From positions 9,188,779 through 9,252,778 of the forward strand of contig JAJEKV010000035.1 of NCBI GenBank assembly GCA_021234155.1: 64,000 bases of DNA. Reading direction: 5' to 3'. Below, in pieces: positions 1-64,000 of the stretch; the first letter of the stretch is position 1, and each line of letters opens with the position of its first letter. The notes under the pieces are model-generated. The model saw only the letters and a program-made list of their open reading frames with translations, was not told the origin of the DNA and ran no database searches. The position numbers and the translations under genes are program-made. The DNA is from Isoetes taiwanensis (Eukaryota > Streptophyta > Lycopodiopsida > Isoetales > Isoetaceae).

Positions 1-963
1 TGCACTTGTACATCCAAAGACCCAATGGCGTTGGCGGCTAGCTGGTGTTTTAACGATTGCAGCTTCAGACGATTCGGGCCGCCTTTTGTCATGTGAGGCT
101 TTTCAGACGAGATTTGCTATATAGATGGGGATCGGCAAACTGGCCGGGTGGCTGAGTTTTGCCATCCATCGTGGCAAAGAACCACGCAGTGATGTGCCTA
201 TTTGGATATGTGATGCACGCCTTAAGCCGTAAAAGTTTGTTTCTTCCACGCATGTGTCGCTTTTAGATTGTGAACCTCTTCCCCATCCCAAAGATCGGCA
301 TCTTCGTGTTCCTCAACCCACGGTGGAAAAGTGTTTGGATGTGGACATGGGATAAATTGCTCCACCCTAAAGTGTCGGTGACTGCGATGGCAAATTCTCC
401 ATAGATGTGTTCGGTGAATGTCTTGGTTCACAAGATGAACCCCAGAGTCTCAGATCGTTGCCCTCTCTGTGGCCAATGTGTTGAAACTATTGAACACTGC
501 TTCTTCTTGTGCGATCATCTACGACTTGCTTGGGAGTAGTTGTTCACTCTTTTCAGTGTGTCTCTCACTAGCCAGGAGATCCTACTTGCAGTTTATCCCC
601 CTGTTTGGCCTAACTTGCGTAAGTAGGCATTTCATCTTGCTTCTAGTTGGATTTTGTGGTCTATCTGGCAGAGGCAATGTTTTTGTATTTTCCAAGGTGC
701 ACACATCGCTGATCAGCAGCTTCTCCATTGTGCTCAGCAAAAGATCACTAAAGCTTATCGTTGCTCGTCTCTAGCTGATGATAAAAAGAGATAATTTAAG
801 GTGTGCACGTATTTACGGTGTTCTTCTTATGCATAGACGGGTGTTTTTGCCTAGTTGGGTCAGCCTATCCACTAGGGTTTTATTTCTGTCTGTGCATTGT
901 GTATTGTGCCTTTGTTCTTGTCAATAAAAAGAGCCTCACGTCCTTCAAAAAAAAAAAAAAAAA
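1..963 (+). mobile_element. LINE (non-LTR retrotransposon) 3' remnant with poly(A) tail
   Basis: This is the 3' end of a LINE ORF2. Around 355-520 the broken frames read LHPKVSV, then a Cys/His cluster (RCPLCGQCVETIEHC), which is the zf-RVT zinc-binding region that follows the reverse transcriptase in plant LINEs. The same region occurs in the better preserved LINE at 14930-16224. An AATAAA at about 922 is followed by a 17-base A tract at 947-963, the expected 3' end. The 5' part lies outside the window. Several stops and frameshifts make it inactive. A target-site duplication could not be tested. Confidence 0.75.
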
Positions 964-1016
964 TATTACAATTTTTCTCATGACGGTCTAGTCAGAGATT
1001 TGTTTTAGATGAAACT

Positions 1017-2345
1017 TACTATAATTCCACATGGCAAGTGCATCACAAATGGAGATATTACAAAGATGTAGTAGTACCACTAAATGCTAAGAGGATGCAT
1101 GCACATATAACAAGGAAAATCTAGGAGCGAGTATATCAGGTTAGTAGGTCATGAATTTTTTAAAAGGCATAGGAATACCTAAAATTGTCTCTTCTTTTAC
1201 GTTAAACATTACTCTAAATTATGCTCAAACAATAATAAGTTGTTAGAGTGGCTATGCTCCGTTAGCTACCATGACAGGTGGTTCTACCACCGATGCACTG
1301 GAAATCAAAAAGCTATTAGAGCCACTCAGCCCTATCAACTTTAGGCATGACAAAGGGGGTCCTACCCCGATGCCAAATTAAAATGAATGAAAGCTATTAG
1401 AGAGTTTCAGCCCCATCAGTTGTTAGAGAGGTTCAACGGATCAACGTAGTCTCACCACCGGTGCTACATTCAAGCGTAGCTTATAGAGAGGTTCAGTCCT
1501 GTCAGCCCCCACCTTGAATTGTGGATGTAACACCAAGATTCAAAAATCAAGCTATTAGAGTGGCACGGCCTTGTCAGGTTAATATTATTGTTTTTATGAT
1601 AACTTTTGATTCATAGCTCTGAAGGGGATTTTGCGGGTGAAAAAGGTAAAATTATAGTAGGATTTAGGTTTTTATTGCTTTTCAATGACTTGATAGTACA
1701 TTTTTTTCACGAATGTTCAACCAGAGCTCTATTTTAGGTGAAATTTGCACCAATGAAAAGTGTTTAAAGAGATCTCTAGAAGAATATCTAATTTGCCTGT
1801 GTTTGGTCAAGATTTGAGGGTAAAAACAACGAATTTATAGTCGGATTTGGGGATTTATTATTTCTCAATGAGTTAATATTACTTCTCTCATGAACGGTTC
1901 AACTTTTCTCATTACATTCTTTAGTAATTTTATTGCAAATGAAGATATAAAGAATGTAGCAGTACCACCAAATGCTAAAAGGATGCATACACATGTAACA
2001 AGAAAAATCTATGAGCGAATATATAAGGTTAGTAAGTCATGGAAGCTTTGAAAGGCTTTTTTTCACGTTAAACATTACTCTAACTTATGCTCAAACAATA
2101 ATAAGTTGTTAGAGCAGCTATATGCCCCATCAGCTACCAACATGACAAGCAGTGGTTCTACCACCTGCATTAATCAAAATCAAAAAGTCAAGTAGAGAGT
2201 TCAGACCCCGGCCACCTTTAGGCATGACGATTGGGATTCTACCCCCGGTGACAAATTAAAAATGAATGAAAGCTGTTAGAGAGGCTCAACCCCATCAACT
2301 ATTAGAGAGGTTCAGCGGATCAATGAGGTCTCACCACCGGTGTTA
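1017..2345. repeat. Direct duplication of about 430 bp (1040-1470 and 1930-2345)
   Basis: Two diverged direct copies lie about 890 bp apart. Each starts with a segment around AATGCTAARAGGATGCAT, then TTAAACATTACTCTAA, then CTCAAACAATAATAAGTTGTT, and ends with TCACCACCGGTG. Within each copy a short motif, GTTAGAGNGGYTCA, recurs several times. No coding capacity is seen on either strand. The first copy may be part of an unrecognised non-coding element that interrupts the LINE to its right. Confidence 0.7.
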
Positions 2346-2359
2346 AGCAATCTCAACAT

Positions 2360-2503
2360 TCAAGGGTTCCTTTTCGCTAGCCTCTTCACGGATCAAAGTA
2401 CGGAGCTCATTGCAATAGTTCGAATTTTATATAGGCGGTGCATCGAGGAAGGTGCTATGATTAAAGTGGCGTGGTCGGCGCATCCTTCCCAAATGGGCAG
2501 GTA
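2360..2503 (+). mobile_element. LINE reverse transcriptase fragment, left half of the LINE split by element 1
   Basis: A plus-strand frame reads FASLFTDQSTELIAIVR, then EGAMIKVAWSA. This matches the stretch of LINE reverse transcriptases just upstream of the conserved PK..GGLG motif. The frame ends as CCC-AAA-TGG-GCA-GG at the transposon boundary. The sequence on the far side of element 1 starts GGT-GGT-CTG-GGT (GGLGMMD). Together they give the uninterrupted LINE motif, so this is the upstream half of the LINE that continues at 14930. Confidence 0.7.
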
Positions 2504-2533
2504 ACCATCATTCAATTAAATTGGGTTTATGTC
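2502..2533 (+). repeat. Left terminal inverted repeat of element 1
   Basis: These 32 bp match the reverse complement of 14898-14929 at 30 of 32 positions and that of 63765-63796 at 31 of 32. The outer end begins TAACCATCAT and the inner end reads TTATGTC. The LINE frame stops immediately outside it. Confidence 0.85.
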
Positions 2534-2829
2534 TTAATTTTGGGACAAATTTCATATTGCATGTTTTTTAGTAGCATATTCAAATTCACACATTTCACCT
2601 CAAAATTATGAAAACGTAATATCATGTTATTTACAAAATAGTCAACATTTCATAATATAGCACCATATCATAAAAACGTGATAACAAAAATTTACATAGT
2701 TATTCAACTTTCTTCAAGCACCCCCAATGATATCATAGCCTTCTTCCCGACATCCCCGAGGTATTGTAATTCTCGTGATTTCTAGCTGGAATAGTGTTTG
2801 GAGTCCATGAGTACAAAACACTTTCATAG

Positions 2830-5582
2830 TCTAGCCAAAGATCAGGATCACTTTGATTTCTCCTCCATCTCTTTGTCCAACAATCGAAAGTGCACCTTTC
2901 TTTATCCCGACACGTTGGTCAACTGATGACCGACACCACCATTCCACCCGCACATGGTTGAAGTTAATATTACCTTCTTCTTTGCAAATATCGGAGATAG
3001 TGAACCCCAACCACACCGGATATGTATCTAAATCTGCTGGCTTTACTACCACAAATTGGTGGCATTCCAGTCGATTGGAAGGTTCATAAGCATCCATGCC
3101 TAGAAACTTTGGTCTATTGTTCTTAGGACCAACATAGTGTTTTGTCGGAAGGAGGAGGAGCATATTGCTTGCGAATGCTACTTATAAAGTGTCATCAAAA
3201 TCCTCAAAGACCTACTAAGGTCTTCCACCTAGTTTTAGGCAATCACCCTTCTTTCAATTCATCCGAGGATGTGTCTATCTCCCCCCAACAGGGTTAATCA
3301 CCTTCTTCCAGTAAGCCACCAAGGCATGGTTGGTGTGTCATCCGGATTGGTTTGCCAATGCTTTATATAGTCTTGGATTCCTTCCTTAGTCAATCCCAAT
3401 TGCTTCACTTCTTCAAGAGGGTTTTAAAGCTTTTGGTTGACCTAGAGGTATCATAGGCTTGCCATTCTCATCTCTACATGCCATATTTCTCCCCTCCCTC
3501 TCCACTCATCCTCTCAAGGTCTCATCTTCCATTGGAAGATTGGAATCCCATCTCTCACCCAAAAGTGAGCTCAGCAGAGGCCGGAATGACCTTCAAGATC
3601 CAATGTATAACCATCCACAAAGCTCTTCCAATCGGGCACTTCTTCTATGAGAGAAGCTATAGGGTTTGGAGTAGTGCATTCATGCAAGATTTCCATTAGC
3701 CTAGGAAAGTTGGTCACCGCTTGTCGCTTCAAGATACAACTATATTTGCCAAATAATGCATCCACATCCTCATGGGTATGCCCGCATAAGAAACCCTAAA
3801 TTAACTCTTTCAAATATCCCCACAAATTGTTAAGTAGGATAGGAAAGAAAACATCCACCGTTTCTTATTTGGCCAAAGACAATTATCAAGTTGCAAGAGA
3901 AACCTTTTGGGTAGATCTTGAGGTTTAGCACGTGAAGTTGAAGCTCCAACATGTTCATTAGACCCATGCTTCCTAAACCTTGCCTTGTTGAACTTTTCAA
4001 TATTGTTAGGGTTTCCATCTAACAATGCTCTATGTAGTGCCCGGCTAGTCAGAAGGTCCCTGGAGGTGACCATTGTATCCATTTTCATAGTTTCTCAAAC
4101 ACCTCATGATACTCCCAATATGAAAATCTGGACCATCACTCCACAATTCCAAACTAAAATGGCCATAGTAGGTTTGATTCGCCCATGCAAGATTGCCTTG
4201 ACCATTGAGACTGTGAAAGGGTATGATCTTCTACATGACTTTGGTATGTACTTGAATTGTGGAAGACAAGTCTTTTTGTTGGTCCATCTTGTCATGTATA
4301 ATACATAAATAGTTATTGGGTTCCAATGCGGATAAAGTCCTCCACATCCAATAACATGATCTACATGATAGTTGGTCACTCATATGGTCCTTCATATGCT
4401 CCCTTATCCTAGCCCTTTGACTAGGTTGCACGATCTTATCAAGAGTCTCCTTCAACTTAGCACATAAATTGCACTTTGCAAAGTTGTTTGAAGTTGCTAT
4501 GGTGACATGATTGAAATGCTTCTTCCATAACCTACTAAAGCTAGGTTGGGATATTGAAGAATTCCCAATTCGAAGTAGGGAATTCACTTCTTCCAAAATA
4601 CTCTTTTTGAGTACAATGTAATGGCAACCTTTTCTCAACAACCGCTTCTTCCCTTTTCATCCCTTCTACTTTTGTGTGGCATAGACTGCATTGAAATCAA
4701 TATATTTTTCAAATATCTCCCCGGCGTACCAAGGTCCTAGCTGTTGGTCTCAACAAACTATTATTTCCATGTAAAGCAATCCTGTTCCCCTCTCACTGCT
4801 TTTTGCCAATTATGCCATGAAGAAGTTGGAATTGCATGGATACTCTGCCATGCTTTTTGCACATATCCATTTGCCTAGCAAAGGGTATCTTTTTCCTGTT
4901 TGGGTTTCTTTCATCTTGAAGTGCATGCTCAAGATTGTGTACATGTAGGTCCTCCTCTCATCAACGGTGTACTCTTGAAAAGTGGCTCTTGCTTCCACCA
5001 ATTGTTCTATTGTAAAGAATTGCATACAAGCACTCAACAACAATCTGAGCCCCTAACCTTCACCATTGTCTCACGTTTGGTGTCACTATTCAACTTGGCT
5101 CTTTTGCTAGGATAATGTCTGGCAACTGATACTTCTCCCCTTTTGCCTAGGTTTAGAGTTCCAACTGCCAATGGATCAATATCAAGACAATCATTGTCCC
5201 CAACAACCTCAGGCTCTGGAAAAATATAATCCTCCACAAATTGAACACTACTTATAGGCCATGCCATGATGCAAGGAACCTCCAATTGCTTGACACAACC
5301 AAAACATTCCTTGTCACCCAAACCTTTACCTTTCCAGTTGTCTTCCAACATCGAAATTGCAATACCAATATTGTCTTCCCCTAGCCTTTCATCATTAACA
5401 GCTTGACCAGGATCTGCTAGCACAATGACTCCTTGGCCTACTATTTCCTTGTTGCACTTGTGCATGATTCTCACCTTCTTGTTCCTCCATTGCACCCTAC
5501 TATAGAGGACTAATTGTTTTTCTTTAACATTCTTGCTAGGAGTTGGTTTTTCATTGATATTGCTCTTTTCAATATGTTGCAC
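2830..5582 (-). pseudogene. DDE-type transposase (DUF7869-like), broken by frameshifts
   Basis: A leftward gene is recovered in several frames. The N-terminal part (5034-5582) is a low-complexity, Lys-rich region, followed by 4810-5043. The catalytic region has three acidic motifs in order: IIHDKMDQQK at about 4280-4305; LLQLDNC..PNKKRWMFSFL at about 3850-3897, the usual second-Asp block; and CGHTHEDVDALFG at about 3745-3787. A Cys pair (FAKCNLCAKLK) lies upstream of the first motif. The C-terminal part (2831-3163) ends with YPVWLG and VRVEWW blocks. As I recall, this motif set is that of DUF7869 proteins, which behave like transposases; the domain name is from memory. At least five frame breaks occur. 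Being beside the left TIR and reading outward-in fits a self-mobilising enzyme. It would cut and rejoin the element ends in the nucleus. Confidence 0.75.
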
Positions 5583-5888
5583 ACCATCTTGAGTTGGAGA
5601 GGCACCATTGACCTAGGCAAATTGCACCCTTTTTAGTTAATGAGTAGGAAAAAATTATTACACCATAAGATAAAAAAACGCATTACATTTATGGAATATA
5701 AATCAAATTTTTTTTAAAAGCAAGAAATTCCTTTGGAAATAGGTTTAATATAATAACAACAATGGGCGAACGAAATCATTTAAAACAAGAATTTTCGCGG
5801 GCAACAACAAGGAAATGATATTATCCTAATTTCAATTATAAAATTTGGATATATGATTACTTAAAAAGACATATAGCTGATGGATTTG

Positions 5889-6034
5889 AGAATTTATTAT
5901 CCATAATAATATACCCTAGATGATATAGTCATGGAATTTCAGATGCACCTGGCGTGTTATTTGAGGCAATAAATTATTCACGCTTAATTTCTAATTAACC
6001 CTATATAAATCCGGGTTCACGCCTCAAGACCTCC
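5889..6034 (+). promoter_or_regulatory. Promoter-like module 1 (TATA box at 6002)
   Basis: GAGAATTTATT is followed by a GCGTGTTA block, AATTATTCACGCT, a TATA box (CTATATAAATCC, 6001-6012) and, 6 bp later, CACGCCTCAA. The same order and spacing recur at 7094-7256. This suggests a duplicated rightward promoter of element 1. The site lies 5' of the leftward transposase gene, so it may be half of a bidirectional control region. Confidence 0.5.
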
Positions 6035-6061
6035 ATTCGGGTCCAATTTTTTTTTACGCCG

Positions 6062-6363
6062 CCATGAAGCTGTCAAGCCTCTCGCCTTCGAATTCATGAA
6101 GAACCCCAGGTCTCGCCAAAGAGACGCCGGGTTGAAGAACCCCTCTATTCTCCCCCCATAGATTTTTTTTTTGCCCAATTCTCCTTCCCGATTTCTCCTC
6201 CATGAAGAGGAGGAAGAGGAGGAATTGGATATGGAAGAGGAGGAGTTGAGCTCCTCCGATTCCTCCCTCGATGAAGAAGAGGAGGAGTTGGAGGAAGAGA
6301 GGAGATGGTCCTCTCAAGAGCACATGACAGCTCGCTTCTTCGTGGTTGGCTTCTCTGACTAAG
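6062..6363 (+). CDS. Possible small acidic protein downstream of promoter module 1
   Basis: An ATG lies 50 bp beyond the TATA box of module 1. The best frame (6171-6362) gives a peptide dominated by Glu runs (blocks such as EEEEEEELDMEEEEL and DEEEEELEEERR). Whether the upstream ATG joins it depends on one frame change near 6100. No family is recognised. The opposite strand also has an open frame (6054-6452) rich in Leu, Ser and Pro, but that is the expected shadow of a GAA/GAG-rich repeat. It could be simple low-complexity DNA in an untranslated leader. Confidence 0.25.
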
Positions 6364-7093
6364 CAAAATGAGAATGAAAATCTCAAGAGGAGGAGGAGGA
6401 AGAGGAGGAGGAGGCGAGGGAAGCAGATGAGGGAGGAAGGCTCCACAACCACCGCTTTTTAGAATGGTTGAGAGATGAGCCAGTTTGCATGTTTTTTTTT
6501 TTTTTCACCTTTCTTTCTTTTCTAACACCTTTCTTTCTTCTTTGTTGCGACGTGGAAGATCAATGATGCATCCCAGGCGGCCCCTTTTTTGTTGTTTTTG
6601 CCACGAAGCTTTGGACACGCCCCAGGGCATTTTTTTTCCTGTAATTTTGTGAAAAGCCTTGGGCAAATTTTGCCATAAGCCTTCGGGCATCTGTACACAT
6701 TCTCCTCTTATGAATGAAATCAAACAAGTTTTTATCATAAAATTTTTTTTCAAACTTGTTGTTCTTGAGCGCTTTTTTGTACATAAAATTATTTGAATTA
6801 AATTCAACTGTTTTCTCCAATTATTTTGTCTCAAGTCATTTATCTCTAAAATTTTGTATAAAATTTTGTCTCAACAAAGTCTCGGGAACACTATAAATCA
6901 ACCACATGAGAAATCTCTCGATTCATCACAAGAACCATAGGAAATTTTCCTATAATGACCTAAAAACAATTCCCCAACCCTTACAAGTCATTTTTAGCCT
7001 TGATAATTTTGCCTTAAAAATCATTTTTAATTTAGCCTATATAAAATTTCTAAATTCTATTTTTTCAATGCAATAAATGGAATAAAATGTCAT
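6364..7093. other. Non-coding spacer within element 1
   Basis: T tracts (6491-6505), GA-rich and AT-rich sequence. A 109-codon minus-strand frame (6505-6834) has no recognisable domain and no support from element 2. Nothing else is seen. Confidence 0.5.
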
Positions 7094-7256
7094 GGAGAAT
7101 TTATTGCATGAAATGCAATATTCTCCATATATACCATATACATGTCATGTCCGGGAGGAAGACCGTGATGCCGCGTGTTAATTCAAGCAATCAATTATTC
7201 ACGCTAACTTATTTCTAATTATGCCTATAAATCCATTTCACGCCTCAAAGTTCCTA
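7094..7256 (+). promoter_or_regulatory. Promoter-like module 2 (TATA box at 7223)
   Basis: A second copy of the module at 5889-6034: GAGAATTTATTGCATG, then GCGTGTTAATTCAAGCAAT, AATTATTCACGCTAA, the TATA box CCTATAAATCC (7223-7233) and CACGCCTCAA (7239-7248). Downstream is a short ATG (7291) followed by TTGGTGAGTG, which resembles a splice donor. No protein of useful length can be followed further. Confidence 0.5.
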
Positions 7257-7878
7257 CATTTTCTTCCTTCCTTCATAACGATTTGGTTCTATGCTTCTCA
7301 TTGCCTTTGATCCGCCCTCCAAATCTTGGTGAGTGATTTATATTCAAAGAATGTTAGATGTTTGGTTTTGCAATTCTAACTTACTAAAAGACCTTTTGTT
7401 CTCAGAAAGCATCCATGAGTGAGGACATCTGAGGCTCAGAATTAAAACCAAAAGCCGAGGACTAAGGCGTGTTAATAAAAGCCTCTAATTAAAACCACAA
7501 GCATAATCCTCCGTTCTTCTAATCCTTCCAAAACCTCGAACTCAAGGTTAGTTTTCATTTAGTTTTAAGTTTCATCTCAATGGGGGTTTAATCCAAGAAG
7601 ACAAGCTTTTGCATTTGCTCGGTAGGAGGAAGCGATGATGTTTATGAAAACCAGAATAGTTTTTATAAACTTCATCCGCTTCTTTATTTAGGCAAATTTT
7701 GAGTTTCTCTTCCGAATTAATCATGCTATTGCATGCCAAGTTTCTATTATGAATAAGTGTAGTAGAAAGCATTAGAAAAATCAAAGATAATATTGGAAAA
7801 CGCTTAAAGATAATATTTGAAACACGCTAAGCGTGTTTTATGCTAACCTTTTAGCCTTCAACATGAATACGTTTCGGT
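7257..7878. other. Spacer downstream of promoter module 2
   Basis: No convincing coding sequence. A 70-codon minus-strand frame (7572-7784) is unsupported. A palindrome AACACGCTAAGCGTGTT at about 7826-7842 resembles the CACGC...GCGTG palindromes in the introns of the cargo gene. Confidence 0.4.
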
Positions 7879-8036
7879 GCACTCGGCGAGAGAGGAGAAA
7901 AAAAAAACGTACGGATAGATATTAAAATAGATAAAGGCCAGACAATTATTTTAGCGTGTAAATAATTGCCTGGCCTTTATCTATTTACTTATCTATCTGG
8001 CATGTGTTTTTTTTTTTCCTCTCTCACGAATGCACG
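7879..8036. repeat. 158-bp near-perfect hairpin (foldback)
   Basis: Two arms of about 70 bp are inverted copies. The left arm runs from GTGCACTCGGCGAGAGAGGA to AGATAAAGGCCAGACAATTATT; the right arm is its mirror, ending CCTCTCTCACGAATGCAC. The loop is about 14 bp (TTTAGCGTGTAAA). The arms contain A10/T12 tracts. It lies between the leftward and rightward gene groups. It could be an inserted MITE, a structural terminator or a functional cis element. No counterpart is seen in the retained part of element 2. Confidence 0.8.
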
Positions 8037-8216
8037 GAAAGCATGTAGTTTTTTTCCTATATAGCGGTTTTTACACGGCGTGCAAACAATTTTATCCCTA
8101 GTTTCAACTTTTTACGCTAAAACGCGCGCGGTCTCTTAGTTTCTAAGTTTATATAAATAAATAAATATAACACGCCAGCGTTGAATACTGATACTCCGCT
8201 CACTTCCTATTGATAG

Positions 8217-8856
8217 ATGCCAAGTTACATTAATCACCCGGTTGGTGACGAAGATGCATTGGAATTACATTTGGGCCAGCAATCACACAGCCCAGCTCCA
8301 GTTTCGGCTCCAATCTCCAGTCCGGTTTGAACGCTAAAATAGAGCACCAGTCAAATTGAGCACCGGTCTTGCAACCTGGAGAGTACTTGGATCAAGTAAT
8401 GATGATGGCGCAGAGCGCAGTGGCAATGATAGATCTGGGCTCGGGGCCCTTTGGGCAACCGCCGAGGTCGGCCCTCTTATCTAATCACCGAGAATGCAAG
8501 TACATGCATTGATCGAGAGTGAATCTCGCGATCCGGCCACCGAGATTCAAAATGAGGAGTTTGCGGTTCTTAGTGGTTAGCCTCTATGCCCGGATGCCCC
8601 AACACTAACCACTACCACAAAGCGGTATAATGATGCAATGGAGATGGCTCAACCAATGGAACCACTACCGCAGGCGCTATACGATGCATTGGAGGTTCAA
8701 CCAATGGAGCAAGAGGAGGAGCAGGAGGTGGAGCAGGCGGGGGAGGTGGAGCTAGAGCCTGGTGTTTTTGCTGGGGTTCTACCTGATCAGTTCACTATGC
8801 CCATCTATGGAAATGGGATTATCGATAGCCCAGCTACTCAAGAGGATCGGGCTTGA
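8217..8856 (+). pseudogene. Hypothetical Pro/Glu-rich protein of element 1
   Basis: A TATA-like GTTTATATAAATAAATA at about 8148 is followed by ATG at 8219 (MPSYINHPVGDEDALELHLG...), a Pro/Ser stretch, then a frame change. The reading is recovered at 8638-8856 as an acidic segment (MEQEEEQEVEQAGEVELEPG) ending with FTMPIYGNGIIDSPATQ. Two frame breaks separate the parts. I recognise no family. It lies between the hairpin and the leftward conserved ORF. Element 2 has no surviving equivalent because its left part is lost. Confidence 0.4.
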
Positions 8857-9011
8857 AACAAGAAGCAGGATTTTGTGCGGTTTATCCGGTTTATCCAGAT
8901 TATATACAATTGTAAACTTTTTTCAATGAATACAACAAATTTTGTCTACTTCTATATTTCTACAATGTAATACATGTTACATACCTTTTTTAAGCGGTTT
9001 CTTGGCCATGC

Positions 9012-9420
9012 AACAAATGTTCCAACACTTTCTCCAACCGTATGGGGGTGTCTGCGCGAGGTAAAGCTTCATCCATAGCGCGGCGATTAATCATTGTAAC
9101 TTCGGACATACTTATCCCCGGCGGAATTCCATGGCGGTTTTACGGTCGGATCGATGGAGTCGATCTTGCATAATCCTACTTTCCTTTTCGATTTGTAGTT
9201 AACATGAAACATTCATCTTCGACACCTTGAGAAAATTGCTATTCGAACACCTACTATTGGAAATTAATGTTCAAGCTATTGGAATGAGATGAGTACGCAT
9301 CTCATAGCCATTCTTGAGAAGCTGATTTGAGTCTAAGAAGCTGATTTGAGAAGTGAAGAAAGCTATGGAAACTTCTGGCGATTGGGAAAATTCGAATTAG
9401 AAGAAAGATTAGGTTAACTA
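9012..9420 (-). pseudogene. Conserved leftward ORF of unknown function (element 1 copy)
   Basis: Minus-strand frames give EDECFMLTTNRKGK, VGLCKIDSIDPTVK, HGIPPGISMSEVTMINRRAM and a C-terminus ending LLHGQETA. The same blocks occur in order in element 2 (43300-43703) as EECYLLTAHLKRR, VGLCKVKDLNPS and HGVPLGNSFCKISIINSNYED. Protein-level conservation with differing nucleotides argues for a real gene. At least three single-base frame changes break this copy. It sits just upstream of, and divergent from, the ParB-like/FCP1-like gene in both elements, so the two may share a promoter region. No known domain is recognised. Confidence 0.6.
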
Positions 9421-9548
9421 CGTTTAGAAGCGGGATAAATTTGGCGGGATACTTTTGGGTAGATTGGTTTTAAAAAACTTAATGAAAGAAGTCGTGGACG
9501 GGTCTTCCGTCATTATTATTTGTATGTGTCAAGAATATTTAAAGGCGC

Positions 9549-10235
9549 ATTTTGTGTTTTCTTGAAATTCAAATTTCTCTATTTCGTCTGCGGGTAGAAA
9601 AAGCTATTTCTTGGCGGCTTCGGCCGTATCGGCGACCTTCCGACTCTGTTACTAGGCGATTCAGAGATGTCTTCATGAATCGAGGTCGAGGGACGGTTGA
9701 TGCAGGGAAGCGATGGAAGAGGAATCTCTAAACCGGCTCTTCTCAAGTTTCGAGGGCGTTGATTAGAATACCACGAGAATACAGAACCCTATTCAAGGTA
9801 TTTAATTTGCCACGTAGAATACACCTTTGTGTGGAGAGTATTATGCTTGCATGAATTTGAGATATTTCCTTGCCTTAGGTTAATATGCTTTGCATGAGTT
9901 TGAGTTATTATGCTTTGCTTGAATTTTAAGTATTACCATCGGTTAATGCTTTCGATTGTCCGATTCGTAGAAACATAATTTTTTGCTTTTTATATATAGA
10001 ATATAGCGGTGTTATACAGATTGGAGATAGCAATGTTCAATGAGGTTAAATAGTGTGAAATATGGATTCATGAAGGGTATGTAGCTTAAAATGTGGATGC
10101 AAAATAATTTAGTTTCAAATTCACATAGCATGGTCAATAATAGGAGCTACCAACATGCCAAGCGTGATTTGTACTAATTTAGGTTTAAATACCGCAAGCG
10201 TGATCTCTTATTCTGAAAAGTACTCTAAAAAGTGC
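9549..10235. promoter_or_regulatory. Divergent upstream region and likely 5' leader of the cargo gene
   Basis: The leftward ORF and rightward cargo gene diverge here. TATTTAAAGGCGC at about 9537 is a possible TATA box for rightward transcription. A short ATG at 9666 is closed after two codons. From about 9800 to 10220 the sequence is AT-rich and intron-like. Two half-palindromes, GCCAAGCGTGATTT (about 10159) and CGCAAGCGTGATC (about 10190), match the intronic palindrome series. Confidence 0.35.
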
Positions 10236-10797
10236 TCATCTTCTTTTGCGGTGCTCAAGAGGAAGAAAACCCCTCATAATTCGGGTTCTAATCCCGCAAA
10301 GCAAGGGCTGACGACCGGATGCAGTACCATATGATCTCACCTTAGATGATGAAGGGCGATTCTTATAGCAACCCGCCACCACGCCTCGCCCTGAAGAGGA
10401 AATGGGCGAGGGTGCCGAGTGGTACGTTGACCTTGCCAAGACAAAATGGCAAGCTTCGACTTAACTCTCTTCTCGAGGAAAAGGAAGCGAGACAAGATGG
10501 CCAAACAAAGGGATCCTAATCTCTTGTGAGGAAGAGGATGACACCAGCGCAAATTGCTCTTGGAGATTACATGGCGAAGAAAGATGCGCTCGGACTTACT
10601 CTTTGTAGAGCTCGCATACAAGGATCACGTTCATGAAGGCAGATGTGAGCGGTGAGACATGTTTTTAAGTATGGTTGGCCAACCAATGTAGCGATTCACG
10701 CCAATATCTATTTGCCAAGGGGTTACAGTATGCGTAGAGGCATGTTCACTAAACCGACACCAAGTCACTATTTGCGACAAGCTAGGATTTAGCTGAC

Positions 10798-11392
10798 TTG
10801 AAAGCTTCTAAGAGGGTCCTAGATCTAGGGAAGGATGTTCAACCTGCAGTTGTCGAAGGCATGGAGGCTTCTGTTTTTGAGAATGAACAGGACAGAGTGG
10901 CGCAGCTAGAGGCCATGAACAAGCTGAATAAATACTCTGACCATTATCCATTGGGTCTTAAGGAAACTTTTGCGATCCATGTGAAGTCCCTCATCCGTTC
11001 ACCAAGCTCCATTTATGTTAGCAGAAGATATGATCCAGCACATGCCATGGAGATTGTTCAGAGCATGATTAGTAATCCAGGTCAAATGCCTATGCCAGCG
11101 GATGTGCTACCTTGGGATATGATCTCGAACAAGCCTGCTGTGTGGACGAACTTCCAGGAGATATTGTTAAATGAAAATATTAAATTCGTCGTCATCGACG
11201 GGCAGCATTCTGTTGAGGCACAGAAGGCCCTCATCAGGCAGGCAGAACAAACAGGCCAAAAGCAGCGTTCTACAAATCACTATGCGCGTATAGGAGGTGT
11301 CATTATGTTGGATGCCAATACTTCACCTGCAGATTTGGCTGAGATTAGTGCAACTTTGAATGAAATGGGGAAGACATTTCTATACAAAAGGT
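10798..11392 (+). CDS. ParB/sulfiredoxin-like (DGQHR-type) domain exon
   Basis: An open exon of 198 codons ends at a splice donor (AAAAG|GTAACT). Its first in-frame codon, TTG at 10798, is not a translation start; the frame is entered from upstream. Residues 66-103 read SPSSIYVSRRYDPAHAMEIV, then ISNPGQMPMPADV. Residues 131-143 hold VVIDGQHSVEAQK. This resembles the ParB N-terminal/Srx fold: an initial N/S-x-x-R block, 'I..xGQ..P..V', then D-G-x-H-R/S-x-x-A. In that fold the DGxH or GxxRxxA loop contacts nucleotide. The exon is far more conserved between the two elements than the surrounding introns, which suggests purifying selection. The homology is inferred by motif only; a profile search would settle it. 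Confidence 0.65.
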
Positions 11393-11427
11393 AACTAACT
11401 GCATTAGGATGTTAGCATGTTAATATT

Positions 11428-11692
11428 CACGCCAGTCGTGCTTTCATTTCAATTGAATTCACGCTGGCATACGTTTTCATAAATTGAATTCACATGGCGT
11501 GTTTTCAAATCAATCGAATTCACGCCAGGCGTGTTTTCAAATCAACCTGGTTTCATAAATTGTATTCACGCCTGGCGTGAATTGGTTTGATTTGAAAGCA
11601 CGCCTGGCGTGAATTGCATTAGTAACTTTATTCATTTCACGCCAGGCGTGATTTTTCTCTTGATCAATTCTATTCAAATCGCGCCCGGCGTG
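11428..11692. repeat. Array of eight palindromes, core CACGCCWGGCGTG, in the first cargo-gene intron
   Basis: Perfect or near-perfect 13-bp palindromes start at 11428, 11459 (half site), 11491 (2-bp deletion), 11521, 11567, 11599, 11638 and 11680. Most are 30-46 bp apart and are separated by AAATCAATTGAATT-like spacers. The array fills most of the intron (11393-11732, acceptor CTATTGCAG). Related sites occur in the second intron, in element 2, and 10-20 bp inside both right TIRs. Confidence 0.85.
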
Positions 11693-11732
11693 TTTCTATT
11701 CTATGATACTGATTCAATGTCTGTACTATTGC

Positions 11733-13342
11733 AGTCCATCATTGGAACAAGCTGCGCCCTTTAGATCAACGATGGGTGGAATATGGCTGCCCATTACCCA
11801 CCGCGAGTATGGTCAAAGTCCGAGGCATTCAAGGCTTCCGGAGCCGGACTCATCGCAGGAACAATTATCTGAGGAGAAGAAGAAGATTGCAAGAAAATCA
11901 AAGAAAAAGGTGGTGATGACATTGCAGATCCTTAAAAGCTCATCTAGCGTGTCGGGACCATGAGCACTTCATTATAAGATTGTGTTTTGTAAGGAGGCAA
12001 AAGATGGCTCAAGTGGAATGAATGGTGGGGCGCTTATGCACAAGGGAAGGCCGGATACTATGGGTAGGGTGCCTCCTGTTGATGTAAGCATCTTTGACTT
12101 GAATGTGAGGAGATGAGAAAGACTTCGGGGGGCTAGACGGCGGCCGAGACCATTTGGGTTTTAGACCGATTAGCTTAAAGAAGGAAGTCTTATACAAGAA
12201 GAGTGCTTTCACTAAGGATAGGATGTCCTTAGTTGAGTGCCGCAAACCATGTGAAGGATGTGCGTTACAATGAAGTCACGGTTTGGAGCCGAAGTTACAA
12301 AGGCTATCGGGGGATGTGGCATTATCTGAAATTGGATTTTTCGGACAAATACAAGGTCAGTAATGATGACATCAAGAAGTTTTGTATTCTGGTCAAAGGA
12401 CTTCCTAAAGAATTGGAAGGCTAAAAATACAAAACATAAGGAGACTCTACCCCTAAAAGGCACCGGCGAAGTTGAGAAGAAAAGTGGCCCTTGTGAAGAA
12501 GATTACTGGAGAAGACGGCGCTGTCCCAAAGAGTCTCCATTGGGTACAAAAGGTCTCTTGCCGAATCAACCGGCCTTAAAAATATATTACTCTTTGTGTT
12601 GGACAGGGGGTGGGAGAGGAGATATGGGCATGAACAGAGGAAGGACTACTGGCGGCTTCTTTACCAAATGTATAGGATTGACAAGCTGAGAGATCCTTCA
12701 CTATTGTCATCGTTTGTCCTTGGTGTGAGTCACATCGCATGCACTATCCGCTGCTCATGATCTGGAGTGCCTCAAAGTTATTAGGGAGGGATGCCTAATA
12801 TATGATGTTAAGGATAATGAGCTGCGAACAGCACGGAAGATGGCACATGTGATCTTCATTATGATAGCCATGCTATCAGACGATGAATATGATATTGCTA
12901 AGGCCAAGGGGTGACAATAGCGGTGCATGGGAATGTTTTCTTCTAGATGATCGGACTTAAGAACTATATTCTTTCATACGGATCAGGATCGGTCGAACGG
13001 GATGAGTCGAGGAAGAGGATGAGGATGGGACCCCTCCTAAGTGGGGAAATCAAGCACTGAGCTACAAACTAAGGAGAAGGGGCCCTTAAATAAAAATGGA
13101 TTTCCGTCTATGGCTGCTTACCTCGTCGGGGCATTTGCTCCAATTGATACAACCTCGCTTGGAACTTCATGTTGGAGGTTATATTGCCCGAGAGGCTCTT
13201 ATGGGTGCAAGGAGATGTCCTTTGCTTTTGTGAGTGATGAGCAGGCCAAAGACTTTCTTGAACCATTCCTCATGCATGTGCTTGCCAAGTCTCCTAAAGG
13301 CCCTTATGGCAACATGAAATCATCAGCAATCAAAAGTCTGTA
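11733..13342 (+). pseudogene. Middle exons of the element 1 cargo gene
   Basis: Blocks shared with element 2, in order: RWVEYGCPLPT (about 11770-11805; element 2 QWIEYGKPMPT); WLKWNEWWGAY (about 12005-12040) and GRVPPVDVSIFDLNV (about 12065-12112; element 2 GKFPPVDTSIFDLHV); KYKVSNDDIKKF..VFWSKDF (about 12350-12410; element 2 KYNVSNDDLKKYVFWSKDF); ALSAAHDLECLKVIREG with IMIAMLSDDEYDIAK (about 12735-12912); and SFAFVSDEQAKDFLEPF with SPKGPYG (13222-13312). The function is unknown. The order and spacing support one gene. At least four frame changes occur, several beside runs or CAG/CTG sites. Confidence 0.6.
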
Positions 13343-13960
13343 GACTTGTCCAATTCGAAAGTGGACGTTGCTTCGGTGAGGGACCTAGTGTCTGCTGACG
13401 ATAAGGAAAGCGGTAATGAACAAATAGGCGCTAAACGGGCTGCTCAAAGTACTGTGATGGCGCGAACTTAGGGAATATTTTTGCCCACATTGCGGGTGAT
13501 GCAAGCAACAATAGAGTAGATTCACGAGGTTAACAATGAACTAATTGGCGAGTGGAAACCGAAAATGAAGGCAACGAAGGCGGCTCTAGTGATTCACAAG
13601 TTTGCCAAATCAATAGTAAAATAATGTCGGTTTGTGAAGGACGCTTGTTGAACTAATAGAAAATAACAATTCTAACAAATGTAAGAAGACGAAGATTAAG
13701 GGTGGCGAAGAAGGGGAGAATGCGCCGGCGATGGCCGTGGCGAAGATGATAGGTATGGCCTTGCCCACTAAATCGCGTCACGCGTGATTTAATTTGTATT
13801 ACCTTTGAATTAAATCGGCGCCAAGCGTGTTTTGATTATTTTTCGTTGTCAAACTAAATCCGCCAGCCGATTTGATTATGACTATTTCAAATCACGCTTG
13901 GCGTTTGTATTGTTTGTGTTATCGTATCTTGCTGACCAGGATACATGTTTGATGTTTCAG
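13343..13960 (+). other. Linker region and second palindrome-bearing intron
   Basis: 13343-13740 corresponds to the acidic linker of element 2 but is frame-scrambled here. The following intron (about 13750-13960, acceptor GATGTTTCAG) contains TCACGCGTGATTT (about 13778), GGCGCCAAGCGTG (about 13815) and AATCACGCTTGGCGTTTG (about 13890), members of the palindrome series. Confidence 0.5.
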
Positions 13961-13961
13961 C

Positions 13962-14597
13962 TTCCATTGCGTTTCTAAGAAGGTTGTGGTGTTCGACCTA
14001 AACGGAGTCCTTTGCAAGACTTTTCCGAAAAATAAAGTGGCTAGAGAACAGTTTCATCAGACACCAGTAGAATCAAACACCAAGTGGATCTATCCGCGGC
14101 CGCACTTGAAGGAGATGCTAGATGAGGCATTCAGGTTATTTCGAGTTGGTATTTGGTCATCCATGGAACTAAGGAACATCAAGGATACTTTGGAGGCACT
14201 GGGGGAAATGCATAGACATTGGTTGACCTTTTGGGATCAGAACAAATGTGTGAAGTTCACTAATCCCAAGGATCCAACAGGCAAGCCTATCTTCATCAAA
14301 CACTTGAGTAACATGATGGACGAACTTGGTATCGAGAATAAGGATGATATAATCATAGTGGATGATGATGCTCTCAAATGCTTCTACAATCAAACACAGG
14401 TCCTGAATCCACCATCTTACGATCCAAAAAACTTTGCGACAGATGATTTTCTGGTGAAGTTTGTGTCTATTATGCATAATTTGGCTATGGGGATGACGGT
14501 GGGTGAAGTGTTAGATTCGTACCCAGAACTGGATAGGACGGCTGACATGGAACCACACCTTGTTAAATACGTGGAAAAACATGGATTGATCCCTTAA
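13962..14597 (+). CDS. FCP1-like HAD phosphatase-type domain (C-terminal exon)
   Basis: Open exon to a TAA stop, 204 codons from the first block (KKVVVFDLNGV). HAD motif I is F-D-L-N-G-V (residues 3-8 from GTG 13986), motif II is IWSSM (56-60), the motif III Lys is in PIFIKHL (about 105) and motif IV is VDDD (125-128). WDQNKC (83-88) and NPPSY (141-145) match the plant FCP1/NIF-like subfamily. The canonical DxDx(T/V) has Asn in place of the second Asp, as some plant family members do from memory. That Asp is the usual general acid/base, so activity may be lost or altered. The C-terminus (VGEVLDSYPELDRT) is also conserved in element 2 (VEEIQTLYPLLDRT). This is probably a captured plant gene. 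Confidence 0.8.
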   Translation, partial: FHCVSKKVVVFDLNGVLCKTFPKNKVAREQFHQTPVESNTKWIYPRPHLKEMLDEAFRLFRVGIWSSMELRNIKDTLEALGEMHRHWLTFWDQNKCVKFTNPKDPTGKPIFIKHLSNMMDELGIENKDDIIIVDDDALKCFYNQTQVLNPPSYDPKNFATDDFLVKFVSIMHNLAMGMTVGEVLDSYPELDRTADMEPHLVKYVEKHGLIP

Positions 14598-14897
14598 TGT
14601 TTTATTGTTATATATGATATTTTTGTATGATATTTGTGCCATGTATCGATAATTTCGAGTCTGGAATTGCCTCGCAAATAATGCAGTCTGTTATTATCAA
14701 ACCTAATATTATCATCTATCGAGCAAGCAATTTTGGTCTCATCTATGTTAGCAACTTGCTCTTCATTTTTGCATATTTGAATTCGCATATGAAACGACGT
14801 CACACGTGAATCGCAACCTTATGTTATTTTTGAAAAAAGATTAAAAAAAACAAAAACCCCCTAGAAGACAATAGCAGGTTGGCGTGATTTTGGAGTT
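14598..14897. other. 3' flank of the cargo gene inside element 1
   Basis: AT-rich, non-coding, with a likely 3' untranslated region. GGCGTGATTTTGG (14881-14893), just inside the TIR, is shared with element 2 (GGCGCGATTTTGG). No equivalent of the extra ORF at 63262 is seen here. Confidence 0.5.
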
Positions 14898-14929
14898 GAC
14901 ATAATCCCAATTTAATTGGATGATGGTTA
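14898..14929 (-). repeat. Right terminal inverted repeat of element 1
   Basis: Reads GACATAATCCCAATTTAATT and ends TGATGGTTA at 14929. It is the inverse of 2502-2533 with two mismatches. The LINE frame resumes at the next base. Confidence 0.85.
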
Positions 14930-16224
14930 GGTGGTCTGGGTATGATGGACTTCTTACTGCAGAGCAAAGTCCTTATTTCAAAGCATTTGTAGACTCCTGA
15001 ATGGTGAAGATGATTCTCCTAGTTTATGCCTTCTTAAACAAGCTCTTGGTCACTGTATCCCTCTGGGCAAAAAGACTATCAAACTAGTCCTACCTTGGGC
15101 ATTATTTCAGACTATGCAGCCTTTCCCAAGTGCTTCTCCATTTTTACGTGGCTTGTTGACAGCATGGCAGGCAGTCAAACATCTTTTCTGGCCATGCCTC
15201 TCCATCCACACCCTATTGGAGACTCCATGGTGGTGGGCATCACTGCCTCCAGACCACTCAGAACCTCCACTGGCGGCATCAGTTCATCCCCTTACACAGA
15301 GATGATGGGTTCTGCGTTGTCTCTATTCAAGCATGATATGAAGCGGGTCATGGCCTAAATTTCAGGCAAAGTTCCTGCTTTCTCGTTGGGATGTATCATT
15401 ATGGAAGAAGGTCACAGAAAATTTGCCTCTTGTAGTGCAAGTTGGTATTGCTAAAAGAGTGCCATGGGACTGTCATGAAAATATTCACAAAGGCAAGCAC
15501 CTTGTCAGATCAGCCGCCTTCTTTTAGCACCACAGCCCCTCCGGTTGCCAGATGGGTGGCACCTACAGGTTCCACAGCACACTTTGTGTGGTACATGGCG
15601 ATAGCTTTAGGATAGGTTGCTCCACCCTAAAGTCTCTGTTCTATGGTGGCAGGTTATCCACAGGTGCCTGTGCGTTCCTGTCTTCCGACATCGCTATGAT
15701 CCTCGCATATTTGCAGTATGCCCGCTGTACCTTTCAGCCGTTGAGACTCTTGAGCACTGTCTCTTTGATTGTCCAGAGGTTCAACCAGCGTGGTCCTGGC
15801 TACAAGGCTTGTTTAACAGTACATTGGACCGTCGATGCATCCTCTTGGCGTCCTATCCTAATGCATGGCCCTCAGCTAAACAGAGAGCTTTCCATCCTGG
15901 TTCTGGTTGGCTCCTATGGTCGATATGGGAGCGTTGTAGACACCATATCTTCCAAGGCATTTATTCATCTGCACATGATATTATGGTGGCCCGTAAAAAG
16001 ATCTTGGACCTATGAATGCTCTTCTCTTGATTCGAAAATGATGGAACGATCGGATTGATATCTTGAATTGATTCTTATTGTTAGTCTCCCCTTTCGAGTA
16101 AGCACATTGTGCTCCGTGCTCTTACTTTTGTGGCATCTTTTTTATGCATACGGTTAGATGAGACATGTAAATTTTGTACTTTTTATCCGATTAATAAATT
16201 TTTGGCTTTTGTCCATAAAAAAAA
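14930..16224 (+). mobile_element. LINE 3' half (interrupted by element 1), zf-RVT domain and poly(A)
   Basis: Begins GGLGMMDFLLQSKVL, the conserved post-RT block, continuing from the fragment at 2360-2503. Frames at 15095-15358 and 15617-16015 follow. The latter reads LLHPKVSVLWWQVIHRCL...VCPLYLSAVETLEHCLFDCP...AWSWL, a typical zf-RVT zinc-binding domain with Cys-x-Leu and H-C-x3-C residues. The element ends with AATAAA at about 16191 and nine A residues at 16216-16224. Frameshifts near 15000-15600 inactivate it. This LINE was present before element 1 inserted. Confidence 0.8.
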
Positions 16225-18726
16225 GGGCATTAACATTAGAGTGGTCATGTGATGGACCAGAAATGGTGCATTTGCGGTGTTCATTTTATAGTTTATATAA
16301 AATCAATGGTACAAAATATATTGAACCCTTCCTAGAATTCATATATGGCATGGTCATGGTGCGCTAAAAAATACCTAAAAATATATATACCTCCATTCTT
16401 GTAAGTTGTGCTCTAGCAAACTTCGGGGTCAAGTACCAAAAGCTTCATGTTCATATAAAGTCAAACTGTCTTGCCAAAACGATTTTTTCAAAATTTTGAT
16501 TGCGATGATAGTTTTCTACAATGAATAGCAAAAACGGCACAAAAGTTAGATGTCAATCGAAGTCTATGAAGAAAGATAGGGTCATTCAAACATGATAGGG
16601 CCAAAAGCGCTTTTCGTCCTCCTCAAAACCAATTATGGTTCCCAAAAGGCAGTTGTAGTTTAAATACAACTTTTACAAGGAAATGCATTTTGAACTAATT
16701 TGACATATAAGCAATTGACAACTTCCTCCATCCCATAAAAATATTGACTGGCCTTGAATTTGATGTTTGGATGTTCACTTTTGATCTCAATTCTAGGTAA
16801 CTTGTAGCAATGATTAATATTTCCCCATATAGAGCAAAACTTCCTCTATGGTATCCTCCAAAAAATCATAATATAAAAGTTCAAAATATTATGAAACCAA
16901 TGCAAAAACAAGCTCATTAAAAATGCAAAAGACATGGTCACAAGAAATCAAGAAAGATTTCTATACCTGAGCCCGTTACTTGTTCATAGGTCCATTTAAA
17001 ATCAATAACTTCCTTATGTTAATTGATCTTAAGTTGAACTTTGGGATATGAATAGCTTCTGATTTACTTTAATAATGCAAATATTTGTTGATCATAACCT
17101 TGAGATTTGGATTAAACTTTATAGCATCAAATTCAAATATGTCTTCTATGTTTATTCTAGATTTATGCCTCGAAACGTGACTTTGAAAAATCACATTCTC
17201 AAAATGTCCCATGTCATGAAATCAATGCACAAAAAAAAAAAAAAAAAATGGGACTTTATGACTATAAAAAGTCAAGTTAGACTGCTATGTGCAGTTCCAC
17301 TTGCAAACAATTATTGGTCCACAGGACCTGAAGTTTAAAAATTAATAGAGGCATCATCTTAGCTTATGCGTACAATCCTCCATAGGATAAAATTAATTGG
17401 TTCGTCATTATGCGGACAAAATGGATAGGGCCTAGTGAGAGATATATGCTCTATACAATTGGTCTGGTTATGGACCATAAATGGTTCATGCTTAATTATA
17501 TTCGCATCTTTCAAATAGTACGTTATTTCAATATGAAAATAGAGAGTTAATATTGCAAAGGAAGGCCCGCATTCATGAAAAATATAGTGTACATGAAAGA
17601 TGACCTACTTGTAACATTATCCTATTAAAACTCTAATGCTTTGTAGCGGCAATGGATATACCAGTTTTATACTAGTAAAAAATAACCATGTTTCTCCGTA
17701 TTTTTTTGCAAGAAAGCCACACAACCTACATAGAGAACCTATATATATGTTCCGTCATATTTTGAACCATTTGGAAGGCTTATTTGGAGAAATGTAGCGT
17801 GTTCTTTACAAAGCTGAGAAATAAGCATCAAAGATCATATAGTTTAATTTTTTATTCTTATACTTAAACTTCTCGATCTTCACTTTCATTCATCAATAAA
17901 CATCACTAGCTAGTAAATGATGAGTTTTCAGCCTATTATTTTGGAATTAACTCAAATTTTTAACCTCTAATGTGTTAATCTTATGGTTGTACATCATCTT
18001 TAAATCTAGTTAATTGCATGGTTAAACCCTAATTACACTATATACAAGTTGATAGAGTAATTTTCTATCTAAATGTAAGAAGAATGCATCATTCGTTACC
18101 CTCGTGATACTTACAAGTGGTGTTCTTGGAGCATTTTAATCTATAATTTTGTCCTAAATTCTATATAGGAAATTCTCTATTAGATTTTGAAGTTGATATA
18201 ACTTATGAACACTAAAACAAAACATAAAATTGTACTTCATATAGTTAAGAACCCATGGCCACAAGAATTAAGCCAAAACTTATAATAATAAGAGAGAAAT
18301 AATTCATAAACCGCAGGCAGGATTTTTGAACAAAATTGGGTTTGCCGGCTTCCACGGATGTTAGATGATAGCAACCAAAGCTGAAAACATACAAATCAAT
18401 GTGTTCTATCATAAATAGATAAATACTTCAACTTTTAGCAAGGTTTAGGCATGTCCTGTTTATGCCAGGAAAACCAAGAATACAGTTCTGGACTATTGCA
18501 GAAACTGTCAAATTCTCTAATATTTGAACATTCACTACAAACATATAGGTGAGTTCACTAGTCTTGAAATTCTCGAAGATTAAGAATCAAGTAAAGATTG
18601 ATATAGTGGCATTTATATTGCGAAATTGAAACTTCCATTCTCAAATATATTGGTTTAAGTTGCAGTGGGTTAACTGGACCAATTCTGGTCCATGGATTGG
18701 GAATGGTCCCCGGGACCACTCTAGTA
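16225..18726. other. AT-rich intergenic DNA with no recognised gene
   Basis: No domain is recognisable in any frame. An 18-base A tract lies at about 17230-17248. A short stretch, CTTCCTCCATCCCATAAAAA at about 16723, faintly resembles a Stowaway-type MITE end, but no partner end was found. Confidence 0.5.
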
Positions 18727-19189
18727 TCTATCTATATATAGTAATAAAAGCAAAAATGATAGTTTGTGCACGCATTCTGGGCCATTGATTTTGCTATTTT
18801 ATTTTTATCCATCAGATGGGGCAGTTATTTTATCCCCTTCGATTTTTGTCACTATTTTAATTTGATCTTGAAAAGAAGACGGGGCTGTCCTTTCGGACAG
18901 ATATCCCATCCCATGCATTTCTTCCTCACAAACATGGGAGCAAGAGGACGATAGTGAGATGAATAATTCCGTGAGCATCACCGAGCTTCAAAAAGTGGAC
19001 TTATCCCATCCCTGACAAAATATTCAGGCCAAGGTCAGCGTAAAAAGGATTAATTGAACGGATTATGTGATTATATTGGATGCTTTGCAGAGGGCACGTA
19101 AAAGGCAAAGCCGCCTTGCAATTTTCTGAGTTCCGACATAGCGTGAGGTATTTCTTCTTGCTGCGTACTTCTAATGCGGCATTTCACGT

Positions 19190-20925
19190 TCATTTTTTTC
19201 GTCCGAACCCGAACAAGGTTATTTTTTTTCTCTGTGTGTGAGCAAGAGCTTTTGGCTTCCTAGCACAGATTATTATAGCAAGAAATCGAGTATACAGAGA
19301 TTTCCCATGCGAAATTGTCTCTTTTTTCAGCAATTCGACCAGTTGCATAGAGGGGCAGGGATGCTTCGAAGGCTTCAATATTTTGTAGTCAATGATCCTC
19401 CTTGGTAATAACATAATAATTACTAGAAATAAGCCCAAGGACTTGTAGTACATGTATGCTTGCAATAGGACTACCATTAGTTGAGAATAGTACACTGCCA
19501 AGAGCATCATATGTAGTTTGCCGATTCTTGCGGACATCAAGAGTATCGGCATGGTCGGGGCTACATGTTTGTTCTAGAATGCATTTTGCTTCTTCAAAGA
19601 GCTCAATTTGCTTCCACAATGTCATGTAGTTCTACATTAGCTAGACCATCCGGGTTTAACAAAATTCCGATGGACATATCTTTCTTGGATCGATCTCGAA
19701 CTTTAGCAGGGCACTTTTGCAATACATATATGCTTCATTGAACTTGCCCATCACATAATACAACACACCCATTTGTGCTTCGATGATCTGGTAAGCTTTC
19801 TAAAATACTCAAGGCTCTCTTAAGTAAAGTCAATGCCTGTTCATGCTCATCTATAGCCTCATAAAGTGATGCTACCTCCGTTAATTCACTTATGACCTCA
19901 TCAACTGCATGTTTTGTGTCATGCTTCCATATATTTTGAAAGCACTTTCACAATAGGTTCTCGCTTCTCTCTGTCTTCCAGTTTTCACATAAAGATGTGC
20001 AAGGCTGATATGGACCGAAGCCACAGATGTATGGTCTTCCCCTTTTGCAGATTTAAAAACAGTAAGAGCTTTCTGGTAAGAAAATACAACATCATCATAA
20101 CAACCAAGGGCTACATGTGTATCTTTGATAGAAACTTGAACTGATGCTGCATCCACGTCCTTCCCATTAAAAATAAGAGCCATGCTAGCCAGCACCAAAT
20201 ACTCCAATGTTGTCTCATGGTCTCCCTTACCACTACAAATAAGTGCCATTAACCTTCTGTTTGCTGCTGCTTCTACTGAACCGGGTGCACTATACTCATT
20301 ATGTATCTTCAGCAGATGGTTGCACAACTCTTCTGCTTTTGAACTGCATAGCCTGTGTGTAGTAAAGCATTACCATTATATTTAGTTTCGGTTAATTGAT
20401 CAGTAAGTAAAATCAGCTTGTATCCAATAGCATTTTTATTTAAAGTAGATACATGGATGCATGAATTTACACTATCACTACATACCTGGAGATGTGCTTC
20501 TGCCAAGTAATGGCAAGTGCTTGCAACACGATAATCCATCTGTCCAAGGGTATTATTCTGAATTTCATATGCAGAATTATAAGCTTGCAAAGAGTCCTCA
20601 TGTCTTCCCATCAAAACCAAGGTATCTCCCATGTGCATATAACCAGAGAATATAGCAAGAGCATGATCTAATCCATCATCTACACTTATAACAGACACTG
20701 ACTTTTCCAAGGCAGACATTGCCTCTTCAAACCTACCTAGCCGACAGCACACAACAACAAATACATGTAAGCTCATTACCAGTTCCATATCCCTTTTTTC
20801 CTCCTTATTGTTTTCAAAATATTTCACTGCTTGAGAAGCATAATCCAGAACCTTCATGGGACTGGAACCCTTCTTGTTAAGGGACTTTGCAAGTTTAAGA
20901 AGGATTGGACCTACAGGCATCCATT
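19190..20925 (-). pseudogene. Captured fragment of a kinesin light chain-related (KLCR) TPR protein gene
   Basis: Plant KLCR proteins are TPR proteins that tie microtubules to the plasma membrane and cellulose synthase complexes. The first exon (20486-20920) begins VGPILLKLAKSLNKKG and includes FEEAMSALEKSV and DHALAIFSGYMHMGDTL. It ends AEAHLQ at a GTATGT donor. An intron (about 20345-20485) ends TATGCAG. Exon 2 (about 19640-20344) reads NRRLMALICSGKGDHETTLEYL, then SYQKALTVFKSAKGEDH. The last part (19389-19625) holds LFEEAKCILEQTCSPDHADTL. About 100 N-terminal residues are missing and the 3' part has frame breaks. Retained introns show capture at DNA level, as Helitrons do. Confidence 0.85.
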
Positions 20926-21017
20926 TTCAGCTCTTTTCATGGCTGGATTTGCGGTGTCTGTCACCTCCTCAATATCTTGACTCTCTTCTTTTGAGATGGT
21001 GATTTTAACCAGATGCG

Positions 21018-21270
21018 TTCACATTCGCAACGATGCTTGGTGCCTGCAGCAGTATAGACAATTTGCAGCATAGGAAGTTGCTCCATGCCCAGATCATAAA
21101 CGATTATGCAAAACAGTTGCAGAATGCCAAACATGTTGAATTTTCTAGCATTCTCAATGCTTGCACAAGCCTTATAGACCTAGGCGAGGGTGAGGAAGTC
21201 TATAGGCATATTGTGAATAGCAGAATTGAGGCATGTATTAAACGTGCAGATGTAAATCTTTTATGGCTGC
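21018..21270 (+). pseudogene. Captured PPR-protein fragment
   Basis: Reads PDAFTFATMLGACSSIDNL, then HRKLLHAQII, then FSSILNACTSLIDLGEGEEVYRHI, which are repeats of the P-L-S class of plant organellar RNA-editing PPR proteins. Only about two repeats remain and the frame then leaves the family. It lies divergently from the KLCR fragment, about 90 bp away, inside the same Helitron, so two unrelated genes were captured. Not expected to be functional. Confidence 0.7.
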
Positions 21271-22903
21271 ACTGGCATGCCAAGGGTGTTGAAAACGTTC
21301 ATGTTGGAAAGAAGGTACAACCAGAGAAGTGCATATTACATTGAAGCTATTAAGTATGCTCGAGAAGTGCATATCACATTGGTGCTATTAAGTATGTTCT
21401 GTTGCTTTCAATGCTATTTAAACAAGAAGTCTTCCTTTTCATGTTGCAGGTGCAAAACGTATCAAGAGAGTGCAAAAGATTATGCAATTATTTTCCAGAC
21501 GACTGTACCTCCATCAACATTTTTGAGGAGAGATTTAAGGTATCTACTTAATCTGCTTATTTACAAACATGCAGTGATGTAAAAGTATATTTAGCATTGT
21601 CAATTTTTTAATTCTTCATCTATATGTTTTGGACCTCCACAATACGTAAATTTTGCACGCTTGCCCCTCTATTAGTTCATGTTATTAAAAAACGTCCTCA
21701 TTTATTGTTGTTGTTTTCATAGGTCTTGATGACATTTTGCAGCTTGGAAGACAGTCTACATGTTTGCAGCATTTGGCTCTAACAAACAGAGGATGGCTTT
21801 CAAATGTATCACAGGACAACACATTAAAGTTAAACCTCGTTGCCTTGAAGTCAGCAACCTTTAAGCAGCTTAATGCAATTCAACATGATGGAAAAAACAC
21901 AACAAATCATAAGATTTTGTACATCTTATTGTGTATTTCTATTGTACAAACATGAAAAGCAAATATTCTTATATAAGTTTATATGACTTTATCTAGCACA
22001 TTCGCTGGAAAACATAGTCACTGCCATCTCAACTGCTGCTTTGAAAGATTCAAAACTGATAACTCATTAAATCATGGCTGCAAAACTGAGTAAACATGCA
22101 AAGTTCTTATGTAGCATTGTCATTTTGCAATCTTTTGCAAACGAGCTGAAAGGTAAGATACTTTTTTCAACTTATAATACTTATAATACGATAATGATTT
22201 TTCAAGGCTCATTAACTTGTGAGTATATGGAGTTATTTCAAGAAGAGTGGTTGTAGTCTATAGGTGATAGCACACATCATACATCATCACCTATTCTTCA
22301 AGCCGGTTTCCATTATGATTGCCAACATTATCTCCAAAAGCAAAATGACTGTCTTTGCTGAAGTGTTGCTACAATTCTTGGCTAAATGTTTCACCTTCTC
22401 ATGAATAAATTTGAGCGCTGAGCTGAGCTTAAATTTGGGAATAAAAATATAAAGTACAGTGTATTCAAGATCTGAAAATAGGAAAATTATTCATATACAG
22501 TTGAACAATTCATGGACTTTGTGTGATGAACATGTTTACAATAATTTATCCACATTGGTCAAGAACCCTTCTATTTTGCGTATAATACCACTTCAAAAAT
22601 GTAAAAGCACTCGATGGACTTATTGTTTTATATTCTAGCTAAGACCACCCATAAAGAAATATAATGGTGAACATAAACATCCTATGAATTTGTGACAAAA
22701 TTTGATCCTATGAATAGTTGCAAAATCTCAAACAAAATACTACCAACACACTAAACTTCACAAACTAAGATACTAACCACAAGAAATCCATTAACTTCAC
22801 AAATTAAGATACTAGCAACAACAAATCCATTTACAACTTAAGACACACATTTCTCAACTTTTACACCATCTTTATAAGCTTTTGGACATATACCCGACAA
22901 AAA
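21271..22903. other. Helitron interior of unknown origin
   Basis: Short frames (for example 21277-21582 and 21737-21955) show no domain; some may be further captured exons. 22260-22900 is AT-rich and shows nothing. Confidence 0.4.
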
Positions 22904-22931
22904 GCCCAGCAACGCTGGGCACCTTTTCTAG

Positions 22932-23107
22932 TATAACCATATAACCATATAATCATTAACACTATAAAACAACAACATTAACCATATAACCATTATAGAA
23001 CCATATTAACCATATAAAACAATCACAACCATTATAAAACCATCTAAAAATTAAAACCATCTTAATAATATCAAACCATCTAATCATTGAAACCCTAAAA
23101 CATTCCT
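22932..23107. repeat. AT-rich short repeats (AACCATATA/AACCATCTA)
   Basis: Irregular repeats of ACCATATAACC, ATTAACC and CATCTAA between the Helitron end and the gypsy LTR. Confidence 0.6.
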
Positions 23108-24847
23108 GTGGCCACGTGTCGGTCCCTCAGCGTCTGCTAACGTGGCGTACAGTCAATCCGCCGACCAGTCACGCATGAGATGGCCCAGACAAGATGTGGA
23201 CGCGCTCCCTACAAAATATACGGCGACCAACCGTACACTTTCAGGAAATCCCCATCCCGGTCCTCCGACCGCACGGGCCCTCGTCTATCCACTTTCTGGG
23301 ATCACCTTAGTGCGGGACGGGGACACGAAGGTGTCTTGCGCGCCCTTCTCCTATGGGCTCCTATCACAACGGAAGCATAAACAACGTCAGAACTTGCAAT
23401 AACAACACATCATACTACCTCAAAGGGTAGCTCATCCACATATTCATAACTACAAAGAAGGTAAACATATGCCATAAAACATGAGAGCTCCTACCCATGG
23501 CTCGGAGCTCATAAGGAGGATGACCCGGTAGCTAGGGCCTCAAGATAGAGCGCAGCGAAGTCATAACAATGGCGGGGCTGGCTATAGACAATGGCTAGGG
23601 TTGACCACTCCATCGCCCCTCACAGTGCATACTGCGAGAATGAGCTAGATCGGGCTCTGCGGCATGACTTTAGCCAGGATCACGCTTAATCTCATGGTAT
23701 CACCCATCGAGACTACTCCAGGTTGCATCTCCTCGGTCCGTTGAGGCAGGAAGGGTTGCATCTCCCCTTCCCGGGGTCTAGAGGTTCCACGGGCGGCTAG
23801 AGAATCGTGGCGACACACGATTCTTCCCCAACTTAACCTCCCCAAACAAGAGCCAAGCCAACACTTGCAACTCTTGAGAGGCGGTGACACCATTGCCCCG
23901 GAAGGTGTGGGACCCATGCCCGACCCACCGCGAAGTGACCGGGCCATAAGCCTAGCCCGTTATGGAATCCCCAGTAGCCATGCTCAGCAGGGATCCTCCC
24001 TCCGTATTGCCTCTAGCCCCGTTGTGTGGTGCTGAGTCACATCATAGCTCCCATAGCCCGGTGGGTTCCTATGCACAGGTCGCATAATAATAGGAACTAA
24101 AGGGTCTAAACTAGGAGCATCACTACGTAATGGCTACTAGGTCTCTACCCCCCTTCCCAATACAAGAGAAGCAAACATGATCAACCAACATCACATAACA
24201 TCATATCATGATAATCATCATAAAAACATCTTAACCTAATCATACATATCTAACTTACAGTTAGGGTTCATTGATTAGGGTTCAAGATGTTCAATAAGGG
24301 TTCTAGGATGGCTCTACTCTAGATACGAAATACTAGCCCATCTGGAGTGCTCACTTCCAGATGAACTACTAGGAGCACTACTCTACATACCTGTTCCAGA
24401 AGCACTCCCTCCCAATCTTGGCGTCTCCATGGTCTTCGAGGTGTTCGAGGTAGCTCCCACTCCTGCTGAAGCGCTCATGCTCTGGGGCTGCCATGCTATG
24501 CTGTGCCACAGCAGACGGTTCTCGAAACGGAGTTTCGAGCACGAAGAAGATTCCCAGACTGTTGGAGCCAGAAAAGAGGCCTAGGGTTAGGGTTTAGGCC
24601 TTTATAGGTTAGGGTTCACATGTTATGCCACGTGGCTCCAATAGGGTAAGTCCGTGTGGCGGGTGCCCAATAGGTTAAGGCCACGTGGAAAATGGTCTTA
24701 ACCTAAGGTTGGCTAAGTCATATGAATAACTTAGTCATCCCCCCTAGTGCCATAATCTATGGTATACAAGGCTATGAAGATAGACTTGTATAGTGACGGA
24801 CCTGGAAATATACGTATTTACGGCGTATATTTCCCTGGAACGTCACA
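23108..24847 (-). repeat. LTR (3' LTR, minus orientation) of a gypsy chromovirus
   Basis: The minus strand begins TGTGACGTTCCAGGGAAATA at 24847. Immediately upstream of that start is a polypurine tract (AAGGGGGGGAGAA, 24848-24860), which places this as the 3' LTR of the minus-strand element. The low-coordinate end is set tentatively at 23108 (CA-3' on the minus strand). The LTR start motif TGTGACG is shared with the plus-strand gypsy LTR at 41910. The opposite LTR was not found. Confidence 0.65.
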
Positions 24848-25077
24848 TTCTCCCCCCCTTAGGATAATGCTGTCCTCAGCATTACGCTAAGGTGCCGAAC
24901 CTGCAACGGCCCTGCAAAACTCACAACAAGAATATAGGAACTTAACTCTATTGAAAAGATCAACTTTTCGTTAATTACTTAATATGTAATTATAAGGCTA
25001 TATTTATAAGTTATACAAAATTATATAGCTATATCGACTATTATTATCTAACATACATATGTTCTTATGTTTGTCCT

Positions 25078-25730
25078 ACTCAATCCGACCGTTGATCTGA
25101 GATCCTATGGCTCATGTGGATTTGGGACGTATCTTATGGCTCAGATGGTTGGGAGTTTGTATAAGATTATATGTAAGCGATCCTACGGTCCATGTTGATT
25201 TGATCCTAATCGTCGGTCCGAGATCCTACGGCTCACGTTGGTTTGGGACACATCCTACGGTGCACATGGCTTTGGGAATTATATGCCCAGGGGATTCACC
25301 TTTGATCAGCATATAACCCATGAGAGTTCAACGGAGGGGTGTTTTTTGGACCATTTGCGTATGTATACTTAGGGGTTAGGGGTGTTTTTAGGCACTAATT
25401 TGGAGCAATATCTATACACAGAGGGGTCAAATTGCCTTTTAAAATTGCGTATACAAGGGGGTTTTTTTGCTACCCTACGAACGCAAATGCCATACCCCCC
25501 TTATGTATAAGTGCATCCCTCGGGATTATATGTAATCAATCTAACGGTCCGGGTTGATCTTGATCCTGATCGTCGATCCAAGATCCTACGGCTCAGGTGG
25601 CCTAGCACATATCCTACGGTCCACATGGCTTTGGGAATTATATGTAATAGATCCTACGGCTCATATTGCTTTTATATGGTGAGATCTTGATCGTTGATCG
25701 AGTCTAAGATCCTAAGGCTCATGTTGAATG
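25078..25730 (+). repeat. Degenerate tandem repeats built on GATCCTACGGYYCA
   Basis: The motif GATCCTACGG(C/T)(C/T)CA(T/C)(G/A)TTG, with GGGAATTATATG and CGTCGATCC side blocks, recurs at least eight times from 25100 to 25710. An unrelated stretch (about 25320-25525) with GGTTAGGGGTG interrupts it. Confidence 0.6.
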
Positions 25731-25742
25731 CTCGTGCCTTAA

Positions 25743-25840
25743 GGAAAGGCTTTTAAAATTTTTTATGTTATTGGGCGAATTCGAACCCTGATCCTCAACC
25801 TCCCAAACCCCCCACTCTAACCACTAGACCAAGCATTAAT
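25743..25840 (-). repeat. tRNA-like (possible SINE) sequence
   Basis: The minus strand has TGGTCTAGTGG (A-box-like) and, about 35 bp on, GGTTCGAATTC (B-box-like). This is the spacing of tRNA-derived SINE promoters. No cloverleaf could be folded and no poly tail was found, so it is not a functional tRNA gene. Confidence 0.4.
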
Positions 25841-25904
25841 TCCATGAATAACTTATTCTGTTTCAATATACTTAAGGTAATGTTCTAATTAAGATAAAAT
25901 AGAA

Positions 25905-26230
25905 TATAACATTCTAGATAGTTCAAGAAAGTTCTAGAATGTTCTGGAGGCTCTAGAAAGTTCCAAAATCTTCTAGAATGTTCTAGAAAGTTCCAGAATA
26001 TTCTAGAATGTTTTGGAATGTAAGAGAATCTAGGGGGAATCTAAGAGAATCCTTCCAGAAAGTCCCAAATTGTTCTAATAAGTTCTAGAATGTAGGGGAA
26101 TCTTCGGAAATGTAAGGAAATAGGGAAATACTTCCAGAAAGTTCTAGGATGTTTTGAAAGTTTCAGAATGTTCCAGAAAGTTCTAGAATGTTCTAGAAAT
26201 TTCTAGAATGTAAAGGAATCCAGGAGAATT
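25905..26230. repeat. Array of TTCnnGAA motifs (heat-shock-element-like)
   Basis: Many near-contiguous units of GAAnGTTCTAGAATGTTC occur, including exact three-unit nGAAnnTTCnnGAAn matches (for example around 25980-26015). The units look like expansion of a roughly 10-bp palindrome (TTCTAGAA). It lies in the 3' spacer of the gypsy element. Confidence 0.7.
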
Positions 26231-27452
26231 AAAGGGAATATAAGGAAATCTCATAAATTGTAAGAGAATGTAGAAAAATATTTATAAGTCTGACGGAATC
26301 TCTTAAAATCTAGTTGAATCTAAGGGAATCTTCATAATATCTAAGGGAATCTAGGAAAATCTTGATGAAATCTAAGAGTTTTTTTTAAGATTTTGCAAAG
26401 AGCCACAATAGAATGTTCTAAAATGTTTCATAATAAAGGTGTACAATATAAATCTTGAAAAAAAAATGTTCTAGATGCTCAGGGCAAGCGCCTCAGTCTA
26501 AAAATCGAAAGTGTTTTAGAAATGTTGCACAGATCCAAAATAGATTATTTTGGAAGGTTCTAAATGCTCATGGGTAAGCACCTCAATCAAAATAGAAAAT
26601 TCTAAGAGAATCTAGGGGAATCTTCATGAATGCTAAATATAGTACATAGAATGTTGAAGAATATAGAGGAATCACAAGAGAATCTCAGTAGAATCATTGG
26701 TTATCTAGAGCACGACAGGGCCGTGCCCCATAAGAACATGCTAAAACTAGAACAATGTGCCGTAGGGCGCATTAAATTTCTTGTAAAAATATACACATAT
26801 AATATTATTACAACATATTTAGGAGTTCATAGTTAGTCTAAAATCTATGACTCCTATCTTCTCGTAACGTGCTCCCTCCTTCATGCTTCCCTTCACTGGC
26901 CTGCACAAGTAGCACATTACATTATATAAGTTAATAAGTTTGTGGTTTTAGGGGACCACCCCCCTAATTACCTCCTTGAGCCGAACTACTAGCTCAAGGT
27001 TACCCTACTACCTTGCACTCGATCATGGCCCCATAAGGATTTGAGCTTAAGGACCATTTAAGATGATCCTATCATTGCCCATGATCAAGTGCTACCTTGT
27101 ACTCGATTCCTGTGGTCGAGTACACCCCAGTGCATCATGCCCCGAGGGTTTCAAGCTAGGGAACGTCTCACGATCCCATCATCGCGCATGATCACTTATA
27201 CCTCACCATGACCCCCCTATGGTCAGGTGCGCGTTCCCCGCATCGTGGCATAGAGAGCATCCGACAGATGTCCCATCATCGCCCACCATGCCTCACTTCC
27301 TCTCTCACATGACCCTACTGGTCATGCGCACCTCTTGGTGCGTGTTGGCCTAGAGAATGCCTTAGGGGCGTATCCCATCATCGCCTACACGTTCCAAGAT
27401 TCTGGCACTTGCACTCTACTAGCTAGAATGCACATGCCACCACTAAGGCTAA

Positions 27453-27836
27453 TTAAAAACACCTAAGAACACCTGGCAAGTCGGCGTCGACAAGATCGGA
27501 GACGACCCGCCCATCAAACTCCTTCATGAAGTCCGGGTATTGCTTCTCCAAATCCTGCTTCAATACCCATGTCGCGTCTTCCATGGGCAAGTGTTTCCAC
27601 TTGACCAAATACTGGAGGAACTGAGATCTCCTAGTCTTCTTGAATGACTTATCAAGAAGTAACTCAGGCACAATTTCAACTTGCTCCACTGTCATTTCCA
27701 ACAAAGTTGGAGTATCCAAAACCTCCTCAGAGTTTGGGTTGTGCCTTTTCAATAAACTCATATGGAAGACCTTGTGGACCTGAGAGCCCACTCTCTCCAA
27801 GATCTTGAACGGACCGGCCCACCTAGGGGCAAACAA
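27453..27836 (-). pseudogene. Gypsy integrase C-terminus with chromodomain
   Basis: The minus-strand frame reads RWAGPFKILERVGSQVHKVF and HMSLLKRHNP, the GPY/F-type integrase C-terminus. It is followed by a chromodomain: VPELLLDKSFKK, QFLQYLVKWKHLPMEDATWV, then LEKQYPDFMKEF. The aromatic and acidic residues of the chromodomain are present. This places the element in the chromovirus clade, whose chromodomain steers integration to particular chromatin. The 127-codon frame is open. Confidence 0.8.
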
Positions 27837-28199
27837 TTGCCGATGCGAAGCTTCCCTTGCTTGACCTTTACTTGAGCCAAACTTTATCTCTCACAACAAA
27901 ACAACTCTCGAGGAGTTACATGTCTATCTGCTAGACTCTTCTGATGTGCCTTTGTTGTTTGAAGATATTCTCGCGCTTCTACCACAAGCTGTTGCATATC
28001 TACCGTCGTCGTTGAGAAATTTCCATCTTGGGCACTAGATTATGCCACCTAACTGGGGTCAAGTATCGATAACTGTAACTAATCATGGAGGAGACATCTT
28101 CGATGACTCTTGCTTTATATTATTGTACGTAACTCGACCAGGTGGATGTAATCGGCCCATTTGGATTCCCAAAATTATGTTGGTGCAGTCTATTTGCCC

Positions 28200-28620
28200 A
28201 TTTGACTGCAAATGATAAGCAAAACTCATCCACAAGTTGGTGCGGCTCGTGTTGAAGAAGTCTTGCTAAACGTCGCTAAAGAACTTCGGATCTCTATTGG
28301 TGTTGATCGACCTGTGCATTCCATGCAGCCTAAAAGAATTCTTATGTAGACCACATGGCTAGATCCAAAGTGGTATCTACGTTGTGGCATGGCAAGTATG
28401 TGCCCTTTTGATAAGTTATATACCACAACCATCAAGGCTTCAAATCTTCTTGTTGTCCTTGGACGGCTCGCTATGAAAACCATGCTGATGACTTCCCACT
28501 TGGCGTCTGGCACCGCCCAAGGTTCCAAAACTCCTGGAGTTCGAAGTTGTTCTGCCTTTGACTGTTGACACAACTGACATTCTTGAATCTACCTGACTAT
28601 ATGCTTCTTCATGTCCGGCC
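28200..28620 (-). pseudogene. Gypsy integrase core fragment
   Basis: Reads CQQSKAEQ...PGVLEPWAVPDAKWEVISMVFIAS and ALMVVVYNLSKGHILAM. The first catalytic Asp of the usual ISMDFI block is Val here. A frame change then leads to NRDPKFFSDVW, the second-Asp block. It is inactive by both criteria. Confidence 0.7.
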
Positions 28621-28717
28621 AGAAGTAGCTACTTTTAATCTTGAAGTAGGCCTTTATAAATTTTGCATAGCTGGAGATAGGGCTATTATGCATGTCATGG
28701 AAGATTTTTCTTACTCC

Positions 28718-29430
28718 TTATGCTTTAAGTACGCATAGTTGTTCTTTGATATTAAAGATTGCCTTCCTTTTTAAAATATTTGAAGGTTTCTCTTTCTTAA
28801 TCCGTCCTTGCACTCTTGCAAAGACTATAGCCCATATGTGCTTGAACTCTATGTTGGAGGAGATGGCTTCTTCTATCTTCTTGCTGAATTCGCTTGCTGA
28901 AGTGGAGATGGCATTGCAAATTGATGCTTTTAAAAGCTTGCCAATAAGTGGCGACATCTTAGCATCTCCACGGCTGCATGCTCTTCCATTGATTTGCTGT
29001 AGATCACGATGTCGTCGAAGAGAATTGATGAAGAAATCATCCAAGGAATCTTCGAAGACGTCGTTCCTCAATTGCATACAAGTTGGTGGGGCATTCCATA
29101 GACTCAAGGGCATTACTGAGAAGTCATAGTGCCCATACCGTGTTCTGAAGGAGTCTTATAATTATCTCCCCCTTCATCCTTATTTGATGATTGCCCGAGC
29201 TTAAGTCGATTTTGTAGAAGAATCTTGCTTCTTGGGGCTGATCCATTATGTCATTTGTTTGTTGAGCTGCCCATGGTTGATATACATCTTTAGACTTCCA
29301 TCCTGGCCGAAAGGATCCCAAGTCGATCAACTCATACAAGCTTCTTGAGCTCTGCTAGCTCAGAAGTGCTCATTCTATAAGAGCTTTGCTGGTCGGCTCT
29401 CCATCTGGAGGTATATCATGGGACTTCTTG
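28718..29430 (-). pseudogene. Gypsy reverse transcriptase and truncated RNase H
   Basis: The frames read QLPRPISKLIKK...PTSKALI, YELIDLGSFRPGWKS, IDLSSGNHQIRMK, then PLSLWNAPPTCMQLRNDVFEDSLDDFFI. The RT stops before the catalytic YxDD and jumps to SLRRH and NAISTSASEFSKKIEE, the segment between RNase H and integrase. The second half of RT and most of RNase H are therefore deleted. The post-RNase H segment is closely related to that of the plus-strand element at 39700-39900. Confidence 0.7.
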
Positions 29431-32010
29431 ATTAACTTAGAAATTGGCCGAGGCAACTGTTCCGAAGTAGCATCTTCCTTCTTACTCTTGTGGTCGGGGT
29501 CGACGACTTATAGCTTAAGTATGTACGACCTCATTCCTCATGACGCACTTAGGTAATTGCTTCCCTGACATGTGTTGCGCGATTGGAATTACTTCCTTAA
29601 CTTAAATTATAAGGTACTTTCCCTTTGCGGCTTTAATATTGCATGTCTATTATGAGGTCATAGTTGCCAATGTACATAAGTTGGTGCCGATGCTCTATTT
29701 TGCTCCGCTTAAGGTTGATGTCGAACTTGTCTCTTGTTCCGTTGGTGCTGCTAATTACTCGGCCTTGCCATAGTTACTGGCTTAGATTTAGACTTAAGAG
29801 TCTTGCTCTTAAAGATGTCCGCCATCTAGAAGGTGCAAAATTAGTTAAAGAACTGACCTTACTTTTGGGCACACATAGAAAACTATATGATTAGATAATT
29901 ATTCTTGTTTTAGATCTAATCTATACTCTAGGATCTCCCCTTTCTTAATTATTGCCCTCTTGAAATAGTCCCACCTTTGAGTTGATGCCATCTAAGAAGT
30001 TGGCCGGACTTATTAGATTGCTTCCCTTCATTTGGTCAGATTATTCCTTATGCTGAGGAAGTACTCGTCATATACATGGTCGACGATTATCCTATTATTG
30101 AATCCTTCTTAGCGAGGTGATCAAGCTCACGAAGAGGTTCCAATATGTTGGATATCTGTCATTACAAAAATCTACTCGAAATTTCGTCCCAATCCCATCA
30201 TGGATGTTATCACCCATAATTCTAAGATACTCAACTATCTGATAGGTCCTCTCGCTTGCTTAAAGCTGGTGTAGTCGTTAGTCGTTGGAGTAGCAAGGCA
30301 ATGATTCATAAGTTGTTGAAAAATCTGGTCTCCTTGGAGTTGTTGTATACTCATTCCTGTGCCCCGTTCCTTTTGTCGAACATATTCTGACTCTTGACTC
30401 TTCTCTTCATTAAAGTTATCCATCTTAGTGGACTTGGTGATGTAGATAACATAACGCTCGGTGTCACATCCCAAGAGCTTGAAGGTAATGTTCACCACCG
30501 TGTAGAATCTTTCATGTCAGCTCATCTGCCTTGGAGGGTACGAGATTTGAGGATGATTCTTCTAGCTCCTGAATTGATATTGTTGTTTTGACCTTGTCGA
30601 TTCGATTCTTCATCTTGGCGGTCACCTGCTGCTGTTATAAGGTTGAAGACAATGTCGAGTGCTTTACCACTTCTAACTGTGCAACTTCTCTTCCTGAGAG
30701 AAGTTTATGTGCATCCATCTGCAGGGATTAATCTTGACTGATCAATTAATAATGCTGGTATTTGGTCCCCCATGATGCCTCTTCTTGATGGTGTTTGACC
30801 TCCAATCTCTAAGGTAGAAGATCGAAGATCATCATGATCTTGAGATGGTGCTTGCCGAGATTGGTGTAGCTGCTCTGAAGTATCGGGGCTGATAAGGCTT
30901 ATCGCCATATTCCTATTCCTGAGCAGCCTAACCTTGCTGACTTGTAATACCTCTTTAACTAAAGCATCTTTGCTTGAAGTCTGATTCTGATAGTACTGTG
31001 GCCTCTGTATATCTGCAATAGTTGCCCTTCCTAGGAGGTATGTCCAGTCTCATCCTTTAGGGTTCTTGATATCATAAGTCGATGAAGTCTTCTACTTGTT
31101 GGTGGCGTAGCTGTGACATTAGTCGTCGATGTGGGGTCGTTCCTCGAGACAATATGGTGCTTGGAGAATATCCTTGACTAGGAGATGTTCCTCCCCTAAT
31201 GTGATCAATTTTGTAAGTGCCATGATGCCCATTGGCTATTGCATAGCCCTCTTGGCAAGTCTTGTGTCTATTCTTGATGTCGCAATTGTCTTTCCTATGG
31301 GCTCCCCTTTATTTGTGTTCGGGCTTCCCTGTACACCATCTTGGCCTTTGATTTGCTGAAGTTTCCTCCATAAGTTTGCCCTCTGCTTTCAGTTCGTTGA
31401 TGTTGTCGAGTGGTTCCACTATCGAGGCTCGAGGATCTGCAACGAAGGTTCTCCTGACCTATTTTACTGCTCTAAGCACAAGGCAACTAATACTACCACA
31501 ACAACAATTATTTACGTCTACTTACTCTACAAACCCTATTTTTATACCTTTATCCACTCTGCCTCAATTGACCCACTTAGCATTTTGGCACTTTACTAGA
31601 CGCTGAGAAAGGTACTTATTTACTATCATGGGGTGGTATAAGGAGACTTATTCACTGGGTGTACTTGGTGTGTTAGATTGAATTACCTAGATAGAATGAA
31701 TTCCTAGATAGTTATCTATGATAAAAAGGCATGGCGGAAGACTCTTGATGGTAGTGCACCTATAATGTGTGTTGGTGTGACAACAATTTCTAAGGCCTTG
31801 GCAACTAGCTGGGTTTCTAAGAAAAGGTTTGCTTATACTACCTGTATGTAGAAAAGAAGATACTTAGCAAGATAAGAGCGACAACTAAACTGGGATGAAT
31901 GCAGATGCTGTCTCTATCTAGCTTAAGCGTCTTAGTTCTAAGTCTAAGGCTTGGCCATTAATATTATCTAATATTATTAAAGCTTAAATTTAATTAAGGA
32001 TTATAATTCA
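29431..32010. other. Decayed gypsy 5' portion and flank, no clear gene
   Basis: Minus-strand pieces (for example 30235-30498, 30705-30908) are plausible gag/protease remnants by position only. No protease DSG motif or zinc knuckle could be confirmed. Beyond about 31600 nothing is recognised. Confidence 0.35.
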
Positions 32011-32014
32011 AAAA

Positions 32015-32115
32015 TAAATGATGCACGCCCTCAGTGGTTGGCTGGGGAGGGAGGGGGGTTCAACCCTATGGTGGGAGGTTCGATTCCCGCTACGGTGGGA
32101 ATTTTTTTAAGATGA
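32015..32115 (+). repeat. tRNA-like (possible SINE) sequence
   Basis: CTCAGTGGTTGG (A-box-like, about 32028) and GGTTCGATTCCC (exact B-box, about 32077) are 45 bp apart, followed by a T tract. It is related in layout to the minus-strand copy at 25743-25840. No full tRNA fold was found. Confidence 0.4.
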
Positions 32116-32234
32116 GGTTTAAATGGATTGAAAAGCTAGAATGGGGTACTACAAGACCCTAGAATGCATGGCAGGGCATTAGCATGTGCACTAAGGCCTT
32201 TTCCAATGCAATTTTGCTCGATTTTTGGTTGGAA

Positions 32235-32730
32235 CCATGAGACTCGGGTGAGATAGCGCAAATGGCATCTGCGCTCTCAACGCACACCCTTCTTGCGCGG
32301 TCTTACCCTGGTACCTTGATCTATGCCAAAAAGTCAACAATTTAAGAACTATAAAACTCTAAAATGCCTATTTAGGCTACTTCTAAGCTAACTAGCAACT
32401 TATTTCAAGCAAAATGAGCATCTAGAAGTAGAATTTCAAGGCAACTGGGTGAGTTCGCACGAAATCGGTCTGCGTTGCGAATGCAGAGCCAATTGGCGCG
32501 GTCTCACCCGGGTCAGCTGAATTTTGCCAATCTTAGATGATTTTTGCTGAAATTTGATTCTAAACCGGGTTCCTAGGCAAATTCTAAGCAATCTACTAAC
32601 TTTTAGCACAAATTTTGGATCAATTTTGCTCGAAATTGAGGTACCCGGGTGAATTCGCGCGGAATCGGTCTGCGTTGCGAATGCAGGGCCAATTGGCGCG
32701 GTCTCACCCGGTTGCCAATTTTTGAAGCAA
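32235..32730 (+). repeat. Three tandem copies of a roughly 196-bp repeat with palindromic ends
   Basis: Blocks starting near 32240, 32448 and 32644 share CGGGTGA(A/G)TTCGC, then TCTGCGTTGCGAATGCAG, then TTGGCGCGGTCTCACCCGG. The outer GGGTGA...TCACCC ends are inverted. Copies two and three are the most similar; copy one is diverged. Confidence 0.7.
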
Positions 32731-34902
32731 AGCTGATTTTTTTGTGCGCTAATACTTTATGCTATTTAACCTATCATAATCATTCTAAGCATCATACAAA
32801 GAATTCTACACAATTTAACTTAGTTACTTACATTTTCAAGGCATAATACAATCAAATTACAGAGGGAAAAGAACTTATATATATCAAGAAAAGTCAATTT
32901 ACACCGGAAAACTTTAATTTTAACAAAATTACAAAACTTGAGGTCTTAAGGCCTCTCTTTGCGGATCCTCCGGCATGAAATCTGAGTCCTTGGGCATTAC
33001 AGGTTACCGCTTGGCGTGGATGGCACAAAGGTTTCCCTCCTCAAAGAGCTGGATCAGCTCGCCGGTGAGGCTTCTTTAGGGGCGGGTGGTTAAGGTGTGA
33101 CCACAATCCAGTCAGGAACTCACGTGACCTTGTGAAGAAGGCGTTTGAATGGCGCCTTCCTTATTGGGGAGATTAGTGCTTTGTTGAAAGTGCCTAATCT
33201 CCCCTAAACACCGGCGTCTTGGGAGTTTGGTCCATGGAGGGACCTTCTTGGGAGTCGAGGTGGTGGAGGCTTGCTTTTTGGCCTCCACCACCTCATTTCC
33301 AGCGTGCGGGAGTTTGGCCCATGGAGGACCTTCTTGAGGAGGAGTCGAGATGGTGGGGTTGCCTCATTGTTGAGGTTGCTCTTTCTGTACACATTAGTGA
33401 AAAAGCCAAAATTTGGATTTGCAAGAAGCATATGTGATATCTGCGGCGTTGGAAGCTTTTCACCTTGTTTTTCTTATACGCACAAAAGCTCATATCGATT
33501 CCAAATCTACGCTTTAACATCGAGTTGCGACCTCGGTGCCATATGCTCGATTTTCTATGCTTACGTACAAGGAAGGTCGGATTTGCAAGACACACCATAA
33601 CTTTCTGAATCCAGCGCCAAGCTTTTTCGTTCCTGCTGCTTTTGCACGCCAATCTTATATCTGTTGTGTTGCTCTTTACGCAATCCGAGAAGCGCTATAA
33701 CCTATCTTCCTCTTTACCTACACAAACCCAGCGCTTTCTGCTTGGGTTATGCGCCATGCACGCACTCGCCACCATATGCGCCTCATTGCCCTTATATTTG
33801 CCCTATTCTTTATCGCATAGAGCTATGGTGATCATGGATGGAATAAATGGGTTCAAAGGAAAGGAGGTCATTCTACATTCCTGAAGCTGATTATGTCGAT
33901 GAGAAGCACAAATGATGGCATAGTTGGGAAATGGCATAGTTTGAGGAGTGTTATTCATTCATTTCCAAACTGGCAGTAGCGATAGACCAGGATATCTTTG
34001 GATCTGGCAGAATGGATGCGGTAGGGAATTTTGATTTGTATTTTTGCAGTATGTTAGATAGGATGCACTGTAATAATTTGCTAATGATCAGGCTTTTTTT
34101 ATTGCAGGCTATCCAGACTTTTGTTTAAGATTTTATTGGAATCTCTATTGAGACAATACTGATTTGCTCAGTTGGATTTCTCGGTCAAAATCGGCGACAT
34201 TATGATAACATTGGAATTTGGGGATTGGGTACCAGATTCCTCTCTTAATTCAACAGCCCACCAGCTTTTTGCGGAAATTAGAAGGCAAGTTTTGCAGCCA
34301 TGGCTATCTTACAAGGGATTTTCTGGATTCTTGCAGGCTTTAATTGTCTCCAAAATACAAGAATGGTTTTATTTTTCACGAACCGTTGCTCTACGGAATA
34401 GAGGCCATAGGCAGACTATTTTCTTTCCTGGACTACCATAGCTATAGCCAGCCTTTTTTTTTCCTTCTTATCAGCTTTGCTATGTTGTTTGTATTAATAA
34501 ATTTTAAATATCATTTGTTTGGTTGGCGCCATTAAAAGTTTTAAGCTATTTTGTTCTTAAATTTTAATAGCTGCCTATATGGAATATATGATAAAATATT
34601 CTCTTGATCAGAGGCTATAAAGTATGCTAAATAAAAATGGTTGCAATAATCTACATTTTAACCAAATGCAAACAACAGTTATTTTTTTAACACCAGGTCT
34701 TTTAACCATGTCTTTTATTCAAACAAAATCACTTGAAAATGTGGATTTTATAATAAAAGTACTTAAAACAATAACTATTCTTGAAAAAAACCATTTTTTT
34801 CTTTTCTTGAAACCATGTATTATTTTATGAAGAAAGCAACGTTTAGAAACAACATAGCTAAAGAAGAATGCAGAAAACTATGTGCAGTTTTTAATAAAGT
34901 TG
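32731..34902. other. Unassigned region with short direct repeats
   Basis: Two copies of an 80-bp unit (GGGAGTTTGG..CCATGGAGG..ACCTTCTTG...TCGAGRTGGTGG) lie at about 33223-33285 and 33309-33356. Short open frames at 33200-33880 and 34172-34441 show no domain. AT-rich sequence with TTAAAA blocks follows. No gene is supported. Confidence 0.4.
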
Positions 34903-34907
34903 GACAA

Positions 34908-35675
34908 TGATATGAAGCAGGCTAGGGGGAGTGATCCAAAATAAAATGGCTAAGGCAATTCAAGGGGCGGTAATAACTTAATGGTTGACAAGGGGTGTAT
35001 GCTATGTTAAACAACCATTAAAGGCAAAAGACAAAAGGGGGCCTTTATAAAACGCAACAAATGTTAATATCAAAAGATGGGGTCGAGAATTAAAAACGGG
35101 AAATGCATCGAACACTTGGAGCACGGCTAATTTTGCTCCCAAAAAGGCAGCGACGAATAGCCAGGAAGGAAATGCCTTTTCGGAGGAGAAAAGGTCTAAC
35201 CTGGGTTTTAAAAGAGATGTCGGCATCGGTTGGAGAACTTCGAGAAGACTACTGCTGTGAATTCCGACCAAGTTCCACGATGCCATTTGTTCAAGGCCGA
35301 TCTGCAAGGATCGATTTTCCTTGTACTTTTGGCCACCGAAAACCTCTGATCGAGAATGCGCCCATTGTACCTTGGGTGGGGAGATTGTGTCTAATCCCGA
35401 CGGTTGAGTCTATCCCAGTTTTTTTTGTTGTAGAATGTTTGATCTAGAGCTGAAGGGATAATAGGCCTAGATCTAATTTTTCCCATACTCCTTAGGAAAT
35501 TTGCTTAGTTTTGGATCGGTTGGCGGATAAACTGGCACTTCATACTGTTGTGAAACTTCGTATTGTAGCTCATGTGTTGGCGATTCTTAAAAGATTATTC
35601 TAAGTCTTAATCTTTGTTTGTGATCTTGTTTGACTCACGGCTGACGGATTTTAGGTAACTCATTGAATTGTATCA
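34908..35675 (+). repeat. 5' LTR of the gag-only element
   Basis: 768 bp, TG...CA ends, directly followed by the tRNA-Met-like primer site. Colinear with 37459-38228. Confidence 0.9.
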
Positions 35676-36035
35676 AGTGGTATCGAGCCTATCGATCCCC
35701 ATACGAACAATGGCCCAAAACCGTTTCAATATCCCGATAGCCAAGATCGGCAAGCCTTAGCTAATTGACTACATTGCATCCGGAGATAGCCTTGCTCACG
35801 CCCGCTAATCAGCGGGGAATATGAAAGCAGATTGGCTATTGGCTCTTACGTGCCGTTTACCGGATATTCCCGGCCAACCACCTGGCAGAATGATCCTCCT
35901 CCACGCCCGCCTCTTAATCCCAGCAAGATTAGAAAATGGATGGAGAAAGATATTCCCCAGAGCCACCCTGCGAATGATCCTCCACCGTAAATCCTCCTCC
36001 GCCCCGCTTAACCTCTTAATCCGGCAAGATTAGAA

Positions 36036-36840
36036 AATGGATGGAGAAAGTAGATATGCCTACTTTTAAAGGGAAGAAGATCACGAGGCCAATTAAAGTA
36101 GTTAGTTTCATAAGCCGATTGGGAAAAATTCTTTGATCGAAGTGCAAGCAAGCTGATGTGGAAAAATTGCAAGCCATGGATAGCTATTTGAAAGACCAAG
36201 CCCAAGCTGGTGGCAAGGTCGGCGAGAGTGTAATCCTAAGATAGACACATGGGGAAAATTCAAGAAAGCATTTGAATGCAATATCTTCCTTCTAATTATC
36301 AAAGTGAGCTAAGAAGACTATGGGATCAAGCGGGAGACAGCAAGACAAGGAAACTATCGGACCTCGCCTCAAAGTTTACCCATTTGGCGCCTTGATAAGG
36401 AACCTAGATGGGGAAGAACTCCTGAAAATATGTTAGTGGATGTAAAGATGATATATATGCGAGGCGGAGATCCTAGATCCTAAAGATTTAGATGGGGCTA
36501 TAAAGATGGCATCTGCGATTGGAAAGGAAGATGGATCCCAAAATCCGAAAATTAGATATTTGGGACGGAAGGAACATTTGAGGAAGAGAGTAAAAAGAAA
36601 GAGAAAAAATGGTAACAAAGACTACGATAGACAGTTCAAAAGAAAAAGGTACAATGGAGAAAACAATGGACCTGAAAGAAGGCAAGAAGAAGTTGACACC
36701 TCTAACAAAAAAGAATGAGCCAAAGAGAGGATGCTTTAGATGTGGAGGGAAGCATTTTGTCGGGAACTGTCCTTTTTGGGGAAGGGGGAATTACAAAGTT
36801 GAACCTCTAAATCCCGACATACTATTCAGATGCATGCTTT
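36036..36840 (+). pseudogene. Gag-like protein with CCHC zinc knuckle
   Basis: Pieces in different frames read DTWGKFKKAFECNIF and LASKFTHLA (gag capsid-like blocks), then a Lys/Arg-rich tract. They end in CFRCGGKHFVGNC (36732-36770), an exact CX2CX4HX4C nucleic-acid-binding knuckle. Gag packages the element RNA in cytoplasmic particles. Frame changes separate the capsid part from the knuckle. No pol domains follow. Confidence 0.7.
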
Positions 36841-37458
36841 AGGCGCCCTAAGCCGTGGAGCCAATAGTTGAGACTTAGAAGGCGGGAGAGACCTCAAAGG
36901 CGGGAGGCGGCGAGGCAGTAAGCTTCCATGAAGGGAGGCGAGAGAAAGCTGCCGCTAAGGGAAGAAGAGATGGCTCAAATGGGAACTTTAGGATGAATAG
37001 CCCGGTGATTTTCTTCTTGCGAGGAGGTTGCGGAAGTCTTTGTAAGTGAAATTCTTTATTTGGAATAGTAGGATTTTAAAGTTGATTTTCTTTATTTGGA
37101 ATAAAAGAATAGATACTTTTTATGTGTATACCATGGTAGATTAGTGACTACGATTGCAGCGTGGCCAGAAGCGAACATGGTATACTTGATGTGAATGCCT
37201 CTTGGTAGATCAGTAATTGTGTCTGCTGTGACACAATAGGCGAACAAGAGAGCATAAGATGTAAATCTTTGAAGACTAGTAATTGTGATTGCAACACAAT
37301 TGGCTTGACAAAGATACATCTGTACCTTGGAGATGCGTGGGGTATTAGGTGCTTTGGAAGTACAAATGCCGTAACTATTTCCCGAAGTTGTGCGAGGGGA
37401 ATAGGAAATCTTTAGAACCTTGTTGATCGAGGGCGATCAACCTTGAGAAGGGATGGAT

Positions 37459-38228
37459 TGATATGAAGCAGGCTAGGGGGAGTGATCCAAAATAAAATGG
37501 CTAAGGCAATTCAAGGGGCGGTAATAACTTAATGGTTGACAAGGGGTGTATGCTATGCTAAACAACCATTAAAGGCAAAAGACAAAAGGGGGCCTTTATA
37601 AAACGCAACAAATGTTAATATCAAAAGATGGGGTCGAGAATTAAAAACGGGAAATGCATCGAACACTTGGAGCACGGCTAATTTTGCTCCCAAAAAGGCA
37701 GCGACCAGAATAGCCGAAGGAAATGCCTTTTTCCGGAGAGAAAAGGTGCGAACTGGGTTTAAAAAGAGATGTCGGCATCGGTTGGAGAACTCAGAAGACT
37801 CTGCTGTGAATTCCGACCAAGTTCCCTGATTGCCGCTATTCAAGGCCGATCTGCAAGGATCCGATTTCCCTTGTACTTTTGGCCACTGAAAACCTCTGAT
37901 CAGAATCGCCTACTGTATCTTGGAGTGGGCAGAGATTGTGTCTAATCCCAGACGGTTGAGTCTATCCCAGTTTTGCTGTTGTAGAATGTTAAAGTTGAAG
38001 GGATAATAGGCCTAGATCTAATTTTCCCATACCCCTTAGGAAATTTGCCTTAGTTTTGGATCCGGTTGGGCGGATAAACTGCTGCTTCATACTCTGTTGT
38101 GAAAACTCTGTATTGTAGCTCATGTGTTGAGCGATTCTTAAAGATTATTCTAAGTCTTAATCTTTGTTTGTGATCTTGTTTGACTCCTTGACGACGGATT
38201 TTAGGCTGTAACTCATTGAATTGTATCA
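37459..38228 (+). repeat. 3' LTR of the gag-only element
   Basis: 770 bp, preceded by GAGAAGGGATGGAT (purine-rich, candidate polypurine tract) and followed by the GACAA target duplication. Confidence 0.9.
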
Positions 38229-38233
38229 GACAA

Positions 38234-38740
38234 AATCTTTTATGTGGTTTTTTAGTGTTGTTTTTTTGCAAAACAACAGCTAAAAATAATATATAGACCT
38301 TTCAAGTTTTATTACGAACCACATGTCTACTTTTTAGGAAAGCAACACTTAAAAACTACAGCTATTTTTAAAAAACATAGTGTTCCTTTTTCCCAAAACA
38401 ACAGTTAAAAACAACATATAGACCTTTTAATTTTTCGCAAAACAACAATTAAAAACAACATGTAGACATTTTAATTGTATTACGAACCACATGTCTACTT
38501 TTTAAGAAGGCAATGCTTGAAAACTACAGCTACTTTTCAAACAACCTGTAGAAATATACGTTAATTCCTATGTGTAGATAATTTTGACAAAACTCTATGC
38601 GTAGACTTTTGGCAACAAAAACTACATGTATAAAAATTTTGCTAAAAACTACACGTCATTTCTAGCAAATCCGGACAAAAGACAATACGTAGTTTTTTGG
38701 TGTTGTTTTTTTGCAAAAAAGACACTGAAAAACAACATGT
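38234..38740 (+). repeat. Degenerate tandem repeats around AAAACAACA and TACGAACCACATGTCTAC
   Basis: A roughly 170-bp unit (ACGAACCACATGTCTACTTT, then CTACAGCTA, then AACAACATRTAGAC) occurs at about 38312 and 38484 with partial copies after. Similar AAACAACA words lie at 34670-34860, so the gag-only element seems to have inserted into this repeat field. Confidence 0.6.
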
Positions 38741-39730
38741 GGACCCAGTTTTGGGGTGGTAGCAAGAGGATAGCAAAGTTGGTGAAGGAATTCCATGATT
38801 TGTTCCCAGATGAGATTAAGCAACTTCCACCTTACAGAGGAGTCGAGTGTGAAATAGCACTTGAGCCAGGAACTAAGCCAACAAGTAAGGCGCCCTATAG
38901 GATGTCACCTCAGGAGTTGACGGAACTAAAGAAGCAATTGCAGGAGTTGCTAGACCTAGGGTTTATAAGACCTAGTGTCTCCCCATTTGGAGCGCCAATA
39001 CTCTTCGTCAAGAAGAAGGATGGAAGTCTTAGAATGTGCATTGACTATCGTCAATTGAACAAGCACACCATCGAGAACAAATATACTCTACCTCGATCAG
39101 ATGATTTGATGGATCAACTCAGGGAGCAAAGGTCTTCTCCAAGATATAGATTTGAGGTCAGGCTATCATCAGATCAGAATCAAGGAAGAGAACACCCATA
39201 AGACTACATTCAGGACGAGATACGGCCATTATGGCTTCACAATTTTGCCTTTTGGATTGTCCAACGATCTAGCAACCTTCATGAGGCTCATGAATGATGT
39301 TTTTCGCGAGTTCCCAGATGCTCTCATTATAGTCTTCTTTGACGACATTCTAGTCTACAGCAAATCCTTAGAGGAGCATGCCCAGCACTTGAGAAAAGTA
39401 CTTGAAAAGTTGAGGAGGCATCAGCTTTATACAAAGCTATCCAAGTGTCACTTCGCGACAGAAAGAGTTGCTAGCAGTGGTGAGAGCATTGAGAATATGG
39501 AGACATTATTTATTGGAAAGGAGGTTCCAATTGGATACGGACCATCAGAGTCTACAATATGTCTTCCCAACCACATCAGTTGAGGCAAAGAAGATGGATG
39601 GAGTTCCTAGAGGAGTACGACGTTGTCATCGTGTACAAGCCAGGCAAGCTCAATGTGGTTGCGAATACGCTCTCAAGGCACCCCTTGACGACAAGAGTCC
39701 ACAGCAATGCCATATCAACACTCACCAGTG
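38741..39730 (+). pseudogene. Gypsy reverse transcriptase with internally deleted RNase H
   Basis: RT blocks: [53 protein letters not shown], a frame change, [29 protein letters not shown], and the catalytic [12 protein letters not shown] (usual Y/F-x-D-D). After LSKCHFATE the sequence jumps to LAVVRALRIWRHYLLE and TDHQSLQYVF of RNase H, so the RT connection and the first RNase H part are missing. It then continues to VIVYKPGKLN. Copying and RNA removal functions are lost. Confidence 0.8.
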
Positions 39731-41300
39731 AGTTTGGCAAGAAGATAGAAGAGACGTTGCCCCTAGACCGAGACTTCAAGGAAGTGTGGGCAAGCCTTTT
39801 TAAAGAGGCAAGAATAAATAAGGAAAGGGAGACCTTCAAGCATTATAAGAAGGAAGGTAACCTACTATATCACGAGAATAAATTGTGTGTACCAGAATCT
39901 TCAGGAGTAAGGAAGTTGATACTCCACGATACACACAATAGTCCCATAGCCGGGATGCAGGGTTCATGAAGACCTATTTTAAGATCAGAGGCAACTACTT
40001 CTGGTTTGGCATGAAGAAGCAAATAGCCAGGTACATCCGAGAGTGCATTTATGCCTACAGACAACCATGAGAACTCAATTCGAAAGGAGCTTTAGAGCCA
40101 TTGCGCGTGCGAATGCAAAATGGGAAGTCATAAGTATGGATTCGTGGCTTCCCGAAACGATAAGAGGCAAAGATGCATTAATGGTGGTGGTGGACAAGTT
40201 GTAGAAGATGACACATTTAAATGGCCGTAGACCACGGAACACGGCATTGGACTACTGTATTGTTCACCAAAGAGATCTTTAGACTTCAGGATGCGAGGGA
40301 AATGATTCTAAATTTATGAGTATTCGCGAGGATTTGTTTGCCACCATTAGCATCTAAGCTCTATATGAGCCACTACATCCATCTGACGGATGGTCGGGAC
40401 GGAGCGAACCAAGGAATCATTGAAGACATGCTAAGGAATTATGTTTGGAACAAGCAGTCTAAGTGGATGATTTCATCCACTTAGTGGAGTTCGCTTACAG
40501 AGCACCAGTGTGAGTCATCCCGGATGTCTCCTTTTTCATGATTAGTTATGGGTATGAGTGTCTTACCCCGGATACTTGGCACAAACCCGGTGTCAAAAGT
40601 GGAAGTCTCCGGCCGGGTGTGTTATCGGATATGCAGCCCTAGTAGAGGGAGGGTAAGAGGATACCTTCTAGTAGTAGAAGTAGCAAAAAGCATACCATAT
40701 GCTACCGCAGAACGGGTAAGGGGATTTCAGGTGGGGAGACAACGATGGCTAAAGATCAAAATCAAGCAATGGTTCGATCTAAGAACAAGAAGAAGTTTGC
40801 TCCAAGATGGTCAGCCATTCGGGATAACCAAAAGTAGGTAGTCAATCCTACAAATTGGACCCGCCAAAGACATCTCAAAATCCATACGGTCTTCCATGTA
40901 AGTCTCCTAAGAGGCACAATTCTAATCGAGAGGAAGTATTGGAGACAACGTAGATTATCGGAAATGACGGGGGCACCAGCTTGAAATCGCCCCGAGGTTC
41001 TTCTTGATAGGGCCTATAAGAAGACAAGAAGATCCCAATTTCTCCAATACCAAGTGAAATGGATGCACTTACTCGGGAAGACGCTACGGGTACTACAATC
41101 AGATTTGGAGAAACAGTGCCTCCATTCATGGAGCAATGCGGGTCGGCTCTGCCACCCAAGTAGCTCCATAATCGAACCATAGATGAGTGGGAGCTGATTA
41201 AAAGTCTACCGGGCCCCACGTGGGTAGAATTACCCTTGAGAGATAAAGGGGTCATTCTGCATGCATTGATGGGAAAGCACCTCTAGTCACCTACCACGGA
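39731..41300 (+). pseudogene. Gypsy integrase region and C-terminus, heavily broken
   Basis: 39731-39965 reads SEFGKKIEETLPLDRDFKEV and ENKLCVPESSGVRKLILHD, the segment leading to the integrase zinc finger. Around 40115-40230 frames give KWEVIS and ALMVVVDK of the core. Near 40870-40950 KRHNSNREEVLE matches the integrase end before the chromodomain of the minus-strand copy. Multiple frameshifts occur. A 126-codon minus-strand frame at 40875-41255 is a shadow. Confidence 0.6.
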
Positions 41301-41909
41301 AGGACGCCATCCTTCACTTCCCACACGGGAAGGACGCCACCCTTCATGCCAAAGGCAACTAAAGGGTAGGTATGACCCATCATCCAGGTACGATAGGGCC
41401 TTCGTCTCCCCACCAAGATGGAAGAAACATAATCTTCCCACGCCGGGAGATTAGCCTGCATCCATATAAATTGTAATTAATGGGTGGTTCCCCAACAACC
41501 AACTTTAAAAATAATTAAATGAATAACGACGGTGTTGGACCTCCAGCCAAATAGAGAGTCTAGCGGCACAGGAAGGTTCCACTGCAGGAAAGACTTGCAA
41601 CACATGTTTTGTCATAATGTGTTGTAAGGAAACGATATGGAACCTTAATTAGAGAATTTTGGAACTATGTTAATGATAATGGTATAAACCATAAAATTTT
41701 GTGAATAATAAACGATAAAGTAAGAGGGCGAAAGAGCCTCTTATCATAGTATGATACTAAATAAAGATGTGTTATGATAAATCAAAATATTACCTTGGGG
41801 TAATTAATATGTTGTAAAACTATATGTATCAAACGTAAAATGGTATGCAAGTTTCCAAGGTGGGAGACGCTGATAACGAGGGACAAAGATCAATTCAAGG
41901 TGGGGAGAT
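41301..41909. other. 3' non-coding spacer of the plus-strand gypsy, ending in the polypurine tract
   Basis: Two copies of ACGGGAAGGACGCCA (about 41295-41345) followed by AT-rich DNA. The last 13 bp, AAGGTGGGGAGAT, form the polypurine tract. Confidence 0.5.
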
Positions 41910-43310
41910 TGTGACGCTCCCAAAGATAACATATGGTCCAGTCACGAGGTATTATACTACTACCACGCCATAACGCATACGTCATAATAACAAGTACTTG
42001 AGAGCCGTGAAAGGGTTGCACCTAGGGGGCAACCTCGCATGTTTGCGTATGTATAAAAACATAAGCAATTAAAACCCCTGTTGGTAATACACCATTTGGC
42101 CCCTTCTAACCTAACCCTAAAAGTTCACATATAAGGAACCAAAGGGGAAATCCTAAACCTTTCTTTGGCTTTCCCCGAGCCATTCCGGATAAGGCAAGCT
42201 GCCATTTTCAGATTGCCGTGCAATAGCCACTTTTTTTGCACATTAGATTCATCGATGCCAGCCTTCAAGAATAAAAGCATGGACACAATCCTGGGAGCCG
42301 AGCTAGCCAAGGACCGTGTAACGCAGGATTCTATTTGCAAAGCCATCTCTTAGCCCAAAGAATGGTTAGGGATAGTATGTTAAATCAGTCCCATTAGCAT
42401 TGTAGATCCTAAGATCAACATCAACAGAACGAAGAACCTAAACTTGTATGTTCAGGTAAGATAGTAGATCCTATTCAAAAGATTTCAGTTCTTTGAAATG
42501 ATCCTAGATAGCTTCATTAATTCCACCACGCGCTCCGGTACAAGAGCCCACCTGGTTGTGAGTGGCGGGCTAGACCCAAGGGAATAAGGGGACTTATCCC
42601 ATCACCCATTGATCCCTCTGATATGTAAAGCCTCACCGGGAGCCAAGCTAGCTAGGCTTAATGGTTTGCCAACCGCGTGTGGGCAAGGCATGAGCTCGAC
42701 ACCCTCTTGGGTGATGCGCCACCTTCAATGAGGTTCAAGTCGAACACGGGCAAGGGCTCTCTAGTCACACGGATGGGCATGCATGCCTATGGAGGGAGGT
42801 GACTCTCCTCTTGCCTCATCGACCGGGAATGCAACCCAATAGTTTTTGCTATGCACCCTAAGCAGTTACAACCGTCCCAAGACCTTTCAATCTACCCGCA
42901 GTGTGCATTGGGGGCGGATGATTTGGACCACCCAACAATATATATGTTCTTATGCCCCAATCCATTTGCCATGAATTCGGGCCTGCACCGACGATGGAGA
43001 CCTAAGTCACGGGCCGATCCCCCATGAGTCTGAGTCTTGGGTAGGATTCCCCTTTGTTGATGTTACTGACGTTGTTGTTACACACGTTATGTTATGGTGC
43101 ATTCACCCTTCGGGGTGACCTTGTTGATGTATATTGATGGTATGTGCTTATATGTACTTTCACGCCTCAAGGTGGGATGCAAATAAGTCTCCCCGAGGGG
43201 AAGACGGCAAATGACCCATCCATTCTTCCTCATTGATCCATTGCCAAGGATTGGTGTCAGGATGGCCCCCGGCCGGGCCGTGGGGATGAACCCCTCGGGA
43301 TAACGATGGG
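41910..43310 (+). repeat. 3' LTR of the plus-strand gypsy
   Basis: Begins TGTGACGCTCCCAAAG right after the polypurine tract. It is long (about 1.35-1.4 kb). Frames at 42125-42353 are not credible genes. The LTR end cannot be fixed because the other LTR is absent; recognisable element 2 sequence starts by about 43320. Confidence 0.6.
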
Positions 43311-43703
43311 GAGCATCATAGAGGAAGTAGGGGACATCACATCCTCATAATTGCTATTTATAATGGAAATTTTACAGAAACTGTTTCCAAGAGGAACACC
43401 ATGGCACATAGAACTTGGATTCAGATCTTTGACTTTACATAATCCTACTCGGCGCTTCAAGTGTGCTGTTAAAAGATAACATTCTTCTCCGACACTGATA
43501 AACAACCTGAATGATAGAATTGGCATGAAAAAAAAAGGGACGAAGCTGTGCATATTCAGAATAGAATGACACTCCACGATAGAAGTAGTATTACGATCGA
43601 TTGAGGACGCAAGATGGGTGATTGAAGCCAAGACGCCTTGAATCGAGCCGGGTCGATGATCTTGGGAGATTAGGTGGTCGATTAGGTGGAAGTAGCTTGC
43701 CAC
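43300..43703 (-). CDS. Conserved leftward ORF of unknown function (element 2 copy)
   Basis: An open frame of about 134-148 codons starts at 43703 (MASYFHLIDHLISQDHRPG). It continues through FVPFFFMPILSFRLFISVGEECYLL, VGLCKVKDLNPS and HGVPLGNSFCKISIINSNYEDVMS. The last 15-20 codons probably read into the gypsy LTR, so the natural C-terminus is lost. The middle and C-terminal blocks match element 1 at 9012-9420. A hydrophobic stretch (FVPFFFMPILSFRLFI) might be a membrane segment or a buried core. No family is recognised. It is divergent from the cargo gene, about 180 bp away. Confidence 0.6.
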
Positions 43704-43887
43704 ATATGCGTTTCTTGAAAATAAGAATTAATTATTTTCTTGAATTGCAATAAAAAGAAAAGCACATTTAAAAAATGTAAATGAGTGAGATAGGCGGTTA
43801 ATTTAGGCGGTATAATTTTAAAATGACGGGATTTTAAATTGACGGTTCTAATCTGATGGCTTAGATTATCAACCCATACATATAAAT
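43704..43887. promoter_or_regulatory. Divergent promoter region between the leftward ORF and the cargo gene (element 2)
   Basis: AT-rich, with TAGGCGGTTAATTTAGGCGG repeats (about 43793-43812) and a TATA-like CATACATATAAATTTG about 15 bp before the cargo-gene frame. Confidence 0.4.
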
Positions 43888-44369
43888 TTGAACCAAAACT
43901 CCAGTCTCATAACATATTTTTCGAACTTGCAGTTCTATGGCCATCTGAAAGATCTAGCAGCCGCAGCCGAGACGCAGGTAGAGGTGGGCGACATGCCAAA
44001 GCAACCCAGGATCTTGCTGAACAAGCTGAAAGCACTAATCCAGCTAGAGGCTCAGGTATTCATCAATTTTTTTCTTATATATTTTGTTTCTGTGTCTTTC
44101 CTTTTGTTAGGTTTTTAGGATGTTTTTCTTTAATAGTAGAGTTATTATCCGCTAAGAAGCATATGTCCTCTAATACTTCAGTTCATATGTCCCAAAATGT
44201 ATGCAAATATATGCTATGACGAGATATATTTATTTTATTGTTGGATGTTTCTTCATGTTGTGTTTTTGTTCAATTTTGTATCCGCTATTTTTAGTCTTGT
44301 ATAGTTAGTTGAACAGTCTTATGTAGTTAGTTGTGCCAGTCTTACAAGTAATGATGACAAGGCCATGTA

Positions 44370-44781
44370 GTTGGAGGCGATGAGCAAGCTCAAAAAATAT
44401 GCTGACAAGCATCCACTGGGCCTTAACTTCACCCATCGAATCCACATCGATTGGCTTTTCAGGTCCACTAAAGCTATTTATGTCAGTAGAAGGTACGACA
44501 AGTAGCACTCCTTGAAGATAGTGAACATCATGATCGAAAATCCAGGGCAGATGCCAATGCCAGCAGATGTAGAGCCTTACGATACGAAGACAAGAAAGGT
44601 ACTCATGTGGAACAAGATGGAGGACTTCATCGATAACCAGGACGTACATTTCATGAGAATAGATGGCCAACACTCAATTGAGGCTCAGAAGATTCTGATT
44701 TGGAAGGCACAGAATACTAGAAATCAGTTGTTCTATAGGCTGTTCAGAGCCTCTTTTGAAAGCAGTCTCTCTTTAGAGTAG
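44370..44781 (+). pseudogene. ParB-like domain of element 2
   Basis: Reads LEAMSKLKKYADKHPLGL, then AIYVSRRYD, a TAG, then IENPGQMPMPADVEPYD and MRIDGQHSIEAQKIL. It aligns throughout with element 1 residues 37-149, keeping the R-R-Y-D, PGQMPMPADV and DGQHS-EAQK motifs exactly. About 45 codons present in element 1 after this point are replaced here by a hairpin of intron-type sequence. Conservation of the motif residues supports a functional ancestor. Confidence 0.65.
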
Positions 44782-44866
44782 GCAAATCGCGCCTAGCACG
44801 ATTTCCATTCTATTCTGAAATTGCGCCAGGCGCGATTTGCCTACTCTGAAAAGAGACTGCTACCCA
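44761..44866. repeat. Hairpin containing the cargo-gene palindromes (element 2)
   Basis: The arms AGCAGTCTCTCTTTAGAGTA and its inverse (ending GAGACTGCT) enclose AAATCGCGCCTAGCACGATTT (44784-44804) and ATTGCGCCAGGCGCGATTT (44819-44837). These match the palindrome series of the element 1 intron. An extra AGCAGTCTCTTTTCAGAATA copy follows at 44871. Confidence 0.75.
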
Positions 44867-44933
44867 TCAAAGCAGTCTCTTTTCAGAATAGGCTTTGTTG
44901 TTAACCTAGAACTAACAAATTTATTTTTTGCAG

Positions 44934-45056
44934 TCCCTATATAGAGCAACTGCGGCATGCTCGTATCAGTGGATAGAATATGGGAAACCAATGCCGACCA
45001 GACAGGGCCAGTCCAAAAGCGCTGAATTCAAGTTGCTAGAAAGGACAATTTGTTAG
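44934..45056 (+). pseudogene. Cargo-gene exon of element 2 (QWIEYGKPMPT block)
   Basis: Follows a TTTTTTGCAG acceptor and reads SLYRATAACSYQWIEYGKPM, then KSAEFKLLER. The counterpart in element 1 is at about 11733-11840. Nothing is known of its function. Confidence 0.6.
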
Positions 45057-45086
45057 ACGATAATATAGGACAAGAGTAAGAGCATT

Positions 45087-45636
45087 CATTAGGGATTTTT
45101 TGAGATCATAAAAGGGCCTTCTAAGAACTGCTGACTAAGCTATATGAACTACCAATCAGAAAACAGAACTGGTAATCCAGTCAGCAAAACAGTTATAACT
45201 AACACACTGGATCACATTTTCTAGCATAAGTATTGATAGAAAAGTCCAAATGAGCTCTTGTTTGGTGCAATAGATAGATCTCATTGAGATCTTTCCAATC
45301 TTGGGTGGTTTGCATATCTTTTAGCCCCGTAGGATAGTAAAAAATGGTAAAAACCATATTTTTTAGAGTTTTGACAATCATAAGTGGTTAAAATATGTGC
45401 AAAGCACCTAAGGTTGGAAAGATCTCAATGAGATCTATCTATTGCACTAAACGAGAGCTCATTTGGACTTTTCTATCAATAGTTATGCTAGAAAATGTGA
45501 TCCAGTGAGTTAGTTATAACAGTTTTGCTGACTGGACCCGTCAGGCTCTGATTTCTGATTGGTAGTTCATTTATCTTCATTTGGCTTAGTTGGCATGTTT
45601 TGAAGGCCCTTTTTTAATCTAAAAAAAACCCTAATG
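45087..45636. mobile_element. 550-bp foldback/MITE-like element in a cargo-gene intron
   Basis: Almost the whole unit is an inverted repeat. It starts CATTAGGGATTTTTTGAGAT and ends with the inverse, ACCCTAATG. Inner arms such as GATCACATTTTCTAGCATAA and AAGATCTCAATGAGATCT pair across a loop near 45350. It encodes no protein. No clear target duplication was found. Element 1 lacks it, so it arrived after the copies separated. Confidence 0.75.
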
Positions 45637-45729
45637 AGGTCAAAGAAAAAAAAAGGAAATGAAAAGGGAGATGATTATTCCGAAGTCCCAACTATACCCA
45701 AGGATGCCTGCAAAATATTTTTTGCTTCT

Positions 45730-46061
45730 GACCAGGTCTGGGGAAATGGAATGAATTCTGGGATGCCTATATGGAGAAGAAGTTGTCTGATTCACAAGGC
45801 AAATTTCCTCCTGTCGATACATCAATATTCGATCTCCATGTCACAGAGATGAGGAAGGCCCAGGGATTGGAGGATGAAGAACTGATCTCAGTTCTGGACA
45901 AGTGCATCAGAAAGGAAGTCCTTTACAAGAAATGTTTTGCAACAAAGGACAGGGAATCATTTGAAGACGCCTGCGACTAACTAAAAAATATTAGAGTGCT
46001 CAAGAAGGCAGTTGGAGAGGAATTACAAAGGCTTGCAGGGGAGTGGTCGTTGTCGGAGCAA
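45730..46061 (+). pseudogene. Cargo-gene exon of element 2 (WNEFWDAY / PPVDTSIFDLHV block)
   Basis: Reads LGKWNEFWDAYMEKKL, GKFPPVDTSIFDLHVTEMRK, ELISVLDKCIRKEVLYKKC, one TAA, and LQRLAGEWSLSEQ up to the LTR junction at 46062. Element 1 has the first two blocks at about 12005-12112. Acidic/basic alternation suggests helices, but no domain is recognised. Confidence 0.6.
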
Positions 46062-48869
46062 CGATGGCGGGTTTTTCCACACCCCCATCATTCGACCTCA
46101 AAGGCAGAAATCAGGATCATTTCAGCGGCTGCTTAAAATGCAAAACAGAATGGATTGGACAGAAGCAAGAAATTAAGAACAAATCTGGGCCCAAAATAAT
46201 CTTCAATTTATAAAAATAATAGAAGGAAATACAATGCAAATAGCCCTCCATGCCTCTGAAACATGGAGGGCCTCTGAATCCATGATCAAGTGAGGTCTCT
46301 GAACCCTCTCAAGAATCTTGGATCAGGGAGAGAGGAGGAACTCATGTCCCTCAAAAATCTTAAATACCTTGCACCTCATAATCTTCACCCTCCATTCCAA
46401 CCGCTTCATCATAACCTTCCATTTTGCCTCTTCATCTTAACCTTTGATTTATGCCCCTTCATCTTAGCCTTCCATTTTCACCTCTTAGCCATTTAAAATA
46501 TTAAACATCCCAAAGGCTCTTATAAATCTAGGCCCTTAGGTTACAAATGCCCCCTCCTTTCTTATGTTGACCGGATGCCAAAATCCCAGTCAACATCTCG
46601 CACAAACAAAAAATGGGCCGGTCCCCTCGGCCCAAATGCTTCAACTTCTTCTTCTCCATTTGAGTACAATGATTTGGAGGTTTTTAGGGTGTACTCCAAC
46701 ACCATAGAATAATAATCATATTTGGAGGTTTTAGGGTGTACTCCAACACCATAGAATAATAATAATATTTGGAGGTTTTAAGGTGTACTCCAACACCATA
46801 GAATGATAATAAAACTTTGGAGATTTTAAGGTGTACTCCAACACCATAGAATAATAATAATATTTGGAGGTTTTAGGGTGTACTCCAACACCATAGATTG
46901 ATAATAAAACTTTGGAGGTTTTAGGGTGTACTCCAACACCAGAAAATAATATATTGTGTCAAAATAATGAAATAATGAGATATCAAAATTTTGCATAGGA
47001 GCTTTGGGGTACGGCTTAAGTGCAATGGGGCAATGGTCTTAGAGAGATGGTAACGCCAAAACAAAATGTGTGAAGGTGCAAATTATATCAAGAATCAAAG
47101 CAAGCAAGGTAATAATAGGTTAAGATATAAACGTGGGGCCATTTAAGGGCAAGAAACAAAATATAGCATGTGGCCATAAATGTGGACAAAAAGTGGGTAA
47201 GAAAAAGCAAATATGGCAAAAAGTGGTAGCAAATGTGTCGAAAAATTAAAAAAAAAGGTGGTTAAAAAAAAAACAAATAGCAAAGAAGGATAGATAGGAA
47301 AGACAAAATAAAAAACGTGGCTAAGGACAAAACAAAGGAAAAAGGCAAAAGGATGAGCGTGGAAAAAAATGACAAAAAATTTTGGCGGTGGCGAGCGAGG
47401 TCTTTTTCCCAATTTTCTTCTCCTTGGGAGCAAGTGATTGCTTCTCTTCTTCTTAAAACCCCTTTTTATTTTAAAAATCTTCTATAAAATCCTCGGTCTT
47501 TTAAAAAGGATTTTTCTTGGCAAAAAATAAAAATAAAAATTGGCGGCATGCATGGCATCTATGCTACAAAGTTATAAGCCGAGCATGAATGCTTAACGCT
47601 CTATTCTCTCCTTCTTCCCTTCCCATCTTTTGCTTCATGCAACTTTAAGAAAGTTTTATTACCGCGATTGGTATAAGATTATATATACAAAGATAAATAA
47701 GTTCAAAAAGTTATGGTGGAAGCAAGATTTTTAAAGATTTAAAAGATTATGGAAGATTTTTAAGGATATGTCAAGAAGACTTCAAAGATTCTTTTTTTCA
47801 AAATTTTTTCTTTCGGTTCTAAACCGCTTTTTGGAAACGCGTTAAAATGCAGGCGCTTAAGCTTAATGGCATTGATTCTTCATGTTCTTCGAGGAAAACA
47901 AAGCTATAGATGATGATAGATGGCAAAGTTTTGCTTCTCCATCTTCTTTCTTTGCTTTGCAGTCAGTAACCGCGACTATGGCGGATGGGAGCCGAGGAAC
48001 CTGGCAAACTTTGCTCTTCTCTTCTCACGGATGGCGTTAAGCAGTGGCTTGGCAGATCTTTCTCTTCATATATTTTCTTTCTTTCTTTCTTCTACAAACT
48101 TTGAATAAAAGCTTTTGTCACAATAGGGTTTGGCAGATAGCAAGGAACAGATAAAAGAATGGATTGCAGAAAGCAAGAAAAGGCTTAGAAATTCGTGGAG
48201 GGCTGGCTTTTTGCTGGCTCTCCTGAAAATATTCAAGAAGTATTTCTTTCTGCAGCATCTTCAAGCAACAAGCAGTGAACATATAGAAGAGAGCAGCACC
48301 AAAATTGATCCTGGGGAAAAACAGGATCTCGGTAGAACCTCCATAATGATGGCGGGTTTTCCCACACCCCCATCATTCGACCTCAAAGGCAGAAATCAGG
48401 ATCATTTCAGTGGCTGCTTAAAATGCAAAACAGAATGGATTGGACAGAAGCAAGAAATTAAGAACAAATCTGGGCCCAAAATAATCTTCAATTTATAAAA
48501 ATAATAGAAGGAAATAGAATGCAAATAGCCCTCCATGCCTCTGAAACATGGAGGGCCTCTGAATCCATGATCAAGTGAGGTCTCTGAACCCTCTCAAGAA
48601 TCTTGGATCAGGGAGAGAGGAGGAACTCGTGTCCCTCAAAAATCTTAAATACCTTGCACCTCATAATCTTCACCCTCCATTCCAACCGCCTTCCATTTTG
48701 CCTCTTCATCTTAACCTTTGATTTATGCCCCTTCATCTTAGCCTTCCATTTTCACCTCTTAGCCATTTAAAATATTAAACATCCCAAAGGCTCTTATAAA
48801 TCTAGGCCCTTAGGTTACAAATGCCCCCTCCTTTCTTATGTTGACCGGGTGCCAAAATCCCGGTCAACA
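46062..48869. mobile_element. Non-coding LTR retrotransposon (LARD/TRIM-like), 2.8 kb
   Basis: Two near-identical LTRs (46062-46595 and 48347-48869) span TGATGGCGGG (CGATGGCGGG in the first) to GTCAACA. The LTR end carries an inverted repeat, TTGACCGGGTGCCAAAATCCCGGTCAA. The interior has tandem repeats and no gag or pol; a plus-strand frame at 48130-48330 shows no domain. The orientation is uncertain because neither primer site nor polypurine tract is clear, and no matching target duplication was seen (AGCAA against CTAGG). Confidence 0.75.
46672..46946 (+). repeat. Six tandem copies of a roughly 47-bp unit
   Basis: The unit is TTTGGAGGTTTTAGGGTGTA, CTCCAACACCATAGA and AATAATAATA. Each unit contains the inverted pair TTGGAG/CTCCAA, so each could fold into a stem of about 24 bases. 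Confidence 0.85.
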
Positions 48870-49163
48870 CTAGGACTAATGCAAAAATACAACGTCTCCA
48901 ACGACGATCTGAAGAAATATGTTTTTTGGTCGAAAGACTTTGTCAAACAGCAGAAGTTGAAAAACGTTGCAAACCTGAGAGGGATTCACACGAAAGTGGC
49001 ATCCGACTTGAAAAGAAAAGTCGCATTGGTGAAGCAGACCCCGGAGGAAGAATCCACATTCTTTTACCAAGTGTCCACTGGTTTTAAATGTGTAATGCCA
49101 GATGTGGATAAAGGACCCCACGATATCACACTCTTCATGCTTGATAGCCAAGGCACCAGATGG
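48870..49163 (+). pseudogene. Cargo-gene exon of element 2 (KYNVSNDDLKKYVFWSKDF block)
   Basis: Open frame from the LTR end: LGLMQKYNVSNDDLKKYVFW, SKDFVKQQKLKNV, then KRKVALVKQTPEEE, CVMPDVDKGPHDITLFMLDS and QGTRW. It is interrupted exactly at GATGG (49159-49163) by the gypsy. Element 1 equivalents lie at about 12350-12640. The reading past 49163 belongs to the LTR. Confidence 0.65.
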
Positions 49164-49693
49164 TGTCATGAACCTACTCGAAAACGTGAAAAATACGTGG
49201 AAAATATGCAAGAAATACGGAAGAAATACGCCAAGATCGGCAAAGAATCTGATATATGAACAGGAATCAAGAATACAATAGCAGAAGGCAAAAGCGTGAA
49301 TCTGAGGACGGATGCCTAGAAGGCTCAAGGCTGGCGTTGAACCGGAATGGTTTGACAAGAAGGAGGTGCCTCCTTATATATCTAGACCAACGGTCGGGAT
49401 CAGCGCCACTCCAATGGATGAGATCGGCCTAGTGTCAAGCAAGATGCATTTAGGTTCTAGAACATTCTAGAACCTTTTTGGAGATAGTCCCACATATGAG
49501 GAAGGCGTGAAGGAATGTTTTCAACAAATATTGGTAAGCGACTTGGCAAGGGTGTGTGTGATTCAAATCGGAAGGTTGCGAGTTCAAACCCCGTCTTGTG
49601 CAACTACCCTTTGCATCCCGTGTGACGACCATCATTTTTGTACATAGGAGTATAATGTTGGTATGATACTTAATATCCGTATGGTCGTCACAC
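49164..49693 (-). repeat. 3' LTR of the minus-strand gypsy (contains HSE and TATA box)
   Basis: The minus-strand LTR starts TGTGACGACCATACGG and ends GGTTCATGACA. It contains the palindrome TTCTAGAACATTCTAGAA (49455-49472), a TATA box at about 49375-49382 and, antisense, a tRNA-like B-box region (GGTTGCGAGTTCAAACC, about 49572-49588). Short inverted repeats TGTGACGACCAT/ATGGTCGTCACA bound its outer 70 bp. Confidence 0.85.
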
Positions 49694-49819
49694 CATCCCT
49701 CCTACGATGGTGACGAGTCCTCAAGCCGGGGCCGAGTACTTTCGAGCTTGGCTTATGCGGTAACGGTGAAACTCCCGCAATTTTGTCGATGCATTAGTCG
49801 ATTCTCGGCAGCTCCCGTG

Positions 49820-50310
49820 TTACGTCACTTGGCGAGTAACCTTCCCAATCGACAAAAGTAATACAATCGTCGACGAAGAAACTTGAGTTCGTAATCTCCA
49901 GAACCTCGAACTCCTCATGATCATCAATCTCGATCGGTGGTGGAGGTGGAGGTACTCGATCCGGAAATGGATTCGGCCATATAGGGTTCTAACAAAGACA
50001 CATGGAACACTTGGGTGAAGCCGAACCGATGGCGGAAGTTCACTTAAAAGCGACATCACCAACTTCGGCCAATGATCCGATAGGGACCCGCCAGAATCGA
50101 AGCTTGTTAGTAAGCAGCCGCTTACCGAAATCCCGACGCGAAGAGCCAAAGAAGATCACCAACCGCAAAATGAGGGAGTTGTGGACGATGTTGATCGCAT
50201 GATGACGATAACGATGCTTGGGCCTGGCGAAGATGGTGTGAAGATCATCCTGAAGTATGCGGAAGCTTCGAGCCTGTCCCTAGACCGGGTTGACTGAGTC
50301 ATATCCGTGA
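49820..50310 (-). pseudogene. Gypsy integrase C-terminal region, frameshifted
   Basis: Minus-strand frames give pieces like ELPPSVRLHPSVPCVFV, corresponding to the 'L.LP....HPVFHVS.L' block after the integrase core, followed by a Pro/Glu-rich tail. No chromodomain could be confirmed. Confidence 0.5.
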
Positions 50311-50394
50311 GCAAATCAAAGACCACCGGGGATGCATGCCGAAATTAATAAAGAACGAGTCCGGCCTGTGGAGGCATGGGATGCAATTATTACA

Positions 50395-51222
50395 CTAGCC
50401 CCGCCACGGTAGCCAATCAACCCAGTCATCCTGCTGATAATTGATGAAGCATCGCAAATACTGCTCAAGGGTTTGATTAGTGCACTCCACCTGTCCATTG
50501 GTTTCTTGATGATGTCCGGAAGAGAGCGAACGTTCCACATGCAAGAGTTGCAATAGACGCTTCCAAAAACTGGCAACAAATTGAGGGCCGCGATCACTGA
50601 CAATGTTATCTGGTAAGTCATGGAGTCGAACCACCTCTCGAAGCAAGAGAACCGATGTGGCTTCCCTAGAGATAGAAGTGCTGCAAGGAATGAAATGCGC
50701 CATCTTGGAAAAACGGTCAACAACAACAAGGATGGCGTCATGGCCCTGGGAGGATGGAAGCTCGACAATAAAATCCACTGAAATACTCTTCCAAGGACCG
50801 GCTGGAACTGGTAAAGGCTGAAGCAGGCCATGAGGAAGATGCCTTGGAACCTTGGCTCGACAGCAGATGTCACAGGATCGAATAAAAGCTTCGACAGAGC
50901 GACGAAGACCTGGCCACCAATACTCTTGACTAATAAGTTCAAGAGTCTTGGCTACTCCAAAGTGTCCGGCCATAGGTGAATCATGGCAAGCCTGAAGAAC
51001 CTGAAGCCTCGGAGCACCATCTGGCACATATAGAAGCCCATCATGGAGCAGAAGTCCATCGCGCACCTCAAAACGATCATAGTCTGATCCCATCTGCTGA
51101 GAAGATGATGCGGCGCCAATGTGTGAGAATACATCTTGAGCCAATGGATCGGAGGGTAGAGAGGCTCGAACAGACTCCAACAAGGCTGTATCATGAGGCC
51201 TCTCGAACAAAGTGAGAGCCAT
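50395..51222 (-). CDS. Gypsy integrase (zinc finger and DDE core)
   Basis: The longest clean frame of this element, 275 codons. The zinc-binding part has ACHDSPMAGHFGVAKTLELI and SCDICCRAK (HHCC). The core has the first Asp in ISVDFIVELP, the second in IVSDRGPQFVASFW and the Glu in NGQVECTNQTLEQYL, so the DDE triad is present. Integrase inserts the element cDNA into host DNA. Upstream the frame begins in the segment joining RNase H, beside the copia insertion at 51305. The C-terminus passes into the frameshifted region below 50395. Confidence 0.85.
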   Translation of the reverse strand: MALTLFERPHDTALLESVRASLPSDPLAQDVFSHIGAASSSQQMGSDYDRFEVRDGLLLHDGLLYVPDGAPRLQVLQACHDSPMAGHFGVAKTLELISQEYWWPGLRRSVEAFIRSCDICCRAKVPRHLPHGLLQPLPVPAGPWKSISVDFIVELPSSQGHDAILVVVDRFSKMAHFIPCSTSISREATSVLLLREVVRLHDLPDNIVSDRGPQFVASFWKRLLQLLHVERSLSSGHHQETNGQVECTNQTLEQYLRCFINYQQDDWVDWLPWRG

Positions 51223-51310
51223 AAGCTGGAACCGATCAGGCCCTAAAATAACCTGTGATTGCTGATCATATGCAGGATCACCTAGTTTGGGCTCAAGATA
51301 GGAGCGTCGA

Positions 51311-52192
51311 TGTAAGGTTAGATAAACACAGCACTTCTACTAATGACTAGCAAGATTTTTCCTTCTCACAAACTTTTCCTTTTTTTTTTTTTTTTTTTTC
51401 AAGATCAACTCACACATGCTGGCTTATACATCTTACATTCAATATACATAGTAATTTTGAGAAGCCACAATATGGTCAATCATTCTCAAAATAATTCAAG
51501 CCAATAAGTTCTATGTCAATATAAATCTAGAGTACCAACTTATTCTTATACAAGTCATAAATCATTGAACATAAAAACCATAGGCTAATGATTTATATGA
51601 AGCTTTGAGCCATTAACTCGATTCCAGCAGCAGTCAACCTTCAAATGCCGGATTACTCATATCTAGTACATACTATGATGCACACGCCATTTCAGCTTAT
51701 CCACAATCATACCGGCGGTGTAGGAGTCGAAATAGCTTTCTAAACTTAGAGCAAACCCGTGTGCTTCAATATCCCACAGGCATGCATGGTAATTCGACAC
51801 TTCTCAAATTATCCCACATGCATGTTGTAGGAAATTAGCTTGCTCAACCATTGAACCTTATGTTTTAATAAAACAAGAAATAACTTCAAATGTTTGGATG
51901 ATCCGACCAACCTTAGACATTGTGATCTTGTAACCTTTGGCAAGACACCCATGCACTTGTATTATTCACCTGAAGCTGTCCAGATAAATAATAACCTAGG
52001 CAATCACCTTCTCACCTCATGACTAAGATAATAATTTCTTATTTGATCTTCAACAATTATTATGTTCATGAGACAATATTCTCAAGCACTTTTACTGCCA
52101 CTGCTTCTCATAAAAGTACTGCACTCATCTGACCTTCACTGCCACTGCTTCTCATGAAGGTTTATTCAACTTATAAAGCTGAAATTCTATCA
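51311..52192 (-). repeat. 3' LTR of the nested copia
   Basis: 882 bp, colinear with 56452-57338, including a T20-like tract (about 51379-51400). Confidence 0.9.
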
Positions 52193-53132
52193 CTCCTCCT
52201 TCAGCTTATAAGTTGGATTATCTGTCACCTGCAGTTCTGCTTTAAACCCAGAATGTTTGTTATCTGGTAGTGCTTTGGTAAAGATGTCAGCTATCTGTTT
52301 ATTGGTTTCAATGTACATCATTTGTATTACTCCTTTGTTTGCCAAGTCTCGTATAAAGTGTATGCTCAGTTCAATATGCTTGGTCCTGTCATGCTGCACT
52401 GGATTTTTAACAATGGCTATGCAACTTTGACTATCTGACCATATTTCTGTAGGCATAATTTGTTCACAATTTAGTTCATCTAGCAGCCTCCTTAACCATA
52501 CCACTTCTTTAGCTACCAAAGATGCCGCTTTGCAGATACGCGCCTCACGAGCTCATAGCCACATTTGCTTGTTTTTACATCTCCAAGATATGACTCCTCC
52601 ACCTAGAAAAATGGCATATCCCCGGGGTTGATCTTCTAGTTTGTAAATCTCCTCCCCAATCTGCATCACTAAAGCATTTCATAATTAGATTTTTGGATGT
52701 GAAGCAAATACCATGATTTGGAGTTCCTTTGAGATATCTAAGTATCCTCTTGGCAGCCTCCCAGTGCACTTTGGTAGGATTGTGATTCCTCCTACTCAAA
52801 ATATTGACAGAGTATGATATGTCCGCCGTGTACTATTTGCTAAGTACAACAAACAACCAATTAATGCTCTGTATGGAACATTTTGCATTTCCATTATTTC
52901 TTTTGTCTGTCACTCATGCATTTACGTTAATTTATGACACGGTACCATTGGAGTCTTTCTTTGTTTTTGCATCTACCAAGTTGAACCTTTTAAGCATGTT
53001 TTCTACATGCTTTTCTTGATGTAGTCTTAACCATTTTGTTTCTCTATTTACGTCCACTTCTATGCCTAGGAATTTTTTCAACTCTCCTGGAGTGGGACAT
53101 CTGAACCTTGATTTTAATATTCTCTTGCACAA
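52193..53132 (-). pseudogene. Copia reverse transcriptase C-terminus and RNase H
   Basis: 52932-53132 has TPGELKKFLGIEVD and HVENMLKRFNLVDA (RT thumb side). 52575-52799 has WEAAKRILRYLKGTPNHGI and CFSDADWGGD, the first RNase H Asp block. 52190-52519 has VVWLRRLLDEL, IWSDSQSCIAIVKNPVQHDR, TKHIELSIHFIRD and QIADIFTKALP, the copia RNase H end. The domains are recognisable but in three frames. Confidence 0.85.
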
Positions 53133-55480
53133 GTCGAATTTTTATGGGTTTGCAACCATGATACAATCATCTACATATAATGCAATTATACAAAAATCTT
53201 CACTTTGCTTGAATCTATAAAGATTGCCATCATTTTGAAGTTTCTCAAATCCCTGTTCTTGTAGAAATTGATTCATGCATAAATACCATTCTCTTGGTAT
53301 TTGTTTTTAACCCATAGACGATACAATTTCAATTTCCATATCATGTCTTTGCCTAGTTCATACCCCTGGTCTTGCGGGTTTCATGAAGGCCTCCTCCTCA
53401 AGTGTTGCATTCAAGAATCTTTGTTTTGACATCCATATGGTGCAGTTCTAAATTCATGGCATTTGCCATAGCTAGAAGAATCGATGCTTGTAAGCTTTAC
53501 TATAGGGGATTTATGTTTCATCATAGTCCCTCCCCTTTTCTGTATATGGCCTTGAGGCTACAAGTCTGGCCTTGTATTTTTACTTCCATCACAGTTTAAT
53601 TTAATTTTGTAGAGCCACTTACTTCCAATAACGTTTTTTGCTTACCATTGGATTTAACTACCTCATATGTTTTAGTTTCCTCAAAGGATTTAAGTTCCTC
53701 ATTCATTTGCAGTTATCCATTTATCTCATCCAACACTTTCTTGGGCTTCTATAAAATTAGAGGTATAATCTCATCTTCTAAAATAGCCATTATTTGTTCA
53801 TGATCTGCTTTTTCAATCCTTCTACTTTTCCCCAGTTCTGATCTTCCATATAATTTATTTCCCAATCTGGCCTCCTCTATTAGCCTTTCAGCTTCAGTCT
53901 TCCTTTTAGCTTTTGGCGCCTCAGGCTCAATTATTTCCTGCTCTATTTCTTGTTCCCTTTGCATTTCCTCTTCGATTCAACTGAATTACCTTTTCTTTTT
54001 AGGAAGCATCTTTCGCATTCCTTGTTCAATATCCGGTTATCTATTGTTTCTTCTTCGAATGAATCATTCAAGTCAAACTTTGGTTGAATATGTATCCCTT
54101 GGTCTTATTCTTACACCTTTCTTGTATTTATGTTTGTACAAGACATTCTCATTAAACAATACATCTCTACTAATTGTTATAGTCCTTTTTTCTGGCATGT
54201 ATACTCTATATCCTTTTGCACGGTGTCATACCCACCAAAAACCTAAACCATTTCGGTTATCCAATTTCTTTCTTAGTTCGGATGGAACATGAGTATACAC
54301 TAAGCATCCATATACTTTGTATTTGTCATAATCAATCTTTGTGTCAAGGATTCCATATACATTGGTATTTTCCCTTGCAAGCTTGTAGATGGAAGAATAT
54401 TTTTTGTATTTCAACTGCTTTGTTTGCAATGCTTCTTCCCACAAAGTATTTGGCAACCCACTTTCTTTTAACATAGATCTAATAAACATCCATTAAGGTA
54501 CGATTCTTTCTCTCCGAAACTCCATTTTTTGAGGAGTATATCCGCAAGTTATCGTCTTTTGATTCCATGTGCTATGCAAAAAAGTTACGAATTTTTCGAC
54601 GGTGTATTCTCCTCCTCTATCGATCTTATGCATTTGATTTTGTGCCCTTTTGTTTTCTCTCCATTTCATACATATTGTTTGAAGACATTAAGAGCTTGTG
54701 ACTTTTTTCCTTAGACAATATGTTCTACATTTTCTCGCTATGATCATCCGCGGAAGGTTATAAAATTATCATTCTTCGTTTCTACTTTGCACATTTAATG
54801 GACCACATAAGTCCGAATGTACCAACTCTAAAGGTTGAGATGCTTTAGTCTTTCTTTTTTAGGAATGGCAATCTATGGAGTTTACCAAGAGCACACCCTT
54901 CACAAATAAATGCTTTTTTGTCATCCGAAATCTATATGTCCTTGTTTGTGTAAAATATCCAAATTCTTGAGATTTGTATGTGCCAATCTGTTGTGCCATA
55001 TTTCAAAACCAATTTAGAGATTGCATTCACACTAGAGTGCATAAGGTTATCAAGTTCAAATAAATTGCCAACCTTTTTTTCCATAAAACTTTATTTTATT
55101 GTCAAGTAGGACAATTACATTGGTGCCGCATCAAAAGTAACTCGATATCCTAAATCACACAAGCCCGACTCTTTCGAGATTAAATTTTTATAATAGCGGC
55201 ACACATAACACATCTTCTATATTAACAACATTTCCATCCAAATCCACGAATTTGGAAACAATCCCTCCCTTGTACATCTTGTAATGTTCCATTGCCTACT
55301 TGGATCTTCCTCGATTTTGCGGTGAGATGTCCTTCAAAAGATAGGTGGTTTGAACTCTTGATCTTTCAGCTGAGAATCAACTATTAAATGATTACTTTTC
55401 GTAAAAAACATCCTCATTGATAACCAAACTCATGTATTACCTCTTCTTCATCTTCTCTGATTTGGTTTTGGCTTCCTCTT
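53133..55480 (-). pseudogene. Copia integrase and N-terminal RT region, heavily broken
   Basis: 54226-54489 reads FIRSMLKESGLPNTLWEEAL and YKVYGCLVYTHVPSELRKKL, the conserved integrase end of copia elements. 53749-53964 is the charged spacer before RT. The RT N-terminus (about 53140-53700) and integrase core (about 54490-55300) can be seen only as scattered words. Confidence 0.65.
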
Positions 55481-56330
55481 GTGCTTCTTGAGTCACATAA
55501 GCTCTCTCATAATTTCGACCTCGCCCCTTCCGGTCCTTCCAAGACTAGAATCACCTCTTCCCTTGATGCTCTGCCAAAATTCTTTGGTGTAGGACATTTT
55601 CATGACCATATGTCCTCTACCACCACATGTGTAGCAATTGAAATCTTTCCTAATTTTAGGGCATTCATTTTTATAGTGTCCGACTTCATGGCGGTGATAA
55701 CAAGTGACTTTATCTTTCCTTTTACCATCAAAATCTCGGGGTTTCATCACTACTGTTTTAAAATTTTTTCTGTTCCCATTCGTCCTCAACATGATTTTCG
55801 GCTTCTTCTCTACTTTTTGTTTGAGTTTCTAATGAACAAGGATAATGTTTCATTCTCACTTATAGCCCACGGATATTTTTTGGTGCGACTCCTATCGGAT
55901 ATTCTTTGACCCCTTCAAGGTCAGCTATTAAATTGTCAAACTTATTGAAGAATTCGACACATCCTCATCTTCCTTTAATTTTAAGTTTCTCAACTTCGGT
56001 TCCAAGACATCTATTTGAGAGGAAGTTTTTTCCTCATAATGCTTAATTAAATACTTCCATATGTCCTTTGGACTCCAAGGATCGACTCTCAAGCGAATAT
56101 TTGGACTCAACTTACGGTTATAATGCCACGAGCTTCCTTGACCTTAGATGCGCAGCGACTTCCCTCAATGAAGCTTGTGCCTGCGCTTGCGGCTCCTCGA
56201 CCCTTCGGCTCTTGTACTTTTGGTGATTGACCTCCAGCTCAAGCTCTAACGATTGTAGAAGGCGGTTTTGCCCGATACACACTGGCGGTGCGACTATTGG
56301 GATCTGACATCCCAAAGATCTTCAACATCC
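55481..56330 (-). pseudogene. Copia gag with two zinc-knuckle remnants
   Basis: 55493-55792 contains CYHRHEVGHYKNEC, a CCHC-type knuckle whose second Cys position reads His, and CYTCGGRGHMVMK, a second knuckle lacking its last Cys. 55928-56110 holds DIWKYLIKHYEEK and IDVLEPKLRNLKLKE, typical of the copia gag (UBN2-like) region. The start is near 56310. Three frame breaks occur. Confidence 0.7.
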
Positions 56331-56451
56331 AACACATGCATTATAGCATCCTTCCAAATCGGAATCCTCGCTCCTCCTTTATACACCTCTATGGTGTTGA
56401 GCAAACTAGCTCAAATCTGCTAGCCATGAAAAATTGCTCACGATACCACTT

Positions 56452-57338
56452 TGTAAGGGTTAGATAAACACAGACACTTCTACTAATGACTAGCAAAGAT
56501 TTTTCCTTCTCTAAACTTTTCCCTTTTTTTTTTTTTTTTTTTTTTCAAGATCAACTCACACATCTTTGGCTTATACATCTTACATTCAATATACATAGTA
56601 ATTTTGAGAAGCCACAATATGGTCAATCATTCTCAAAATAATTCAAGCCAATAAGTTCTATGTCAATATAAATCTAGAGTACCAACTTATTCTTATACAA
56701 GTCATAAATCATTGAACATAAAAACCATAGGCTAATGATTTATATGAAGCTTTGAGCCATTAACTCGATTCCAGCAGCAGTCAACCTTCAAATGCCGGAT
56801 TACTCATATCTAGTACATACTATGATGCACACGCCATTTCAGCTTATCCACAATCATACCGTGATTGTGTAGAATTCGAAATAGCTTTCTAAACTTAGAG
56901 CAAAACCCGTGCTTCAATATCCCAGGGCATGCATGGTAATTCGACACTCTCAAATTATCCCACATGCATGTTGTAGGAAATTAGCTTGCTCAACCATTGA
57001 ACCTTATGTTTTAATAAAACAAGAAATAACTTCAAATGTTTGGATGATCAGAGCCAACCTTAGACATTGTGATCTTGTAACCTTTGGCAAGACACCCATG
57101 CACTTGTATTATTCACACGAAGCTGTCGGATAAATAATAACCTAGGGCAATCACCTTCTCACCTCATGACTAAGATAATAATTTCTTATTTGATCTTCAA
57201 CAATTATTATGTTCATGAGACAATATTCTCAAGCACTTTAACGCCTTTGCTTCTCATAAAAGTCTTGCACTCATCGACCTTCAACGCTTACTTGCTTCTC
57301 ATGAAGGTTTATTCAACTTATAAAGCTGAAATTCCTCG
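56452..57338 (-). repeat. 5' LTR of the nested copia
   Basis: 887 bp. Differences from the 3' LTR concentrate at CAG/CTG positions, for example CACTGCTTCTC read as CGCCTTTGCTTCTC near 57241. The terminal TGATAG is degraded (57333-57338). Confidence 0.85.
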
Positions 57339-57343
57339 GTCGA

Positions 57344-58640
57344 GACAAGGCATCGGGCTTTCTTTGGAGGGCTCGGGCGGTACTTGATCCGCGAAATCAA
57401 TCAGGGATAATACTTGAGTATGCCAGGGCTGGCGGCGGTTGAGCACTCGAGCGGCGAAAATATTCGAGATTTTGATGATCGTGGGAGGCTGTGACCTTAT
57501 AAGGAGATCCCTCGGGAAGCGTCTCCCTCCTCGAAAGAATCCACCATCGCCAACAACTCCTTGTACCGTAAATGGGATAGTTGATTTCAAGAGCTGAAAC
57601 TTTCGTGAATGATAGGCGCGATTGGATGCAATTCATGGTCATCCCCCCTCGACGGGATCCTGGCGAAGCAAAAATCGAAGCATGCTGCTTCAACAACATA
57701 TGGGCAAAGGATCGCATGAGCAAGAAGCTGGCCAGTGGTGAAAGCATGCTTCGGGGTAACAAAGCGATTCCGCTTCCACGGTCCATTCGAATAGCGTCCT
57801 TGGCGGTGGCGGTCAAAGGAAAACAATCTCGAATAATCGGATGAAGCGGAGATAGAAATTGGCAAACCCAAGAAAACGAACATCTCGAGCGGATGAAGGT
57901 GTTTGCCACTCGAAACAGTGCTAACCGCGGGGGTCCATAGAGACTCCATGTGGAGTGATGTGATAGCCAAAGGAACTCCACATTATCACCTTTCGGCGAC
58001 ACTTCTCAAGTTTGGCATATAACCCATGCTCTGAAGCTTTCTGAAGGACTGTCGAACATGCCTCTCATGTTCTTCTTGAGTCTTAGAATAAACAAGAATA
58101 TCATCGGATAGATGATAACAAAAGTGTCTAAGAACTCTCGAAAAAACATCATTGGCCATATCTTTGGAATATGCTTAGGGGCATTGGTAAGTCCAAACGG
58201 CATAATCAGTATACTGAAATGGCCATCCAGAATGCGAAAAGTCATTTTCCACTCATCACCCTCCGGGATCGAATAAGATTGCCCTCAGGATCGAATAAGA
58301 TTGTAGGCACCCGAAGATCAATCTTCGTAAAATAATGCACCTTTGAAGTGGCTCCAACAACTCTGGGATCGGAGGAAGCGGATCTGGGTCGATGCCGTGA
58401 TTTTGTTGAGCGCGATAATCAACGACCGGCCGTAGCGAATCATCTCTTTTTGACAAAGAAGATAAAGCTCAATGAGGGAGAATGTCGAATGAAGCCAGTG
58501 GCTGTGATTCTCCCTCAATATAATCATAAAACCTTCAATTCGGGGAGATAAACCATATATCCGGACCATATGCATAAAGCGATAGATCCCCGTGCAAATC
58601 AATAGGGCAATCATATGGACGATGCTCACGGGAGTTTACC
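57344..58640 (-). pseudogene. Gypsy reverse transcriptase and RNase H (minus strand)
   Basis: RT blocks lie near 58456-58400 (KRDDSLRPVVDYRAQQN), 58245-58160 ([23 protein letters not shown], matching the post-IDLRxxYH and PFGLTNAP blocks) and 58150-58060 ([13 protein letters not shown], before the YxDD region). RNase H pieces follow down to the copia insertion at 57343. Many frame changes; the catalytic YxDD is not legible. Confidence 0.7.
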
Positions 58641-59355
58641 GGCCTTGACTTTGTCAAACACACGAGAAATCGCCATATTTATCCAGGGAGCATTGGGCAG
58701 CCGATGGTGCCGAAATAGCCGACGGGTGAACTGAATTGCAAAATACGAACTTGGATCTGCCTTCTAGATTACCGCCGAACTCGCGAAAGAGAAATTCCCA
58801 GATCTGGCCCGAGGGCATGAAGAAGCCTCTACAAGAGTGGGGGAGCAGGAACATGAGCAGGAGCAGAACGTGAGCGGGAGCAATGGGAACATGAACTGGA
58901 GCATGAACTAGATCAAGAACCTGGAGCGTAAAACAGAACCGGATCAAGAGCTAGAGCAGGAAGGTGGACCGGAGCAAGAACCCGGAGCAGAAACGGAGAG
59001 CTGGAGGCAAGAACGGATCAGAAACGTAAACCGGAACAGAGCACGGAAGTCCCGGGGGCCCGATCTGGACGGATCCGAAATCGATATCAACTGGGCATGC
59101 GTCGAGACGTCTGGATCAGAACATGGAACTACGAGGCCCAATGGCAAATCGAAATGATCTGTTGGCGCCGATCAATGAACCGAACCCAGAGCTAGGGTTA
59201 TGTAGCTCCAATCAGCCATGGCAGACCCAAGACAAGACTATGGCGCATGAGGGCTAGCAATGAGATTGAAGGAAATACGACAAGAAACTCCTTGAACAAA
59301 ACACGAAGAGGCCAATACATTCTTTGCACCAGGAGATCTCGAATCCATCAATCAC
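58641..59355 (-). other. Gypsy spacer between protease and RT, with repeated GAGCAGGARC words
   Basis: 58830-59040 on the plus strand is a degenerate 12-18 bp repeat (GGAGCAKGAAC-type), giving Ser/Pro/Val-rich frames on the minus strand. This looks like simple-repeat expansion inside the coding spacer. Confidence 0.45.
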
Positions 59356-60569
59356 TTAAACTGAAGCGGGATGCTCAACCTTGCTTCTAGGGATGGCGTG
59401 CTTATTGGCAAACGGCACTATCCATAAAGCAAGCATTTGCACCACAATCAAGTTGCGCCAACACTTGCAATTCTCCGGCGATTTCAATGATATAGGGATG
59501 AAGAATGCCTTCTTCGACCTTATCGATGGAATAAACATGTGGGGAAATGTGGAAGGAGTTCGAGAAAAGCGGCCAGCCGACGAGACTCCCTACTTGCTTT
59601 CGGACCGGCCCCACGAAGTTTCGGCCCGATTTAGAGCTTCTACGGCATCCACGGCGATATGGCCAGCTCCTCCCCCATAGAGGCAAAGATTAGCCTCTCT
59701 CGGCCCAGTATTTCTACCGGCGGATAAGGTCCTCGAGCTGCCCGAATCAATCCGCATAGGCTCAGGTCGGATCGCTAGATAAGGCGGGGGAAGGCGTAGC
59801 TATAGGCGCTTGTGTAATTGAAAAGACCCGACTACGTCTCTCTTGCCTATGTTCGAAGAGCCGATTATCACATCGAACGGTACCAAATCGATGGCTTCTT
59901 CCAAACTCACGGGGATCCTCCATAGACAACAACATATCTTTGACATCCTCTCGTAACCCCCGGAAACAATCTCGAAGTGCAATATCATCCTAAGCGTTAT
60001 CTGCAATTTACCTAAATTTTGATGCATATATTATTGGTAGGCGAGCCTTGCCTTAAGTTGCAAAGTTTTTGGCTAGCTGGCTACGCGGCCCGACGATCGG
60101 TGTCTCCAAAGCATGCCGAGTTTACAGTTGAAAGCAAAGAAAATCTTGCAACTCGGGGCTCCTTTCTCCAATAAAGGAGCAAACCAACTTAGAGCTGGCC
60201 CCAATGAGAGAACCAATCAGCCCCACTTGTTCTTGGCGTGGGATATCTATGAGGATGGAGCTGAATCACAAGCGTGTGCGATTCAAAACAGCGGAGCTTG
60301 GGCCGAAAGTGTCGTCAAACTTCTCTCGGCGAGGCTGATTTTTAGGGCTCGATAGCCTCAATCCCGAGCTAGAAGCGATTCATGTGAAGCAATCGTTCCT
60401 TAAGCTCTTTATTGTCCAAAAAGCCAAGCTGGCGGCATACTTGAACAAATTTCTTTGGACTGTTGTAATAAAGTCGGAACCTCCTCCATAGATATAAAAT
60501 CACCAAATATGAAAAAAAAAAATGCTTAGGATCGAGCAGAGCATAAGAACCGGTGGGATTCCGGTTCAA
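59356..60569 (-). pseudogene. Gypsy gag and protease, frame-broken
   Basis: Reading leftward, gag pieces include NPTGSYALLDPKH next to the 5' LTR and EEAIDLVPFD near 59850. A zinc-knuckle trace (LPLWGRSWPYRR with a +1 frame CGGAGHIA word) lies near 59640-59690. The protease follows as HPYIIEIAGELQVLAQLDCGANACFMD (59402-59500). The protease active-site triad is D-C-G where D-S/T-G is usual. Confidence 0.6.
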
Positions 60570-60570
60570 G

Positions 60571-61100
60571 CGTCATGAACCCTGCCGAAAGCGTGGAAAA
60601 TACGTGGAAAATATGCAAAGAAATGGGAAGAAATCGCCAAGATCGGCAAAAGAATGCGATATATGAGCGAGGAATCAAGAATACAATAGCAGAAGCAAAG
60701 CGGGAATGTGAAGGCGATGCCTAGAAGGCTCAAAGGCTGGCGTTGAACAGGAATGGTTTGACAAGAAGGAGGTGCCTCCTTATATATCTAGACCAATCCG
60801 GTCGGGGATGGCCCACTCAATGGATGAGATCGGCGCCAAGTGTCAGCGCATGCATTTAGGTTCTAGAACATTCTAGAACCTTACGGGGAGATAGTCCCAC
60901 ATATGAGGAAGGCATTGAAGGAATGTTTTCAACAAATATTGGTAGGTGGCGCTTGGCAAGGGTGTGTGTGATCCCTTTTGGAAGGTTCGCGAGTTCAAAC
61001 CCAATCTTGTGCAACTACCCTTTTGCATCCGTGTGACGACCATCTTTTGTACATAGGAGTATAATGTTCGTATGATACGAATATCCGTATGGTCGTCACA
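60571..61100 (-). repeat. 5' LTR of the minus-strand gypsy (promoter-bearing)
   Basis: 530 bp, TGTGACGACC at 61100 to CATGACG at 60571 (CG in place of CA). It is followed outside by the GATGG duplication. It drives leftward transcription. Confidence 0.85.
60781..60880 (-). promoter_or_regulatory. Heat-shock-element-like promoter in the gypsy LTR
   Basis: A four-unit perfect TTCnnGAAnnTTCnnGAA element, TTCTAGAACATTCTAGAA (60861-60878), lies about 74 bp upstream (in transcription sense) of a TATA box (GATATATAAGG, about 60777-60788). The other LTR has the same pair at 49455-49472 and 49375-49382. The arrangement is that of a heat-shock-factor-driven promoter. Confidence 0.6.
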
Positions 61101-61535
61101 GATGGTTATAATACCTTCTATCACAATATGCCCCTCCGACATGTCCTATGCATATGCTCTATCTGCTGCAAAAGACTTAGAATGCGTTAAAGTGATACGG
61201 CAAGCAATCCTCATAGATGAAAATAGGGACAGTGAATTTAGCACAAAAAGTACAATTTCTCATATGCTAATCATTATGATAGCCATGATGGATGATAAGG
61301 AATATGAAAGGCTTAAGGGGAAACCAGAAGGAGAAAAACTTGCATGGCAGTGCTATCAGCTAGATGAACCCCTCCTGCGAAGAGTCCTCTATCTTGAGCA
61401 AACTATTGAGGATAAGGGGAAGGGTGTCATAGACGTGGAACAACTAGAATTTGAAGAGGAAGAAGAGGAAGAAAACCAGGCGGACCCCGTTCTTGTGGAG
61501 CACTTAAAGTATGAGCTCCTAACGTCACATAACGT
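61101..61535 (+). pseudogene. Cargo-gene exon of element 2 (YALSAAKDLECVKVI block)
   Basis: After the GATGG duplication the frame reads YAYALSAAKDLECVKVIRQA, TISHMLIIMIAMMDDKEYERL, LAWQCYQLDEPLLRRVLYLE and an acidic tail of Glu residues. Element 1 has the first two blocks at about 12735-12912. The segment is predicted helical and has no known family. The splice structure is not determined. Confidence 0.6.
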
Positions 61536-61554
61536 CACATAACGGTTTCTCTAT

Positions 61555-62125
61555 GGCCCTTTCTCATTATCTCATTGAAGCATTTTCCCCATATGTCGGA
61601 GGTTACATCAGTGGGGAAGCTTTGAAGTTAGCACGGAAATGCAAGAGCATCGTCTCCGATAATTAAGCCAAGCATTTCTTAGAGCTCTTTTTTGAGAAAG
61701 TACTAGAGGAAGCACGTAAGGGTCCAATCGGCAGTGCAAAAACAAAGCTTCTAGCTCTAAGGCCGAAATACCTGCAGATTTGGCTAAAGAACAGGAGGCT
61801 ATGAGACGGCACCTGGCTAGCATCAACATGGATATCACCAAAGAGTAGACAGTGGTTCTGGTTCCTGTCGACATGCCTGTGAACATCTTTATAGATGAAG
61901 ATAAAGAACATGATGAAAATAACAAGGATGAAGATAATGACAGGGATCGAGAGTCGAAATCTGAAAGCTCTAGCCATGTTAACGTAAAGAGTAATGAACT
62001 ATCAACCATAGTTCAAACTATACAGATCTCAACTGATGTGGTTGATGCTTCTAGCAAACCGGAGACAACTCAGAATAAGGAAGTAATGGAAGAAGACACC
62101 ACGGGGATTGATGAAGAAGAAAGGT
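61555..62125 (+). pseudogene. Helical segment and acidic linker of the element 2 cargo gene
   Basis: 61555-61760 reads MALSHYLIEAFSPYVGGYIS, RKCKSIVSDN, a TAA, AKHFLELFFEKVLEEARKGP and IG, aligned with element 1 at 13107-13312 (FVSDEQAKDFLEPF, SPKGPYG). 61840-62125 is an acidic, Asp/Glu/Asn-rich linker (IDEDKEHDENNKDEDNDRDR) leading to the last intron. Such linkers often separate domains. Confidence 0.6.
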
Positions 62126-62325
62126 ATTGTGACCATGCTCGTTTTCTTATGATATCCATGCATTTTACTAATGACATGTATATAGAATTCGTGCCTGGTG
62201 TGATTTAGAATTTCCTTTAGTTTCATATTTTTAGAATTTGTTGACATACTTCTTTATGTAAATCGCGCCTGGCACGCTTTCTTGTTCCATTTCTTTCATC
62301 TCATACGTATCTGTTTGCGTTACAG
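62126..62325. other. Last intron of the element 2 cargo gene, with palindrome sites
   Basis: Contains TTCGTGCCTGGTGTGATTTA (62189-62208) and AAATCGCGCCTGGCACGCTTT (62259-62279), members of the palindrome series, and ends at GCGTTACAG. Confidence 0.6.
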
Positions 62326-62958
62326 ACATAATTTGACTTCCCCAAAAATACTAGTCTTTGATTTGAATGGTATGCTATTTAGAACATTACCTAAAGCAAC
62401 ATTTAATAAGTCATGGTATGCGCAGAAACCATTTGAAACTCGTACCAAGTATGTTTACCCGCGCCCCTATCTGAAGGAGATGTTGGACCAGGCCTTCAGT
62501 CTGTTTCGTTGTGCAATTTGGTCATCTATGGAACATAGAAATATACAGAAGTTTTGAGAGTAGTGCCTAAGCTAAATAGAGATTGGGCATTCATCTGGGA
62601 TCAAAGCAAATGTGCTTCATTCACAAACCCTAAGGATCCGACAAGTAAAAAGATATTTCTGAAATGCTTGCGCACCATGATGGATGCTCTAAGTGTTGAG
62701 GGAAAGGAAGGCATGATCATGGTTGATGATAACGCTATGAAGTGTTGCTTCAATCAGTCACAGTCATTAAATCCGCCATCCTCATCCTGATATGTTTAGC
62801 ACAAATGACTTTCTACTTCATTTTATCAATGTCTTGCAAGAAATAGCTTCAGGAAAATCGGTCGAAGAGATACAAACACTATACCCACTACTTGATCGGA
62901 CGGGGGAAATTGACAGGAACCGTGAAAAAATTATTCTAGAAAGGGAACTATTTTGATA
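62326..62958 (+). pseudogene. FCP1-like HAD domain of element 2
   Basis: Reads ILVFDLNGMLFRTLPK, TKYVYPRPYLKEMLDQAF, AIWSSMEHRNIQK, one frame change, WAFIWDQSKCASFTNPKDPT, KIFLKCL, MIMVDDNAMKCCFNQSQSLN and, after another frame change, a C-terminus with VEEIQTLYPLLDRTGE. Motif I again has D-L-N. WDQ-KC and NPPS match element 1. Sequence identity to element 1 is moderate, with conserved catalytic-region spacing, which implies long selection before decay. Confidence 0.75.
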
Positions 62959-63261
62959 TATATGTATACCTAAAATATACTTTCTATAAATGTTTTGAAT
63001 ATGATTGAATATATATTGTGTTATTGTAAAATAAGTTTGCAATGTTTTATGGCGTTGATCTTGTCTGATTATTAGAGACGAAATACAAGTATAGCAGCAT
63101 TATTGGTTCTGTATACGTATTGTATTATTCTATTATGTATATGGTTTGCTATACGTCCAATAATTTGTATGTATATACCGTCAATAATTTAGGTGTGTAT
63201 AAATAGATATGCATGAAATAGCCAAGCCATCGACTTTGGCCTCCGCCTGCTTCTTCTTATT

Positions 63262-63483
63262 ATGGCACATTCTATTACCTGCAAGATGAACCATGAGGAC
63301 CTCTGCAGATGCCGCCAGCTAGACATAGAACTTGAAGACTGGCTGACTGTCGTTGCTATGAATCCCGTCCGGTTCTATCCTGATCCGTTCAATGTTGTTA
63401 TCCATCTTCTATGGAATCCAGAGCATGGTTTGTTCATGATCGAAAGGATCTCAGGAGCGCCTGTTGACGATGAATCGGAATAA
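63262..63483 (+). CDS. Small ORF (73 aa) near the right end of element 2, unknown
   Basis: An intact ATG frame with Cys/His at the N-terminus (CKMNHEDLCRCRQLD), a middle with WLTVVAMNPVRFYPDPF, and an acidic end. A TATA-like GTATAAATAGATATG lies at about 63196, about 65 bp upstream. A poly(A)-like signal region follows. It is absent from element 1, where only 300 bp separate the FCP1-like gene from the TIR. No family is recognised. It may be an extra cargo gene or a captured exon. Confidence 0.4.
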   Translation: MAHSITCKMNHEDLCRCRQLDIELEDWLTVVAMNPVRFYPDPFNVVIHLLWNPEHGLFMIERISGAPVDDESE

Positions 63484-63764
63484 TTGTTGGCATTGTAGCC
63501 ACTTGCTTGATGTAATTTATTGAAAAAAGGCTTCTTATTTTACTCTATAAATTGCGTAGTCGTCCATGATGGTATAAAATAATATGCAATTTTCTACTTT
63601 TTATATTGCCAACATTCTCTCATAATATGCGTGATTTACATTGTATTTTTTAATGTCGTTCAATTTCAACACAAAATGCATATTCTCAAGCTGAAAATGA
63701 ACTCAGTGCAAAAGTATGGTTAATTTAATACAAAAAGTAGGCTTATACGGCGCGATTTTGGAAA
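63484..63764. other. Subterminal region of element 2
   Basis: AT-rich, non-coding. GGCGCGATTTTGG (63749-63761) just inside the TIR is shared with element 1. Confidence 0.5.
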
Positions 63765-63796
63765 GACATAATCCCAATTTAATTGAATGATGGTTA
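63765..63796 (-). repeat. Right terminal inverted repeat of element 2
   Basis: 32 bp, GACATAATCCCAATTTAATT to TGATGGTTA. One difference from the element 1 right TIR and one from the inverted left TIR. Confidence 0.85.
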
Positions 63797-64000
63797 AATT
63801 GCAGATTGATTAATCCCTCCTGTCAAAGATGCTACCATTTGAAGGGTGCTCTTTCTTGCTTGCAGAACATCAGTTGTTCTTTGCATTTTTTGTTCTTGCA
63901 TTGTCTCTCTAACATTCACAATCATGCTTTTCATTACAGCAATATCCTTGGGATCTGGTATATCTGCTTGCATTGGCAAATGTTTGTTCCTCTTGAAAAG
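63794..64000 (-). pseudogene. Partial ORF entering from the right edge, ended by the element 2 TIR
   Basis: A minus-strand frame reads KRNKHLPMQADIPDPKDIAV, MKSMIVNVRETMQEQKM, TTDVLQARKSTLQMVASL and stops at TAA, the first three bases of the TIR. The Met/Gln-rich helical character suggests a coiled coil. I recognise no family. The stop is supplied by the transposon, so this is probably a gene, or another element, interrupted by element 2. The upstream part is outside the window. Confidence 0.45.

Follow-up and report, generated by a model that had tools for sequence, protein, structure and literature searches.

The element at 2502-14929 of the window, which is the whole analysed stretch of 64,000 nt from Isoetes taiwanensis, is a genuine transposon copy, and it belongs to a very abundant family of two-gene, TIR-bounded DNA transposons with a DUF7869-type transposase. 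The second gene (gene 2) is standard equipment of this family and is under purifying selection between subfamilies, and what is new here is an element-borne palindrome, AAATCRCGCCNGGCGYGATTT, with a subfamily-specific word. We give an even chance to the explanation in which, within such a family, the gene 2 protein marks the element's own copies via the palindromes and aids expression or anti-silencing. Gene 2 would then be a self-recognition factor in which a ParB-like module is combined with an FCP1-like domain, following a VANC-like logic.

The 32-bp TIRs reported in the initial annotation of this DNA are present at both ends of the element, and a search of the window at up to 10 mismatches gave only one further TIR, at 63765-63796. 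The termini are TAACC..GGTTA, the computed chance expectation would not yield the TIR 20-mer, and the target duplication at the window element is 2 bp (GG/GG). Both of its genes are damaged by frameshifts and stops. In the 1.66-Gb genome, the TIR had 1,986 forward and 1,990 reverse matches, compared to 4 and 9 for the control. Both genes were found in all five closed TIR pairs (the window element, C85, C115, C297, and C512, where for C512 the ends alone were read and C297 has two gene-2 stretches and may be composite), so that the suggested genome-wide check of TIR pairs gave no cargo-less pair among the five. The 2-bp duplications matched in every closed pair (GG, GT, AC, TT, and AA; chance, about 1e-6). 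Among 20 sites selected by the TIR only, the transposase end adjoined at 12 and the gene-2 end at 7; the last, C279:284367, has a gene-2-type end sequence, yet other TIRs and the transposase lie just inside, making it ambiguous. Because the arrangement recurs genome-wide, it is more than chance. Viral contigs searched for relatives gave none for a transposase piece and none for alignment A3.

The leftward gene had been picked out by three ordered motifs, HDKMD, QLDNC, and GHTHEDVD, all of which were found in that order. The hand-joined transposase pieces matched DUF7869 (PF25273) at 1.7e-20 (73.8 bits versus a cut-off of 26), and two single pieces did so at 4.1e-06 and 2.4e-13 (27 and 50.6 bits). 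Pfam also holds a KDZ transposase model, and the scan of the transposase pieces gave DUF7869 without a KDZ match. CACTA/EnSpm elements have CACTA-type termini, which the termini seen here do not match; Sola elements have a 4-bp target duplication, which the 2-bp duplication does not match. The ITm (mariner-like) superfamily has in general a TA target duplication (PMC10045372), with which the five duplications listed above disagree. Our literature search found no paper naming DUF7869, and the domain gains a biological setting from this family.

Gene 2 runs rightward in three exons, and the transposase gene lies on the other strand. It had been described as carrying a ParB-like motif set with DGQHS and an FCP1-like domain. 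The DGQHS motif and the FCP1/NIF domain (9.5e-15 in 13953-14597; 55.1 bits versus a curated cut-off of 21.8) were both recovered, while the ParB label is putative and comes from sub-threshold matches: DndB matched in 7 of 8 exon-1 sequences (best E value, 0.0013), with scores of 12.8-17.2 bits among the matches listed, short of the 29.1 bits that Pfam requires. No ParB came up in a profile search against the PDB. A DGQH-type motif is typical of ParB/DndB-fold proteins, and DGQHS is invariant in all eight rows of alignment A3. The AlphaFold models were too poor for use (pLDDT of 38.7 for exon 1 and 30.9 for exon 2, the middle part). HAD phosphatases have a DxDx(T/V) catalytic motif, and active enzymes are expected to have Asp at the second place; the six readable copies of gene 2 (both window copies, L032, L034, L038, and L039) instead have FDLNG, in which the second Asp is replaced.

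The exons of gene 2 are open in many copies, exon by exon. For exon-1 open frames, 150 of 4,369 candidates were scored, with at least 150 matches, and for exon-2 open frames, 89 of 5,979 candidates were scored; no copy open in all three exons was found among the copies read. The proposed dN/dS comparison, made here between subfamilies, gave amino acid change well below synonymous change: dN/dS between subgroups was 0.047 and 0.059 in the two exon-2 pairs whose dS is finite; exon 1 gave 0.10-0.22, apart from L031-L032 at 0.40, and exon 3 gave 0.11-0.19, with dS saturated in the remaining pairs. The closed pairs support the claim that the cargo belongs to the transposon as an accessory module rather than having been captured by chance, and the claim holds because many copies keep open exons and selection between subfamilies is purifying. 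The argument originally offered for it, from two diverged copies in the window, is weaker than claimed, since the second copy has no detectable transposase.

That second copy had been placed at 43310-63796 with gene order, introns, palindromes, and TIR kept. Its right TIR is there and palindromes are present, of another type, but the gene order did not hold up: between 15 kb and the end of the window, the transposase pieces gave no match better than an E value of 0.24. A left TIR for this copy is absent from the window at up to 10 mismatches, and no boundary feature was found at position 43310. What remains is gene 2 in pieces among repeat-bounded inserts together with the right TIR, and two own-type palindromes with 1 mismatch.

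Table. Features of the transposon and of the second copy, in window positions
Feature	Position	Strand	Remarks
Whole element	2502-14929		12.4 kb; TIR-bounded, two genes
Left TIR, transposase side	2502..2533	+	1 mismatch to 32-nt form; flank GG
Transposase gene, decayed, DUF7869 core	2831..5612	-	relatives in closed pairs
Transposase motif GHTHEDVD	3783-3760	-	
Transposase motif QLDNC	3893-3879	-	
Transposase motif HDKMD	4296-4282	-	
Palindrome CACGCTAAGCGTG, between genes	7823..7835	.	2 mismatches
Third open frame	8217..8841	+	frameshifted in window; relative L029:863-1489 open over 209 aa
Degenerate palindrome, upstream of gene 2	10154..10166	.	2 mismatches
Gene 2 exon 1, putative ParB/DndB-like module	10318..11390	+	open from 10786; open relatives ~400 aa
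DGQHS motif, gene 2 exon 1	11197-11211	+	
Gene 2 intron 1	11391..11734	+	GT-AG, frame kept; main palindrome array inside
Palindrome type A	11428..11440	.	1 mismatch
Palindrome CACGCCAGGCGTG	11521..11533	.	exact
Palindrome CACGCCTGGCGTG	11567..11579	.	exact
Palindrome CACGCCTGGCGTG	11599..11611	.	exact
Palindrome CACGCCAGGCGTG	11638..11650	.	exact
Palindrome, one arm per type	11680..11692	.	1 mismatch to A and to B
Gene 2 exon 2, middle part	11735..13700	+	end approximate; frameshifted in window; at least 600 aa open elsewhere
Degenerate palindrome, intron 2	13893..13905	.	2 mismatches
Gene 2 exon 3, FCP1/NIF-like HAD domain	13961..14597	+	motif FDLNGVL
Half-site GGCGTG adjoining right TIR	14881..14886	.	
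Right TIR, gene 2 side	14898..14929	-	1 mismatch to 32-nt form; flank GG
Second copy, gene 2 exon 1 part (type B)	44335..44718	+	52% identity
Second copy, two type-B palindromes, intron 1	44788..44834	.	2 and 1 mismatches
Second copy, gene 2 exon 2 part	48864..49154	+	
Second copy, gene 2 exon 2 further part	61120..61392	+	
Second copy, type-B palindrome, intron 2	62264..62276	.	1 mismatch
Second copy, gene 2 exon 3, FCP1/NIF-like	62336..62935	+	36-57% identity; frameshifted
Second copy, half-site GGCGCG adjoining right TIR	63749..63754	.	
Second copy, right TIR	63765..63796	-	0 mismatches to 32-nt form

The palindrome word tracks the gene-2 protein subfamily, with CACGCC or CGCGCC arms; the flanks AAAT..ATTT are conserved, and a single base pair in each arm separates type A from type B. 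In 17 elements or element parts (12 of them gene-2 halves rather than whole elements, and 5 with one site only), there were 90 own-type sites at up to 1 mismatch and 5 other-type sites, and the own-type sites were distributed as 0 in 66,575 bp of homology-defined coding sequence and 90 in the remaining 70,995 bp; the array sites arose partly by duplication, and the 90 are not 90 independent events. The second copy in the window, C512L, L024, and L025, included in an earlier count, were left out of the 17, and the labels for C85, C115, C297, C512R, and the two L027 halves were assigned after a first palindrome count. Controls of 59 kb (11 kb of it from E. coli) contained no palindrome at up to 1 mismatch, and the type-B 17-mer occurs 941 + 933 times in the genome, compared to 0 + 0 for the reversed control. 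The arrays lie mainly in introns 1 and 2 of gene 2, with sites upstream of the gene too, and intron 1 contains inverted repeats. Next to the gene-2-side TIR, a half-site was found as GGCGTG in all five type-A ends; of the 14 ends belonging to the other kind, 9 had it as GGCGCG and 5 were without a clean half-site; none was seen at transposase-side TIRs among the ends examined.

Under the self-recognition explanation, the gene 2 protein would bind the palindromes through its ParB/DndB-like module and thereby mark the element's own copies, and the bound protein would promote transcription or help the element evade silencing by the host, while its FCP1-like domain would dock to the transcription machinery or act on it. 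It may perhaps assist transposition too, because the half-site adjoins one TIR. Bacterial ParB-parS likewise joins a ParB-family module to clustered palindromic sites, although the word is another one and the carrier here is a eukaryotic transposon. A more specific version would have the module load on the 21-bp palindromes, spread, and bring the FCP1-like domain to RNA polymerase or the silencing machinery, each subfamily keeping only its own copies expressed and protein and palindrome being co-switched by one base pair per arm; we put this forward tentatively and regard it as rather improbable in its full detail.

Instead of the gene 2 protein, the transposase or some host factor could recognise the palindromes, or they could work as hairpins in RNA. 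TNPA in En/Spm is a case of transposase-type binding to an element's own sites, and here the half-site adjoins a TIR; the closed pairs carry both genes, which fits transposase binding too, and because of this co-occurrence they cannot tell which protein reads the palindrome. However, the half-site was seen only at gene-2-side TIRs and most of the arrays are in the introns of gene 2, and we find it unlikely that the palindromes are transposase binding sites with gene 2 doing something else, such as target choice or DNA repair. Still less likely, in our judgment, are structural hairpins in the gene 2 pre-mRNA that aid or regulate splicing and are read by no protein. Many palindromes do lie in introns 1 and 2, along with the inverted repeats of intron 1, but sites also occur upstream of gene 2 and a half-site adjoins the TIR, and the conserved flanks together with the single base-pair change in each arm suit a binding word better than a generic hairpin.

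Other alternatives concern the origin of gene 2. The FCP1/NIF domain is widespread in eukaryotes, which would suit a host-captured passenger that is merely carried, but the presence of gene 2 in every closed pair, its open exons, and the low dN/dS between subgroups make such a passenger hardly credible. A better case, though one we still doubt, can be made for a beta-class DNA methyltransferase, now eroded, as the source of the middle part; gene 2 would then descend from algal ParB-plus-methyltransferase accessory proteins and would recruit or block DNA modification. A DPPY-type catalytic motif characterises amino DNA methyltransferases and was not seen in gene 2, and the model of the middle part is poor (pLDDT of 30.9). 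The best local hhalign match against nine methyltransferases (E. coli YhdJ and eight phage enzymes) did fall in the stretch named beforehand, with a P value of 0.035, a probability of 1.5%, and a score of 23.5; the scores of five E. coli control proteins, each taken singly, were 13.1-16.7. Reversed methyltransferases scored higher, at 28.0 and at another place, 6 of 196 and 1 of 198 shuffles reached 23.5, and Pfam, NCBIfam, PHROGs, and PDB gave no methyltransferase match. The layout is the same as in the algal proteins: the ParB-like part comes first, and gene and transposase lie on opposite strands (PMC12477816).

Among the papers listed by our literature search for ParB- or FCP1-bearing transposons, the relevant one concerns Ectocarpus (PMC12477816). 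There, Sola1-1_Ec32 and relatives in red and green algae have an accessory gene with ParB-like and DNA methyltransferase domains, and the likeness extends to a giant TIR transposon with the accessory gene opposite the transposase and a protein of ~1,100 aa. In contrast, gene 2 has no detectable methyltransferase domain but does have an FCP1-like HAD domain, and no mention of a palindrome array was found for Sola1-1_Ec32 in the text consulted (PMC12477816). The TET/JBP-bearing Plavaka elements of fungi also have 2-bp (or 3-bp) duplications and an accessory enzyme whose presumed targets are epigenetic marks, but that enzyme is a dioxygenase rather than ParB/HAD, and their termini are TGT..ACA or CATCA..TGATG rather than TAACC..GGTTA (PMC12730594). 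VANDAL/VANC of Arabidopsis is a parallel in logic: VANC is encoded by the element, and its short motifs are repeated in introns, between genes, and in the non-coding DNA of the ends, with another motif from one related family to the next (PMC5735166). For VANC21, the motif reads YAGTATTAY, in contrast to a GC-rich palindrome here. VANC has DUF1985/DUF287, and the Pfam scan of gene 2 sequences gave neither. VANC has been demonstrated to bind and to demethylate (PMC5735166), activities that for gene 2 would be predictions from sequence. The mechanism by which transposons escape silencing while sparing the host is known for few systems, VANC being the plant case considered here, and this family is a second candidate beside it, with another putative DNA-binding module, a defined palindrome, and two natural specificities. 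If this is true, the ParB-like accessory genes of algal transposons would gain a plant as a new kind of host, along with a new effector domain. The many open copies per exon and the two specificities make self-recognition directly testable in vitro.

Gene 2 of the Isoetes element appears, from its distribution and substitution pattern, to be a maintained part of a transposon family and not a chance capture, as the initial annotation had held. The 32-bp TIRs described there are present in the window element, each one base off the common form, and the three acidic motifs of the leftward gene (HDKMD, QLDNC and GHTHEDVD) occur in that order. The frame-joined parts of this decayed gene match the Pfam family DUF7869 at 1.7e-20, and two single parts do so at 4.1e-06 and 2.4e-13. 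The FCP1-like domain claimed for the rightward gene was likewise recovered. Between both genes lies a third open frame, frameshifted in the window (8217-8841, + strand) and seen elsewhere in the genome at L029 (863-1489, open over 209 aa) and L021 (1910-2531, - strand).

Features of the element and of the second copy (window positions)
Feature	Position	Direction	Remark
Element	2502-14929		flanked by GG on both sides
Transposase gene	5612-2831	leftward	decayed, parts in different frames
Gene 2 start	near 10318	rightward	
Gene 2 intron 1	11391-11734	rightward	GT-AG, frame kept
Gene 2 exon 2	after intron 1	rightward	frameshifted in window element
Gene 2 exon 3	13961-14597	rightward	FCP1/NIF-like HAD domain, 9.5e-15
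Second copy, gene 2 piece	44335-44718		
Second copy, gene 2 piece	48864-49154		
Second copy, gene 2 piece	61120-61392		
Second copy, gene 2 piece	62336-62935		
Second copy, right TIR	63765-63796		perfect match

A search of 1,658,258,908 genomic bases for the TIR 20-mer, allowing up to 2 mismatches, gave 1,986 forward and 1,990 reverse sites, against 4 and 9 for the reversed control. Among 20 sites sampled from the exact matches listed, 12 have the transposase gene directed towards the TIR (three of them, on contig C2, resemble one duplicated locus) and seven have gene 2 so directed; the last, C279:284367, is ambiguous, with a gene-2-type end sequence and with more TIRs and a transposase just inside. 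Both genes are present in all five elements with both TIRs located, namely the window element, C85, C115, C297 and C512, the sequence of C512 covering its two ends only; C297, with two gene-2 stretches, may be composite. All five have 2-bp target duplications (GG, GT, AC, TT and AA), a result with a chance of about 1e-6 if the flanks are independent. Sola elements differ from this 2-bp length. DUF7869 is enormously expanded in this genome, with 9,902 first-look candidates counted by domain match whatever the TIR family; all 150 that were scored exceeded the Pfam cut-off, some with open frames of 780-987 aa, and none of 14 control genomes gave any match. Two loci hold more than one element end: L027 has two tandem gene-2 ends in the same orientation, B then A, each with its own TIR (185-5500 and 5614-10000), and L021 has two transposase-type TIRs and one gene-2-type TIR within 1.5 kb (8443-9887), a mixture indicating nested or stacked element ends.

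The exon-1 query gave 4,369 genome candidates, and all 150 scored were matches, many with open frames near 400 aa; the exon-2 query gave 5,979, with 89 scored and many open over 600 aa and more. Exon lengths in the copies examined are about 400, about 650-680 and about 215 aa, and none of these copies is open across all three exons. Between subgroups, replacement substitutions are far fewer than synonymous ones: dN/dS, obtained by Nei-Gojobori counting, a simple method, and on copies picked for open frames and so biased against stops, was 0.10-0.22 for exon 1 (with the exception of L031-L032 at 0.40), 0.047 and 0.059 for exon 2 (the two pairs with finite dS) and 0.11-0.19 for exon 3, while dS was saturated in the other between-group pairs. 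Within subgroups it was 0.27-0.66. This pattern would be expected if the gene functions during transposition of the lineage and decays after insertion.

Exon 1 has an invariant DGQHS block in eight aligned rows, and seven of eight members match Pfam DndB, at best at 0.0013 and, among the scores listed, below the curated cut-off; a PHROGs search placed a ParB-like family at 0.11, and a PDB profile search did not find ParB. The HAD domain of exon 3 scores over the Pfam cut-off. Its first motif reads DLNG in all six readable copies, which makes phosphatase activity doubtful. Exon 2 had no convincing match in profile searches, Pfam and PDB among them, and models of exons 1 and 2 (mean pLDDT 38.7 and 30.9) were left unused. 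We suspected that exon 2 might be a worn-down beta-class DNA methyltransferase, because in algal transposons a gene joining ParB to a methyltransferase lies on the other strand from the transposase (PMC12477816). In hhalign, the best local match of exon 2 to nine methyltransferases fell at the place expected beforehand (score 23.5, P 0.035, probability 1.5%), compared with 13.1-16.7 for five single control proteins. However, shuffling also produced scores of 23.5 or more, in 6 of 196 cases when the query columns were shuffled and in 1 of 198 when the targets were, and reversed methyltransferase targets scored 28.0, at another place.

Intron 1 of the window element contains CACGCCNGGCGTG four times exactly and twice with one mismatch. 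The word goes with the protein subfamily, type A having CACGCCNGGCGTG and type B CGCGCCNGGCGCG, and AAAT and ATTT commonly flank both. Across 17 elements or element parts, typed by protein, there were 90 own-type sites at no more than one mismatch and five of the other type; for C85, C115, C297, C512R and the two L027 halves the labels were written after the first palindrome count, the protein type being still readable. Homology-defined coding sequence (66,575 bp) had no own-type site, and all 90 lay in the remaining 70,995 bp, introns included. Each element or part had at least one, five having one only, and these counts are not independent events since sites within arrays are partly duplicates. 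Controls outside the elements (59 kb, 11 kb of it E. coli) had none at up to one mismatch and one at two. A genome search found the type-B 17-mer at 941 and 933 places, full palindromes being counted on both strands, versus 0 and 0 for the reversed control, and some of the listed places on C139, C170 and C116 adjoin exon-2 matches. Just inside the gene-2-side TIR stands a half-site, GGCGTG in five of five type-A ends and, among the 14 ends of the other kind, GGCGCG in nine, with L004, L012, L018, L021 and L038 deviating; none was seen at the transposase-side ends examined.

Our proposal is a self-recognition role for the gene 2 product, because palindromes that switch together with the protein subfamily, avoid coding DNA and cluster in gene 2 mirror the anatomy of VANC motifs. 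In Arabidopsis VANDAL elements these motifs are found within introns, between genes and in terminal non-coding DNA, and they vary by family (PMC5735166). The gene 2 protein would bind the palindromes and, via its FCP1-like domain, might counter silencing or aid transcription. The main rival readings of the same sites are that the transposase binds them or that they are RNA hairpins. By logic, VANC is the nearest known system, and by domain the algal ParB-plus-methyltransferase genes, but the element seems to fit neither as tested: VANC domains were not detected in gene 2, and neither was a methyltransferase. The element was not found in the papers searched and may nevertheless have been published.

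The second copy in the window, said in the initial annotation to keep gene order, introns, palindromes and TIR, is an incomplete element. Its perfect right TIR bears out part of that claim, but no left TIR for it was found in the window and the transposase pieces matched the region at best at E 0.24. Within it are two stretches with end direct repeats 97-100% identical, LTR-like by position (46060-48869 and 51420-57242), and, in its exon 2 region, a segment that recurs 11.4 kb away at 98% identity (49327-49390 and 60733-60796). It also holds a MITE-like 178-nt inverted repeat, 89% complementary with a 5-nt loop (45176-45536). The window further contains a six-copy tandem repeat with 47-48 bp spacing (46674-46951) and a long 10-bp-periodic run with seven registered copies (25908-26255).
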